Shown: positions 1-64,000 of the stretch, one piece after another | Layout of the letters: the number at the start of each line of letters is the position of its first letter | How positions within the stretch are numbered: position 1 is the stretch's first letter | Assembly (NCBI RefSeq): GCF_004210375.1 | Contig: NC_134830.1 | Span: 42,785,094 to 42,849,093, forward strand | Direction of reading: 5' to 3' | Length of the DNA: 64,000 nucleotides | From: Tachypleus tridentatus | Taxonomy: Eukaryota; Arthropoda; Merostomata; Xiphosura; Limulidae | Position numbers and translations under genes: made by a program | The notes under the pieces: model-generated | The model's database searches: none | What the model was told of the DNA's origin: nothing | The model's input: the letters and a program-made list of their open reading frames with translations, nothing else

Positions 1-642
1 ACAAACATTCATGTAAATATCGACATGAGATTCTCTAGTGATTTATGCTGTTCGAATTCACCATGCTGTTTTAATGTGCATTTTAAAACGTTTAAATTTT
101 TCCCTTTATTTTAACATCTCGACTGGAAGTGAATCTAAGAGATTTAATACGCTAACTAACTTGAAAAGCTGTTGTAAATAGTTTCAACTAATACCAGTTT
201 GACTATTTCCAAACTGTTATGTCAAATTATGTAATCCGATGCTGAGATTTTTACTGTTAATTTTCAAAAACTGATTGAAGAAAAGAAGTAGATTAGCTCT
301 GGCTAATTCTTTTTAAATTGTGTACTAAGTTATATGCGGATGGATTTCTTTTCTTCCTTTTCCCGTATTTCACTCACGTACTAACAGAACACGGAAGTGA
401 TCAAATTTGTAATCATGTTTTCGATTATGATGTAGTTCATGTTAAAATCGCTTTCTGTTACCTTTTCATAAAAGCGAGAATTATTTCGAAAATTCCAGAA
501 CGATATTATTAGTTTGTATAGTGTCTTCCAATTAAAAAGTTTATACGACTCAACCAGTAATTAGAGAAAAACCATTTTATGTTTTATGGTGCTTAGGACA
601 AATCGCTTATTAGGCAACTAACTCGATCAAACTATTTTTTAG
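1..642 (+). other. intron upstream of the first visible DAAM exon
   Basis: AT-rich sequence ending in a phase-0 acceptor at 641-642. The short open frames here have no recognisable domain and look random. I see no repeat or RNA gene. Confidence 0.7.
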
Positions 643-832
643 CTTGAAATGGAGCGACAGCAGCGTAGCCAAGTTACTCATATTATTCAAAACGGAAGTC
701 TTTCTGACGATACAAAAGTGGAGTATACAACCCCCAAATCTGCAGCACCTCCACCACCACCACCACCTCTTCCTTCTCTCACACCGCCAATGACACCACC
801 AATTGCCCCACCAATTCCTCCCCATGGATTGG
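643..832 (+). CDS. DAAM: DAAM exon a: coil end and FH1
   Basis: Residues 1-63 of the visible protein, plus one base of codon 64. The acceptor is a T-run ending in AG at 641-642; the donor GTAAGT starts at 833. A polar stretch is followed by a seven-proline run and several PP pairs, which is the FH1 profilin-binding tract. The Met at 649 is an internal codon, not a start. Confidence 0.85.
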
Positions 833-3800
833 GTAAGTACGCTAAAATTATTTTCTTGGAGGCTTTTATTTGTTTGTTTAGGTTTATTTGAAGTTAAACA
901 CAAAGCAACACAATGAGCTATCTGTGCTCTGCCGGATTCCAGCGTGGTAAGTCCACAGACATACCACTATGCAACTAGAAGGCTTCTGGAAGGCCTTATC
1001 AAATAATTCATAGCCATTTTAGATACCGTAATTTATCTGCTGAGGGAGATTTTGAGTTTTGTGGGGTTTCGTGATAAATATATTTGAGGTATGCGCTACA
1101 GAATATATATAAACATATATTCCTTCAATCTTTGCAAGCAAATCATTTTTTTTCTATAAAGCCTTATAAACGTTTTATATTTTCTTTAAAATTGGTATTT
1201 TTAATTGGTTTTAAACAATTTTGTTTTAATTTGAATACAATTTAAAAATCATAACATATTAAGCATTTTGCGTAAGGATTGGAGTTATCATTCGTAATAT
1301 AATGTAAATGGTTCGATCTTCGCCATCCATGAAGTAGTTTTGAGTTGAAAACCAATTAAAATGTCTGTTGATTAATCATGATTGATATGGTACATATTTT
1401 AGTACGTTTCATAATAGGTTTTGTTAATTCATTTGAGTGTATTCCATTTCATGTTTTATTCTAAAATGTATCTCATTAATATGTATATATCAGACATTCT
1501 TCAACTTCAATTACTGATCCATAAAAATAACGAAACTAAGTTCCTTTTATATTTGTTGTTTGTTTTAATATTTTAATTATCACAGAGGATATTAGAGTCT
1601 GTTATATAATATCATGTTCTTTGTATAGGTAGCTGGATCTTTCTTAATTGAGCCTCCATTAAACTAATAAATTCAAATTATGCGTTTCTTATCATATTTT
1701 TGTTCCATAAAGCCTAATTAGCATAACATTTTTTTTCCTTACTCATGACTCACTTTATAAGTACCTGAAGAATAGATGACGTAATTTTAACCCATGGTAA
1801 AAAATTGTTCAAAATCATATTTACAAACTTTGAGAGGATATGACTACCACGCACACAACTGGTTACCATTTTTAAGTTTTTTTTTCCATAGTATATGCCA
1901 ATATAAAAAACCCAACAAAAACACAATGATAAATGCTCAAAGTACTTTGAGAGATTAGTTAAGCAAGTCACTATATGTTATTCTGTGTTATTTAGTTATA
2001 AAATTCATTTGTACTAAAATTTTATATTTTCAGGTGGACCTCCACCCCCTCCTCCAATGGTAACTTGTCGATCTACTAGCTTGAAAAACTATGTCCCAAT
2101 TGAAAAGAATATTCCTCAACCCTCAGTTCCTCTGAAGACCTTTAACTGGTCGAAGCTTCCTGAGGTAAGACTATTATCTTGGTTGACTTTTCCATTTTTC
2201 ACATATCTAACACTCATCTCAACAATGCTCATATACTTTTGTTTGGCTCTTTTTTAGATGTACTATCAACAAAATTTCTTGAGGGAGTAACATGTGAGCA
2301 CATTGGTATTATTCTTGCTTAAAGCGTTTACGGGACTTCTTAAGAGCAAATAGTGACAATGAATTTTGTTTACCAAATGCTTCATTTTTTCTTAATCTCA
2401 ATAAGATAAAATTTAAAAATATTTTTACTATCCAGCCACTTAACTTGATTAAGAGAAATATGTACATAAAATTCTTATGTCTTGTGTTTTTGTTTTTCCT
2501 CATCAGAGTAAACTTGAAGGTACGATTTGGACAGAACTAGACGATACAAAACTGTACAGAGATATTGATCTCTTTGAAATGGACAGAATGTTCTCTGCCT
2601 ATCAAAAACAACAGGTAAAAATCACTATCTCTCAGTAATACTGACAAAATGATCCTATTCGAAATTATTTACGTGAAATATAACAAAACTAGTCGTTCTT
2701 AAAGAAGTGTAATTCACTAGCATTCTAATGTAAGCCATTTTAGTGTTATAGGTTTAAATATAACACTTCTAGAGAATGACTGTATATTTACTTTTTCTTG
2801 TATTTGAATAACATTTGTCCCAAGTACCTCATCATTGAGGTATTTAATTTTATTTTCTAAAGTGTAACGGCAGCATTGAGGACCTGACAGCAGTGACGTC
2901 ACGAACACCACCGCGCACGAGGGAATTCTCTGTAATCGATGGCCGTCGAGCTCAGAACTGTACAATTCTTTTGTCCAAGTTAAGGCTTTCAAATGAAGAA
3001 ATCTGTAAGGCTATCCTAAGTATGGACAGCAAAGATCAGCTGCCCAAAGATATGGTAGAACAGGTAGATAAACTACATTCAGATCCGCCTTTACTGCTTA
3101 AATCTTTTACAGAGAAATCACCAGATATTTTTAGCAGTTTATGGTAGCAATTTATCGTTGTTTTAACATGCCATAGAAATTTTGTATCTGTATTTTTTTA
3201 ATATTTTTGAAAACTTTATTTTAAGTAACTATTTCCGCATTGAACTTAAAATGCTTCTCTTCGTTCACTGAAGCTGATGAAATTCACACCCAATCCAGAA
3301 GAAAAAGCGTTATTGGACGAGCACAGTGCAGAAATAGAAAGTATGGCTAGAGCAGATAGGTTTTTGTATGAGATCAGTAGGTGAGTGTTAATTTACGAAA
3401 ACTTCTGAGATTACATTTCCAAATGTAGCTAACGAATACTTTGATTTTAAAAAAAATATAAGTGGTTATATTTTTTTCTCAAGAACCCCCAAAAATGATT
3501 GTGTTTCGTTGTTAGAGTTTGTTTTTATTATTTCACTAGAGTTTAGTTTGATGACAGTATAGCATTGCACATAATTCTATAAAATGTCTTGTCTAAACAC
3601 TCGTGCCCACCAAAGGTTTTAGTCCTCAGTCTTAAGAGTTTTGACGCGAAAAAAACACGGGTTTCGATAATCGGGATACATAAAACATAATTAGACTGTT
3701 GTGTAGTTTTGTGCGTAACACTCGTAATCCGAGGGTCGCAGGTTCGAATCCACGTCGCACCAAACATGCTCGCCCTTTCAGCCGTGCGAGCGTTATAATG

Positions 3801-6800
3801 TGATGATTAATCTCACTATTCGTTGATAAAAGGGTAGCCCAAGAGTTGGCAGTGGGTGGTGATGACTAGCTGCCTTCCTTCTAGTCTTGCACTGCTAAAT
3901 TAAGGATGGCCTGCACAGATAGCCTTCATGTTGCTTTGGGTGAAATTCAAAAATAGCAAAAAACAAACAAAAATACCTCGTAACAGAACCCAAAATTATG
4001 TGCAAATATGTATTTTTATGTCAATTGAAGATAACATTTATTTATGTATAATTCGTGTGAATAAACTAGTGTGCTGCCACTTCACACTTTTTTCAAACTG
4101 AGGACATTTTTTTTGATATTTATATTTTTCATTTTCTGTCAACACTTTTGCAAAATCTCAAGAGAGTAATTTTTTTTTTGCATATACATCAGTATTAGAC
4201 CAGCTACAAACATTAAATGTAATTATTCCATATTTGTATCAAATGTTTTTCCATTGTGTATTAAGGAAAAGGCTAGGAGTTGATATGATGAGGTTTGTTT
4301 GACTGCTGAACACCAGTAGCTGATTTTTAACTGATTTGTAGTCATAAATATTCCTACTGAAAAAAGTCTCCTCATTATGGTTAAGTATATGAATAGTACT
4401 TAATATTTACATACAACTATAACCAACAGGTAAGTATTAAGTACCACATTACAAGAGGTCAGCTATAACCAACAGGTAAGTATTAAGTACCACATTACAA
4501 GAGGTCAACTATAACCAACAGGTAAGTATTAAGTACCACGTTACAAGAGGTCAACTATAACCAACAGGTAAGTTTTAAGTATCACATTACAAGAGGTCAA
4601 CTATAACCAACAGGTAAGTATTAAGTGCCACATTACAAAAGGTCTGAAGGTAATACTTGCAGAAGAATCAAATGAGCCAAGACAGCATGAAAAATATTGA
4701 ACAAGAGTACAATAGAGAATGAAAATCTTTTTGTGCACTTTTCACAATTCACTGGCTGATTGCCTTCTATAGTTTAGTTTAAACAAACTTTGACTGCTGT
4801 AACAAAGGGAAATAACTGAATATAGAAAATCTCTACCATGCTTTCGAGTCCTTATGCACTATCCCACAATCCTAGGTTACCTAAGTATCACTTTAATAAA
4901 TTTTATAAATCTGTACAGTACCAGTACTTATGTTTGTGCACCATTATGTCTCAGTGTAACTCGGTGGGCTTCTAATGCAAAACAATTGGCTTCAAAACCT
5001 GCTGTGGGTGAGGCGTGTGTTGTGTAGTTTTGTGATTAACAAAAAACAAATTTATGATTGATAAAAACCCAGAAAAAAGGCAGCAAAGAGGTCTAGCCAG
5101 CCAAGTATAAACTGTCTTGAATGACAACTTAGTATTTTAACTTTGGCCTTACAAAAGGTTCAAATCAGTTGAAGATTATCTACAGCCTGTTGACAAAGAC
5201 ATAAATTAACTATACATATACAATATTTGTTTGTTTTGAATTCCGTGCAAAGCTACTCGAGGGCTATCTTGTCTGCTTCTATTTTCACTAGGAAATCAAC
5301 CTCAAGTCCAGATATCATTATAGGTGCATTCCCTGTAATGTCATGCCTATATTTATGGAAACAAGTCACAGTACTTCTTGGAGCATGCAGAGTGCTGCAT
5401 GCACACAAGCTTGTGATCAGGTCCAGCACCTTAAACAAACATTCACAGTCTTTTTCTCACCTCACAATGAAGCAAATGCCCACACACCTCTGAGAACCTT
5501 TATCAGCAAAATTAGATACAGTAGCCACTGTTATTCGCTGGCTTCTCTTATAACTCCAAAATACGGTTTGGTATTACTACCTTGACTTGAACTATGTCAC
5601 CACAATAGAAACTAGTCAGAAACCTTGTGCTCGTAAAACTCGTGTAGTGGCACATCAACTTGATTAGCAGTCCTTTCCAAAAGTTGGCTATTAGGATTTC
5701 CTCATAATCCATGAGAAATATCTTTGGAAAATTTTCTTATATAAGCTCATTACATTAATTATGTAAGCAATCAAGTTTTCTTGAGGTGAATGTCTTCTTG
5801 TTTTGTTTTTAACCTTATAAATTATTTGTTTCTCTACAGTATTACAACAGTGGTGCTCCTTTATGAAAACTCTACTCCAGCCATTAACATGTTCCTTATT
5901 CAAGCACACTAGTGTTTCTAATTCTAAACCACAGAAACTTAACTTCAGGTATTGCATTACTTCTTCCTGAGTTCACTTATTCCAGAAGACAGCCTGCTTA
6001 AGATATTTAAAGAGTTAGCTCTGTTCCTTTTTTCAAATTTTTGAAACACAAGTAAATGAATCTGCTCAACTTTTACCACCATTACATAACGATGGTGAAA
6101 ACAAGCATCTGCCATCATCCCTACCTTGATCTAGATTAGAAACTACCACTTCTTAAAGGAGATCCTCCTATTCCTTCAGAAGTTCAGAGAAAGATGTCCA
6201 CATAGGACAGGCATCGATGTTGTACTTGGCATTCACCTCAGCAACTAACGTGATCTCAGGACATCAGCAGAATGCTTTATCAGATCATGAAACTTCCTAA
6301 AAAACACCAGAGGAGTGTGATAAGAGAATGACTTCTCCATCTGACAGTGTCAAGGCTTTTCTTGACAGTCTTTATCCACCATATGCTCCTTACCTTTTCC
6401 CCTGGTCACAGATAACCTTAATATCGCCTATTAATGCTTTGGCTAACACAATATGCTTCTGTAAGGTTTTGGCTGTTCATTGATATCCTTACCCTTCTGT
6501 GCTCCTGTAGAGGTCAAGTTGGTTTCTGCTAGCTGACTTTATAACCTCAATTTTTAGAATAGATCAAATATTGACATAATTCCAACCATGGCTAATAATA
6601 ATTCTTAGCTAGGGCCTCTTCCACTTCTTGCCACACTTTAAGATAATAGTAGTACCCCCATTACAACATTACATTGTTATTTTTCATCACCAAAGTTTAC
6701 AAGTTTTCTATCAAACAGAATAAAATTAAACAGTTAAGTATGCTCTAAATAATATTATACAAAGCAAATCCTTTGTCACGACAATGCAGTTGTAATTTAA

Positions 6801-9800
6801 TAACTTAGATAAGACTATAATAAAAATGTAGTTATTAAGTACCATAATACAGGAGCCTCAAGTGAAGCGCTTACATAAGAATGAGATAAACTCAGACAGA
6901 AAGAGAATTGTAAGTCTTATAAGAAGATAACAAAGATACAAATATTCATTAACGCGCAAAATTTCGGTATCCTTATTTTCCCACTCACGACTTTACTTCA
7001 CCAGGACAACTGTTGAACCAAAGATGATAACAAACTCCTTCAGTAAATGAAGACAGAAGTAAAAGTTCTAGTGTATAATGTTTCAAATTCTTAGGTTATA
7101 TACATCATGTGCTTTCAAAACACGTTTATCTTTTAGCTTTTACAAACCATAACCACTCTGCCAGTTACACTATAGCTTTCCAACTTGCTAGTCTTAACAG
7201 GATTGGTGACACGAAGTCTTGCACTAACCGCAATATCACGATTTTTAATTTTTTATTGAAACACCAGAAGAAAAGGCAAGAATTACTTACGTGCCTTATG
7301 AAATATTGTTGAGTTGTATTTCAATTGAATAAGCTCTCCTGAATGACTATTATAACATTTAAAACTGATCTTTGGTGATGATTCAAGGAAATCCGCCATT
7401 ATCTGCATCCTTTCCCTGAGACGTAAACTAAATGTTTGTACACCCTGGTGACAATGTCTCCGAATGTACCTGACTAAAAATGCATCCAGTTCTAGATTAA
7501 ACTCCTGACAGTTTTCAATTGCATCATATTGTAATATAGCGAAATTTTTACTGTTTTGGCACTTATTTTTCCCTTTATTTTTTACATTTTTTTACCTTGG
7601 GTAATTATTTCTGTTAAGAGTAGCAACATTGAAATTGTGTTTTTCGTTTAAACTGTAAAGGTTTCTCTCGTTTTTCTGAAGGGTTGTGCATTATGAACAA
7701 AGAGTCAAAACTTTATTTTACAAGAAAAAATTTCAAGAAAGAATAATGGACTGTAAACCAAAAATAGAAGGTATGTTGTTGTTTTTAATCATTGTTACAT
7801 TAAGTGATTAAATATCATTACATCTATAGAATTAAACGTAATATTTTCGGGATTTAAAACTTGAATTTATTTTGTGAGGGTTACTGTTTATTATACCATT
7901 GCAGCTATAAGCCAATTACGAACTGTACAGTAAACTTTTATCCACATTCAGTTGGTCATGTATTCATTAACTGTTTAATTATTATTATCCCATATTCATC
8001 TTGAATTTGTTGAAACTAAATAGAAATATCAATAAATTCGACTTCTTTTTTTATATTAGTATTTGTCTGTTTACATTAATTTCTGATCATTTGAGTGATC
8101 AGGTTGTTAAATATTAGTCTATGTATCTCAAATTTATCAGCATTGTAATGTTCAGCCTATGAAATTTCATTGCATTTACTTTCCCTAACACAACGTCTCG
8201 TTTCAAGCTTTTGTTTATTTCTTCCATAACCTTTGGTTGCTACGTAATTTCCTTTGTCATTAATTTACTAAGTGAGCATAAGCCAATAAATTAATCCCTC
8301 GTGCCTAAAAAGTTTCTATTTTTCTAATTTTATGCCATTAATTAAAATCGCAGATTTTTTGACACTCAGTATGATCTATAATTTCCGTCTTTGATTAACA
8401 GCTGTTGTAGAGGCTTCCAGAGAGGTCCAACGTAGTAAGAGATTGAAAAAACTTCTGGAAGTAGTGCTAGCCTTTGGTAACTACATGAACAAAGGTCAAA
8501 GGGGAAACGCTGTAGGCTTCCGACTTGCTAGTCTTAACAGGGTTGGTGACACAAAGTCTTGCACCAATCGCAATGTGACACTTCTCCATTTTCTTGTTGA
8601 AACTCTAGAGAAAAAGGTGAGAATTATTTACGAGTCTTATGAAATACTGTGGAGTTATATTTGGTTAAATTAGTTTTTAAATTGTAACGTATTTCAACGG
8701 TTTTTTGTTTATTTAGATATAAATAATTTATTATAATAAAAGAAAGGCGACATTGATTTGGATTTGTCTTTAAAAGTCATGGTGAAATTGATAAATATTT
8801 AAATAGATCACCCAAGATATTTTTGGGAACAAATATTTTAGCATATAAAGTTGCTAAATAGATATATAAATCATACTGTATTAACAATTTATTATCTTCT
8901 GTAAGTTAGCTATCTTGCGTTTGTTGTGTGGATACTATACACATATGTTTGTTTGTTTTTTGAATTTCGCACAAAGCTACTCGAGGGCCATCTACACTAG
9001 CTGTCTCTAACTTAGCAGTGTAAGACTAGAGGGAAGGCAAGTAGTCATCACCACCCACCGCCAACTCTTAGGCTACTCTTTTACCAACGAATAGTGGGAT
9101 TGACCACCACATTATAACGTTCCCACGGCTGAAAGGGCGAACATGTTTGGTGCGACGGGGATTCGAACCCGCGACCCTCTGATACGCCTATGAATAAATT
9201 TCAAACTCTGGCATGCGAGTATGTGAGTGACTGGTTTTAAATTAAAGTTATTACGTTTTGTTATCACATAATGAAATGCGTTAACAAAATAAAACAAACT
9301 TGTACCCGTCTCTGCTGAGTTGGCTCAAACCAGTCGGTTATTCTGGCTTTACGTATAATGTTTATACTACAGCTGCTAACGCGTTATAATATTTAGATTT
9401 ACCATGAAATTAATTCCCTTATGTTTTCTAGCGTTCTATGGGCCATTAAATGTGATATTTTATTTGCGCTTAGGAAGTTCTAATAAAACAAAGAATGAAA
9501 CTAATTTTACTTGTTGTTCACCTTGTAATTTGACTAACACCATAGAGGATTGTCTGTTTTTTCGCTTTTTTGCACACAATGGGCTAAACTAGATCAGAGA
9601 CCCATTTGGTTCTTAGTTTTGAACTATGGAGCAGAAGGAAGGGAAAACAGCTGATAGTATGTGGTGCCTGTAACGGCCACTCCAGAATTATACAGCTGAT
9701 AGTATGTGGTGCATGTAACGGCCACTCCTGAAGTATAGGCCACGCTGGGACCAAGAACACGAACTACATAAAAAATATTAAATTCAGTTCAAAATAGCTC

Positions 9801-12800
9801 TTTCAAAATAAGAGATACTTACATGATATATTTTTTTGATCAAGGATTAATATTTTAAACATTTGGATTTTCTTTGTTTCAAGTGTCTTTTTCTTATAGA
9901 ATAATTTTATAATTTCAAAGTACACTTGCCCAACTTTCATATTTAATTTATTCTTGCTGTTAAATAAGCTTTACTTTTTTAACATTTTTGTATTATTGTT
10001 GTCTGATATAACATGTTTACTATTTTAATTCATGACAATTTAGTTAACAGTTTTTAATCTGAATATATCTTGATTATCGATTCTTTATTGTTAAATAAAC
10101 GTTAAAATTACTCGATCTGTTATATCGATTTCATGCGTAATTAATTTTTTTTGTAAAAGTGTTCTTAAAAATATCTTTACATTTTTTGGTCTTAAAATAT
10201 AATTTTTTTTAAAATCGCAGTAAACTGTTTATTAAATTAAATGACCTTTAGCGTGTTACTCGATAACTAGCTTCAGGCAAACGTCAGTTTTTTTAGTTAT
10301 ATACAGATCTTTAATTTAATCTGATGGTTAGGGAACTTGACTCTCAACCCACGGATTGCAGAATCGAAACCCATAGCCGAAGATGCTCCTTCTCTCAACA
10401 GTTTGAATGTTATAGTGTGAGAATCAATCTACCATTCATTGTTAAACAATATCCCAAGAGGTGGCGGAGGGTGGTATTGACTAGCTGTTTTCCATCTAGT
10501 CTATTTCTTTAAAATTAGGGACAACTAGTTCATATAACTCTCGAATAGTTTTTCGCGAAATTCAACGAGAAAATAAACTTTTTATTTTTTGAAGTGTTTG
10601 TAAGTACCATATGGATGTATCACTATGGCAAATATTGTCACAAGATGAATCGTTTGTTATCTTATAGTTTAAAGACGTTCTGAAGCTAGAAGAAGATGTT
10701 CCTCATATTCGACAAGCATCAAAAGTAAAGTAAGTGGTGAAATAAATAAATGATGAGACGTTTGCCTAATTCCTAAAACCTATACATAAGTTATCATTGT
10801 TTATTACATAAGTTTCAAATTAATGGACACTTGTTTCTGGGGATCGTTATCATAAATGCACAGTAAATTACAGTTACTCTGAAAGAGAGCATATCAATAC
10901 TCAACAGTCAAGTAAAAGAAATCAAAGACAAAAGGAATTATCTCTTTTAAAACATCATATCCAAAACTCTGACTGATAATATTTGCTAATAAACAAAAAC
11001 AAGCCTAAACAAAAATAAAAAATGCTGCACAAATTAAAAGGATCCACAGGATAAGAGCTATAATTCGTCAACCTGTGGTACATTTTATATCCCACGAATC
11101 CTGGGGATCCGTTTAATTTGTACAGCGTTTTTGCTTTTTGTTTAGGCTTGTTTTCTTCTATTATAATATATATACATATAGCTATATTTGATAACTTTAA
11201 AATGTTGTTGAATAATGTATATATTTAGACAGACACTAAACACCTGATTAAACTACGTATTTGAGTTAACCTATTAATTTTGTAAAGTCTGAATAATTTT
11301 TACAAATTATAAGTGACCATTATTTCACTGTAAAATAGCCACGCACTATTTCACTCTTCTAAAGTATGCTGCATTATCCAACCTCAAAGTGAAAATGTAC
11401 AAACCTTACATAGACGAAGACATTAAGCGTTTATATTTATTGTAATGTTGGTATTTTATTTGCTTGTACTTAATGGGCTATCTGTGCTCTGCCCATCACG
11501 GGTATTGAAACCCATTTTCTAGTGTTGTAAGTCCGCAGATATACCGCTGTGCCACTGGGGAGCATCTTGGTATTTTATGACATTTATTTGTTCATTTAAA
11601 TTAGACTGTAACTAATGGAAGTTTCTTGCAGTCTCTAATTTTTGTTGTTGTTAGACAAAACAATTTATACTTAACATAAATAAACCACAGAATTTGTTAC
11701 ACAATAATTTTTCGCAAAATGAAAACACACAAATGAAATGCGTTATGATTTGGGTAGTGTTAATTGAAGAAACAAGTTAATGTTGCTGTGACCTCTCTCT
11801 AATGTTCCCTGTTTTTTTTATTTGTAATTCTAAGAACAAAGCGCGTTGTGTACTTTAACGCTTAAAATTTGATAACATTGTATTACAGGTACGTTTGCAA
11901 ATGTGAGAATGGCACTATGTAACATAGATTTTATTCCTGGATAGTATGTGTTATTTCTTAATTGCTTATGTTATAAAAGTACAGAAAATGGCCATTATTC
12001 CCTTCAAACTTTGCTTTTGTGACCTGGATAACGAAATTTAGAAATTAACATGTTTTATGTAAGAACGGGCAAATTTCTACATTTTCATTTACATAAGGTC
12101 TGAATAAAACAACATATGAATCAAGATTTACATGCTTTTATACTAAAGTTATAGAAAAATGTTTAGATGTGAGAAGTTTGTCGAGATTTGCGACTGTAAT
12201 GTAAATCACTTTCACGTATCAGCCCCCAAATATAGTTTCCCATCATGTTGTCGTTATGCGCTCCTTGGTAGCAGCGTTCAAAGTCCAGTATATCTTGGTC
12301 GAAGCGCTCACCTTACTCCCCTGAGTATGCTCCCATGTTCTCCTTGAATTTATCAAGACGAACGTCAATGATATGGACTTTCAGAGATATCTTGCAGCCC
12401 ATTTTGCCGTAGTTCTTCACCAGAGCCTCGACTAGTTCCACATAATATTCAGCCTTGTGATTGCCCAAGAAGCCCCAAACCACTACGACAAAGCCGCCCC
12501 AAGCTTTTTTTTTTTCTTCCTACTGAGCTTCTTGGGAAATTCTGTGCACTCCAGGATCTTCTTTATTTGTGGTCCAACGAAGACATCAGCTTTGACCTTT
12601 GCCTCAAACAGTTTAGGGAAGAAGTATCGAAGGTACTTCAAGGCTGCAGACTCCTTATCAAGAGCTGTGACAAATTGTTTCATAAGACCCAGTTTTATGT
12701 GCAATGGTGGGAACAACACTTTCTGGAGGTCCATTAGTGGCTCACACTTCACATTATGCCTCCTTAGAGAGAACTCGATCCGTTATGGCCAGTGCTTCCT

Positions 12801-15800
12801 GTTGTAGTGCGCTGCAGTGTCCCTGCTGTCCCAAAGGCAAAGATAACAGGAAAACTTTATAGCCTCCTTGGAGAACCATCAGGAATGCTACCATTTTGAA
12901 GTCTCTGATAACCTCCCAGCCATACTCATCATACTTCAAGGCTTCTAGCAAGGTCTTGACACTGTTGTATTCCTCTTTGAAGTTCACCGAATGAGCCAGG
13001 GGAAGAAACGGATACTTATTTCCGTTATGGAGTAGCACAGCTTTGAGATTTCTTGTTGAGCTATCATTGAAGATGTGCCACTCGTTCGGGTTACAGGCAA
13101 TTCCAATTGCCTCGCATAGACCGGATACATCGTGGCAGAAGCAGAGCCCATCTTGACGAGTGAAGAAGCTTGAAAAATGTCGGTGACGCTTTCTCTGACT
13201 TGCGACTAGCACACTTTCATCTAACGAATCCCACTCCTTGAACCTAGATGTCAAAAGCTTGGCATTCGACTTTGTTAGACTAAAATTTCTGATCAAGTCA
13301 TTGAGGTCTCTTTGATTGGGGTAGTACGGGTTTATCTCACCAGCCGCTCCTCTGAAATTGTAATCTGGATAAGGCACTCGACTAGTAATTTAAGGGTTGC
13401 GGGTTCGAATCCCCGTCACACCAAACATGCTCGCCCTTTCAGCCGTGGGGGCATTATTATGTGACGGTCAATCTCACTGTCTGTCGGTAAAACAGTAGCC
13501 AAAGAGTTGGCGGTGTGTGGTAATGACTAGCCGCCTTCCCTCTTGTCTTACATTGCTAAATTAGTGACGGCTAGTGCAGATAGCCTTTGAGTAGCTTTGC
13601 GCGAAATTCAAAACAAACGAAACCAATTCCTGATATAATTAAATTAGCTTAGACATAGAATATTATATGTGTCCAAACATCTGAGCTATTTCGCTCTTTG
13701 AGATTTCACACTTCCAACAGTCTATATTTTCTCTTCTTCTCCTTTGATGCATATTAAGACATTTTTCCATCATTCACACACTTCAACATCACTAATAAGT
13801 CTGTGAACTAGCACGCATTTGTGTCTAAAACAGGTTAAATAGAATGGAGCATGTCACATTATCTCTTGGTACGCTAAAGTGTACATTTCATTTATATTTA
13901 AATTAAGTTTAAAGTGTATTATACAAACAACAAAGTGATAAACTTCTTTACAAACAAACATGCTCTTCAGAAATACAGCATGGCAAATTTTTAGTGTTTT
14001 ATATAAGTGTCTATTAGTATTGTGCACCCCAGTAGCACAGCAGAATGTCTGCGAACTCACACCACTAGAAATCGGGTTTCGATACCAATGGTGAGCAAAG
14101 CACTAACTCTTTGTATAGCTTCGTGCTTACATAATTACCAACAAACAATACAACAGTACGTCTTTAAATACAGAATTTCTAGAATAATAGAATTCTAATC
14201 ACAAACACCGAATTCTTTTAAGCCTATCTGTTTTAGACCTAGCATTAATTAAGCCCTTATGAAGTACGGATTAATTTCAAATAATCAATCAATTTATTAA
14301 TGTTGTTATTTTGAAAACAGCATGACAGAATTATCCAAAGAAATTCAAGGTTTGAAGACAGGTCTTCAAGAAGTACAGAAGGTAATTAAATATTCTATTA
14401 TTATTATTTGTTATTTTGCTCTAGTGTTTATTAAAAGATTGTGATTCTCTTCGTATATAGTGTCGCTTCTGTTTCACGTTAGACATTAAGACTACTAATG
14501 CAAAAAATAATTAAATTACAATGTATTATTTTAATATCATAACTTGTGTTTATCATACTCTAGATATTTGTGTGTCTCCAAAGAAGATGCACATTGATAA
14601 CACGTTTCCCGTTTCAAAAAGTACCTAAACATGTTGAGCGCACTTAACCAAACATTATGACAGCTTCCTGTATCGATTTTCAACATTTCCAGTAGCTTAT
14701 AATATCCGTTCTACGTGCTATAATTCTAGTCTATGAAACTACCAATTTCGTCTGTCTCTACACTTACACTCATTGAATGCCCCTACAAAGCACGAATTGT
14801 TAACCAACATGTAACGCATCCAAAGGATCCAAGTGCCCGAGAATAAAAGGAGAGATGAAATGAGTGTGTGTTTGTGTGTGTTTTCGTATAGCAAAGCCAT
14901 ATCAGGCTATCTTCTGAGCCCACCAAGAGGAATCATACCCCTGATTTTAGTTTTAGCGTTGTAAATCCGTAGGCTTACCGCTGTATTCGCGAGGGGGCGA
15001 GATAAAATGAAATGTTATCGCTAAACGAGGGCGGTAGGCTGTGTGACCTATGAAGCCACAGTTACAGAGATGGCTACCAGAGGGCTGATAGTTCCATAAT
15101 GTGCCACTTGGAGCGATGAGATTACGTATGTGAAGTGACAAAAAAATGTAGAACGTCATCAAAGGTGAGCTACTTTTGAGGGGATGCTTTGTCATGCTGT
15201 TTTGCGATAGAACCACCTGATGGCATTGTTTAACGTGTTTGGACTTGATTGTCAAGTTGATTCGTCTGTTATAGAAGAACAACAAACAAACCACTGTTTC
15301 ATTCTTTACTGCTCTCAAGAAGATACTGACATTATATTATCGTGATAAACAAGCTTTCTCCTTTATAATTTCACTTAAGTTTAACTTACCAACTGTGGAG
15401 GAATGTTTTTCACGTTAACTTAAATTATGTACAAATACCAGATAAAAACAACAATTAAAGTCATGTGTCCAAACAAAAATGAACAGTACGATGGTGTTTT
15501 TAGTTCATCGTTATCTGACAGTAACAAAATGTTTCAATAAGGAAGGTCAGTACTTTGTTTTATCAAGTTTGTTAGAGTTTGAATGTTTGTATAGTGTGTT
15601 TCACAATTCACTAATATTATTATGCTTATATCAGTGTAAGTTATAATATTCTTAGTCCTGAAAAGGAATATTTTAAATATAAATGCATATCTAAAACCAA
15701 CAAACTCCAGATATTTATTCTATGCATCGTACATACTATTTTAAAGCCATCATACACTCATGGAATTACAGTATATGTGGAGCTTGGCATGGTCTGGTTT

Positions 15801-18800
15801 GAGTGAACATGCTCGCCCTTTCAGCAGTGGGGGACTTGTAAGTAACGGTTAATTCCCATATTCATTGCTAAAATAGTATCCAAAGCATCACATATTTTGT
15901 CCATTTTTTTTCATAATTATAACCCTAACATAAAAGATAACTTGCTTATGATTGAATCTAAATTTCGAATTTGAAAGTCTAAATTTGTTACGTTTAATAT
16001 TTAACCAATCAGTTTTCAGTACTACAATGCCTTTACTCAAGTAGCCCTCGATATTAAAAATAACGTTTTGGTACATAAAAATATTAAATAAATATTTTAG
16101 CCAACTAGTTTTGTTAATACAGTTACCAAAAACAGGGCTAGATTTGTATTTTAGACTTGATATAGCAGCACAATGTGCCTAGAAAAAAAATTAAAACTCA
16201 GAATCTGACATTTCACGTTTTGAATAAATGTGTTCGAAACATCTAACCCCACTCTATATTTTGTACAGTATACTGTGTAGAAGCTTTTGTTGAATCCTTT
16301 GATCATAGATGTCACCCTGATTACACATCTTAAATGCATGTAAGTAAACAACAGGTTAAAAAAAGGTTCGTATTCCATCTATTGAAACATTTATTGATAT
16401 AACAGAACTTCGAGTTTCAGAGAGATTATTTTTAAATCAGTTGTTTAAAATTATACTCAGTGGTTTATAGAAAACATGAAAAATGTGGAAAATGAAGAAT
16501 GTGAACGTTTACTAAGTTACCAAAGAAAACAAAAGGAGAGAAGAACAGTTTAATAGTTAATGATGTGTACGTTTATTAACACTTAATCAGTGAAAGTGAT
16601 GCTGGTGTACACTAAATAAGCCTTTTTTATTCTGTATCATTTGTTTTCTTGTTTTTGAATTCTGTGCAAAGCTACACGAGGGCTATCTGTGCTAGCCATC
16701 CCTAATTTAGTAGTGTAAGACTAGAGGGAAGGCAGCTAGTCATCATCACCCACATCCAACTCTTGGGCTACTCTCTTTTACCAACGAATAGTAGGATTGA
16801 TCGTGACATTATAACGATCCCCATGGCTGAAAGAGCAAGCATGTTTGGTATGATGGGGATTAGAACCTGCGACCCTCAGATTACGAGTCAAATACCTTAA
16901 CTCACCTGGCTATGCCAAGCCTATTCTGTATCTAAACTAGACCTAAATACAGTCATAATTGTACTATACAGTCAGATTGCAGGACTTAAGAATGAAATTC
17001 AGACTGTAAAGATGATAATAAATTGAATACTTGTTAACAGCTATACAGTCCATTTTTACCTTTATTTCATATGATTCAAGCAAAATTATCTTAGTTTGAA
17101 CACGATTTGTATAAATTATCATAACTGCACAGTACTGTGCAAAAGTGTTAGGACAAGATAATATTTTGTCATTCTTTCCATTTTATGGGGCTAATTCTTC
17201 CATGTCATTACAAAATGTAAATTTCAACACTGGTAATGCTTCACTGATTCCTGTTGACAATTAAATGAGCCAGGGTGAGAATACTTATTATTCTTTAGAA
17301 TTCCTGTATACTTGTACCAAGGGCATGTCATAAGGGTTCTGCTTGAAGTAATATACTGATCAAATTTAGGGTCTGAAATAACTGTCAAGGTGCCCCATGC
17401 ACTGTCTTGAATATATTAAAAGAAGCTAGCATATGGTATCACTATATACTAGAATAAATCAGTTTAATAGCACTCAACAAATAAACCTTGATAAAAACAG
17501 TGTTTAGCCATTAAACAGTGGCCTTCATCAACTGGTGCTGCTGCCTACAACATTCTCACTATTTAAGAGTTAACACTATATATATCATATAGTGAGACAG
17601 GTTAGTTTTACCCTACAGATGACTTAGTTGCTGTAATAGTAATCCTGCTCAGTATGAGAGGAACCACAGGTTTGGACATTTGGTACATGTGCTTGGTTGC
17701 TTGACCAGTGGTGCAAAGCTACCATCCATGGGATTATGACTGAATGTCTCTATGTCAGAATCTTGTCTAGTCACTAGTATACAGAGAGCTTATGTAAAAC
17801 CTTTACAGGGTGCTAGTTGAACTTATTGACAAAATTGCTGCAGGCTTGAAATGCTCCTCAAACACTGTCAAGTACACTTTAGATGTTGAGACCTTAACAG
17901 GTAAATCTGAAAATAGGAAAGAAAGAGGCAGAACACCTAAACTCAGTGATACTGATGTTAAATATCTTTGTTTATGCAGCCTACAGGACAGAAGAAAGAC
18001 TGCTACTGATATCAAGTATGAGATAAACTACCATGTACCAACTGTCAGAAAAGTGTCCAGATCTACAGTATTAAGAAGGAACAACAAGAATATAATATTT
18101 GGTCATGTGGCAGTTAAAACACCTTTACATCAGTCTCCAAATATTGTCAAGCGACTGGTATTTGCTAAAAATATACAAAACTTGACTGTTGATGATTAGA
18201 AAAGGGAGTTATAGATAGATGAGTACAAGTTGAAATATTTGGTTTAAAGTGCAAGTCGTACATCCAGTGGGGGACAGGTGAAAGATACTCAACACATAAC
18301 ACCTACTATAAAGCATGGGGAGAGAAGTGTAATGGTTTTGGGGAGATTTTGCTGAACCACAGGAGATTGTTGCAAAATAGATGGAATAATGGACCAGCAC
18401 TACTACTATCAGATACTGATCCACTCAGTAATTTGTATATTATTGGTAAAGGATTCTACTACTAAGAAGGTAATGACCCCAAACACTCATCCAATCTAAG
18501 CAGAAGTTACTTAGCTAAGAAGCTGCTGGGATCATACAAATAATCCAATGGCCCTCACAGAACCCAGATCTTAACCCAATTGAGCAGATCTGAGATTTGA
18601 TAAATCATAAACTTGAAAATCAAAAGTTACTTCCAAAGAAGCTTTATGTGAGTGTATTAGAGACATTTCAAGTAAAATCCTAAAGAACACTTGGATTAAA
18701 TATATTACAACAATGTCTGAAAGACTGACTGTCTGCAGTTATTAAAGAAAAACGAAAACATGAAACATTAACTGTTTGCTGAACTCAAGCACTTCCACTG

Positions 18801-21800
18801 AGTTTCTGTTGTACTAAATATGAAGTTTGATAACATGCTGATGTTTCACCTGTGATTTACCTTCCATTGTTTTTCAGTCTAAAATCTAATTGTTTACTTT
18901 GTCCTAACTCTTTTACACAGTACTGTTGGTTAAGATAGTGTATGAATAATCATATGAGATGATACATAAGGTTAATATGTACAGTTAGAATGTTCTATGT
19001 ATAAATCTATACAGAAATCAGCCCGTTTAAAGACTGCATAGATTGTTTATTAAATTAATACATGTATTAGTAAATCATGAAATATTCTATAAAATATTCA
19101 AACCTAAAATAAATTAATGTAAGATATCAATATTAAATTTACCTATTCAAAGGCTTTCGTTATTATTTAGGTAAAACTGTAAGGTTAATCATAAAGATAG
19201 TATAGAACTAATATCGGTTTAAGAACTGTAAAGAGATATTGGTTGTTTTGTTTTTTAGGTTTTTATATTGCATGACACAACTTGATCAACGAGTTCAGAC
19301 ACGATCAACATCTCGTAATCTGAGGGTCGCGGGTTCGAATCCCCGTCACACAAAACATTCTCGCCTTTTCCGCCGTGAGGGCGTTATAATGTTACAATCA
19401 ATCCCACTAGTCGCCAGTAAAAGAGTAGCCCAAGAGTTGGCGGTGGTTGGCGATGACTAACTGTCTTCCCTCTAGTCTTACACTGCTACATTAGGGACGG
19501 CTAGCGCAGATAGCCCTCGTATAGCTTTGCGTGAAATTCAAAAACAAACATCAGTATATAGTGGTTCAATCGCAAACTACAAAACATTTATCCGCAAAAT
19601 TAGTCACTCCTTTGATGACGCTCTGTAGTTTTTTGCCACTCATCATGGGAATATTCGCCCTCTCTCGTCACCCTGTAGAACTTTGGCGTTATAACTTTCA
19701 AATAATAGCTCACCTTCATCGTTCCTTTCTTTGCGCCTTCTTCGGTTGCCATATGAGTTGGATGGATCATGTTACATGTTTAAAGAATGATCCGGATAAT
19801 TTTGGTATATCAGAGTGTCCAGCATTTCATATAGTCACATTTAGTGCATTATTTTATTTTCAACAGAAATGACGCTAACATTCATGCACTAAACTTGGAA
19901 GAAACAAATTCCAAAAGAGGTGTAAACAAATTTTTTTTCTTTGCTTGCAAAGGAGAAATTATAATTTTCCAAAACAATTTTCTGTTAATATAACTTACGT
20001 AAAATGTTTTATAATTTATTCAACAATTCATATCTTATTCTATAATTCTGTGTAACAAGAGAAGCAAAACTAATGTGTTTGTTCTTGTGAAATTCCAAAA
20101 TATTTCTGTACATGTTCATAAAATACATAAATACACGATTAATTATTCATATGACTTAACATTGGATAAAAGTCGTGTTCCTTACCTCGTTGTTGTTATT
20201 TCTTAGGAGTTGGAATTCTATCGCTCACATAAACAACAGCCTGGAGATAAATTCGTTCCTGTCATGAGAGAATTTATTACCAGCGCCACCTACAAGTTTT
20301 CAGAGTTAGAGGACGCCTACCAGGACATGAAGCTACGGGTACGTTTTGTACTTTTGAATACTAAGAAAAAAGCAATCGCATTGATACCTTTTGATTATAA
20401 ACTACATAAAAAAAATCACTTCTACGTTGAAAAATGGAATTATATTTAGACTATTCCTCTATTTATGTTTGACAAAAATCTCATTTTTAATTTCCTAAAA
20501 AAAATCTTTCTAAAATGAATTAATTACTTTGTTTTTTTCGTTCTTTCTAGTATGAAAAAGTTGTTCGGTTATACGGAGAAGACCCAACTCAGATGCAACC
20601 TGATGAATTTTTCGCCATCTTTGATACGTTTTTAACATCTTATAATGAAGCTCGTCAAGAGTGTGATAACTTGAGAAAGAAACGAGAAAGTGAAGAAAAG
20701 AGAGCGAAACAAGAAGCAGAGGTACAACAAGAAACTTGTTTAGAAGTGATGGTGTTTCTTGTATATAGAGGAAATAAAACACCAAAACACATACCTTTAC
20801 TAGTGTTACATGTAGTAATGGTGTAGAACATAGTGCCTGTCACCATTACTAATGTATACATGTAGTTATGGTTTAGATATAAGCACCTGTTATCTTAATG
20901 GTCAAGATCATAGCTCCTGTTGCCTTTGTTACATGTATACCTGTAATGTATACGTATAGTAATGGTCAATGTTGTATCACCTGTTATCTTTACTAGTGTA
21001 TAGATGTAGTAATGGTCTAGGATATAGAACCTGTTACCTTTACTAGTGTATAGATGTAGTAATAGTCAAGGACATAGAACCTGTTACCTATACTAGTGTA
21101 TACATGTAGTAGTTGTCAAGGACATAGAACCTGTTACCTTTACTAGTGTATACATGTAGTAATGGTCTAGAACATAGTTTATATTACTTGGTCCTGTATT
21201 ATGCAGTCACTGACTGCACTGGCACATTTTTCCTGCCATTTGAGGTGAAGGATGACATTTACATTTCAGGAACTGTTTGACTTAGAATGTGGCCATTCTG
21301 TTAAGACTATCCATACAGAAGAACCATGTGAAATTGTTCTCCAAGTAAACACTATGCCACTGTTTACCTTACGTAGGGCACTTGTTTGTTTTGAATTTCG
21401 AGCAATGCTACACGAAAGCTACTTTTTAATTAGGCAGTGTAAGACTAGAGAGAATGCAGATAGACGTCACCACCCACCGCCAACTCTTGGACTACTCTTT
21501 TACCAACGAATACTGGGATTGACCGTCACTTTATAACGAAAGGACGAGCATGTTTGGTGTGATGGGGATTCGAATCCGCGACCCTCAGATTGCGAGTCGA
21601 GCACCCTAATCACCTGACCATGCTGGGCCTTCAAAAGAGCAGAAACCGAGTTATATGTTATAGTTACCTTACACCGAAAGCTTAGTTTTGTGTAACAAAC
21701 CTTTCCTATGGTCGAATTTCTTCTATGGTACAGCTCAATATAGATAAAAAGTTGGTGCATTTAACAATATAAATTTTATTCATTAAAAACTATTTTGGGT

Positions 21801-24800
21801 ATATTTTTTATTAAAAAATTTAAGTTGTTAACATATTCGCATTTCTTGTTGATATTTTGGGTGTTTGATGCATATTAATAAAATATTCAAAGGACGTTAC
21901 CTCGAATAATCTCAAGATGTTGCTACAGATTATGCCTACAATTTCCCATACGAATAACGATTAATTTCCTTATCTTTCCATTTCTAAATTATTTGTTTGT
22001 TAGTGGACTTTCGATCAATCAAAGTTCCTACACATGTGTGGATGTGTGACTGAATTTCGCCGACAAAATGAATTTATTGACTCACATTGATAACAAACTT
22101 GCTCCGTTAAATTTTGAATGTAAATGTATAAAACGTTGTGACTTGCGCACTCTAATCTCTCTTTATGCATAGGAATAAATAAATCTGAATAAAAATGTAA
22201 TTGATATTTTCGGATATCCTTGAACAGAAAAGGTGTAGATAAAGTACTAGAATGATTAGAACCGTCACCTGACTAGTGTGTGTGTCACATGATCCAATTA
22301 GAATCGTCACCTGACTAGTGTGTGTCACATGATCCGATTAGAATCGTCACCTGACTAGTGTGTGTCACATGATCCGATTAGAATCGTCACCTATCAGTGA
22401 TGACGAGAAACCCACTTGTTGAGAAATATATATGCAAAAACGGCTCGTTTGGGCTCTTTACATAGAAGAGCGAACAACGTTTTGACCTTCTTCGGTCATC
22501 GTCAGGTTCACAAAGAATCGTCACCTGACTAGTGTGTGTCACATGATCCGATTAGAATCGTCACCTGACTAGTGTGTGTCACATGATCCAATTAGAACCG
22601 TCACCTGACTAGTGTGTTACATGATCCAATTAGAACCGTCACCTGACTAGTGTGTGCCACATGATCCAATTAGAAATTTCGTCACTTTTTGCCGAATATT
22701 TGTTGTCAGCTTAAATATTCGTCGCAAAGAGACATTATTTATTTTTCTCCCAACATTTCCCAAAATAGACATATAAAACTATTGCTGGTAGAATTCACAG
22801 AAAATGAGACTTTTGTTTAAAAACTGGCGAAGAGTTTGTTTGCTTTGAATTTCGTGCAAAGCAACTCAAGGGCTATCTGCGCTAGCCGTCCCTAATTTAG
22901 CAGTGTAAGACCAGAGGGAAGGCAACTACTCATTACCACCCACCGCCAATTCTTGGGCTACTCTTTCACATTATTACTCCCACACGGCTAAAAGGAGAGT
23001 ATGTTTGGTGCGAAGGGGATTCGAACCCGCGACCCTCAGATTACGAATCGGACGCCTTGACCCACCTGGCCATGTCGGGCCTTTGGCAAAGAGAGAAAGC
23101 GTTTGACCCACTCATTTGACCCTGTATATATATAGATATTCAGGGATGTAATGTATATATTAAATAAAACGATGGTTTTTAGTGAAAATGAAAAAGAAAA
23201 GGAAGAAATGAAACTGATTTAGAATTTTCTGTTGACTGGTTTGCTCATCATTCGTAAAATAGGCATAATCTAATGCCCTTCTCCAGAATTGAAAAGAACA
23301 AATTTTTGGCCTTCATCCTGTTTGTAAACTTTTATTCAACAGGCTGTACTTATTTTTTATTCTAGACTTGCGCAAATTTTTTCAGTAACCCCCAATGATT
23401 GTGAAGTAACGAAAAAAAATGTGCAAATAGTTTTTCTTAGAGATTTGAATTTATATATACCCACTTTTTTTATTCCATAAAATATGGCTTAGAATGGCTT
23501 TTAAGATAACCTTTATTCGCCGTTAAGGAAATAAACAAATTCAGTACGGGAAGTGCTGTGACGAACATCGAACTGGGCTTGTGCAACGCGATCACCTAGC
23601 AACCTTAACAAGTTAAGCCTTACTTTATCTGTGGTAAGCTTTAATATATACTAACCTTAGCACTAACGGTAAAAGAACTCAATCTGCGTCTATTTCACTG
23701 AGGCAGTTACGCCTCTCATTTAGTTTTAAATAAGTATTTATACACGTATTTACTCCATATAATGTAATATATTTGATAATGAGTGTACTTAAGCAATATT
23801 TTAATCTGTATATTTCTTCCTTGTGCGAGCTTTTTCCCAGTAATGATTAAAGTATAAGTGTCTTCAGTTGATCTGAAACAAAAATAAGTGGATTCCAGCT
23901 GAAAAAAGCCCAGCATGTTTAGGTGCTTACGGCGTTCAACTTGTCGCGGATACACGAAACATGCTTGCCCTTTCAGCCGTGAGAGAGTTACAACGATCAA
24001 TCCCACTATTCGTTGGTAAAAGAGCAGCCCAAGAGTTGGCGGTGGGTGATGATGACTAGTTGCCTTCTCTCTAGTCTTACACCACTAAATTAGGGACGGC
24101 TAATGCAGATAGCTCTCGTGTAGCTGTCCGCAAGTTTCCAAAACAAACAAACCCAACCCGGCATGCTGTCATGCATTGTTCGACTATTCACGAAGACGAA
24201 GTTTATTAATTAATTATCTTTAGTTATCTGCAAATTTGCACATATTAATTTAGTTGCACGTTATTGCAGATAGCCCTCGCGTAGCTTTGCGCGAAATTCA
24301 AAACAGACAAATAAATCATTCGAAAAAATCTTGATCTAAAATAACATACATTTTAACTCAAACAATAAGTGATATATCATAAACACAACAAAAATGAAAC
24401 AACTTGACATTATTGTATTCTTTCTTCTCTTTACTTGTATGCTGTGAAAGTTAATTTACATTCAATTTAGCTCCAAATTAATCAAATCAAATTTTGCTCA
24501 GCGTAGCTCGGTGACGATTTTTAGGCACGGAATTTCGGTATTTGGAAGACAGGAGTATATGTATTGCTAAACATTTTAATCATAAATCAAGAGGAGGCTT
24601 AATTTCAACGTGAGAGAGAAAAAAAACGAAACATGTCAGACCGCGACTGACTGCCAGTCGCGTGCAGACACGAAGTAGTGAAAGCTGCTCGTCGCCGGAG
24701 GTAACCCAAGAACATAGCTGCCGGTCTGTTCCAGCTAAAATAGGAATCACACTTGGAAAATAAACAAAACTCTGTCGCGGAAATGTAAGTCTGAAGCTCC

Positions 24801-26961
24801 TCATGAAGTCCAGCTGTCAAACGCTGCATCAGCTTTATGTGCCAAGCGACAAATGAAAGCATGTCGTTGCTTTAGATGAAGCACATGGCTGCCAGTTAAA
24901 CCTCTATAAAGATTAGAGCAATTAAAAGCATTCTACCAGTGACGCGACATTTCAAAAATAATGTGCTGTGCACATCGACAAAGTTTTTGAAAGGATTTAC
25001 ATCGTTGTGGATTACAACTATAATGGTAAGCTCAGTACCGGGAGAGTCCAGACAAATGCTAAGACGAATTCTGTAAATTATCAATCTAACGTGTTGATAC
25101 TGTTGTAACGAGAAGAAATACCATTTCTGTAAATCGAGAAGAAATACCATCTCTGTAACAATAAGGTATACACGTTCATCAAGACAGAGCGTCCAGTCAT
25201 AAGTCCAAGTCAACGTGTTGGTTCCACTACAAGATGCATGAACAAACAATAATTCGTGGATTGTTTAAGTGGACCATTGAAAGTTGTTGGTCAGGCACTG
25301 TTGATGGACTTTGAAAAATATATAAGACCAGCCATTAGTTTGTAGTTAAGTACAAAGCTACTCAAAGTGCTATTTGTGCTCTGCCCATCATGGGTATCGA
25401 AATCTAGTTTGTAATGTTGTAAGTCCGCAGACATACCGCTAGGTCACTGAAGGGCAAAAGTAACCAAAGCTTTGCCCAGTAGTGGGCAACATTACAGCAT
25501 ATTTATGCTGTACAGAGGACGGCATCCTCTGTGGCAAGACAGAGGACGCCATCCGTGAACATAGGACGAAAACGGTATAAAGTCTATAACCACTCTCATT
25601 GTACCAAAATTGTGGCGACTTTAGTGCTTTATGCAAGTACTGTACTTGTTAAATAACATGTCTATCTACGTTAATGATGTCAGAAAAAATACGTAGGTTC
25701 AAGAAATCTTGATACAAAGTGATAAAAACTTTATAATTCAAGCGCTTTCAAAAGAAAAACCTTTCTTCTTAAGGGGCAAAATTATTCTCAGTTTGCTCCT
25801 GAAGAAGAAATGTCCACTTTTAGAAAGCGTTCGGTTTATAGGGTTTTTATCACTTTACACACACACACACGTGTCAGAACTGTGAATCTATATTTTTTAG
25901 CTCTGATAACACTAATTGTAATAACTATGTTCATTATAACATTTCTCGCAGCTTTATGCACTGATAAATGATACAAAATTAACATTTTCAGGCACTGATA
26001 GGGTAGATATTGTTACATAAATAATATTTTCTGTTTTTTTCCTGTGACCCAAAGCTGAGTCTAAGGCTTAGCTTTATACTTTCTGCAATGTCAAGCAGCA
26101 ATCTTTTCATGGTTATTCTTAATTTAGAATATTAATATTTATTTCTAGGCTTATTTGACTTTGATACCTTTACGATGGTTTACTTTGAGTTTGTCTTTTA
26201 AGAGTTGTATTGAGTTAAGGTTATATTTGTTTTCGGAACAAGTGGTTCTTAATCTAAACGTTTTCTGCTTGAGTAATTTAACTCCAACATGTTTAAAAAT
26301 ATTGTTGAGTTTAATAATTTTATTACTTGTTTTGAATCATTTGTTGCGTTATGATATATCCAAATTTATTATTCCATAGAAACTGGTAATGTAAAAACTA
26401 GTTAACTCAGTACACTAAATTTTGTATTTAACTACGAGGGAAAATACATTTATTTTTATGTTGATTGTTTTACCGTTTAGAATTTACAAAAAAAGAAGGA
26501 ATAAGTTAACTAAAACAGTTTAACATTAAGAATTTTTTTAATATTGAGTTATACGTGTAAGTCAACGTCGTAAACTGTTTTTACAACCAAACTTCCAGTT
26601 GATTTGGTAATAAGGATTTGTTACTTTCTTATTTTTTCTTTAATAATTGCAGATGAAGAAGAAAGAAAAACCTGGAAAGGAAATTAGCAACAAGACAGTA
26701 AATGGATTGAAAAATGGAAGTATCAATGGTATCCGTACCATTCATGGAACTCCAGATAAAGGGGAATTCGACGACTTGATTTCTGCTCTCCGAACTGGAG
26801 ACGTGTTTGGAGATGATTTGGCTAAGTTTCGCCGCAACAAACGACGTGGCAGTCAACAGCATGCCTCCACTCTTGGAAGTGAAGTTAGCCCGAGAAGAAG
26901 TTCGCTTAGGGACTCCAGTAGAGAAAGGATGTGTTCGCCAGTGCGTACAATGAAGGCTTAA
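643..26961 (+). CDS. DAAM: DAAM-type formin, 3' part (FH1-FH2-DAD), 12 exons
   Basis: Formin that nucleates and elongates unbranched actin filaments, known from the DAAM family to act downstream of Dishevelled/Rho in planar polarity. Coding join: 643-832, 2034-2164, 2507-2614, 2863-3063, 3274-3380, 7682-7770, 8402-8616, 10668-10729, 14321-14381, 20207-20338, 20551-20721, 26653-26961. All junctions are GT-AG and every phase matches, giving 1776 nt = 591 codons plus stop. Residues ~33-75 are proline-rich FH1. FH2 runs ~92-480 and includes [18 protein letters not shown], the GNYMN signature and QPDEFF. DAD is ~526-554 ([16 protein letters not shown], then basic RRNKRR). The family assignment rests on close similarity to insect and vertebrate DAAM as I know them. 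The N-terminal GBD/FH3 region is not in the window, so the gene is 5'-partial here; exon 1 enters at a phase-0 acceptor. Confidence 0.95.
882..985 (-). repeat. type-B tRNA-derived SINE fragment
   Basis: Contains the family's reverse-complement landmarks: CACAAAGCAACAC, GAGCTATCTGTGCTCTGCC and GTAAGTCCACAGACATACC. Lies in the first DAAM intron shown. Degenerate. Confidence 0.6.
986..2033. other. DAAM intron, no recognised element
   Basis: AT-rich intronic sequence up to the acceptor at 2032-2033. I see no gene, RNA or repeat family. Confidence 0.6.
2034..2164 (+). CDS. DAAM: DAAM exon b: FH1 end and FH2 lasso start
   Basis: Residues 64-107. Acceptor TTTTCAG ends at 2033; donor GTAAGA begins at 2165. 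It starts with a GGPPPPPP tract, then the linker and the lasso motif [11 protein letters not shown], whose Trp inserts into the partner FH2 post in known formin dimers. Confidence 0.93.
2507..2614 (+). CDS. DAAM: DAAM exon c: FH2 lasso/linker
   Basis: Residues 108-143, phase 0 at both ends (108 nt). Reads [15 protein letters not shown] onward to FSAYQKQQ, a typical DAAM lasso-to-linker segment containing the second conserved Trp. Confidence 0.93.
2863..3063 (+). CDS. DAAM: DAAM exon d: FH2 linker/knob
   Basis: Residues 144-210, phase 0 at both ends. Contains [11 protein letters not shown] and [13 protein letters not shown], then ends LPKDMVEQ. The acceptor at 2861-2862 was chosen because it keeps the CNGSIEDL segment, which resembles the arthropod DAAM linker. 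The donor is CAG|GTAGAT at 3064. Confidence 0.92.
3274..3380 (+). CDS. DAAM: DAAM exon e: FH2 knob
   Basis: Residues 211-245 plus two bases. Reads [17 protein letters not shown] and [12 protein letters not shown]; donor GTGAGT follows at 3381. The intron after it (3381-7681) holds the repeats described below. Confidence 0.93.
3720..3972 (+). repeat. type-A tRNA-derived SINE
   Basis: Has a B-box-like GGTTCGAATCC, the core CATGCTCGCCCTTTCAGCCG, the middle block ending CTAGCTGCCTTCC, a tail resembling CAGATAGCC...GCTTTG, and a short A-rich end with AAACAAAC. The head's A box is largely missing, so the copy is 5'-truncated. Confidence 0.85.
4415..4644 (+). repeat. 46-bp minisatellite, five units
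   Basis: Units start at 4415, 4461, 4507, 4553 and 4599 and are nearly identical. Each contains AACCAACAGGTAAGT, a consensus 5' splice site on the DAAM sense strand. Intronic. Confidence 0.92.
4949..5045 (+). repeat. degenerate type-B SINE fragment
   Basis: Resembles the type-B head-to-tail order, with GTGTAGTTTTGTGATTAAC at the end. Strongly diverged. Confidence 0.35.
5227..5271 (-). repeat. type-A SINE tail fragment
   Basis: Reads TTGTTTGTTTTGAATTCCG, then GCAAAGCTACTCGAGGGCTA, the reverse complement of the SINE 3' tail. Only about 45 bp survive. Confidence 0.75.
5280..7100. other. DAAM intron, no recognised element
   Basis: Unique-looking AT-rich intron sequence. Several short open frames, e.g. 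5343-5585 and 5691-5957, have no domain or splice context that I can support. Confidence 0.5.
7109..7330 (+). pseudogene. diverged partial duplicate of DAAM exon g
   Basis: An open frame at 7109-7312 reads [17 protein letters not shown], nearly identical to exon g ([17 protein letters not shown]), with a weaker match upstream (LLAFTNHN versus VLAFGNYM). Similarity continues past the exon g donor into intron sequence, so this is a DNA-level duplication, not a retrocopy. The donor is changed from GTGAGA to GCAAGA. It lies before exon f, out of order, and lacks the [10 protein letters not shown] motif, so a functional FH2 exon is unlikely. Confidence 0.85.
7682..7770 (+). CDS. DAAM: DAAM exon f: FH2 helical segment
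   Basis: Residues 246-275 plus one base. Reads [19 protein letters not shown], matching the DAAM HYEQRLKSL helix. Acceptor CTGAAG ends at 7681; donor GTATGT follows at 7771. Confidence 0.92.
8402..8616 (+). CDS. DAAM: DAAM exon g: FH2 core with GNYMN signature
   Basis: Residues 276-347. Contains [20 protein letters not shown] and the downstream [15 protein letters not shown], the most conserved FH2 core. A diverged second copy of the 3' two thirds of this exon plus its donor flank lies upstream at ~7109-7330. Confidence 0.95.
8946..9187 (-). repeat. type-A tRNA-derived SINE
   Basis: Near-complete reverse-strand copy: tail GAATTTCGCACAAAGCTAC, middle block, core GGCTGAAAGGGCGAACATG and B box GGATTCGAACCCGC. 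Confidence 0.9.
9648..9737. repeat. 45-bp tandem duplication
   Basis: CAGCTGATAGTATGTGGTGC occurs at 9648 and again at 9693 with the same downstream text (GTAACGGCCACTCC). Intronic. Confidence 0.85.
10322..10568 (+). repeat. old, diverged type-A SINE
   Basis: Recognisable order of a tRNA-like head (GGTTAGGGAACTTGACTC), middle block (CCCAAGAGGTGGCGGAGGGT, GACTAGCTG) and tail (CTCTCGAATAG, CGCGAAATTCAA), with many substitutions. Confidence 0.7.
10668..10729 (+). CDS. DAAM: DAAM exon h: FH2 post
   Basis: Residues 348-367 plus two bases (62 nt). Reads [20 protein letters not shown]. Acceptor TTATAG ends at 10667; the donor is AA|GTAAGT. Confidence 0.9.
10996..11154. mobile_element. hairpin element with ~50-bp inverted repeats
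   Basis: AAAACAAGCCTAAACAAAAA at the left reappears inverted at the right, and the arms stay alignable for about 50 bp (including ACAAATTAAAnGGATCC) around a ~50-bp loop. This foldback, MITE-like structure has no coding capacity. The family is not recognised. Confidence 0.6.
11468..11571 (-). repeat. type-B tRNA-derived SINE
   Basis: Reverse-strand copy with GGGCTATCTGTGCTCTGCCC, GGTATTGAAACCC (B-box-like) and GTAAGTCCGCAGATATACCG, ending CACTGGGG. Confidence 0.8.
11913..13371 (-). mobile_element. CACTATG-ended DNA transposon, 5'-truncated copy
   Basis: The gene runs on the minus strand. Its 3' terminal repeat starts with CACTATGTAACA at 11913. Two coding pieces (12754-13377 and 12483-12752) are separated by a frameshift near 12840, and a more damaged piece extends to ~12160. 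At ~13371 the reading frame stops abruptly where a type-A SINE begins, so the N-terminal half and the other end are missing. It is homologous to the element at 51980-53678. The encoded protein matches nothing I can name to a superfamily. Confidence 0.8.
12483..13377 (-). pseudogene. transposon-encoded protein, broken C-terminal half
   Basis: Lies inside the 11913-13371 element. The first piece (~200 codons) includes [47 protein letters not shown] and [21 protein letters not shown] frameshift follows, and a second frame contains [29 protein letters not shown] and [13 protein letters not shown]. The same order is seen at 52620-53373. I presume it is the transposase-like product of this element, but I cannot assign catalytic residues with confidence. 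The ORF's nominal Met near 13377 sits at the SINE junction and is not a real start. Confidence 0.65.
13372..13622 (+). repeat. type-A tRNA-derived SINE
   Basis: Reads GGCACTCGACTAG..., B box GGTTCGAATCCCC, the core and middle blocks, and tail GCGCGAAATTCAAAACAAAC. It abuts the truncated transposon on its left. Confidence 0.9.
14024..14135 (+). repeat. type-B tRNA-derived SINE
   Basis: Head CCCCAGTAGCACAGCAGAAT, then GTCTGCGAACT, a B-box-like GGGTTTCGATACC, and a tail resembling TATAGCTTCGTGCTTA. Confidence 0.75.
14321..14381 (+). CDS. DAAM: DAAM exon i: FH2 post
   Basis: One base plus residues 369-388 (61 nt). Reads [20 protein letters not shown], matching the family's MxELDKEIxxLRxGL helix. 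Acceptor AAAACAG, donor GTAATT. Confidence 0.9.
14884..14997 (-). repeat. type-B SINE, diverged
   Basis: Reverse-strand landmarks GCAAAGCCATATCAGGCTAT and GTTGTAAATCCGTAGGCTTA, plus CCGCTGTAT. Confidence 0.6.
15075..15216 (-). repeat. unclassified dispersed repeat, copy 1
   Basis: On the minus strand, GTGGTTCTATCGCAAAAC, then CACCTTTGATGACGTTCTAC and TTTTTTTGTCACT, align in the same order with 19562-19700 (+). The family is not recognised. Confidence 0.5.
15786..15886 (+). repeat. partial type-A SINE
   Basis: GAACATGCTCGCCCTTTCAG, followed by the diverged middle block (GTAACGGTTAATTCCCATAT). Truncated at both ends. Confidence 0.75.
16641..16922 (-). repeat. type-A tRNA-derived SINE, full length
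   Basis: Runs from the tail (GAATTCTGTGCAAAGCTACA) to the tRNA-like head, which ends TGCCAAGCC and includes an A-box-like segment (CACCTGGCTATG). Confidence 0.9.
17130..18925 (+). mobile_element. decayed Tc1/mariner-like DNA transposon
   Basis: Inverted ends CAGTACTGTGCAAAAGTGTT at 17130 and its near-perfect complement ending at 18925 bound ~1.8 kb, a typical Tc1-type arrangement. The flanking target dinucleotides are no longer a clean TA pair. The interior encodes a broken Tc1-like transposase on the plus strand. Lies in the DAAM intron 14382-20206. Confidence 0.88.
17810..18770 (+). pseudogene. Tc1-like transposase pseudogene
   Basis: The first open segment (17810-18199) has the paired-like HTH region ([12 protein letters not shown]), [14 protein letters not shown] and [12 protein letters not shown], then [11 protein letters not shown] and a DD-start-like LTVDD. 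It continues in shifting frames with stops through [14 protein letters not shown] and PRSxPNxADLRFDK, which match the Tc1 order (KHGGGSVMVWG, SPDLNIIEPLW). Multiple stops and frameshifts mean it is dead. Confidence 0.85.
19310..19550 (+). repeat. type-A tRNA-derived SINE
   Basis: B box GGTTCGAATCCCC, core, middle block and tail GCGCAGATAGCCCTCGTATA with TTGCGTGAAATTC. Confidence 0.9.
19562..19700 (+). repeat. unclassified dispersed repeat, copy 2
   Basis: GTGGTTCAATCGCAAACTAC, TCCTTTGATGACGCTCTGTA and TTTTTTGCCACTC align with the minus strand of 15075-15216. It directly follows a SINE tail, so it may be part of a composite. Confidence 0.5.
20207..20338 (+). CDS. DAAM: DAAM exon j: FH2 post
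   Basis: Residues 389-432, phase 0 (132 nt). Contains [15 protein letters not shown] and [12 protein letters not shown], characteristic of DAAM. Acceptor TTCTTAG, donor GTACGT. Confidence 0.93.
20551..20721 (+). CDS. DAAM: DAAM exon k: FH2 end and charged coil
   Basis: Residues 433-489, phase 0. Reads [18 protein letters not shown], then a Lys/Glu/Arg-rich coiled coil ([15 protein letters not shown]) that closes the FH2 domain. Confidence 0.93.
20800..21180. repeat. ~53-bp minisatellite, about seven units
   Basis: Repeating block CTAGTGTATACATGTAGTAA, then TGGTCTAGAACATAG and CCTGTTACCTTTA, with drift between units. Intronic, 80 bp after the exon k donor. Confidence 0.88.
21382..21630 (-). 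repeat. type-A tRNA-derived SINE
   Basis: Tail to head on the minus strand, with GGATTCGAATCCGCG as B box and a full head ending CATGCTGGGCC. Confidence 0.9.
22393..22515 (-). mobile_element. 123-bp Penelope-type insert with hammerhead-like motif
   Basis: Interrupts the 40-bp minisatellite. AATCGTCACCT flanks it on both sides, at 22382-22392 and 22516-22526; this could be a target duplication or simply the repeat phase. The minus strand carries CTGACGA, a GACC/GGTC stem and an AAAACGTT segment, a signature I associate with Penelope-like element ends. No coding sequence. Confidence 0.6.
22470..22511 (-). ncRNA. minimal hammerhead-ribozyme-like motif (probably dead)
   Basis: On the minus strand: helix I GUGAAC pairs with GUUCGC (six pairs, one wobble), catalytic box CUGACGA, helix II GACC/GGUC with a GAAGAA loop, then the second box, and a self-complementary ACGU that could form a dimeric helix III. 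The second box reads AAAA instead of the required GAAA, so this copy is expected to be inactive. Confidence 0.5.
22834..23082 (-). repeat. type-A tRNA-derived SINE, full length
   Basis: Complete minus-strand copy. Its head (reverse complement) includes GGCCAGGTGGGTCAAGGCG, an A-box-like segment, and GGGTTCGAATCCCC. Confidence 0.92.
23938..24153 (+). repeat. type-A SINE, head missing
   Basis: Begins at the core (CATGCTTGCCCTTTCAGCCG), then middle block and tail ending AAAACAAACAAAC. Confidence 0.85.
24262..24316 (+). repeat. type-A SINE tail fragment
   Basis: TTGCAGATAGCCCTCGCGTA and TTTGCGCGAAATTCAAAAC, about 50 bp, downstream of another SINE. Confidence 0.8.
24600..24862 (-). other. GC-richer patch with minus-strand open frames, unassigned
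   Basis: Two overlapping minus-strand frames (24605-24862 and 24580-24804) in a patch visibly richer in GC than the surrounding intron. I recognise no domain and no clean splice sites. It may be an unrecognised repeat or a nested untranslated exon. Confidence 0.25.
25344..25454 (-). repeat. type-B tRNA-derived SINE
   Basis: TACAAAGCTACTCAAAGTGC, GTGCTCTGCCCATCATGGGT and GTAAGTCCGCAGACATACCG in the usual minus-strand order. Confidence 0.8.
25719..25853. mobile_element. inverted-repeat, Penelope-end-like element
   Basis: GTGATAAAAACTTTATAATT at the left and its diverged inverse ending at 25853 give two ~60-bp arms. The right arm contains CTGAAGAAG...TAGAAAGCGTTC, reminiscent of Penelope-like terminal motifs. 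An AC dinucleotide run follows at ~25858. Confidence 0.45.
26653..26961 (+). CDS. DAAM: DAAM terminal exon: linker, DAD, stop
   Basis: Residues 490-591 and TAA at 26959-26961. The acceptor is AATTGCAG. A basic, Gly/Asn-rich linker precedes the diaphanous autoregulatory domain ([16 protein letters not shown], then RRNKRR), which in the family binds the N-terminal DID to hold the formin inactive. A Ser/Arg-rich tail follows. Confidence 0.95.
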   Translation: MKKKEKPGKEISNKTVNGLKNGSINGIRTIHGTPDKGEFDDLISALRTGDVFGDDLAKFRRNKRRGSQQHASTLGSEVSPRRSSLRDSSRERMCSPVRTMKA

Positions 26962-29900
26962 CAATGGCTATTGTTTTAACACAACAAGCACGAGTGAAAA
27001 AGGAACGCACAAGTTATGGAAAGGTGTCCAATATCTCACCATAAAGCCATTGAAAGAAAAAAAAATCGCCGTTTTTCAAACTTTTTTTCTATATATACAT
27101 TATGGAAGAGAGAGGGATGTACTTCCTGGAATATGAGAACTGTTGGACCAATATATATATCCTTTATCTCGTGTTGTAGGATGAGTGTATAGATGTCGCT
27201 TTAGAAACGTATATTTGTCCAACATATCACACCTCTATTAACAGTGTGTAAATGTTTGACAGAGCAACTCGATATTCAATGCTGGCATAAGACCAGTCAC
27301 TTCTAAAATATTTATTATACCTGCATGATAACGATATATGATATGTATGTTAAGTATGTCTGGGCGAATCAATTACATACACATGAGAGACTAGGTTTAG
27401 TAGCGGCTTTCTACGTCTTTTATGCGCACTAGCATGTTCTAAACTTGTGGTTCCCGTTGTAAAATACAATGTTTGTAGATTTGCTTTCTAAATGAAGTAA
27501 CAAAAGAAAATTATTTTATCAAGCTAAAGACTAGAAAGTCGTAAAAGGTGTGGGTTTCTTTCTTTAGATTTTAAACCTAACATTGATTGCGGTAAAACAT
27601 ATTAAAGTCGATAAAATCTCAAGTCTCTTTTGACTTAAATAATCATAATTTTTTTTTTTCAAACACTAGATCGTGAAGAAATTTTTTCCAGCAAACACTT
27701 TTATCCACAAAAATTAAGGTAACGTGCGTTTATTAATGGAGTTGGTTTGGTATTCCATTAACATTCTCTGCTGGTTGTAAACAAGTAATTTTAAGTACGT
27801 AAAAACTCTTTTACAGCTCCTCAACCTTCGGGTTTGTAAAGTTTTACTCCATTTATTAACTGAATTACAATGCTAGAATCGTATTTTATTCTTTTGTTAA
27901 GAGGAACTAGAACAGAATCGGGAAATTTAATATTTTTTGAATTAGACATGGTCGCCATTTGTAAGTAAGGTGCAATAGAATTTTTTTTTATTTAACTGAA
28001 GTTCAGTACAAATTTGCTACACTTGTATAAAAATATTTTCTTAGTTTCTATTGCTGGAACTTTTACATAGAATTGTGAAGAATAGTTGGTGTAGAAAAGT
28101 TTTCAAAATTTCACGAATTACTGAAACATTCCTAGTTTATTGCAAAATGGATTTGTAATATCCTAGTACCACTTGTGTTCATCCAAACTCGGTATCTTTC
28201 CATTAGATTTGATGCTAATGATAAAAAGTGTTAATGCAACCCAAATTATGAGATACGTGTTTAAATATTAATAGACGGCGATGAATATGATGAACCAAAA
28301 TAGTTGTATGCTAGGATTTAATATATAGTGTTCGTTTGTTAGCATATTATGCACTCCAATACCAAGTAAGTCATATAGAAATATTCACTGACATCATCCT
28401 CTGTACTTAACTACTCTTCTCAGTGCCATATTACAAATAACCGTTTGTAATTAACATTGTACAGTTGCTTTATAATTGTGCATCCAACACTAATAACGGT
28501 AAAAATGTTATTCGTAGCAAAAGCGCTAAATTGATGCAGAAAATTTTGAATATTTATGTAGTTTAACATAGGAATTAAAATTGTTTTGTCGATTCTATAA
28601 AACTGCACTAGATGGCAGTAACACATCTGTTTTAGACTTACCACTGAAAAAACAATAACAAACGTTTAACTGCATTCATGATTATGAAAAGCTGGATATT
28701 TTTAAGTTAAAAGAATAACAACAAAATGATCGCTAACTATTAATTATATTATCTTTATTAATAAGATTACAGCAATATCCACCGCAACTACTAATAACGC
28801 GATAACATATAATTTTTGTTGTTTACTTAACAATTAGAATATTTATAAAGCATGGTCCCATTCAAATTTGGAGGTAGATTTGGTTGATGCAACATGATTT
28901 GAGTTGTACTTAATTTTAGTATGTCAATCCTGGTCTGGAAATTGATGCGCCTTGACACTTATTTGTAATAATTGTAGATATACAATTATAATTATTTTCA
29001 ACAGAAAATTACACAGTGACTTAATCGCGATGTTTCCGCCTTGGATGAGCTATGAATTTATCCGAGTAGTTTCCAAAATGACTTATGACAATTCCATGTA
29101 ATATTACAAGTCGCACTTGGATAAAATTTGCTTCTACTCAGGCTATGCCAACTGACATATCAATTGAATATTGAGCGAGGAATATTGGAAAGCTTCACTG
29201 CCACACGCAACATTTCGTTACGTATCACAACTGTTTTATTAACGTTACGTTCCTTATTGTATCAGTGATTACAAACGATGATGTTCGAGAGAACTTCCCA
29301 TAATAAACAGAAACGTTACGTTCCTTATTGTATCAGTGATTACAAACGATGATGTTCTAGAGAACTTCCCGTAATAAACAGAAACGTCAAAGTCTTTAAA
29401 ATACTAAATTTTCACCCAAGACTAATTCCAATATAAATGTTGATAAATATACTACAGTAACAAACTAACATTCACAAAAGAGAATATCCTTTTTTGCAAT
29501 TTAGACGCTTGGAAATGGTCAGAACTTTCTATTTGACAACTGAATCCAAATGTATGTGGGGAAAACAACAACAAAAAAAAACCTTTAAGGTAATGAGATG
29601 TTTGACGTTTCATAAAACTATAACGTATTTTCGCCAACTAGTTGTACGTGCAGAACGTTAAAAATTTCTATTACATTTCATAACTGTCATGTGCACATTC
29701 GCTTTTTGTGCTTTATTATTTATACCCTTTCTTAGCGCTATGCAAAAACTTGTACAATGTAAAATATCTTAGTGTTATTGAGAGTATAAAACCACATAAA
29801 AACTGTAGTTTCAGTTTCTGCAAACGTGATAAAGCCTTATGTATATAAGTTATATACAATATTTAAAGCTTAGCTTGCTTATCTAGTCACTTTTGTAATT

Positions 29901-31669
29901 ATGCTTCAGTATTGATTAGATATTTCTTTTTCTAATATTTTCTGATGTTTGCAAGCATAATGTACTTTTTTGTACGAGTAATATTTTTTAGGTAAATCAA
30001 ACCAAGGTTTGAAGAAAAAGTTATTGATTGTTCAAATACCATGTATTTTAAATTGTATTTTCTTTTAATGTAAAAAACTTAAAGTAAAGATACATTTTGT
30101 TAACCTAAGTGAACTTGCTATAGGTGGAAGTAAATATAGCACCATAAGTATTCATTGCTACTGTTGTTTAAAACTTGTCAAAAGATAAGGGCTTGGAAAT
30201 TAATAAACATGTAACTCGTGGCTAGATCGTAAATGTGTGTGTCTGTGTTACTAGTTAAACATTACAAGTACCTATTATGCTCACACAAAAACTGTACAAA
30301 GTGTAATTTTAAAAGTTCTGAGAGGAATTCATCAAATTACATTTTAATATCTGAATAGCATAGAAATGACACCATTGTCTGGAAAAACGTTAATTCTTCT
30401 AAAACATATATACCAAGGTTGGGCAGTTTCTTTTTATTTCCTATTAGAGTTATAAAGATAGTGAAATGTTAGGTTTCTGATAAAAATTTGCTTTCAAGTT
30501 ATTTACACGTGTTTCACATAGGCAAAACTAATAACAAAATTCAAATTTTGACTCATCTGTATGGTCTTTGCCTGAAACTAAACAAGTAAACTAACCTCAT
30601 GCTTATCCTGGTCATAAAACTAGTGTCTAAAGACTTGGAAATAACAATGATAAAACAAATTTAAACTTGCATCTTAAAACTGTACAATGCCCAAGATTTT
30701 GTTTGTAAACAAACCAGAATAAGTACTAGGAATGAGGGTATTTATAGAATTTGTTTTTTCTTAAAATACAAAATGTTATGCAGAAGTGTTGATCTAAGTA
30801 CATTGAAGGAAAACCATTTATTTTCGTTTCTTTTTAATTGAAAATTTAAAATGTTTCATCCAGCTCAAAAGTTAAAAAAAGATGAGAATCTTTTAATATG
30901 AATCACTTTCCTCTTACATTCACCTACTTCATGAGTTGGAAAACCCAACTCTGGTGGTTACCTCCTCCTATTATCTCATTCCTCGTTTAGTTTAGTCTTG
31001 AATTTTAACTAACATACTTCAAAAATAATATACACAGTGGAATTAGAAGTTTAAGACACATTAAAATGTGGTTTATTAAAACTTTCAAATCTGTCTAAAA
31101 CATTCAGTATAAATGATAAATACTGAACAGTTACACAAACATTTTTGCTCATCAGTTTGTTTTTAAATCTGTGAAGTTTTACACTGTTGTTTGTATTGAA
31201 AAGCACAATTCCACATGAATATTACACTATCTCTTTTTCCTTACATTTTACGTATGTTTAAAAATAAAGTGTTATCACAATTCTAACTTTTAGTAACACA
31301 TTTTATTATAAACCTAACACAAGTAGAAACTAATTGCCAATATCATATTAAAAAAAGCTCTTATTTCGTATTGTAACCTCTGAGTAGACCTATTTGTTCC
31401 TATTGTTTGCATTAGAAAATAAGATTTGCAAGACAGAACAAACTTTATGATCAAAGGGCTTTTCATCAGATTTTTGTGACTAAACATAAAAATATGTTAT
31501 CCTGATAACGGCCGTTTAAAAACAAATCAATGCAAAACACATTTTACTCAGCTTTGAGATGAACAAAATTTGATAATCAGTTCTGAAATGTGAAATTAGA
31601 GAACAAGTTTGAATCTGTAATGTGATTCAAACTGCCTCTCTATGCCACATTTCATTCTACCTGAAGTCA
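26962..31669. other. convergent intergenic region with both 3' UTRs
   Basis: Lies between the DAAM stop and the NAA20 stop. It must hold both 3' UTRs, but their ends cannot be placed from sequence alone. AATAAA occurs on the plus strand in each unit of the 29241-29385 duplication and near 30200; a minus-strand AATAAA lies at about 31302-31307. I see no other gene or SINE here, which contrasts with the introns. Confidence 0.6.
29241..29385 (+). repeat. 71-bp tandem duplication containing AATAAA
   Basis: AACGTTACGTTCCTTATTGT begins at 29241 and again at 29312; the units differ at only a few bases. Each ends with TAATAAACAG, so a possible DAAM poly(A) signal is present twice. Confidence 0.9.
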
Positions 31670-31755
31670 TCATTCAATGTCTTCAGGTCGAACTGGATGA
31701 GGTAATGGAATCACTGATTTTTTATGAACATCCCGAGAAAGTGCTTTTCGCATAT
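31670..31755 (-). CDS. NAA20: NAA20 exon 6 with stop
   Basis: Residues 146-173: MRKALSRDVHKKSVIPLPHP, then VRPEDIE and TGA at 31672-31670. Acceptor TTTCTTTACAG. Confidence 0.95.
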
Positions 31756-34700
31756 CTGTAAAGAAAAAAAAACTGTTATAAAACCAAAAATGAAATGGAT
31801 CACTGAATAACAGCTGATAAATGATGCAAATGCTTTAATCAGTTTTAATTTATGTGGTGATAAAATCTATCAGATATTAAGAAAAATAAAACATATCCAC
31901 AGATAGATACTATGAGGGTGATATCTATACAACCAGCTAATACCTTTTTTGATCAAAGGACTCTGTGGTGGTATATATTTCATGTAAATAAATTGTTATA
32001 AAAATCAAAAGCTGAAAACATTCTTAACTAAAATAGATACATATTTTTAACACTGGTCACAAGCTGTATAAACATCAAAACAAACCTACAATACACCAAC
32101 CACAACAAGACTTTCTATTTTGTGTGTTTCACCTAGATTAATATAAATTTTCCTAAACACAAAAACATGGGAAGAAAAGCAGAAACAGTTATAGGTAAGA
32201 CATCTCTTTTAACTATATTATTAATTTTAAACATAACACTATGCCTTTGGCACACACTGAAATGCAGGCAGTATGATGCCCAAGAGGAATAGAGGTACTT
32301 GTTACATTCAGAAAAGGACCACTGAAATAGGAATGAAGAATCCCAAAGAACATCACAACCAAGGAGCAACATTACTGGGTTCCAGAAATTTGTTATGACT
32401 AGATCAATAAAAACAGGATCTTTCAAACAGTCCAAACTACCCTACTATTGGTCCCATGATGTAAAATCAAATAGTCCAAATATCTTGTATGAAAGGAATT
32501 TTCAGTAGTTATCTTGATAAAATACTATGATGCTCATAAACAAAGAACACCATGCAAGAAGATATTCAGGGGATAAAACATCTTGGAGTTATTGTAGAGC
32601 TGATAAAGCACATTACTTCAAGAGTAATGCAATGGGATATGAAATCCAATAGTACTACCAGATACTTCTCCCAAAGCTTGGCATATCAAAGGAATGCCAA
32701 GTATGTATGTTGATGCACAAGGCAATACATTCCCTGAGGAGACTAATGCTGAAACAACCAGGAACCTATATGGACAGATGCATGGGATTACAATGAAAAA
32801 ATAAAATAACTCCCCAATTAATACTGATGGAAACAACACTGAGCTACTTCTAGAAGAGAAATATGATAATGTTTCACAAATGTAATTTAAGCTACAGAGA
32901 AACTGGATCTAAAGATCTGCCAGAAAAAAATCTTCCTCTGTAAATTAGGGAGTAAGGATTTGTAGCATTGTACTACAGAACCTGCAAGATCTTCCACAGA
33001 TGGATGTATGACTGATGAAACTTCTCCGTTTCAGAGTGAAGAATGGTAAAAAAAAAAGAAAAGAGACACATGGGATCCAAAAAAAGAACAGAAAAATAAA
33101 AAACACCAAAACTGAGTCTAAAACTTCCAAAATTGTCCCCTTTATGTAAAAATGTTTGTATGATATTTACAGGTGTATGTCCTTTCTTAAAAAAAGAAAC
33201 TAATGTCCAAAGAGTAAAGAAAATAGAAATAAACAGGCAACACGGAAGATGTGAAATTCAAGTGACATAGAACTTTAAAATCTTCTAAAGTCCATGGGTC
33301 AGATACCACTATACTTGAAAAGTCAATAAATATAATCAACTCCAAACCACTAGTCCCATTCTTAGACCAATTAGACATAAAAAATATATTAGGCCATTAA
33401 ACCTGAATGATACTTAATGAGCTAAAGAGAGTAATCTTCAATGTTGGAGTTCCAATCATAAGATGTCAACACATCAGCAGATGAATATAAAAGAAGGTAA
33501 AAACTTCTATCAGGCAATTTTCTGAAACCCTGGTTCTGAAAGACGTTTAAAAAACATAGACAATTTGTTATTGAATGTAATAAAAACTGTTAAAAATACC
33601 TCAGTAAAAAGATGCTAAAGGGGAGTTCAAAGAAAGAAATATGTAACAACTCAGATGAGGAAGCATGATATAGGAATGGAAAATATGAATGAATCACCAT
33701 CAGTGTACTATCTCATAGAGTTATTGTGTGTGTTCAAAGTATATGCCAGTGAAAAGGAAAAAAACACTTTCAAACAGGGAGGAAAATACACTTTGAATCA
33801 TAAAATCAACATTACAAAAACCTGAAGGTGAAACTAAGTAAAGGGAAAAAATTAAGTAAACATTGTATGCAACACCAGTGTCAAATCTGGATTCACTAGA
33901 GCAAAACTTATCAGTTCATTTAATACATCAAGGAAGGATGTTCTTGTGATAGGTTCAACTTTTGTCATTACAGTCAAGTTCAGAGTCATTAGAATGCTCC
34001 ACGGGCAAAAGATTTATTCTAATAAAAGGAACAAACTGACTCAAATAATGACTGAAACAAACAGACCAGTTTTCCATTGAATAATGAGTTGAAGAGAGTT
34101 AAACACTTAACAGGTTCTTAACTTCCAAAAATGGAATTTGAAAAAATATCTAAAGCCCAGATAATTTAAATGGGTTGAGTTACATTTGCCAAAAATGGAA
34201 AGTCAAGGTTCTCCAAAACAAAACCCTGATCTAATAATTAAGCAAGAGAAACTGAACAATAAAATTAGTTTGAAATTAAATCTGGATACAATGCCTGCAA
34301 AAGAAAGAATTGTCCACAGCTACCATAACAGCATCAAGACAACTGCTAAAGAAATATGTGGACAACACAAACTTTCAATAGAAAACACGACCATACTGGT
34401 TTCTACACATATGACAGAAGATCACTAACATGGATATTTTATTAATAGAAAGCACAAGATACATGTAATCTCATAATATAGAAAATTTGACTGATATTAG
34501 ATATAGTGAAGAATAAATGAGGGTAGAGAAAGCAAGTAGAACAATCAGAAATTCTAATTCTTAGAAAGGATAAGAGATAAAGTTCAAGTACGCAAGATGA
34601 AAATTTAAAAGCTATATAAACTTGATAAAGAAAACATACCAAATGCATCTTCGTCGGGATCTCCAGAATAATACTCCAGAACTCGTCGATACACTCTATA

Positions 34701-37700
34701 TCCTAGCTGTTTGTACATCGCTACAGCAACTTTGTTTGACACTCGAACAAAGAGATCTACAAAGTATGCTCTTTTCCTAATAACAAACAAGAAAAAAAAT
34801 TCTATTTATAAAGAAAACATAAACCTAATACTTATTATATTTAACTTCAGAGTAGGCCTTGTCATTTTAAGAATTGTTATCAGCTACAAGTATTTCATTG
34901 TGAAAACAAATACTAAGATATATTTTCTTTATGCTACACTCATGGGATCAATTAATATTACATGGAAGTCGTGTTTAAAGTCTTAGTAAAAAAAATGTCT
35001 TTTTTTTTCTTCTTTCTATTATTTGAATTTCATGTATGTGAATAATGCCAGAAGATGACAGATAATCTGATTAAGGCCTCAATTAAGAAAAAAGATTTGG
35101 CTATGACAGGTTCATGATACATAAATTTGCTTGACAATTTATATACAAACTACATTCTATACAAAACAAACCACTGTCTGGATGTCAAATAATATTCTTT
35201 CAACTTGAAAAAATGTGAAATAAGAAATGAATAAAGAGCAGTTATAAAGTTTGATGTTTCTAGTAACAAAAGCTCGTTTGTTATGCACAAAGCTACTCAA
35301 TGGACAGTATGTATTGTGTCTACCACAGGCATCAAAATGCAGTTCATAGTATTATTTGTTCTTCACACTAACTGCAGAGTCATGAGGGTGTAAAATAATA
35401 AATGAAATATGTTTCATTAAAAAGGTGAGATGCTAGAAAAAAAATAAAATAAAGGAAACTGGTAACAAAACATAAGGGCACTATATTTTCCCATAAAATT
35501 ATATTCATTGATATTATTTATAATGTCTAAAATAATATAGATTACTACCACTATTTTCACTGACAAAAATTAACATTTTTAACATAACATGCAGAAAGTG
35601 TGAATAAGATATTGGTTCTAACTAACAAAAGTAGTGATGCAATAATTATTAAACATTTTATAACTTAATACACAATGGCTGGAATGACATGGAATCCAGT
35701 GGTGATGATGAACAGTTTCCTGAAATAATTTGAGCATTTTTTAAAAACAAATGGTTGAGAAACCAACCAGAAATAATATTTTAAATTTGCTGTTAACCAA
35801 TAATAAGGATATGGCTATAAAATTTGAACTGAGAGAAAATTTTAGGGGGGTTGGGGATAATAATCAGATAGGAATAAAACTTTCTTGGAATGACTTAGGA
35901 TGAAATTTTAGGTGTATAGGTGTCTGATGATTATTTAAAAATAAGTGATAAGAACACACAAGTTGTCCTACATATCACAGTTCAGTTAGTTTTGCTTCTG
36001 TAATGAGAAAAATTCTGTACAGTCTGATAAAAGGTGCTTTACAAAACCATTCAGTGAAATATTGTATCACAAAAGAAAATAAACACATATTTCCTGAAGA
36101 GAAATCTTGACTTCTAGGTCTGTTAAATTTTTTAAGGATGCAAATTTATATATATAATGAAAAGTGTGTGGATTGATGGATCATTTTTTTGTACCACACA
36201 AAAGATTAAATACAAAAGTCACATCTCACAAAGTTGGAGAAAGACTATTTATTTCAATTGAAGAATGACTAGGTGAGAAAAGTCACGTTTGTTTTTTTAG
36301 TGAAATCCAACTAAATTAAACCTTTGTTACTAGTAGCAATAAGATTTGGAAAATGTTTATTTTTTTAACAGGATGATTTGTTTAGGGAATGAGATGCTGT
36401 CAGCAGTGGTGGAAACCATTATCTTGTAACAGTCAATGATTTCCTGAATAATGTGGCATGGGATAGATACACATGAAGAACACATGGTCTTCCCAGTATG
36501 GTATGCTAAACTAATTTCTTTTCATACTTTTCTGATATTTCTTCCAGACCAGCCATTAATGTTGCTGCTAAGCCCAACCTTCTGTACTCTGGAGCAATTG
36601 TGAGGGCTGTCACATGTCCATGCCAATTTTCTCCAGGTCCTTCTGCTTTTCCCATAACTAAAACCAACAACACAGCATTTAAAATATGATCTACATTAGC
36701 ATTCAATACTGTGCCTGATGTTCAGTGTTTTAGAGCAACTGTAAAATATTGACTTATCAGAGCCGTTTTTTTTCTTCATTACACTATGTACACTGGGGTA
36801 TAAAACAACTATCCTATCATCATGACTTTACACTAGTTACACTATGCAACACAAATTTTATTCCTAGATAGTATGTGTTTATTCTTAATTGCTTATGTTG
36901 TAAAAGTACAGAAAATGGCCATTATTCCCTTTAAACTTTGCTTTTGTGACCTGGATAATGAAATTTAGAAATTAACCTATTTTCTATGTAAAAACGGGCA
37001 AATTTGCAAATTTTCATTTACATAAGGTCTAAATCAAACAACATAAAAATCAAGATTTACATGTATTTATACAAAAATGTTTAGAAGTGAGTAGTTTTTT
37101 TGAGATTTGCGAATGTAATGTAAATCACTTTCACGTATCAGTCCCCAAATATAGTCTCCCATCATGTTTTCGTTATACGCTGCTGGGTCACAAAAGCAAA
37201 GTTTGAAGAGAAAAACAGATATTTTCCATTTACTTTAGGCACAGGCAATTGGGAAATAACACTTTCTGCCCAGTAACAAGAAAAAGTAAAAATTTTGTTA
37301 CAGTGTTATGTATACCAAGAAGAATAGGAGTTACTTTAATTACGTATCTTACCTGATAGAATGTATGTACAGGCAGACCTAAAGCTGAAATACATCATGA
37401 TTAAAATAACTGTAGGACACAGCTTAATATTTATCTTATTATATAAAAAAATCCTTTGATATCTGAGAACACTTAAAATTGGCTTATTTCTTTGATATCA
37501 AACAATTGATTGATTGATTGATTTAGTGTTTTATGGCACAAAGCAGCAAGGCTATCTGCGCCAGACATTCGGTAAAAATGTAAAAAATAAATAAATGTAG
37601 TAATAGACATAAATGGAAATGAAGGTAAAACAAAAAAGTATAAAACCAATGTTGACACCTAGTCTACAATGTTAAGATAGAAGGCAAAGTATAAGAAGTT

Positions 37701-40700
37701 GTAAGGTATTTAGTCCAGCAAAAAGGTAATGATCATAACCCGCCAGAAAGACTAACAGGTAAGTTCAAGAACCACCGTCAGTCACCTGAAGTTGGCCTTT
37801 CCAGTCCTGGTTCTGGGTTATGTGTCATAGCAGCTATTATCAAAATGTAAAAGAATAAAAGTTTTAAAAGACACTCCGCAAAATTGTAATAATAAGTAAC
37901 CAAATGTCCAGTAAAAAGATAAAAGTCAAGTAAATGGAGTAAAATTTGTAAAAGTAATTGAAGATAAAAGCAAAACAGCAATTAAAACAGAAAATGGCAT
38001 AAAAACCAATGTTGACATCCAGTCAACAAAGTTGTAAAGGACTACCTGTAGCAGAATGGTAATGATCATAACCCGCCAGGAAGACTAACAGGTAAGTATA
38101 AGAACCACCGTCAGTCACCTGAAGTTGGTCTTTCCAGTCCTGGTTCCGGGTTATGAGTCAATATGGCCAGTATTAAAAAGTAAAGTAGTAAAAGTGTGAA
38201 ATGATATGTAGCAAAAGTATAATAACAACTCGCCAGGACGACTAACGAGTAGTTCAAACAGTAGCGTTAGTCACCTGAAGTTGGCCTTTCCAGTCCTGGT
38301 GTCGAGTTATTTAATGTTCTGGCCATTGTCCAATGTCAAATTGAATGAGAGAGATTAAAACTGTAAAAAAGGAACCACAATTAAAAAGGTGTAATGAATA
38401 AATATGCAACACTTAAATGAGATTAAAAAGATTAATGGCCATTAAAAAATTAAAAACATTATCAAGGTGGACAGAGTCACCATCACCAAAACTCTGTCCA
38501 ATGTTACAGACTGACCCTAGGAAAAAATATGTTTAAAATATTGCCATTGTTGAGAATTGTAACGATGGCAAAAAAGTAAAACGTGGCTGACAGTGATTTG
38601 AGTGTTACACAAACTACACATTGGTGCATCAGTTCCAGATAAAAGAAAATGATGAGTTAAAAAACTGTGACCAATGCGTAAGCCTAGTGAGAACAACTTC
38701 CTCCTTCCGAACTTTACGGAAACTAGATGGCCAAAGTTCAATTTTGGGTTTGATTTGAAAAAGTTTGTTGTCGCCTTGCTCACTCCAAGTGGACTGCCAG
38801 CTGGCACAGAGCCGAGCCTTGAAGACAACACCATAGTCCATGTACAGAATAGGCATAGGAGTGATGGTGCTGAAGCAGACATATTTAGCTGCCATGTCTG
38901 TATGCTCGTTCCCGCAAATACCAACATGGCCTGGTATCCAGAAAAACTGGATTGAAGTAGCTGCCAATGAGAAATGGGCCAGTCGGTTTCGAATATCAGT
39001 GAGAATAGGATGTGAGCTAACGTGTAGCGATTCCAAGGCAAGTATAAAACTAAGCGAATCAGTATAAATAGTGCAGTTGGAGTACTGCTCAGCTGCAATA
39101 TGATCCAGGGCAAGAGATATGGCATACAGGTCAGCAGTGAACACAGAAGCTGTAGAAGGGATTCTGCGTGCAACTACTGACCCATAGCAAACCATAGCAG
39201 AGTCCACTGAATTACCTGATTTGGAACCATCTGTATAAATGGGAACTGAATGATTGTTTGAAAGATATTCATTGAATAAAAGACGGTACTTCCAATCTGG
39301 AGTATCTGCCTTTTTTAGGCGACTGAAAGGTCACATTTGGGGGCTGTAATAAGCCATGGTGGGATGGGCCAACCTGTGGAATCTGCAATGTTATCCAAGG
39401 ACAGACCCAATTCATCCAATTGTGCCCGAATGTGAAGGCCAAACAGAGCAATGACAGATTGTCTGTTCTGAAAAAGTACTGCCCACCGAGGAAGGAAAAC
39501 ACATTTCCAGGTGGGATGCTTTGGTAAGGAATGAAGTTTCGAAGTATACTGTAAAGATAGTTGCAAACGGCGAAGGTGTAGAGAAGGTTCATGAGATTCA
39601 ACGTATAAGCTTTGAACTGGAGAGATACGGAAAGCCCCAGTGCAGAGTTGAAGTCCTTGGTGATGAATGGAGTCCAGCATCTTTAAGGTCGAGGGTCTGG
39701 CAGAGCCATAGACCATTGATCCATAATCGAGTTTCGATCTAATAAGAGCACGATATACCTTTAACATTGAACAGCGATCTGCCCCCCAACTGGTAGAAGA
39801 GAGAACACGGATGATGTTCAGTGCTCTTGTGCATTTGACCCGAAGCTGCTTTAAGTGTGGTATAAAGGTCAGTTTACGATCAAAGATAAGCCCCAAGAAC
39901 TTGGTCTCCGGGACCACTGGCAGCAAAACTTCACCAATATGAAGTTCAGGATCAGGGTGAATACCCCGTCGACGGCAAAAGTGCATGCATACAGTTTTGG
40001 AGAGAGAGAAATTAAAGCCATTCGCCAGAGTCCACTTCCGTACACAATTGAGGGTGGTTTGTAGTTGCCGCTCAATATATCTCACGTTTGACGACTGACA
40101 TGAGATGTGAAAGTCGTCTACAAACAGCCCATTCACAACAGTGAGAGGGAGTTGTTCAGTGATGGCATTTATCTTTATACTGAAGAGTGTAACACTCAAT
40201 ACACAGCCTTGAGGGACTCCAAGTTCCTGTACAAAAGAACGGGAAAGTGTCGAACCCACACGAACTTGGAATCTCCTGTCCATTAAAAAATTTGTAATAA
40301 ATATGGGTAGATGGCCACGTAACCCATATGTATGGAGTTTTTGCAAAATGCCATACCTCTATGTTGTGTCGTAAGCCTTCTCTATGTCAAAGAATATTGA
40401 TACAAGATGTTGACGGTTGAGAAAGGCTTCTCTGATAGATGTTTCAAGACGAATTAGGTGGTCTGTGGTGGAGTGCTGTCGAGGGAACCCACACTGGGTG
40501 GGCGAGAGGAGGTTGTTTGATTCCAGGAACCAAACAAGACGAGCATTAACCATCCTTTCTAATGTCTTACAGAGACAGCTCATCAAAGCAATTGGACGGT
40601 AGTTTGAAGGAATCTTGGGATCTTTCCCTGGCTTAGAGAAAGGTAAAATAATAGCCTGGTGCCAGGCATCAGGAAAAACATTCTCCTGCCAGATCCAGTT

Positions 40701-43700
40701 GAAAACAATCAGAAGGACATCAAGAGAAGCAGGAGATAGATGGTGCAGCATGTCATAATGAATATCATCAGGTCCAACAGATGTACTGGCAGACCGATGA
40801 AGGGTCATTTTTAGTTCCACCAGGGTAAAGGGACAATTATAGTCAAAGAAACAATCAGTTCGAAAGGAAAGAGGTGATCGCTCTGCCCGAGTCTTGATGG
40901 CCAGGAAGGTGGAGGAACAAGCAGAAGTGCTAGATACCTGGTAAAAGCTTTCACCTAGAGTGTTAGCGATGTTCTGAACATCAGTCACCTCCTGACCATC
41001 AGAGAGTAAGATCGAGAGGGGGACAGAATTGTAGTGCCCATTAACCTTTGAATCCTGTCCCATATGATCTTGGAACTGGTGGTAGAAGATATGCTGGTTG
41101 TGAACTTAATCCAAGATTCCTTCTGGCTTTGACGTCTTACCCACCTAGCATGTGCACGGGCCCGTTGGAAAGCAACCCGCTTTGAAAGTGTGGGATATCT
41201 ATGAAAAGTATCCCAGGCCCGCTTTTGAGCCTTCCGTGCTAAGTGGCAAGCAGGATTCCACCACGGACGAGGATATCGTGGAAAACGTGTCGAGGTTTTA
41301 GGAATACACTGAGCAGCTGCATGTGTAATACAGTCAGTTACCGCTGCTACACAGTCGTCTATTGATGGCTGATTTACGATGGCAGGATCTAGTTCTGCGA
41401 GAGCAGTGAAAGTGGACCAGTCTGCCTGATCCAGCTTCCACCGGGCACGCGGGTAGGGTGGCATCGACCACGCCAGTCTCTCTCAAAGGATCGAAAAATG
41501 ATCACTGCCTAGTGGATTACTGTCAACCCTCCATGAAAAATGGGAGAATAATGAAGGGGAGCAAACTGAGAGATCAATAGCAGTAAAGGACTGACTAGGT
41601 GCATGAAAGTAAGTGGAAGAACCAGTATTGAAAAGAGAAAGATTGTGATCAGAGAGCATCCGCTCTAAAGATCGGCCCCTCCCATCAATAATAGCACTTC
41701 CCCAGAGGGAATGATGTCCATTAAAATCCCCTAGGATTAGAAATGGAGATGGCAACTGTTCAACGAGAGCATCAAGATCTGATTGATCGTATGTCTCTCC
41801 AGGGGACAGGTACAGAGAACAAACAGTAATGGTATGACCCAAGGAAACACGGATGGCTACAGCCTCCAAGGGTGTGTTGAGTGACAAAGACAGGGTGGGC
41901 ACGTGTTGATCAACCAACAGTGCCACCCCTCCATGTACTTGACCATCACACAACCTGTCATTTCTGTACAGAGAAAATTGCCGAATGGAGACAGTATCAG
42001 CAGTTTTGAGAAATGTTTCTTGTAAAGAAAGACAAACAGGATGGTAGGAAGCAATCAGTGTTTTGATATCATCCAGATTAAAACGTAAACCTCGACAGTT
42101 CCATTGTATCAAGGTGGCCATTTTTAAGAACGGGTAGGTGAAGTGGCTGGAGAATCCTTCGGTTTACGACCACGTCTTTTTTCTTTACTATCTTTAGTCG
42201 GAGGAGGTCTATCAACCTCCATGGATCGTGCTCTGGGTCGGGTGGGCAGGTTTTTGTTATTGGAAGGGGAATCCAGTGACTGAGGATGCGAACGAATAAT
42301 TGTTTTGTCTCTTTTGGTGGGAGAAAAAGATGTATCAGAAGAAATGCCTGTATTTGAAACTGAAGGACGTGGATCTTGAGGTTTGTTGGAAGGTATGGGA
42401 GGAACAGAGATGGGTGTGGAAGTTGATTCATCAACCTTTTTAACCACGGAGGTCAAAAGGCTTTTCATTTGTTTTGAAAACGATCCTCTTGGAGGCACAG
42501 AGAGATCTGTCTGCATTCCCACTGTAGTTGTGGAATGAAGTGCAGCAGCATAGGTCCGAGATGGAGTTGTGGACAGCAATTTCCGAGCCTCAGGATAACT
42601 AATGTTATGTGTCGTTTTCAAACGCTGCACCTCTTTTTCCTCCAACCATTTTGGGCAAGAATGAAAGTAAGAGGGGTGAGAACCATTGCAGTTTACGCAA
42701 TGTACCTTGGTCCTTGCCTCCACAATGAGCACATGTCAGGGAACCATGACAAGATGTCTTTGAGTGGCCGAATCTCTGACATTGGAAACATCGAAGAGGG
42801 TTTGGTATGTATGGCGAACCCTGCAATGAGATAACCTGCCTTGATGGTGGCAGGTGCACGTGGTGAAGTAAATGTTAAAACGAGGGTATTTGTTGGCAGT
42901 GTAACTCCATCTTTGTGAGTGGAGATCCGCCTCACTGCAGAAACTCCTTGAGTGGAGAGACCAGCGAGAATCTCTGACTCGGGAACGTTCTTCAAATCCC
43001 TTTCAACAATAACTCCTCATGAAGAATTCAAGGTAGCATGGGGTGTAACCTCAATAGGTATATCCCCAATTGCCTTTGAATTCAAGAGAAGTTCACTGTG
43101 TTGGGAAGTGGATGTTTCAACCAATATGTCACCAGATCGAAGTTTCTTTACTGACTTTGGAGAGCCAGAAAGTCCCTCTAGTCCCTTTTGAATAAAAAAA
43201 GGGGACATTTGCCCTAAAGGTTTTTTCGAAGAGAATGTAATATAAGAAAATGAGGTAATGCGTGTGTTACTGATGTTGAAGATTGCTGTTCTGAGTATTC
43301 AAGACGTGGTCGCTACCCATTGACTGTTTTTTTACAATTTTATTTAAATTTTTTGGAGGATCCATAGGAAAAAGGAAAAAATTTCGGTACCCACTGACCC
43401 CACGCACCATGGAGCCCTACAAGGGGATGCACTACAAAGTCATGCAAGGACAATGCAGCAACGCGAGGGTTTCGTGAGCACTATACCGAAACACCAGCAT
43501 CAGGCACAATGTCCACAACACCCGTTGAGAACTTCCAACATTGGTACTTGGTTGACTCTAGCCCAAGTGGACCAGCCGATTGACCCAAGGGGGGTCACCC
43601 AAAGGCCACCCGTCTACAGGAATTCGAGGCCAAAGTGGTGTGTTAGGGTTGGACCCCTCAACCACCAGGATCCTCTCCTCCCCTTCACGGGTCGCCACGC

Positions 43701-46700
43701 ACGGCAAACACGTGGGTGGATGTTTAGATCCCAGAGAAGGTAACCAGATAGAACAGAACCTTCCCTGGGAGGTCCCCTCACCACGTACAGGAATCCACAC
43801 CGAGGGGATATCAAACAAGAACACACACCTTACAAATACACACCCACACACAGGCAGTAATAAAAATCACCCACTGCGTAAGCAAACATACTACCGTGGT
43901 TAAATCTTATGCCTTTGTTTGCAAGCAGCATAGGCTGGGACATTTAGAGAGGGAAGAAAAACACCACAAGTTTAAGAACTTCAATAGTTTATTACTTACA
44001 CCAAACTTTCTTCTAACACTTTATTTTTCTTTTACCAAGAAGCAGAACTGGCACCAATCACGTAGATTGATGTATGTTATTGGCAATTATGAATAACAAG
44101 TGAGAATCTGCTAAAACCAGTAAAATTAGTTACTCTAATACCAAGTTACTATGAATGATTTTTAAACTAACCTTATAAGACAATTTAACAAACTCAAAAC
44201 ATCTGTGATTTGTAAGGGATGTAAAGCAGTGTAAAAGAGCAATATTAAATAACCTACAACTATATTTTATAAGAGACAGGAGCTACTCACTCAGTGCTTA
44301 CTGTATTTTACATGTTTGAACAAGCATTTCTTATTGACAATAAACATAAGCCTTTAAATAAATGTAAGAATATCTTAGGGTTGCATCTTTATTATAATTA
44401 GATATCAATTGCATAGAGGTTTGAACCCATTAACTTGTATCTTTACTATAGCACTTAATACAAAAAATTGGTTGTGTATAAAATTTATACCAGGATTAAT
44501 TTATTAATTGATTACTTTCATTACCATACCACTAGATGTTTTTGTTCATTCAACAAATAACAATGATAACAATAAATTAATAATTTTTTAATGGTAGTGT
44601 CACTTACTGTAGCCCATTATATCACCATTTGGAGCTTCTGCAACTTGAAAATACTCTGGCCAGTGGGCAAGATACTGAAGATAAAAGGATAATCCATACT
44701 GGGATTCAGTTAAGTGATTTCTTAAGTTGACAAGATCAAGAAACCACCTGGTAGTAAGGCTCTATCAAACATGAGAAATGTGGTTTATTTCCAATAAATG
44801 GTAAGAGTAGCTTACAGCTCTGATACAACAAAAAAGTAAAAACTAACGCTGAAGAAGTTAATTACTTAAAACAGGACATGTATGTTGATTAAATACATAT
44901 CTTAAATACAGGACATGTATGTTGGTTAAATACATATCTTAATTACAGGACATGTATGTTGATTAAATACACATCTTAATTACAGGACATGTATGTTGAT
45001 TAAATACACATCTTAATTACAGGACATGTATGTTGATTAAATACATATCTTAATTACAGGACATGTATGTTGATTAAATACACATCTTAATTACATTAGC
45101 ATTATAAGCACCACAGAATAACCATCAAAAAGGAACATAAAGATGAATAGAAGAAAAGGAAGATAAAGATGCAACCAGTTGGAGATTTAGAACTTTTAAG
45201 ACAGAGATACCCTTTGTATTCAACAGCACTAGAAAACAAAGAAATATGGATAAACTTGGGGAAAATGACCATTCCAAATGAAACTTGAAACAAGGTCAGT
45301 GTTAAAAGTTATCTATGTCGTTCAGGCAACAGTAGAAAACAAAAGTAAGAATTACTTCTGTCTATAAAAGCAACAAAAGTCATGTACACACAAGTTACTT
45401 CCACAAAACTTCAAATCAACCACTGCATACCTCAAAAACTAGTTTAAAGGTATTAATGCCATTCCATACATAGACATACGAGTCAAGTTGCAAGATGTAG
45501 TGCTGATCAACTGCTGAGGTCAGATTGTTACAGTGGGAATTGGGAAACTGTAGTTCTTGTACATTATATGGATAATAGAAAGACTAAGTCACAGTAGTTT
45601 GATTTGAGCATGATAACCTTACAACAAAGCCTTTTATCTGATGATCGTGCATCCAGTTCTCAAGATAACATGGACTGTGACATTATGGTAAGGCTTCAAA
45701 ATATAACACATTTCACCTCTATATAACCCAAAACAACTATGATAAGAACAGTACTTCAAGTAAATAAGATAAAGAACAAGTGATTCCAACAACTGGTAGG
45801 TGTAATTTAGGGTAATTTAGTTATTTTCTGCTTTTCAATAATGCTCATTTACATTTAGTTTTAATAGAGGAGGCTATATTACTTATTCCTGAATTATGTG
45901 CAAGCTAATACTAGTACAATATCTATATTTGTAATGTAGATTACAAATGAGGATAAGGTTAAAAATCAATAATTATAAAAGTCTGGACTCTTATTTTGAA
46001 ATGTTAATCATACCAATGAGACTAATAAACAACACAGACTTGTCCTAGCTGAAAGCAGTCTGTTAACTGATTACTTGCAGCACATATAGTATAATGTTTA
46101 GATATTAAAAATACCACAGTAATAGCATTTGTGTATTAGTAATGTTAAAACGTTTAGATACAACTTAACATACACTATAGTTCTACATAACACAATAAAA
46201 GCTATTAACAGAGTGAAGATCTAGAGCTGAGAAATTAGTGATATTTTCTACTCAATTGTTGAGTTCATTAACTGATTACATTCAGCTAGTTTATTACTTT
46301 TAAACATGGATAATTAGAATAACTGAAAACAGTAACAACCAAAAACACTAATGTTGATCAGTTGATAATTTCTGTAAGTCATGACACTATAGTTTAAACT
46401 GCACAAGCTTGAACTGGACGAAAATTTAAAAAAATACATAAACCATATATTGGAAGTTGGAATAACTGAAAATAATTGGAAACAATAATTTGTTCATTAG
46501 TACAAGACATTTATTTACTCATGATTTTTTATTAACCAATTATTTTACATTACACTAATGAAGGTTGGTTGGTTGAATTGCTGTTTTATGGCACAAAGCA
46601 GCTAGGCTATCTGTGCCAAACATCCAGTAAAAAGTTAAAATTAAAGTAAAATTAGGAAATTTGTAAAAGTAATTTAAGGTAAAATAAAACAAACTTAAGA

Positions 46701-49700
46701 AAAGTATAAAACCAATGTTTACATCTAGTCTACAGCATTAAGAGAAAAACTACAGTAATACAAGTTGTAGAGGACTTTCTGTAGCATAATTGTAATTATC
46801 ATAACTTGCCAGGAAGACTATCAGCAAAGTACAAAGACCACTATTATTCACCTGAAGTTGGCCTTTCCAGTCCTGGTTCCAAGTTATTTTACGTTATGAC
46901 CATTTTCAAAAAGTAAAGTAATAAAAGTTTTAAAAAGACTTGTAGCAAGATTTTAATAATAACTCATCAGGATGACAAACAGCAGCATTAGTCACCTGAA
47001 GCTGGCCTGTCCAGTCCTGGTTTTGAGTTATTTGACTTTTGATGGCCATTTTCTACTTTAAAATCGAACTAAATGGACTGTGATTCTTAAAAGGGAATCT
47101 CATTAAAAAGGTCTAATGTATAAATTAAAAGACTTAAATAGCATTAAAACGGTTAATGGCCTTTAAAAAACTAAAAACATTTCCAAGGTGGACAGTGTCA
47201 CCATCACCAATAACACTGTCTAATGTCATGAACAAACTTTGGGACAGAACATGTTTAAAATGATGCCATCATTGAAAGTCATAACAACAGCAAGAAAGTA
47301 AAATATGGTTTACTGTGACTTGAGTATCACACAGACTACACATTGGTGCATGTTCCAGATAAAAGAAAATGAGTTAAAAAAACTGTGACCAATGCATAGT
47401 CTAGTTAGAACAACTTTCTCTTTCTGAACCTTATGAAAACAAGATGGCCAAAGTCCAATATAAGGTTTTATTTGGAAAAGCTTGTTGTCACATTGCTCAT
47501 TCCAAGTCAACTGTCAACTGGCATGGAGTCGAGCCTTGAATACAGGACCATAGTCCATGTATGGAACAGGCAGAGCAGGGATAGTACCAGAGCAGATAGA
47601 TTTAGCTGTGGCGTCGGTGAGCTCGTTCCCATGAATATCAACGTAACCTGGTATCCAGAAAAACTGGATAGAAGTAGATGTTAAAAGATTATTGGGCCAG
47701 TGAGTTTTGAATATTGGCGAGAACAGGGTGTGAATGTAAGTGAAGCAATTCCAGGGCCAGTAGAGAACTAAACAAGTCAGTATAAATAGTTCAGTTTGAG
47801 TACTGCTTAGCTTCTATGTAATCCAGGGCAAGAGAAATGGCATACAGTTCAGCAGAGAACACAGAAGTTGTAGAGGGGATTCTGCACACAACAATCAAAC
47901 TACAACAAATTATAGCAGAGCCCACACAGTCACCTGATTTTGAACCATCTGTATAAATAGGAGTGGAAGGATGGTTCGAAAGATGTTCAGCAAATAACAG
48001 ACAGTATTTCCTTTTCTACGATGACTTAAAGCAGGTCACATTTGAGGACTGTAAGAAGCCAGGGTGAGATGGGCTGACCAGTGGATACAGCAATGTTATC
48101 CAAGGACAGACCCAATTCATCTAACTACACCTGGACATGAAAGCCAAAAGGAGCAATGACAGATTGTCTATTCTGAGAAAGCACGACCCACCGAGGAAAG
48201 AAAACACAATCCCAGGTGGGTTGCTTTGGTAAGGAACAAAGTTTCAAAGCATATAGTAAAGACAGTTGCAAACAGCAGAGGTACAAAGAAGGTTCATAAG
48301 ACTCTATGTATAAGCTCTGAACTGGGAAAGTGTGAAAAGCCCCAGTGCAGAGTCATAGACCAATGATCCATAGTCGAGTTTTGAACGAATAAGAGCACGA
48401 TATATCTTTAGCATAGAACATCAATCCACTCCCCAGGTGGTGGAAGAGAGAACATGGAGGATGTTCAGTGCTCTTATACATTTGATGTGTAGCTGCTTGA
48501 TGTGTGGTATAAAGGTCAGCTTACAATCAAAGATAAGCCCCAAGAACTTTGCTGATACAGAGTTCAGGATCAAAGTGAATACCCCATCAATGGCAAAAGT
48601 GCATGCAAACGGTTTTAGAGAGAGAGAAGTTAAAACTGTTTGATGTGGTCCACTTTAGTAAGTGATTCAGTCTGTAGCTGCTGCTTAATATACTTCATGT
48701 TTGACGACTGACAGGAGATGTGAGAGTCATCGACATAGAGCCCGTTTGCAACAGTAAGAGGGAGTTGTTCTGTGATGGTACTAACATTTATACTGAAACA
48801 TGTGACACTCAAAACACAGCCCTGAGGTACTCCAAGTTCCTGTAGAAAAGAACAGGAAAGTGTTGAACCTACATGAAATTGGAATCTCTATTCCATTAAA
48901 AAATTTTTAATAAAAATGGGCAAATGGCCATATAACCCATATATATGGAGATCTTGCAAAATGCCATACCTCCATGTTGTATCATAAGCCTTCTCAATGT
49001 CAAAGAATACTGATACAAGATGTCGTTTGAGAAAGGCTTCTCTGATGGATGTTTCATATCGAATCAAGCGGTCCATGGTGGAGCGCTATAGTCAAAACCC
49101 TCACTAGGTGGATAAAAGGAGGCTGTTTGATTCAGGGAATCAAATGAGATGAGCATAAACCATCCTCTCTGAGGTCTTACAGAAACAGCTCGTCAAAGCA
49201 ACTGGACAGTAGTTCGAAGGAATCCTGGGATCCTTCCCAGGCTTAGAGAAAGGTAGGACAATAGCCTGGCACCAGGCATGATGAAAAACAGTCTCCTGCC
49301 AGATCTGGTTAAAAACAAGCAGAAGAATAGTAAGAGAAACAAGAGATAGATATTGCAGCATTTCATAGTGTACATCATCAGGTCTAACCAATGTACTGCC
49401 AGGCCTCATAGCCAGTTTGAGTTCCAATAGTTTAAAGGGATGATTATAGTCATAAAGACAATCAGCTCAAAAGGACAGAGGTGTTTCCTCTGTCTGAGTT
49501 TTGATGGCCAAGAAGGTGGAGGAAGAAGCAGAAGTGCTAGATACCTGGCAAAAGTTTTCACCTAGATTATCAGTAATGTTCCGGGTATCAGCTACTTCCT
49601 GGCCATCAGAGAGCAAGATCAAGAATGGGATGGAATTATACTGCCCACTGACCTTTTGAATCTTGTCCCATATGACTTTGGAACCGATGGTAGAAGATAT

Positions 49701-52700
49701 GCTGGTTGTGAACTTAATCCAAGATTCCTCCTGGCTTTGACATCTTACCCACCAAGCATGTGCATGGGCCTACTGGAAAGTTGCAGCGCAAGAGTGTGGG
49801 ATACCTAAGAAAAGTATTCCAGGCCCGTTTTTGAACCTTCTGTGCCATGTGGCAGGCAGGATCCCACCACAGATGAGGATATCATGGAAAACGTGTCAAA
49901 GTTTTAGGAATACACTGAGCAGCTGCTTGTATAACACAGTCAGTTACTGCTCCACACAGTCGTCTATTAATGGCTTACAGACAATGGCATGATCAAGTTC
50001 TGCGAGAGCAGTGAAAGAGGGCAAGCTTGCTTGATCCAGCTTCCACCTGGGCATGCAGATCGAGTAACATTGCCCATGGCCAATCTCTCTCAAAATTATA
50101 GGAAAATGATCACTGCCTCATGGATTATTATCAACCCTCTATGAAATGTGGGGGCATAGTGAAGGGGTACCAATTGAGAGGCCAATAGCATTAAAGGACT
50201 GACTAGGTGCATGAAAATAAGTAGAAGAACCAGTATTGAGAAGAGAAAGGTTGTGATCAGAGAGTATATGCTCTACAGAGCGACCCCTCCTATCAACATC
50301 AGCACTTTCCCAGAGGGGATGATGTCCATTAAAGTCCCCCAGGATTAAAAAGGGAGATGGCAGCTGTTCAACGAGAGCATAAAGGTCTGATTGATCATAG
50401 GTCTCTCCATGTGGCAGGTAGAGAAAACAAACAGTAATGGTACAACCCAAGGAAACATGGATGGCTACGGCCTCCAAGGGTGTGCTGAGTGGCAAATACA
50501 GGGTGGGTATGTGCTGATCAACAAACAGTTTCACCCCTCAATGAATTCATCCATCACACAGTCTGTCATTTCTGTACAAAGAACACTGCTAAAAAGTGAC
50601 TGTATCAGCAGGTTTCAGAAATGTTTCCTGTAAGGAGATACATACAGGATGGTAAGAAGCAATCAGTGTTTTGATGTCATCCAGAATAGAACGTAAACCT
50701 CGACAGATCCATTGTATCAAGATGGCCATTTTTATTTACGTGTAGGTGAATTCGGTGGAGAACCCTTCTCTTTATGACCACATCTTTTTACTTCACTGCT
50801 CTAGGTTGATTGGGCTGGTCTTTATTGTTGGAAGAGTATTCCAGCAACTGAGGACATGAAGGAAAGATCGTTTTGCATTGTGTGGTGGGAGAAGATGTAT
50901 TCAAGGAAATACCTGTACCCAAAACAAAAAGGAGCTGATGAAGGTAATCAATGCTCACAGGTAATCTGTTAACTGAGTTAGTTACTTAGCTATACATCCC
51001 ATCCTATTGTAAATAATGGTACTGCCAGTTCACATGTGCATTTAAACAGTTTTACCATATTTCAAAAAGTAACCAAAAGTTTTCAAGAAAAAATATGTAT
51101 TAATTCTTCAAAAATGTAAAGACTAATATAAACACATGCTGCTGAACATCTTTGGGTATGTGTTTAAATACATAATATCTAAACAAACTGCCTAAAAATA
51201 GAATTTCCCCCTCCATACACTATGATGCCAAAACTCAAGATTCAATACAAATACAGGATGCTGTGCATACTGTATTGTCAAATCTATAAAGCATATATAC
51301 ATTTCACATTTTACCCCTGCAAACAGATATATACACATGCACACTACACCACTGATAAAGATTCTTCACACTAAAATCAACTAAAGCTTGTTCTACATCT
51401 TGCATGCAATTTTCCTTTTTCACGATCATAAACAAGAACAGGATAACATTTCTCATTTTGTAGCAGTCTATATTACTTTAACAGTCAAAAGGCATCAAAA
51501 CCAAACCCTGTGATCAGTACTTATAGTTCCACAAGTTTTTGTATTTTGATTTAATTTTGTCCAATCTATTCTCACACATTTAAGTATATTTAAGCTTTAA
51601 CATAACAAACATGGTATGATACTTTCTCTGACCTCTTTCCATCAAGTCAATGTTCTTTTCTAAATAAAGAAGTAAAAATAATACAAAGTATTCTAAGATA
51701 GACCTAACTCATGAATTTTAGAGAAATAATTACCTCTTTTAACTTGTAATCTTTACATTTAAAACCAACACCTAAATATCTTTTTTGCTTCCTACTAGCC
51801 ACAGAGCTCTGTTCTGATGGTTTCAGTAACTTGCCCACAACTATGTCAAGATCCTTTCCTTCAGTAATAAAATTGTGTAGGTTCTGGTTTCTAGTACAAC
51901 ACAAAAAAAGTAAATACACATTCACATAATAACTGTTATTTTATTAGGTCTGATATATGAACGAATGGTCATTGAATATCACTATGTAACAAAATGTTTA
52001 CTTTTTCTTGTTCCTGGGTAGAGAGAGTTATTTTCCAATTGCTTATGCCTAAAGTAAATGAAAATGACCTATTTTTCTCTTCAAATTTTGCTTTTGTGAC
52101 CTAGGTAATGAAATTTTCAAATTTACCCATTTTCCAGAACATTCCAGGTAGATTCAGTGCTGAGTAGCTGATACAGAATTTTCTCGAACTTATCAGAATT
52201 TAAAAACTTACAAGAATTTTCAAGAACAATTTAAAATTTTCTAGAACTTTCCATAGTAATATATATACAGGTGCTCACCACTCACCACTTTTAGATTAGT
52301 TCTAGCTGCCTAAGTGATCACATAGACCTATCTGATTTTATCAGAGATGGCATCAAGAAGCTGCAAGCATTCTACAAACACATTCTGCTATGCATGTGGC
52401 CAATTTATCAGGACAAGAGCAAAAGAGTACTCTGTAACAGCATCTGCAAAAATGTGTGAAATATACAAGGCAAATTTTGACAAACCCTAGACACCTCATT
52501 TTATCTGTGAGCACTGCAAAAAAACTCTGGAAGACGGACAATTTTTGCTTGCTTGAATAATAAGATTTTTATATTATTCAAATTTTAGACCTTTCAAAAT
52601 TTAAATATCTTTCAGTGCACCTCAAAGGGGAATACAACAGTGTCAAGACCTTGCTAGAAGCCTTGAAGTATGATGAGTATGGCTAGGAGGTTATCAGAGA

Positions 52701-55700
52701 CTTCAAAATGGTGGCATTCCTGATGGGTCTCTAAGGAGGCTTCACCAAGTTTCCCTGTTATCTTCGCCTTTGGGACAGCAGGGACACCGCAGTGTTCTAC
52801 AACAGAAAACACTGGCCACAACGGTCCGAGTTCTCTGTGGAGAGACATAATGTCAAGTGTGAGCCACAAGTGGACCTCCAGAAGATGTTGTTCCTACCAT
52901 TGCACATAAAACTGGGTCTCATGAAACAATCTGTCACAGCTCTTGATAAGGAGTCTGTAGCCTTCAAGTACCTTCGAGATTTCTTCCCTAAATTGTCTAA
53001 GGTAAAGGTCAAAGCTGGTGTCTTAGTTGGACCACAAATAAAGAAGATCCTAGAGTGTACAGAATTCCTCAAGAAGCTCAGTTGGAAGGGAAAAAAATCT
53101 TGGGGAAGCTTTGTTGCAGTGATTTGGAGCTCCTTGGGCAATCACATGGCCAAAAATTATGCAGAACTGGCTGAGGCTCTGGTGAAGAACTGTGGCAAAA
53201 TGGGCTGCAGGATGTCCTTGAAAGTCCATATCCTTGATGCTCATCTTGATAAATTCAAGAACATGGGAGCATACTCAGAGGTGCAAGCTGAGTGCTTCCA
53301 CCAAGATATACTGGACTTTGAATGCTGCTACCAAGAAACATGTAATGAAAACATGATGGGTGACTATATTTGAGGGCTGATACGTGAAAGTGATTTACAT
53401 TACAGTCGCAAATCTCAAAAAAACTACTCACTTCTAAACATTTTTGTTTAAACATATGTAAATCTTGATTTGTATGTTGTTTTATTTAGACCTTATGAAA
53501 ATGAAAATTTGCAAATTTGCCTGTTTTTACAAAGAAAATATGTTAATTTCTAAATTTCGTTATCCAGATCACAAAATCAAAGTTTGAAGGGAATAATGGC
53601 CATTTTCTGTACTTTTACAACATAAGTAATTAAGAAATAACACATACCATCCAGAAACAAAATTTGTGTCACACAGTGTAATTAGAAAGCAATGCTATCT
53701 TGTGTAATCATAGAACTCAAGGTAAAAAAATGTATAAATAAAACCAGACAGCAATATCAAACTAAAACCGCATGACATAACATACACAATATCGTGAAGA
53801 AGAGTTCTTATAACCATCTTTAAAAATAGGAATAGCATGTATAATACTACAATCTTCAGGCCACTGTCTACCGATTTCCAAAAAAATGAGAGAAAGAAAG
53901 GCTTCCATACTTTATCTTTCATTTCCTTTAAAATCTTGAAACAAAGCATTGTCTTATTCATTAAATATGCACTGAGTTTTTCTGACAGTGTTATTCACTG
54001 TCAAAAGTTTTGTATTAATAGAGTAATAAGTATACCTTACTGTAGTATACTAAATAAGATTAACACTAATAATTACTTTCAGCTCTCAAATTAAGTATTT
54101 TTTAATACATCAGTCTTTCTTTCCACCAGAAAGGGATTAATATCTCACAATTCAGGACAATCCCATAGAACATACAGAGTCAGGAATATTACTTTCATCC
54201 TTTCTTATAAGAGAAAACATTACAACAGTCAGTTATTTCAAAGTCTTCATGAAAAATCAAGACATTATAATCTTTTAAAAGGTTCAACACCCATTTTCAA
54301 ATTTGCTTCCCTCAGGGGTGGTTGGCTTCTACAGTTTTGTATAAGCTCCTTTTATACTTTTCATACACTATCGCATCTTCTTGTAAAGTTAATTAAAAGT
54401 TCTGAAGATTTTAAGCTGTTTACAACATTCCATTTCCAAGCCTATTAATTTATGTTGCATATTTTTGACTAAAATAAAAAACTTTAAACTTCAGTCATTC
54501 TGTACATAAAAAAATTTGTAAAACAGAATGAACCACAGTTTTTAAGTTATTACTATGCAGTAAAGTTAAAATCAAACCATTTTTGAAACTAATGTGATGA
54601 ACAACTTCCAAGTTGTATCACACACAAACTGATATTAAGATACAAAGCCTAAAATTTATTACACTTATACCTACAGGACAAACACACATCATAAAGAAAA
54701 AACATGTACATATCTCCACAATTCATCAGAAGTTAAAGGATACTGTCTCTGTTAAGGGATCTAAATTTCTGTAAAAGAAAAAAACAGGAAACAAAATTAA
54801 TAAAAACCAACTAAATTAAAAACCAAAATTTCTAAGTTAATGCATTATAGAGAAAAAATAAAACAAGACTATAAAATACTTCTAAAAAAATTCAGATTAA
54901 TTGATTAAAGGGTTAAAAAGTTATTACAATGGTGTCTGGGATGGAGGGGTTGTCATATGACAAGAGGTTGACATCTCAGAAACTGTTTTATCTTTAAAAA
55001 GAACAGTTAGGGAAGGCCTCTGGTTGAAGTGTTTAAGACTGTAAGGGAATATAGTGTTGATATATCATCTTTTTCATATTTAATAGAATTGTAGGACTGA
55101 GGAACACAAATATAAATTTAAATATAAATATAAAGGAGTCATCTTCAGCTTTGACAGTTTTAGTTTTACAACAGGATGGTTGGTCTTTGGATGTTGTGGA
55201 CACAATAAATTTAAGCGAGTTTATGAAAAGCTTGCTTACTGCATGAATGATAAGAGTTGGACTTAAAGAGTTAAAAAAAATTATTTAGTAATAATTTCAG
55301 TTTAGAAAATGGAACAGCTATGATGGACCAATAGGACTCATGCTCTTCCAAAACATATACACAGTGTTTAGAATTTTGGGTCATTATGTCCCATTAATTT
55401 ATTGAACTGTGTACTTCATATTTCAGCTCCTCTTGAAACAGTGTTCCTAAGATATTTGAATGCGTTGTGCACTACTGTATAAAAACTGTTATTATTAACA
55501 ACTAATTTGAAAACATAAAACTGTAACTTTGGAACTATGGCACTTGTTTTACTTACACCAGTTATAGATTACATTCTTTTGTAGTACTATATAAAGACAA
55601 AATATTCAAACTGAACAATAACCTACGTTAAATAACCTAATGCCATCAACAGTGTCAAACATACTACAATTGCTGTTTATAATAATTTATTTACATACAC

Positions 55701-58700
55701 AAAAATCTATTTTTTTAAAATAACAACACTTCTCCATACATAACTTAAGTTCTCAGGACAAGTGACCAGTTGGTCCATCTAGTCTAGAGCTTTTAAACCA
55801 AGTTTCCTAAACAGACATCTAGGAATTCTGTGATATGCAAGAGTTTTGCATATTTTAATGCGTAAATACATAAAGTCATATAATTTCAATCTGACTGCAT
55901 CATATTTCATGATTAGTATAGCAGATTTCATATTTACACAACATAACAAGCCACAACATTGTTTCAAATTGGCGAGTGAGACTAGGTACTAATAGCTACT
56001 AGTGTTACAATAATGTTTTTGTGAGGAATGTTGGGAAGGGTTTCCATGGATTCAAAAAGGTTGAATACCACTGATCTAAGTTACCTCTTCTACTAATCTT
56101 TAAAATAAACATAAACACTTAAAGACAGTTCTTATCATTCAAATATTTATCTAGTAAGTCTTCCCTTAAACTTACTACATCCACCATAATTTAGGGTAAT
56201 CCATTACAAAAGCCAACAACCTTGCTAGAAAAATGAAACTGTCTTAGCTAAAGATGAGTCCTATCCTGCCAAAATTTATATTTGTATCCGTAAGTCCATT
56301 AAACCCCCCCCAAAAAAAACACAAGATAATGCATCAACACTACCAATTCCCTAGAAAAAATTTAAAAGATCCCTTCTAACTATTGCTTTTTGCAAGAGCA
56401 AATAATCTCAGGTATCTAACTTCTCCTCATATAACAACTTCTCCATTCCAAATATCCTATCAGCCCTCCTCTGAACGTATTATAAAGTGAGGTTTTTAAC
56501 TGATGGTGTATCATTATACAATGCACATATCTACTGAGATTAAGCTTCCATATGATATCTAACCATGAGATCTGTTCTCAAAAATAAAACTACATAATAC
56601 AGTTTAGATTAAACAATTATACACATTAAATATGCACTGAGTTTTTCTGACAGCGTTATTCACTGTCAAAAGTTTTGTATTAATAGAGTAATAAGCATAC
56701 CTTACTGTAGTATACTAAATAAGATTAACACTAATAATTACTTTCAGCTCTCAAATTAAGTAAATGTTAATTGTAAACAAGCCTATATATTTAGTATCTG
56801 ACTACATGCATATTTTCTGTAACATAAATGTATAAATATCTGAATGGTATATGGTTAATTTGTTTGTAATACAGCTGTGAAAGAGTTGTTGTTAATCAGA
56901 GCACAATACCTTAACCTTTGGAGTAATTACCTACCACCAATTTAGAGAGGGTGGAAAACATACATCTAACTTCATACATTACTGAATAAACCCAGCTTTA
57001 ACTTAATGTTTGAAATATGTATTGTATAACCCACAAACATTAATAAATGACACAATGACCTTCCTAGAGAACTTTGGTTTACCATACTGCTCACAGATGC
57101 TACAACACTGTAAATAAATCTGTGATGTTTAAAAGTTTTTTTTTCCTAGAGAACAGCAGTACCAACAAATATCATGTGATCACACAATAAAGTGTTATAT
57201 TAGCTCCTTTTATTTAATTATGTTAATTGTCTATAAAATACAATAAATTTCCATCTAGTTTTAAAAATGATGTGATACAACAAAATATAAATTAAGAAAT
57301 ACTTTCCCCAAGAATTAATAGTATATATTAACAATTGTAATATTGTGTGTCAATTTGGAAATTATTGTCTAGGTTTTTAATGGGTAATTTGGTGGCTTCT
57401 ATTCTTTATTTCAATTCAGGATGTTTTTTCTTTTCTTTAAAAAAAAATTCTTTTTTAAAGAAAATCTTTACCTACTGGCTTGAGTGACTTGCTGTTGTGC
57501 ATAACATTTCCACTGACCTGTATGCTCCTTTGGAAATGTTTCCTTGTGGAGTAACTGCAGATCTTTATAGCCCCATAGTGGCATAACAGTATGTCTCTGG
57601 ACTTACAAAATGCTAGAAACCAGGTTTCGATACCCATGGTGGGCAGAGCACAGACAGTCCATGGTGAAGCTTTGTGCTTAATTACACATAAGCAGACTTT
57701 ATCAAAAGTCTTCAATAAATAAACTAATACAGTCAAAATACATTCATGGTTAATCATTACATTTGGCATCATGTTGAGGAACAGAATAGACATTACTCAA
57801 AAATAGTAAAGGTATGAAATGTTGGTGATAATAAAACCTAACAATAATGAATGCAACTGTAATGCATTTCATTACTAGCAATTACATGTCAATTAGAACC
57901 ATATGGTCTTATATTGTAGGTGTGAACATTTAATATAGTGTGATTGTGAACACTTAATATAGTGTGATATACCATCAATGACAAAATCACTCATTTGTAC
58001 TGACACTGGAAATAGAGACCAAAACACATAAATACAACTGTTAAAATTATAAGTGTGCATTCCACACATGTTTTTATGACAAAAAAAAATCTATCAGTTC
58101 CCTTACTTTCTAATTCCACAAAAGTGTTTCTTCTTATTTAATTTTTAAACCAATTTTTATGTAAAATACAATTTAAAATATAAAATTTCTTCATTTACCA
58201 CCACCTTAAAACTAATTATCATCCTGTGAATAGCTAAAAATATCTACCCATTATAAATTGTATTGTATGCCTATGAGAAAAGTATTAAAAGCTAGCTTTA
58301 TAAAGTTAAGTACTCTTTAAAAAGTTGTAAAAGTGAATTTCATGTCATGTTACACTGGGGATGGAATGTAATATTTAAAATTCTTTTCACCTGTGAAAAT
58401 TAAAACATAAGACTTGTTTGTAAACTCAACACCTAAAATTTGATGGTTCATAATTTCACTACCTCTGTGATCTGTATAAAAAATGTAAAATTTTATTGAA
58501 GATGAAATGAAAATGTTCATTGTAGAAGGAAAGCAAATACACAAAGTCATTTTATGTTTTCCTGTAGCATTAATTAGTAATAAAACTGCAAAATTCATAA
58601 CAAGTTGAAGTAATTTATATCAATAAATATAATTTTCCAATGGCACTAACACTTTACAATGTGTCCTGAGAGTTTTGAAGTCTCTGAATATTGCCCAAGG

Positions 58701-58972
58701 TAAAAATGAAAGTATAAATGTTACATCATGCATCTTAATAGTAGCATCGCTAGTACTACTAGTAGGCTGTATTAGTAAGAATAACTAATACTATAAATAC
58801 TTAGCACGATACTGGCAATACCAATGACAGAGAAAATGACTTACTCAGTAAGACTTATAATAGTCATAAGTTAACGCTTTTTCAATACAAATGTTTCGTT
58901 TAATCAACATATCACTTACACATTATTGAAGCGAAACATATCATCACATGTAAATGGACGTATGGTAGTCAT
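31670..58972 (-). CDS. NAA20: NAA20, catalytic subunit of NatB N-terminal acetyltransferase
   Basis: GNAT-fold enzyme that, with NAA25, acetylates the N-terminal Met of proteins beginning Met-Asp, Met-Glu, Met-Asn or Met-Gln on the ribosome. Coding join on the minus strand: 58972-58920, 54768-54744 (25-nt microexon), 44698-44608, 36657-36528, 34776-34640, 31755-31670. All six exons have GT-AG introns and matching phases, giving 522 nt = 173 residues plus stop, close to the usual ~178. Visible landmarks: MTTIRPFTCDDMFRFNN start, YLQYLAHWPEYF, NWHGHVTALTIAPEYRRLGL with the acetyl-CoA-binding RRLGLA (residues 82-87), VDLFVRVSN, MYKQLGYRVYR and PHPVRPEDIE end. Introns reach 10 kb and hold two LINE copies and several DNA-transposon pieces. 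It converges with DAAM. Confidence 0.96.
31756..34639. other. NAA20 intron 5, no recognised element
   Basis: A-rich on the plus strand. Open frames such as 32133-32435 and 34186-34428 have no domain. I see no SINE or transposon end here. Confidence 0.5.
34640..34776 (-). CDS. NAA20: NAA20 exon 5
   Basis: Residues 100-145 plus one base. KRAYFVDLFVRVSNKVAVAM, then YKQLGYRVYRRVLEYYS and DPDEDAF. Donor GTATGT at 34639. Confidence 0.94.
34777..36527. other. NAA20 intron 4
   Basis: AT-rich. The only candidate repeat is a degenerate type-B SINE fragment at about 35276-35392 (GCACAAAGCTACTCAATGGA). Confidence 0.5.
36528..36657 (-). CDS. NAA20: NAA20 exon 4, acetyl-CoA-binding core
   Basis: Residues 57-99 plus two bases. 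MGKAEGPGENWHGHVTALTI, then APEYRRLGLAATLM, the GNAT motif A. Acceptor TTGGTTTTAG; donor GTATGA at 36527. Confidence 0.94.
36840..37305. mobile_element. 466-bp MITE-like derivative of the CACTATG transposon
   Basis: Starts CACTATGCAACACAAATTTT; its right end, inverted, starts CACTGTAACAAAATTTTTAC. Flanked on both sides by TTA, a likely 3-bp target duplication. The left 300 bp match the gene-side end of the 51980-53678 element and the right 120 bp match its other end, with the coding middle deleted. Confidence 0.8.
37734..37822 (-). ncRNA. LINE 3'-region stem-loop unit 1
   Basis: Arms CATAACCCG...CCAG (37734-37746) and CTGG..TGGGTTATG (37807-37822) pair around a conserved ~60-nt loop with AGTCACCTGAAGTTGGCC. 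Confidence 0.6.
38067..38155 (-). ncRNA. LINE 3'-region stem-loop unit 2
   Basis: Arms CATAACCCGCCAGGA and TCCTGGTTCCGGGTTATG: nine pairs, a 3-nt bulge, then six pairs. Confidence 0.62.
38226..38308 (-). ncRNA. LINE 3'-region stem-loop unit 3
   Basis: Arms AACTCGCCAGGAC and GTCCTGGTGTCGAGTT. The outer stem changes from CCCG to CTCG with the matching change on the other arm. An inner GACTAACG/CGTTAGTC helix is perfect here. Confidence 0.62.
38517..42121 (-). pseudogene. LINE ORF2 polyprotein (EN-RT-RNase H), interrupted
   Basis: The endonuclease (42121-41483) starts MATLIQWNCRGLRFNLDD and has LGDFNGHHSLWG and the terminal SDH. An in-frame TGA follows, then a linker to 40985. Reverse transcriptase spans 41063-39315: KPGKDPKIPSNYRPIALMS, FFDIEKAYDTT, then TAG where copy 2 has TGG, and the catalytic box FVDD. 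RNase H (39240-38800) shows YTDGS, TADLYAISLAL, YTDSLSFILAL and GNEHTDMAAK. The usual Glu in the second RNase H site is Asp here, while copy 2 keeps Glu. There are further frameshifts near 41040, 39300 and 38670. Confidence 0.88.
42124..43208 (-). pseudogene. LINE ORF1 (gag-like, zinc knuckle), frameshifted
   Basis: Pieces in different frames: 43208-43017 (SPFFIQKGLEGLSGSPKSVK), 42995-42693 (KNVPESEILAGL), a knuckle segment within 42859-42605 (CFQCQRFGHSKTSC, the C-x2-C-x4-H-x4-C pattern) and 42732-42124 (CVNCNGSHPSYFHSCPKW, then a long Ser/Pro/Lys-rich tail). At least two frameshifts and one stop. Its role in the family is RNA binding and particle formation. TAA at 42126-42124 is followed two bases later by the ORF2 ATG. 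Confidence 0.82.
43210..43905 (-). other. LINE 5' leader (untranslated/promoter region)
   Basis: Markedly GC-richer than the flanks, with no conserved frame. The open frames on both strands here are composition artefacts. By position this is the element's 5' UTR, which in such LINEs contains the internal promoter. The exact 5' boundary is uncertain. Confidence 0.55.
43906..44607. other. NAA20 intron 3, gene-proximal part
   Basis: AT-rich intron between the LINE and exon 3. Nothing recognised. Confidence 0.5.
44608..44698 (-). CDS. NAA20: NAA20 exon 3
   Basis: Thirty codons plus one base: YGLSFYLQYLAHWPEYF, then EAPNGDIMGY. Acceptor ATCCCAG ends at 44699; donor GTAAGT starts at 44607. The frame stays open upstream to an alternative acceptor at 44748 (see findings). 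Confidence 0.93.
44871..45092. repeat. 37-bp minisatellite, six units
   Basis: ACAGGACATGTATGTTGATT starts at 44871, 44908, 44945, 44982, 45019 and 45056; units are nearly identical. It lies ~170 bp on the 5' side of NAA20 exon 3. Confidence 0.93.
45100..46562. other. NAA20 intron 2 segment, nothing recognised
   Basis: AT-rich, without repeats or coding signals that I can support. Confidence 0.45.
46801..46886 (-). ncRNA. LINE 3'-region stem-loop unit 4
   Basis: Arms ATAACTTGCCAGGA and TCCTGGTTCCAAGTTAT. The outer stem is CTTG/CAAG where unit 2 has CCCG/CGGG. Confidence 0.6.
46959..47032 (-). ncRNA. LINE 3'-region stem-loop unit 5
   Basis: Arms ATAACTCATCAGGA and TCCTGGTTTTGAGTTAT. The outer stem is CTCA/TGAG, again compensated on both arms. 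Confidence 0.6.
51734..51890 (-). CDS. orphan exon-like frame in NAA20 intron 2
   Basis: On the minus strand, a strong acceptor (T-rich run ending TTGTACTAG) is followed by 157 nt of open frame and then donor GAG|GTAATT. It encodes one base plus 52 codons rich in Lys/Glu, including EGKDLDIVVGKLLKPSEQ and RKQKRYLGVGFKCKDYK. I do not recognise the protein. Its entry phase (needs two bases) and exit phase (0) are the same as those of the NAA20 microexon, so it could be an alternative NAA20 exon, an exon of an unseen nested gene, or chance. Confidence 0.4.
51980..53678 (+). mobile_element. CACTATG-ended DNA transposon, internally deleted
   Basis: The left end, CACTATGTAACAAAATGTTT, and the inverted right end, CACTGTGTGACACAAATTTT, stay alignable for ~150 bp. 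Between them are a first coding block (from ATG at 52347: zinc-finger-like CYACGQF, then CEHCKKTLE), a deletion or junction near 52560-52615, and the C-terminal block to 53373. CACTRTG termini occur in CMC/Chapaev-type and Transib-type elements; the neighbouring TTA-flanked derivative favours a 3-bp duplication and hence CMC, but this is not settled. Flanks here are TAT and TAA. Confidence 0.78.
52347..53373 (+). pseudogene. transposon-encoded zinc-finger/transposase-like protein
   Basis: The N-terminal block (52347-52555) has two Cys pairs and a stop (TAG) where the family would read on. The C-terminal block, in one frame from ~52618 to the TGA at 53371-53373, has two stops (after DEYG and FLMGL), then a clean 193-codon run (52792-53373) with [36 protein letters not shown] and MSLKVHILDAHLDKFK. 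It is homologous to 12483-13377. The function is inferred from its position between terminal inverted repeats. Confidence 0.65.
53959..54097. repeat. 139-bp dispersed repeat, copy 1
   Basis: Almost identical (two differences seen) to 56624-56762. Contains a GACAGTG-TTATT-CACTGTC hairpin. Unclassified. Confidence 0.9.
54744..54768 (-). CDS. NAA20: NAA20 exon 2, 25-nt microexon
   Basis: One base plus eight codons, reading (V)NLDPLTET, the exact conserved family segment between FNN and YG. Acceptor TTTCTTTTACAG ends at 54769; donor GTATCC begins at 54743. Without it the reading frame between exons 1 and 3 would not join. Confidence 0.9.
54960..55265 (+). mobile_element. CR1-like LINE 3'-end remnant
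   Basis: Shifting frames read REGLWLKCLRL, then VVDTINLSEFMKSLLT, which resemble the extreme C terminus of CR1/L2-type reverse transcriptases (SLxxFKxxLD). Heavily decayed. Confidence 0.4.
56146..56480 (-). mobile_element. CR1-like LINE RT C-terminal remnant
   Basis: Minus-strand text reads RRADRIFGMEKLLYEEKL, then RRDLLNFF, then KVVGFCNGLP and SLREDLLDKYL, with stops between. This is the typical CR1/L2-type ORF2 terminus order (RRxxRxxxxxxLxYEERL ... WNxLPxxVV ... SLxxFKxxLDKY). Confidence 0.6.
56624..56762. repeat. 139-bp dispersed repeat, copy 2
   Basis: Same start (CATTAAATATGCACTGAG) and end (CTCTCAAATTAAGTA) as the copy at 53959, in direct orientation. Both lie in NAA20 introns, on either side of the microexon. 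Confidence 0.9.
57569..57690 (+). repeat. type-B tRNA-derived SINE
   Basis: CCCCATAGTGGCATAACAGT, GTCTCTGGACTTACAAAATG, the B-box-like GGTTTCGATACCC and GGGCAGAGCACAGACAGTCC, with tail GCTTTGTGCTTAATTACAC. Confidence 0.85.
57922..57969. repeat. 24-bp tandem duplication
   Basis: GTGAACATTTAATATAGTGT, then TGAACACTTAATATAGTGTG, two units. Confidence 0.8.
58920..58972 (-). CDS. NAA20: NAA20 exon 1 with start codon
   Basis: ATG at 58972-58970. Encodes MTTIRPFTCDDMFRFNN plus two bases (GT); donor GTAAGT begins at 58919. The start is fixed by the family's conserved MTTLRxFTCDDL N terminus. The -3 base is a G. Confidence 0.94.
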
Positions 58973-59340
58973 TTCAAATCAGAATCATGTAAACAATAAA
59001 CTTTGTAACATAATCATAAACCAGCCTCTCACATTATTTCTGAGCTATGAAGCCCTCTAGGGATCAACATTGATATAATATTAGAATTTTATAAAATATT
59101 ATTTAATTTATTTTATATTGAAATTTTACTGTTGTTTTAAATATTACAGACACAAGTATCAATCAAATTACAATTATGAAATCTGAAACTAGAAGAAAAG
59201 TTAAAACTGCTGTAATAGAAAAAATAAGAAGTCAAACTTTCAACCAAATGACTTCTATGAAGATCTTATGAAGATAACCTTATAATTCCGTAGTGATTTT
59301 TAGCAACTTATTTATATTTTAAGATTTATACATATTGTAT
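58973..59340 (-). promoter_or_regulatory. NAA20 5' flank
   Basis: Immediately upstream of the NAA20 ATG. It must contain the 5' UTR and promoter unless an untranslated exon lies further away. I cannot place a TATA box or transcription start with confidence. Confidence 0.3.
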
Positions 59341-59582
59341 AGGCCTTCTAGTGGCAGAGCAGTATGTCTACGAACACAGAATGTATGGAATAGCATGTAT
59401 ATAGATATTACCTTTACCAAGAAACAGTATATTTATGTGACACATTGCCTTTCTGGAGTAAAAATATCCGAATTATTTACTTATTTATTTTAGAACACAG
59501 CTACACTGGGCTGTCTTCTGTGTTCATCATGGGAATTTGAACCCCATATTTTAGAGTTGTAAGTCCTTAAACTTGCCGCTGT
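59341..59582. repeat. two type-B SINE fragments in opposite orientation
   Basis: A plus-strand head fragment at 59341-59390 (CCTTCTAGTGGCAGAGCAGT) and a minus-strand piece at 59488-59582 (CACAGCTACACTGGGCTGTC, GTTGTAAGTCCTTAAACTTG), next to a T run. Confidence 0.6.
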
Positions 59583-59599
59583 CATTTTTTTTTTTTTTT

Positions 59600-61490
59600 T
59601 GTAATTAGCCTCACAAGTGACTGCAGGATTTTTGATAGTGTTGCTTAATAAGGAGAGACATGTAAATGAAAATTAGATTTGAAATAAAATTTTACTTAGA
59701 AATGGTGTGTTAACAAAACATTTACACTTTAGCGATAGTAATAATTTTATTTTTAGTTATACAAAGTTATTATAATGTGCCTATTATATTTAAAACTTAA
59801 TACATTGTTCAATAAGAGTAAAGAAACACAGTGAGATTAGAACACCGCCACTTAAGTTGTATGCTGGTATATTAAGCAAAATGTTTTTAAAACTCTTCCA
59901 ATTAAAAATACGCGTCACATTAAGCATAATAACTAAAGATGATTAGAAAATTTCTTAATTAAGAAGAGACTCAGCCAATTAACTATAATCTCTCTAATGG
60001 TTATGTTATTTCATGTTCACAGGTAAATGTCAATATCCACCATAAGTTATATTCAAAACATGTTTTATAAAGAATAAATCGAACAAGAAGATAATGAAAG
60101 CATACAAGACAGTGACATAGTTTGTTTGGTAATTGTGATCGGAGGGTTTTACCCTTAAGTATTTGTTGGTTTTCATTTTTACTCACTGGCAAGTCTGGTT
60201 GTTTATATTCAATCACCAGTTATCAACAACCCAAGCCTCTTTTTGCCACTCAGGCACAGGACTCAGGTTTCTGTCCACCTAGCAGCTTAAGTATGACAGT
60301 GCTGAAGTTGATACACACAAATAAATGTTTATCTGGACAGGTGCGTGAGTGACTACAATAGCTGGATGTTTCAACAGAGAATGTTATGTAGAGTACATAC
60401 GCATCCTCTGAATTTTTACTAAGCATAACGTTACAGAGACACTGACAACCAAGGAGAAAAAAAGCTCTCATTGGAAAGAAAAATACTGTTCAAAGACGTA
60501 TGGAAAATCTACCCAGACTAATAGAGCAGAAAATAATATAGAAGTATTTATAATACCATCATTCTCAGTACATATATGATACATGCATCATTAATTGTCA
60601 ATTCACTTGAAAATTAAGAGAGGTAACAGTCCCTTGGCGTTACCAAACTCGCCAGTGAAAAAGTTTACTGAGTAGCTTTGTATACGGTTCTTCTTTTCAT
60701 GAATCTTCCTCATAGAAGATGCATCGTGACACCAAAGAAAACTGACCCAGAACAATGAGTAGCCAAAGCAAGAGAAATTTAACCATATTTTGTGATCATT
60801 AATCTACTGTTAAAACTCCCCATACACGTTTGTGCGCACAATTTTAAAAATATTTTAAGTGAACTTAAAGCATTCACTATTCTAAATCAATAACACCTTA
60901 ACGTATTATAAAGCCTTATTTCATTCTCCTTAATTGTCAGGTATTTCAACTATACTCAATGCTGTTGTGGTAGTCTGATATTTGGCATATGAGAGATACT
61001 AAATGTTATCACTGATAGGTTTCCCACATTGGATTCCACATTGTTCTTTAAATGTCATACTTTGGAAAAGCCAACGCAGTGATTAGTTTATTGAACAAAT
61101 GTCACAGGTGTTTATATGATGAAGGATAAGATATAGTTTTAATATATATAGTTTAGTACTAACTAGCTTCAAGTTAGCTAACGAATTGGTCTGAATATCC
61201 GAATAGGTTGAAATAAAAGACTTTTACTCATGGGAAGCATGGAAAATTATGTCCAAACCACGTTGTTAAGATAAATAAAAGTCTTTATGTGGTACCCCAC
61301 AGCTCTAAGTTATTTACATCAGTCATCCTTTCCATGACACATATTTAAAAGCAGTTTAAACCCCAGTTTGTACAAATTTTTACAAAACCGTGTTACCACC
61401 ACTGGGGCATGACTTACAACATAAAACAGAGACAGTTCAGGGAATTGAGTCTATGATATCTAACTGTAATTGAAGGTGAGGAATAGTTTG
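59600..61490. other. upstream flank, nothing recognised
   Basis: AT-rich. The open frames near 60122-60471 have no domain, and the GTGCGTGAG at 60342 looks donor-like but has no supported exon. Confidence 0.45.
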
Positions 61491-61497
61491 TTTTAAA

Positions 61498-61730
61498 TTT
61501 GGTTTGGTTTGAATTTCGTGCAGAGCTACACGAGGGCTATCTGCGCTAGCCGTCTCTAATTTAGCAGTGTAAGACTAGAGGGAAGGCAGCTAGTCATCAC
61601 CACCTACCGCCAACGTCTTTACCAACGAATAGTGGGATTGACAGTCACATTATAACGCCTCCATGGCTGAAAGGGCGAGCATGTTTGATGCGACCGGATT
61701 TCGAACCGACGACCTTCAGATTACGAGTTT
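61498..61730 (-). repeat. type-A tRNA-derived SINE
   Basis: GAATTTCGTGCAGAGCTACA, CGAGGGCTATCTGCGCTAGC, core GGCTGAAAGGGCGAGCATG and a degenerate B box, truncated at the head. Confidence 0.9.
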
Positions 61731-61734
61731 TAAA

Positions 61735-63721
61735 AGAGCTCACTTAATTAAGTCATAATTAAAGACAGTTTTATACTGGTCCTTTTGTAAAACTAATATC
61801 GAATCGATCTTCGTACTGGAAAAGTGATCAAAATATTTCTTACTGTGATTTTATTTTACCTTTACTTCCCAAAATCAAGTTTTGGAATTATAAGTAATGC
61901 CACTTTCAAACCAAACGTTTAAATATCGAACGTGAATTAAATATTTTAAATGCAATAAATTTTAGTTATTATAATTAATCTCAGTTTTCCATCTACTCTG
62001 TAATTAGTTATTTGTTTAGTCTTCACAGAACTTACATAAATAACTCAGTGTATTAAAAAACACTAAAAAAGTTTAATATAGAACCCAATCTGGAAATTGC
62101 AGCTTTTCGCGAATTTAAAAACAAACAAACTAATTCTTAAATCGAAAGCTGAAATACTATCATCCTATTCTTAAACCAAGTTTGTAGCATTTATTCTAAC
62201 TATCTAGCTTATTAAGTCTATAATCTCCAAGTATAATATTAAACGAATATCAAGGGGAAAGGTCCATGAGTATTTACAAGTATGCTGTTGAACTGGAGTG
62301 CTGTATTTCATTTCTTCAACCATCTCTTTCTCGAAAATAGATGTTGATTTTGTGATGGGGTGGATGCTTGAGTTCTTTTAACTAGTGAGACTTTGTCATT
62401 TTCAACTCATCGTTTTATTGTTATTCTAATGCTATTAAAATGACATTTTGGGATAAAAGGTTCTTTTTCGTAACCACAACCCTTACTTTATAAAAAAGAC
62501 CCGATTGATTTGAGGCATGAGTTTTGGACCTTGCATCTTCCTGACACGCTGATGTGCAATTTTTCTGCTGAAGAGTGAAGACGTTCTTCTTCGAAATGTG
62601 GTGTTCATTTCTATGTAGTCAAGCTGTTTAGATATCGACTCTTAGAAATAGCGGTTACTTCTCTCCCTATTCACCAATCACGTTTCGAAAGAATGTTACA
62701 GGACCTGCCAGGGTAATTCGATTTTATGTGCAGAGCAGATTTTCCTATCTTATGTAACTGTAGCTTCAGAGCTTACTCTAATAGTAGTTTAATTTCTAAT
62801 GTATGTGCTATTCATTGTTATATTTTTAATTTGTGAGCATAAACCATATCTTTTGTCACCTCGTTGCTCAGTGGCAGACCTGATGTTATTACAACTGAAT
62901 AATCTTTATTTGTCTGATATGTCATCCATTTTTATTTACGAAAGACTCTGATTTGTATACTAATTCGAAAAAGAAACCCAGCAATAATTCCAAAACTATT
63001 CCAGTGTAAAAGTTAAATTTATAAAATAACAAATATTATTTAGATACCTGTGACTTTAGACATAAAGAAACTCTTAAATATTATGTAATATATTTTTTTA
63101 ATAATATTCCACAATCCTTGAAAATAAATCATCGATATTTTCAAACAGTCAATGAAAATAGTTTCACTTACAGATTTCCATTACAAAGTTGAAATGTTGC
63201 TTTGGTAAAAATAGTTGTTATATTCCATTCTAGATAGCAACACTATAGAGTTCACTATTTCGAGATTGTTAAAAAATATGAATTTTGTTAAAAAGTAAAG
63301 ATTTTTACCAATAATATCAAAAGCAGATCAATGTTTTAATGGTCTCCCTCGATTATTGAACAGTACGTTTGAAGGTTTATAACACTAGAATTAGGGGCTT
63401 GATTAGCGCAGCGTTTACAAAGCAGCGTTGTCTACTCAGAAGCTAAACGTTAAAGCAATACAATATTTAACAGTGGAACTAAACCTTTTCAAATTGTACC
63501 TGATTTTATCTTATTAAACTGTAACATATTTATTTGTTAAGATCGAAATTCGTGGTTGAAAGTGGTCAAGCATTTTTTTCTGGACAATAAATAATAATTC
63601 ATATATCTTGATTTCATTTTTAATTCTATTAAACAATACTTTACCATGACAATGAATTTCATTTGAAGTCAGTTAGGCTATATAATGTTGTTATTGAGAA
63701 CTGGGGTGATGAGGAATATTA
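61735..63721. other. upstream flank, mostly unassigned
   Basis: Contains a SINE-tail scrap at ~62104-62135 (TTTTCGCGAATTTAAAAAC) and a possible Penelope-like motif at 62567-62598 (CTGAAGAGTGAAGAC...TTCGAAATG). Nothing else recognised. Confidence 0.4.
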
Positions 63722-64000
63722 CACTATGTAACCAAATTTATACTTTTTCTTGTTCCTGGGCAGAAAGAGTTATTTTCCAATTGCTTATGCCTAAAGTAAA
63801 TAGAAACGACCTATTTTTCTCTTCAAACTTTGCTTTCGTGACCTGGGTAATGAAATTTTCAAATTTACCCATTTTCCAGAACATTCCAGGTAGAGTCAGT
63901 GCTGAGTAGCTAATAGAGAATTTTCTCGAACTTACATGAATGTTCAAGAACTTTCTAGAATGTTGTAGAACTAACGAGAATTTTCTAGAATTTTCCATAG
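63722..64000 (+). mobile_element. CACTATG transposon, left end (runs off window)
   Basis: Starts CACTATGTAACCAAATTTAT, preceded by TTA, and matches the left 280 bp of the 51980 element (CTTTTTCTTGTTCCTGGG, then CATTTTCCAGAACATTCCAG). Several TTCTAGAA-like motifs follow. The rest lies beyond the window. Confidence 0.82.

What the first reader, a model, noticed from the sequence alone, without database searches (positions are those of the whole stretch)
37734..47032. Stem-loop repeated five times in LINE 3' regions, with covarying pairs
Three units in the LINE at 37.5-43.9 kb (37734-37822, 38067-38155, 38226-38308) and two in the copy at 46.6-50.9 kb (46801-46886, 46959-47032) each place two complementary arms around a conserved ~50-60-nt loop. 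The outer stem changes between units but stays paired: AACCCG/CGGGTT, AACTCG/CGAGTT, AACTTG/CAAGTT, AACTCA/TGAGTT. All keep a 3-nt bulge and a CCAGGA/TCCTGG inner stem (one or two single-base exceptions). An inner GACTAACG/CGTTAGTC helix is perfect in unit 3. Compensatory change in five copies points to selection for RNA structure, perhaps ORF2p recognition or RNA stability. I know of no described element like this.
Basis: seen in the sequence. Interest (0 to 1): 0.75.

Follow-up and report, generated by a model that had tools for sequence, protein, structure and literature searches.

The report
Repeated RNA fold in LINE tails
Jumping genes of one LINE family in this animal genome carry, just after their protein-coding part, one to five copies of a small RNA fold whose shape seems to have been kept while parts of its sequence changed, which suggests that the element needs it to copy itself.

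Summary
The five stem-loops are real. Their sense strand is the minus strand; they lie in the 3' UTR between the ORF2 stop (38413-38415) and a separate 3'-terminal hairpin (37534-37563). The sense RNA is predicted as outer stem, 3-nt bulge, inner stem and, in three of five subfamilies, a three-way junction with an invariant hairpin (CUGGA/UUCAG) and a variable one. The core occurs 15,640 times in the genome, against 7 for a reversed-letter control. Elements carry one to five units.

AACTTG/CAAGTT and AACTCA/TGAGTT come from one old copy and fit independent CpG decay: in 58-59 units of its family the arms are uncorrelated. AACCCG/CGGGTT versus AACTCG/CGAGTT is a fixed double change. A divergent family has GACCTG/CAGGTC with the same fold. 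Inferred lineage changes keep sense-strand pairing more than changes in single copies (20:5 against 137:220). No single pair passes a tree-based covariation test, and RNAalifold fails. Two bivalve relatives have a different, also compensated, 3'-UTR hairpin. Likely a cis-acting RNP docking module; not shown.

The parts
38413..38415 (-). stop codon (TAA) of ORF2 of LINE copy 1 (protein ends ..AINLFNLI); start of the 3' UTR
   Evidence: ORF2 domains EN, RVT_1, RNase_H
   Evidence: z -3.0
   Evidence: z -5.1
   Evidence: z -2.3
37696..38235 (.). tandem duplication holding the two A units (207-nt repeat, start-to-start 333, 80% identical)
37534..37563 (-). 3'-terminal hairpin TGGCGCA..TGTGCCA next to the tail; separate from the units; kept in families F1, F2 and F4
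37506..37523 (-). tetranucleotide tail (TCAA)n of the LINE, sense strand
38469..38499 (-). additional hairpin inside the ORF2 C-terminal coding region (GGACAGAG..CTCTGTCC); family F2 has ACAGTG..CACTGT, one A-U to U-A double change
   Evidence: (z -3.4)
46589..46618 (-). 3'-terminal hairpin of LINE copy 2 (TGGCACA..TGTGCCA)

Best explanation
The unit is a cis-acting RNA domain in the 3' UTR of a LINE clade (endonuclease, reverse transcriptase and RNase H in ORF2). In the sense transcript it is predicted to fold as P1, a 3-nt bulge, P2, and a three-way junction with an invariant hairpin and a variable one (full junction predicted for subfamilies F1A, F2A and F4; F1B and F2B only in part). Shown: position, repetition, strand, invariant core, and pairing kept between subfamilies. 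Inferred: the invariant core is the face that a protein reads, most likely the element's own RNP proteins (ORF2p or ORF1p), and the stems present it; this marks the RNA for its own machinery before target-primed reverse transcription, while the separate 3'-terminal hairpin marks the start point. Extra units would add binding sites, which fits their number: one in F4 and some other copies, two in F2, two to five in the F1 group, whose copies are the most alike. I put selection for the sense-strand structure at about 0.75 and docking of the element's own proteins at about 0.4.
For: 15,640 core matches genome-wide against 7 in the control. Of 20 flanks picked from 72 ORF2 protein matches, not by the unit, 18 hold the core with at most 1 edit and 1 more with a deletion. 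Between families F1 and F2 the 33-nt core is 33/33 and 32/33 identical, while the UTR before unit B is 71/102, between units 51/70 and the ORF2 end 175/209. The majority of 13 F4 copies has the same fold with GACCTG/CAGGTC and GACTGA/TCAGTC; 3 and 4 double changes kept against F2A and F1B, p 0.066 and 0.008 over all 27 pairs. Sense-pairing rule: lineage changes 20 kept: 5 broken, single copies 137: 220, p 5e-5; antisense rule p 0.16. Nine subfamilies (155 of 181 units): 226 of 233 scored pair cells standard. Unit number 1 to 5. Bivalve relatives L101 and L102: all five base differences in the stem of a 53-nt 3'-UTR hairpin keep pairing, two pairs by double change.
Against: No pair significant in a tree-null covariation test; best proposed pair E 4.1. 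RNAalifold finds neither outer nor inner stem on 88 copies. In one search the number of pairs changed on both sides is no higher than in shuffles (6 against 6.1). Under a Watson-Crick-only rule one search shows no excess (0 of 14 kept). G.U against A.C states of subfamilies is only suggestive (6:1, 7:1, 6:1 at three clusterings; p 0.11, 0.06, 0.11). Over all 27 pairs F4 keeps 23, which random placement also reaches (p 0.5); it loses the outermost P1 pairs and shifts register in the upper inner helix. P2 and the invariant hairpin hardly vary, so they give no covariation evidence. F1B and F2B are not predicted with the full junction. Nothing tests protein binding.
Confidence: 0.45

Rival explanations
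1. The structured unit acts through host factors: it stabilises the transcript or promotes its nuclear export, like the repeated structured export elements of some retroelements (recalled), rather than binding the element's own proteins.
For: Same structural evidence; multiplicity (1 to 5 units) would also suit a host-factor array; a separate 3'-terminal hairpin exists that could serve template recognition.
Against: No known export or stability element reported by Rfam for the stretches searched; no expression data.
Confidence: 0.27
2. Ordinary tandem repeat in a LINE 3' UTR whose inverted arms have no RNA function; the apparent covariation is CpG decay plus inheritance from few ancestors.
For: CpG arm positions decay independently; no significant pair against the tree null; RNAalifold fails.
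Against: Fixed double change T-A to C-G in F1A, three or more in F4; lineage changes keep sense pairing, p 5e-5; core conserved above its flanks.
Confidence: 0.2
3. The loop AAGGCCAAC, with its GGCC palindrome, makes units or transcripts pair with each other (kissing loops), so the repeats serve RNA-RNA contacts.
For: Nine-nt loop with a palindrome in the majority letters of F1B, F2A, F2B and F4.
Against: About half of the 18 F1A units read GACC instead of GGCC, which breaks the palindrome.
Confidence: 0.05
4. The unit is a separate inverted-repeat element or SINE captured by the LINE, kept as DNA.
For: Inverted arms, high copy number.
Against: Sits at a like place downstream of ORF2 in 19 of 20 protein-anchored copies and in one-unit elements; lineage changes favour pairing by the sense-strand rule, not by the antisense rule.
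Confidence: 0.03

Closest known systems
3'-end stem-loops of stringent-type LINEs and their SINE partners (UnaL2; plant L1 and monocot SINEs, Ohshima 2013, PMC3747384, passages seen)
   Same: LINE 3' region; conserved loop with a variable, compensated stem; thought to be recognised by the reverse transcriptase
   Different: Those are single hairpins at the 3' end; this unit is a predicted three-way junction, about 170 to 660 nt upstream of the terminal hairpin in the window copy, present one to five times, beside a separate terminal hairpin
Conserved 3' UTR stem-loop of human L1 and Alu (PMC5135761; title and start of abstract seen)
   Same: structured element in a LINE 3' UTR proposed to act in retrotransposition
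   Different: different LINE clade, a stem-loop rather than a repeated junction, as far as the abstract's start tells
R2 3' RNA bound by the R2 protein (PMC3414825; start of abstract seen)
   Same: 3' RNA needed for protein binding and target-primed reverse transcription
   Different: site-specific element of another clade; not known to me as an array of repeated units (recalled)
Repeated structured export elements of retroelements (constitutive transport element; recalled, no call)
   Same: repeated RNA structure with conserved internal residues
   Different: no Rfam match reported; different elements
3'-UTR hairpin of bivalve LINE relatives, L101 7066-7118 and L102 2854-2906 (found here)
   Same: RT 50-53% identical; hairpin in the 3' UTR with near-invariant interior and compensated stem
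   Different: different sequence and shape; the unit model gives only chance-level scores there; one copy each seen

Membership tests
LINE with apurinic-type endonuclease, RT and RNase H | EN, RVT_1 and RNase H domains in ORF2 order | tested here: met
   Pfam PF14529/PF03372, PF00078, PF00075, in pieces in several frames
I superfamily clade (Nimb, Ingi, I or other) | RT phylogeny placing it in one named clade | not tested
   clade names recalled or from passages of PMC11203168; no tree with reference elements built
stringent-type LINE 3'-end stem-loop | stem-loop adjacent to the 3' tail | tested here: not met
   the units lie 170 nt or more before the terminal hairpin in the window copy; the terminal hairpin itself meets this feature
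stringent-type LINE 3'-end stem-loop | compensated stem with conserved loop | tested here: met
   between subfamilies; but no single pair significant
stringent-type LINE 3'-end stem-loop | shared with a partner SINE | not tested
   no SINE search made
stringent-type LINE 3'-end stem-loop | bound by the element's reverse transcriptase | not testable with these tools
   needs a binding or TPRT assay
known self-cleaving ribozymes and other Rfam families | match to an Rfam covariance model | tested here: not met
   window 36000-52000 at E up to 5: five matches, all under their gathering scores; one (SNORD86, E 2.2) overlaps unit 5, on the plus strand; L045, L101, L102: none at E up to 1

The most novel reading that the evidence does not exclude
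A whole LINE clade, in two animal phyla, carries a second structured RNA domain inside the 3' UTR, separate from the 3'-terminal recognition hairpin; in this genome it is a three-way-junction module that the element has multiplied from one to five copies as a cis-acting docking array, so that unit number is a tunable trait of a selfish RNA.
Probability: 0.3. Interest if true: 0.7.

Novelty: new variant of a known kind. Interest (0 to 1): 0.5.

Why it matters
How LINE proteins pick their own RNA is largely open outside a few model elements (recalled). A repeated, compensated RNA module with natural copies of one to five units, next to a separate terminal hairpin, gives a direct system for asking what the internal structures of LINE 3' UTRs do, and whether copy number of an RNA module can drive the success of a transposon.

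Tried and rejected
Covariation over all copies with a tree null and RNAalifold: no support; mostly dead copies and few lineages. CpG-arm variants as covariation: rejected. Exact core in IMG/VR and in GTDB genomes: no match. Exact bivalve core in IMG/VR: no match. RT relatives in IMG/VR by single protein and by alignment: none confirmed. Unit model on the bivalve loci: chance-level scores only. The in-ORF hairpin was first taken as 3' UTR; one search shows that it is coding. Scorpion RT protein in the own genome to find new families: of the 20 flanks fetched, 19 were F1-like and 1 lacked the unit. Bivalve core in the own genome: not completed. Papers: the searches gave capped listings (titles and starts of abstracts); none of the rows shown named such a unit. 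Repbase is not held, so the sequence may be in a repeat library.
Full report
What was checked. The window lies in contig C6 of an unnamed 2.17-Gb genome. Among the 120 protein relatives listed of 1,296 found, most without a name, the organisms named are spiders, a scorpion and one Salmonella record, the last presumably contamination; at 50-53% identity there are elements in two Solemya symbiont records. The host is probably an invertebrate animal; it is not named here. ORF2 reads on the minus strand with endonuclease, reverse transcriptase and RNase H pieces in several frames.

Anatomy. ORF2 ends with a stop at 38413-38415. The 3' UTR then holds unit B (38226-38310), two A units (38067-38155, 37734-37822; repeated with a 333-nt period), a 3'-terminal hairpin (37534-37563) and a (TCAA)n tail. 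The older copy at 46.6-50.9 kb has one A and one B unit (46800-46887, 46959-47032). In the sense RNA the majority sequences of F1A, F1B and F2A share the outer stem P1, a 3-nt bulge, the inner stem P2 and the variable hairpin P3; F1A and F2A also show the hairpin CUGGA/UUCAG with its 9-nt loop, and in F1B that hairpin is not predicted; F2B folds P1 and P2 but another interior. The majority of 13 F4 copies folds to the full three-way junction. Units 1 to 5 of the window have z-scores of -2.3, -5.1, -3.0, -1.4 and -3.6.

How common. The 18-nt core with up to 2 mismatches occurs 7,790 + 7,850 times, against 3 + 4 for the reversed pattern. A sample not chosen by the unit, 20 picked for variety from the 72 places matched by a scorpion ORF2 protein, has the core downstream in 18 with at most 1 edit, in 1 with a deletion, and in 1 not at all. 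Among 60 locus entries in which both the ORF end and the tail were found, 4 have one unit, 39 two, 12 three and 5 four; four pairs of entries overlap the same element. Locus L063 shows five. The 13 F4 copies show one in the stretch held.

Is the covariation real? AACTTG/CAAGTT and AACTCA/TGAGTT come from the old copy. In the F2 family to which it belongs, the two CpG pairs are standard in 46 of 59 and 45 of 58 units, against 44.4 and 44.4 after shuffling (p 0.28 and 0.46): this fits independent CpG decay. AACCCG/CGGGTT against AACTCG/CGAGTT is different: the C-G pair is in 18 of 18 F1A units and in none of 8 F1B and 60 F2 units of alignment A2. Family F4, found through L045 and 12 more copies, has GACCTG/CAGGTC, with GACUGA paired to UCAGUC and AGCA to UGCU in the inner helix.

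Formal tests, for and against. Alignment A2 (88 matches, 81 distinct, collected with a sequence-only model): 93.5% of cells paired against 92.8% shuffled (0 of 500), 37 cells changed on both sides against 22.1 (0 of 500), covariation score 0.146 against 0.135 (1 of 500), slid registers at most 0.072; but pairs changed on both sides are no more than shuffled (6 against 6.1) and further pair types no more either (28 against 29.1). Part of the excess is one inherited F1A change. A tree-null test on 181 units found nothing: the best proposed pair is rank 4 of 5,778 with E 4.1, behind three pairs outside the structure that mark the A and B types. RNAalifold found neither P1 nor P2. Parsimony-mapped changes: on branches to clades of 8 or more, 20 keep and 5 break sense pairing; on terminal branches 137 and 220 (p 5e-5); with clades of 4 or more 28 and 11 (p 6e-5). 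Under an antisense rule the clade-8 figures are 13:16 against 109:214 (p 0.16); under a Watson-Crick-only rule there is no excess (0 of 14 against 10 of 314). That mapping breaks ties arbitrarily, counts G.U starting pairs, and leaves out changes that start from unpaired states. By subfamily majority letters at the middle clustering (9 groups, 155 of 181 units), 226 of 233 scored pair cells are standard, 1 is A.C and 6 others, 10 skipped; the other two clusterings give 181 of 185 and 148 of 152; four or five pair positions have two or more Watson-Crick types. A redraw of change positions gives, over all 27 pairs, p 0.066 (F2A to F4) and 0.008 (F1B to F4) for double changes kept, 0.03 for F2A to F1A, 0.19 for F1A to F1B and none to count for F2B to F1B and F2A to F2B; the paired total of F4, 23 of 27, is not unusual (p 0.5). 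Leaving out four pairs where F4 differs in helix length or register, a choice made after seeing the data, gives 0.001 (from F2A) and 0.00015 (from F1B). At one outer-stem position where F2A is split between C and T, I used C in that call.

Conservation. F1 against F2: ORF2 end 175/209, UTR before unit B 71/102, unit B 78/86, between units 51/70, unit A 83/87, 33-nt core 33/33 and 32/33. F4 aligns to F2 beyond the ORF mainly at the core, P2 and the terminal hairpin.

Relatives. The two Solemya records carry ORF2 relatives whose 3' UTR holds a 53-nt hairpin with 6 base differences between them: two base pairs changed on both sides, one pair changed to G.U, one base in the loop. Its fold z-scores in context are modest (-1.4 and -1.5). 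It does not match the unit model, so homology is not claimed; position and style agree.

Reading. I take the structure as selected in the sense RNA (about 0.75). What it does is inference: an internal docking site for the element's RNP, with the terminal hairpin as the start point of reverse transcription (about 0.4), or a host-factor site for stability or export. The idea of a conserved loop on a compensated stem at a LINE 3' end is known (passages of PMC3747384); an internal, repeated three-way junction beside a separate terminal hairpin was not named in the rows shown by the searches.

Noticed in passing
38469-38499 and 47190-47221: A hairpin inside the ORF2 C-terminal coding region, with one A-U to U-A double change between the two LINE families (z -3.4 for the first).
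   Followed up: partly
L101 5001-7400, L102 914-3190: Animal-type LINE sequence inside records of Solemya gill symbionts; host contamination or misassembly seems likely.
   Followed up: no
L002 2700-2790: An older LINE copy has its unit split by an insertion whose start looks like a tRNA-derived SINE head (recalled resemblance).
   Followed up: no
3720-3967, 8948-9178, 13382-13618, 16649-16887, 19312-19549, 22834-23046, 23952-24152, 61508-61728: A family of about 200-250-nt repeats in both orientations, roughly 71-85% alike, recurs at least eight times in the window.
   Followed up: no
11913-12994 and 52608-53678: A 1.08-kb inverted pair, 86% identical, with a further piece at 36833-37188 next to the LINE end.
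   Followed up: no
36720-36783: Weak match on the minus strand to the Rfam snoRNA family sR17 (30 bits, gathering 36, E 0.0014).
   Followed up: no
L043 1482-1580, L104-L106, L108-L111 and others: Unit B of many F1-like copies has a 13-nt longer terminal loop in the variable hairpin while the helix is kept.
   Followed up: partly
   Followed up: no
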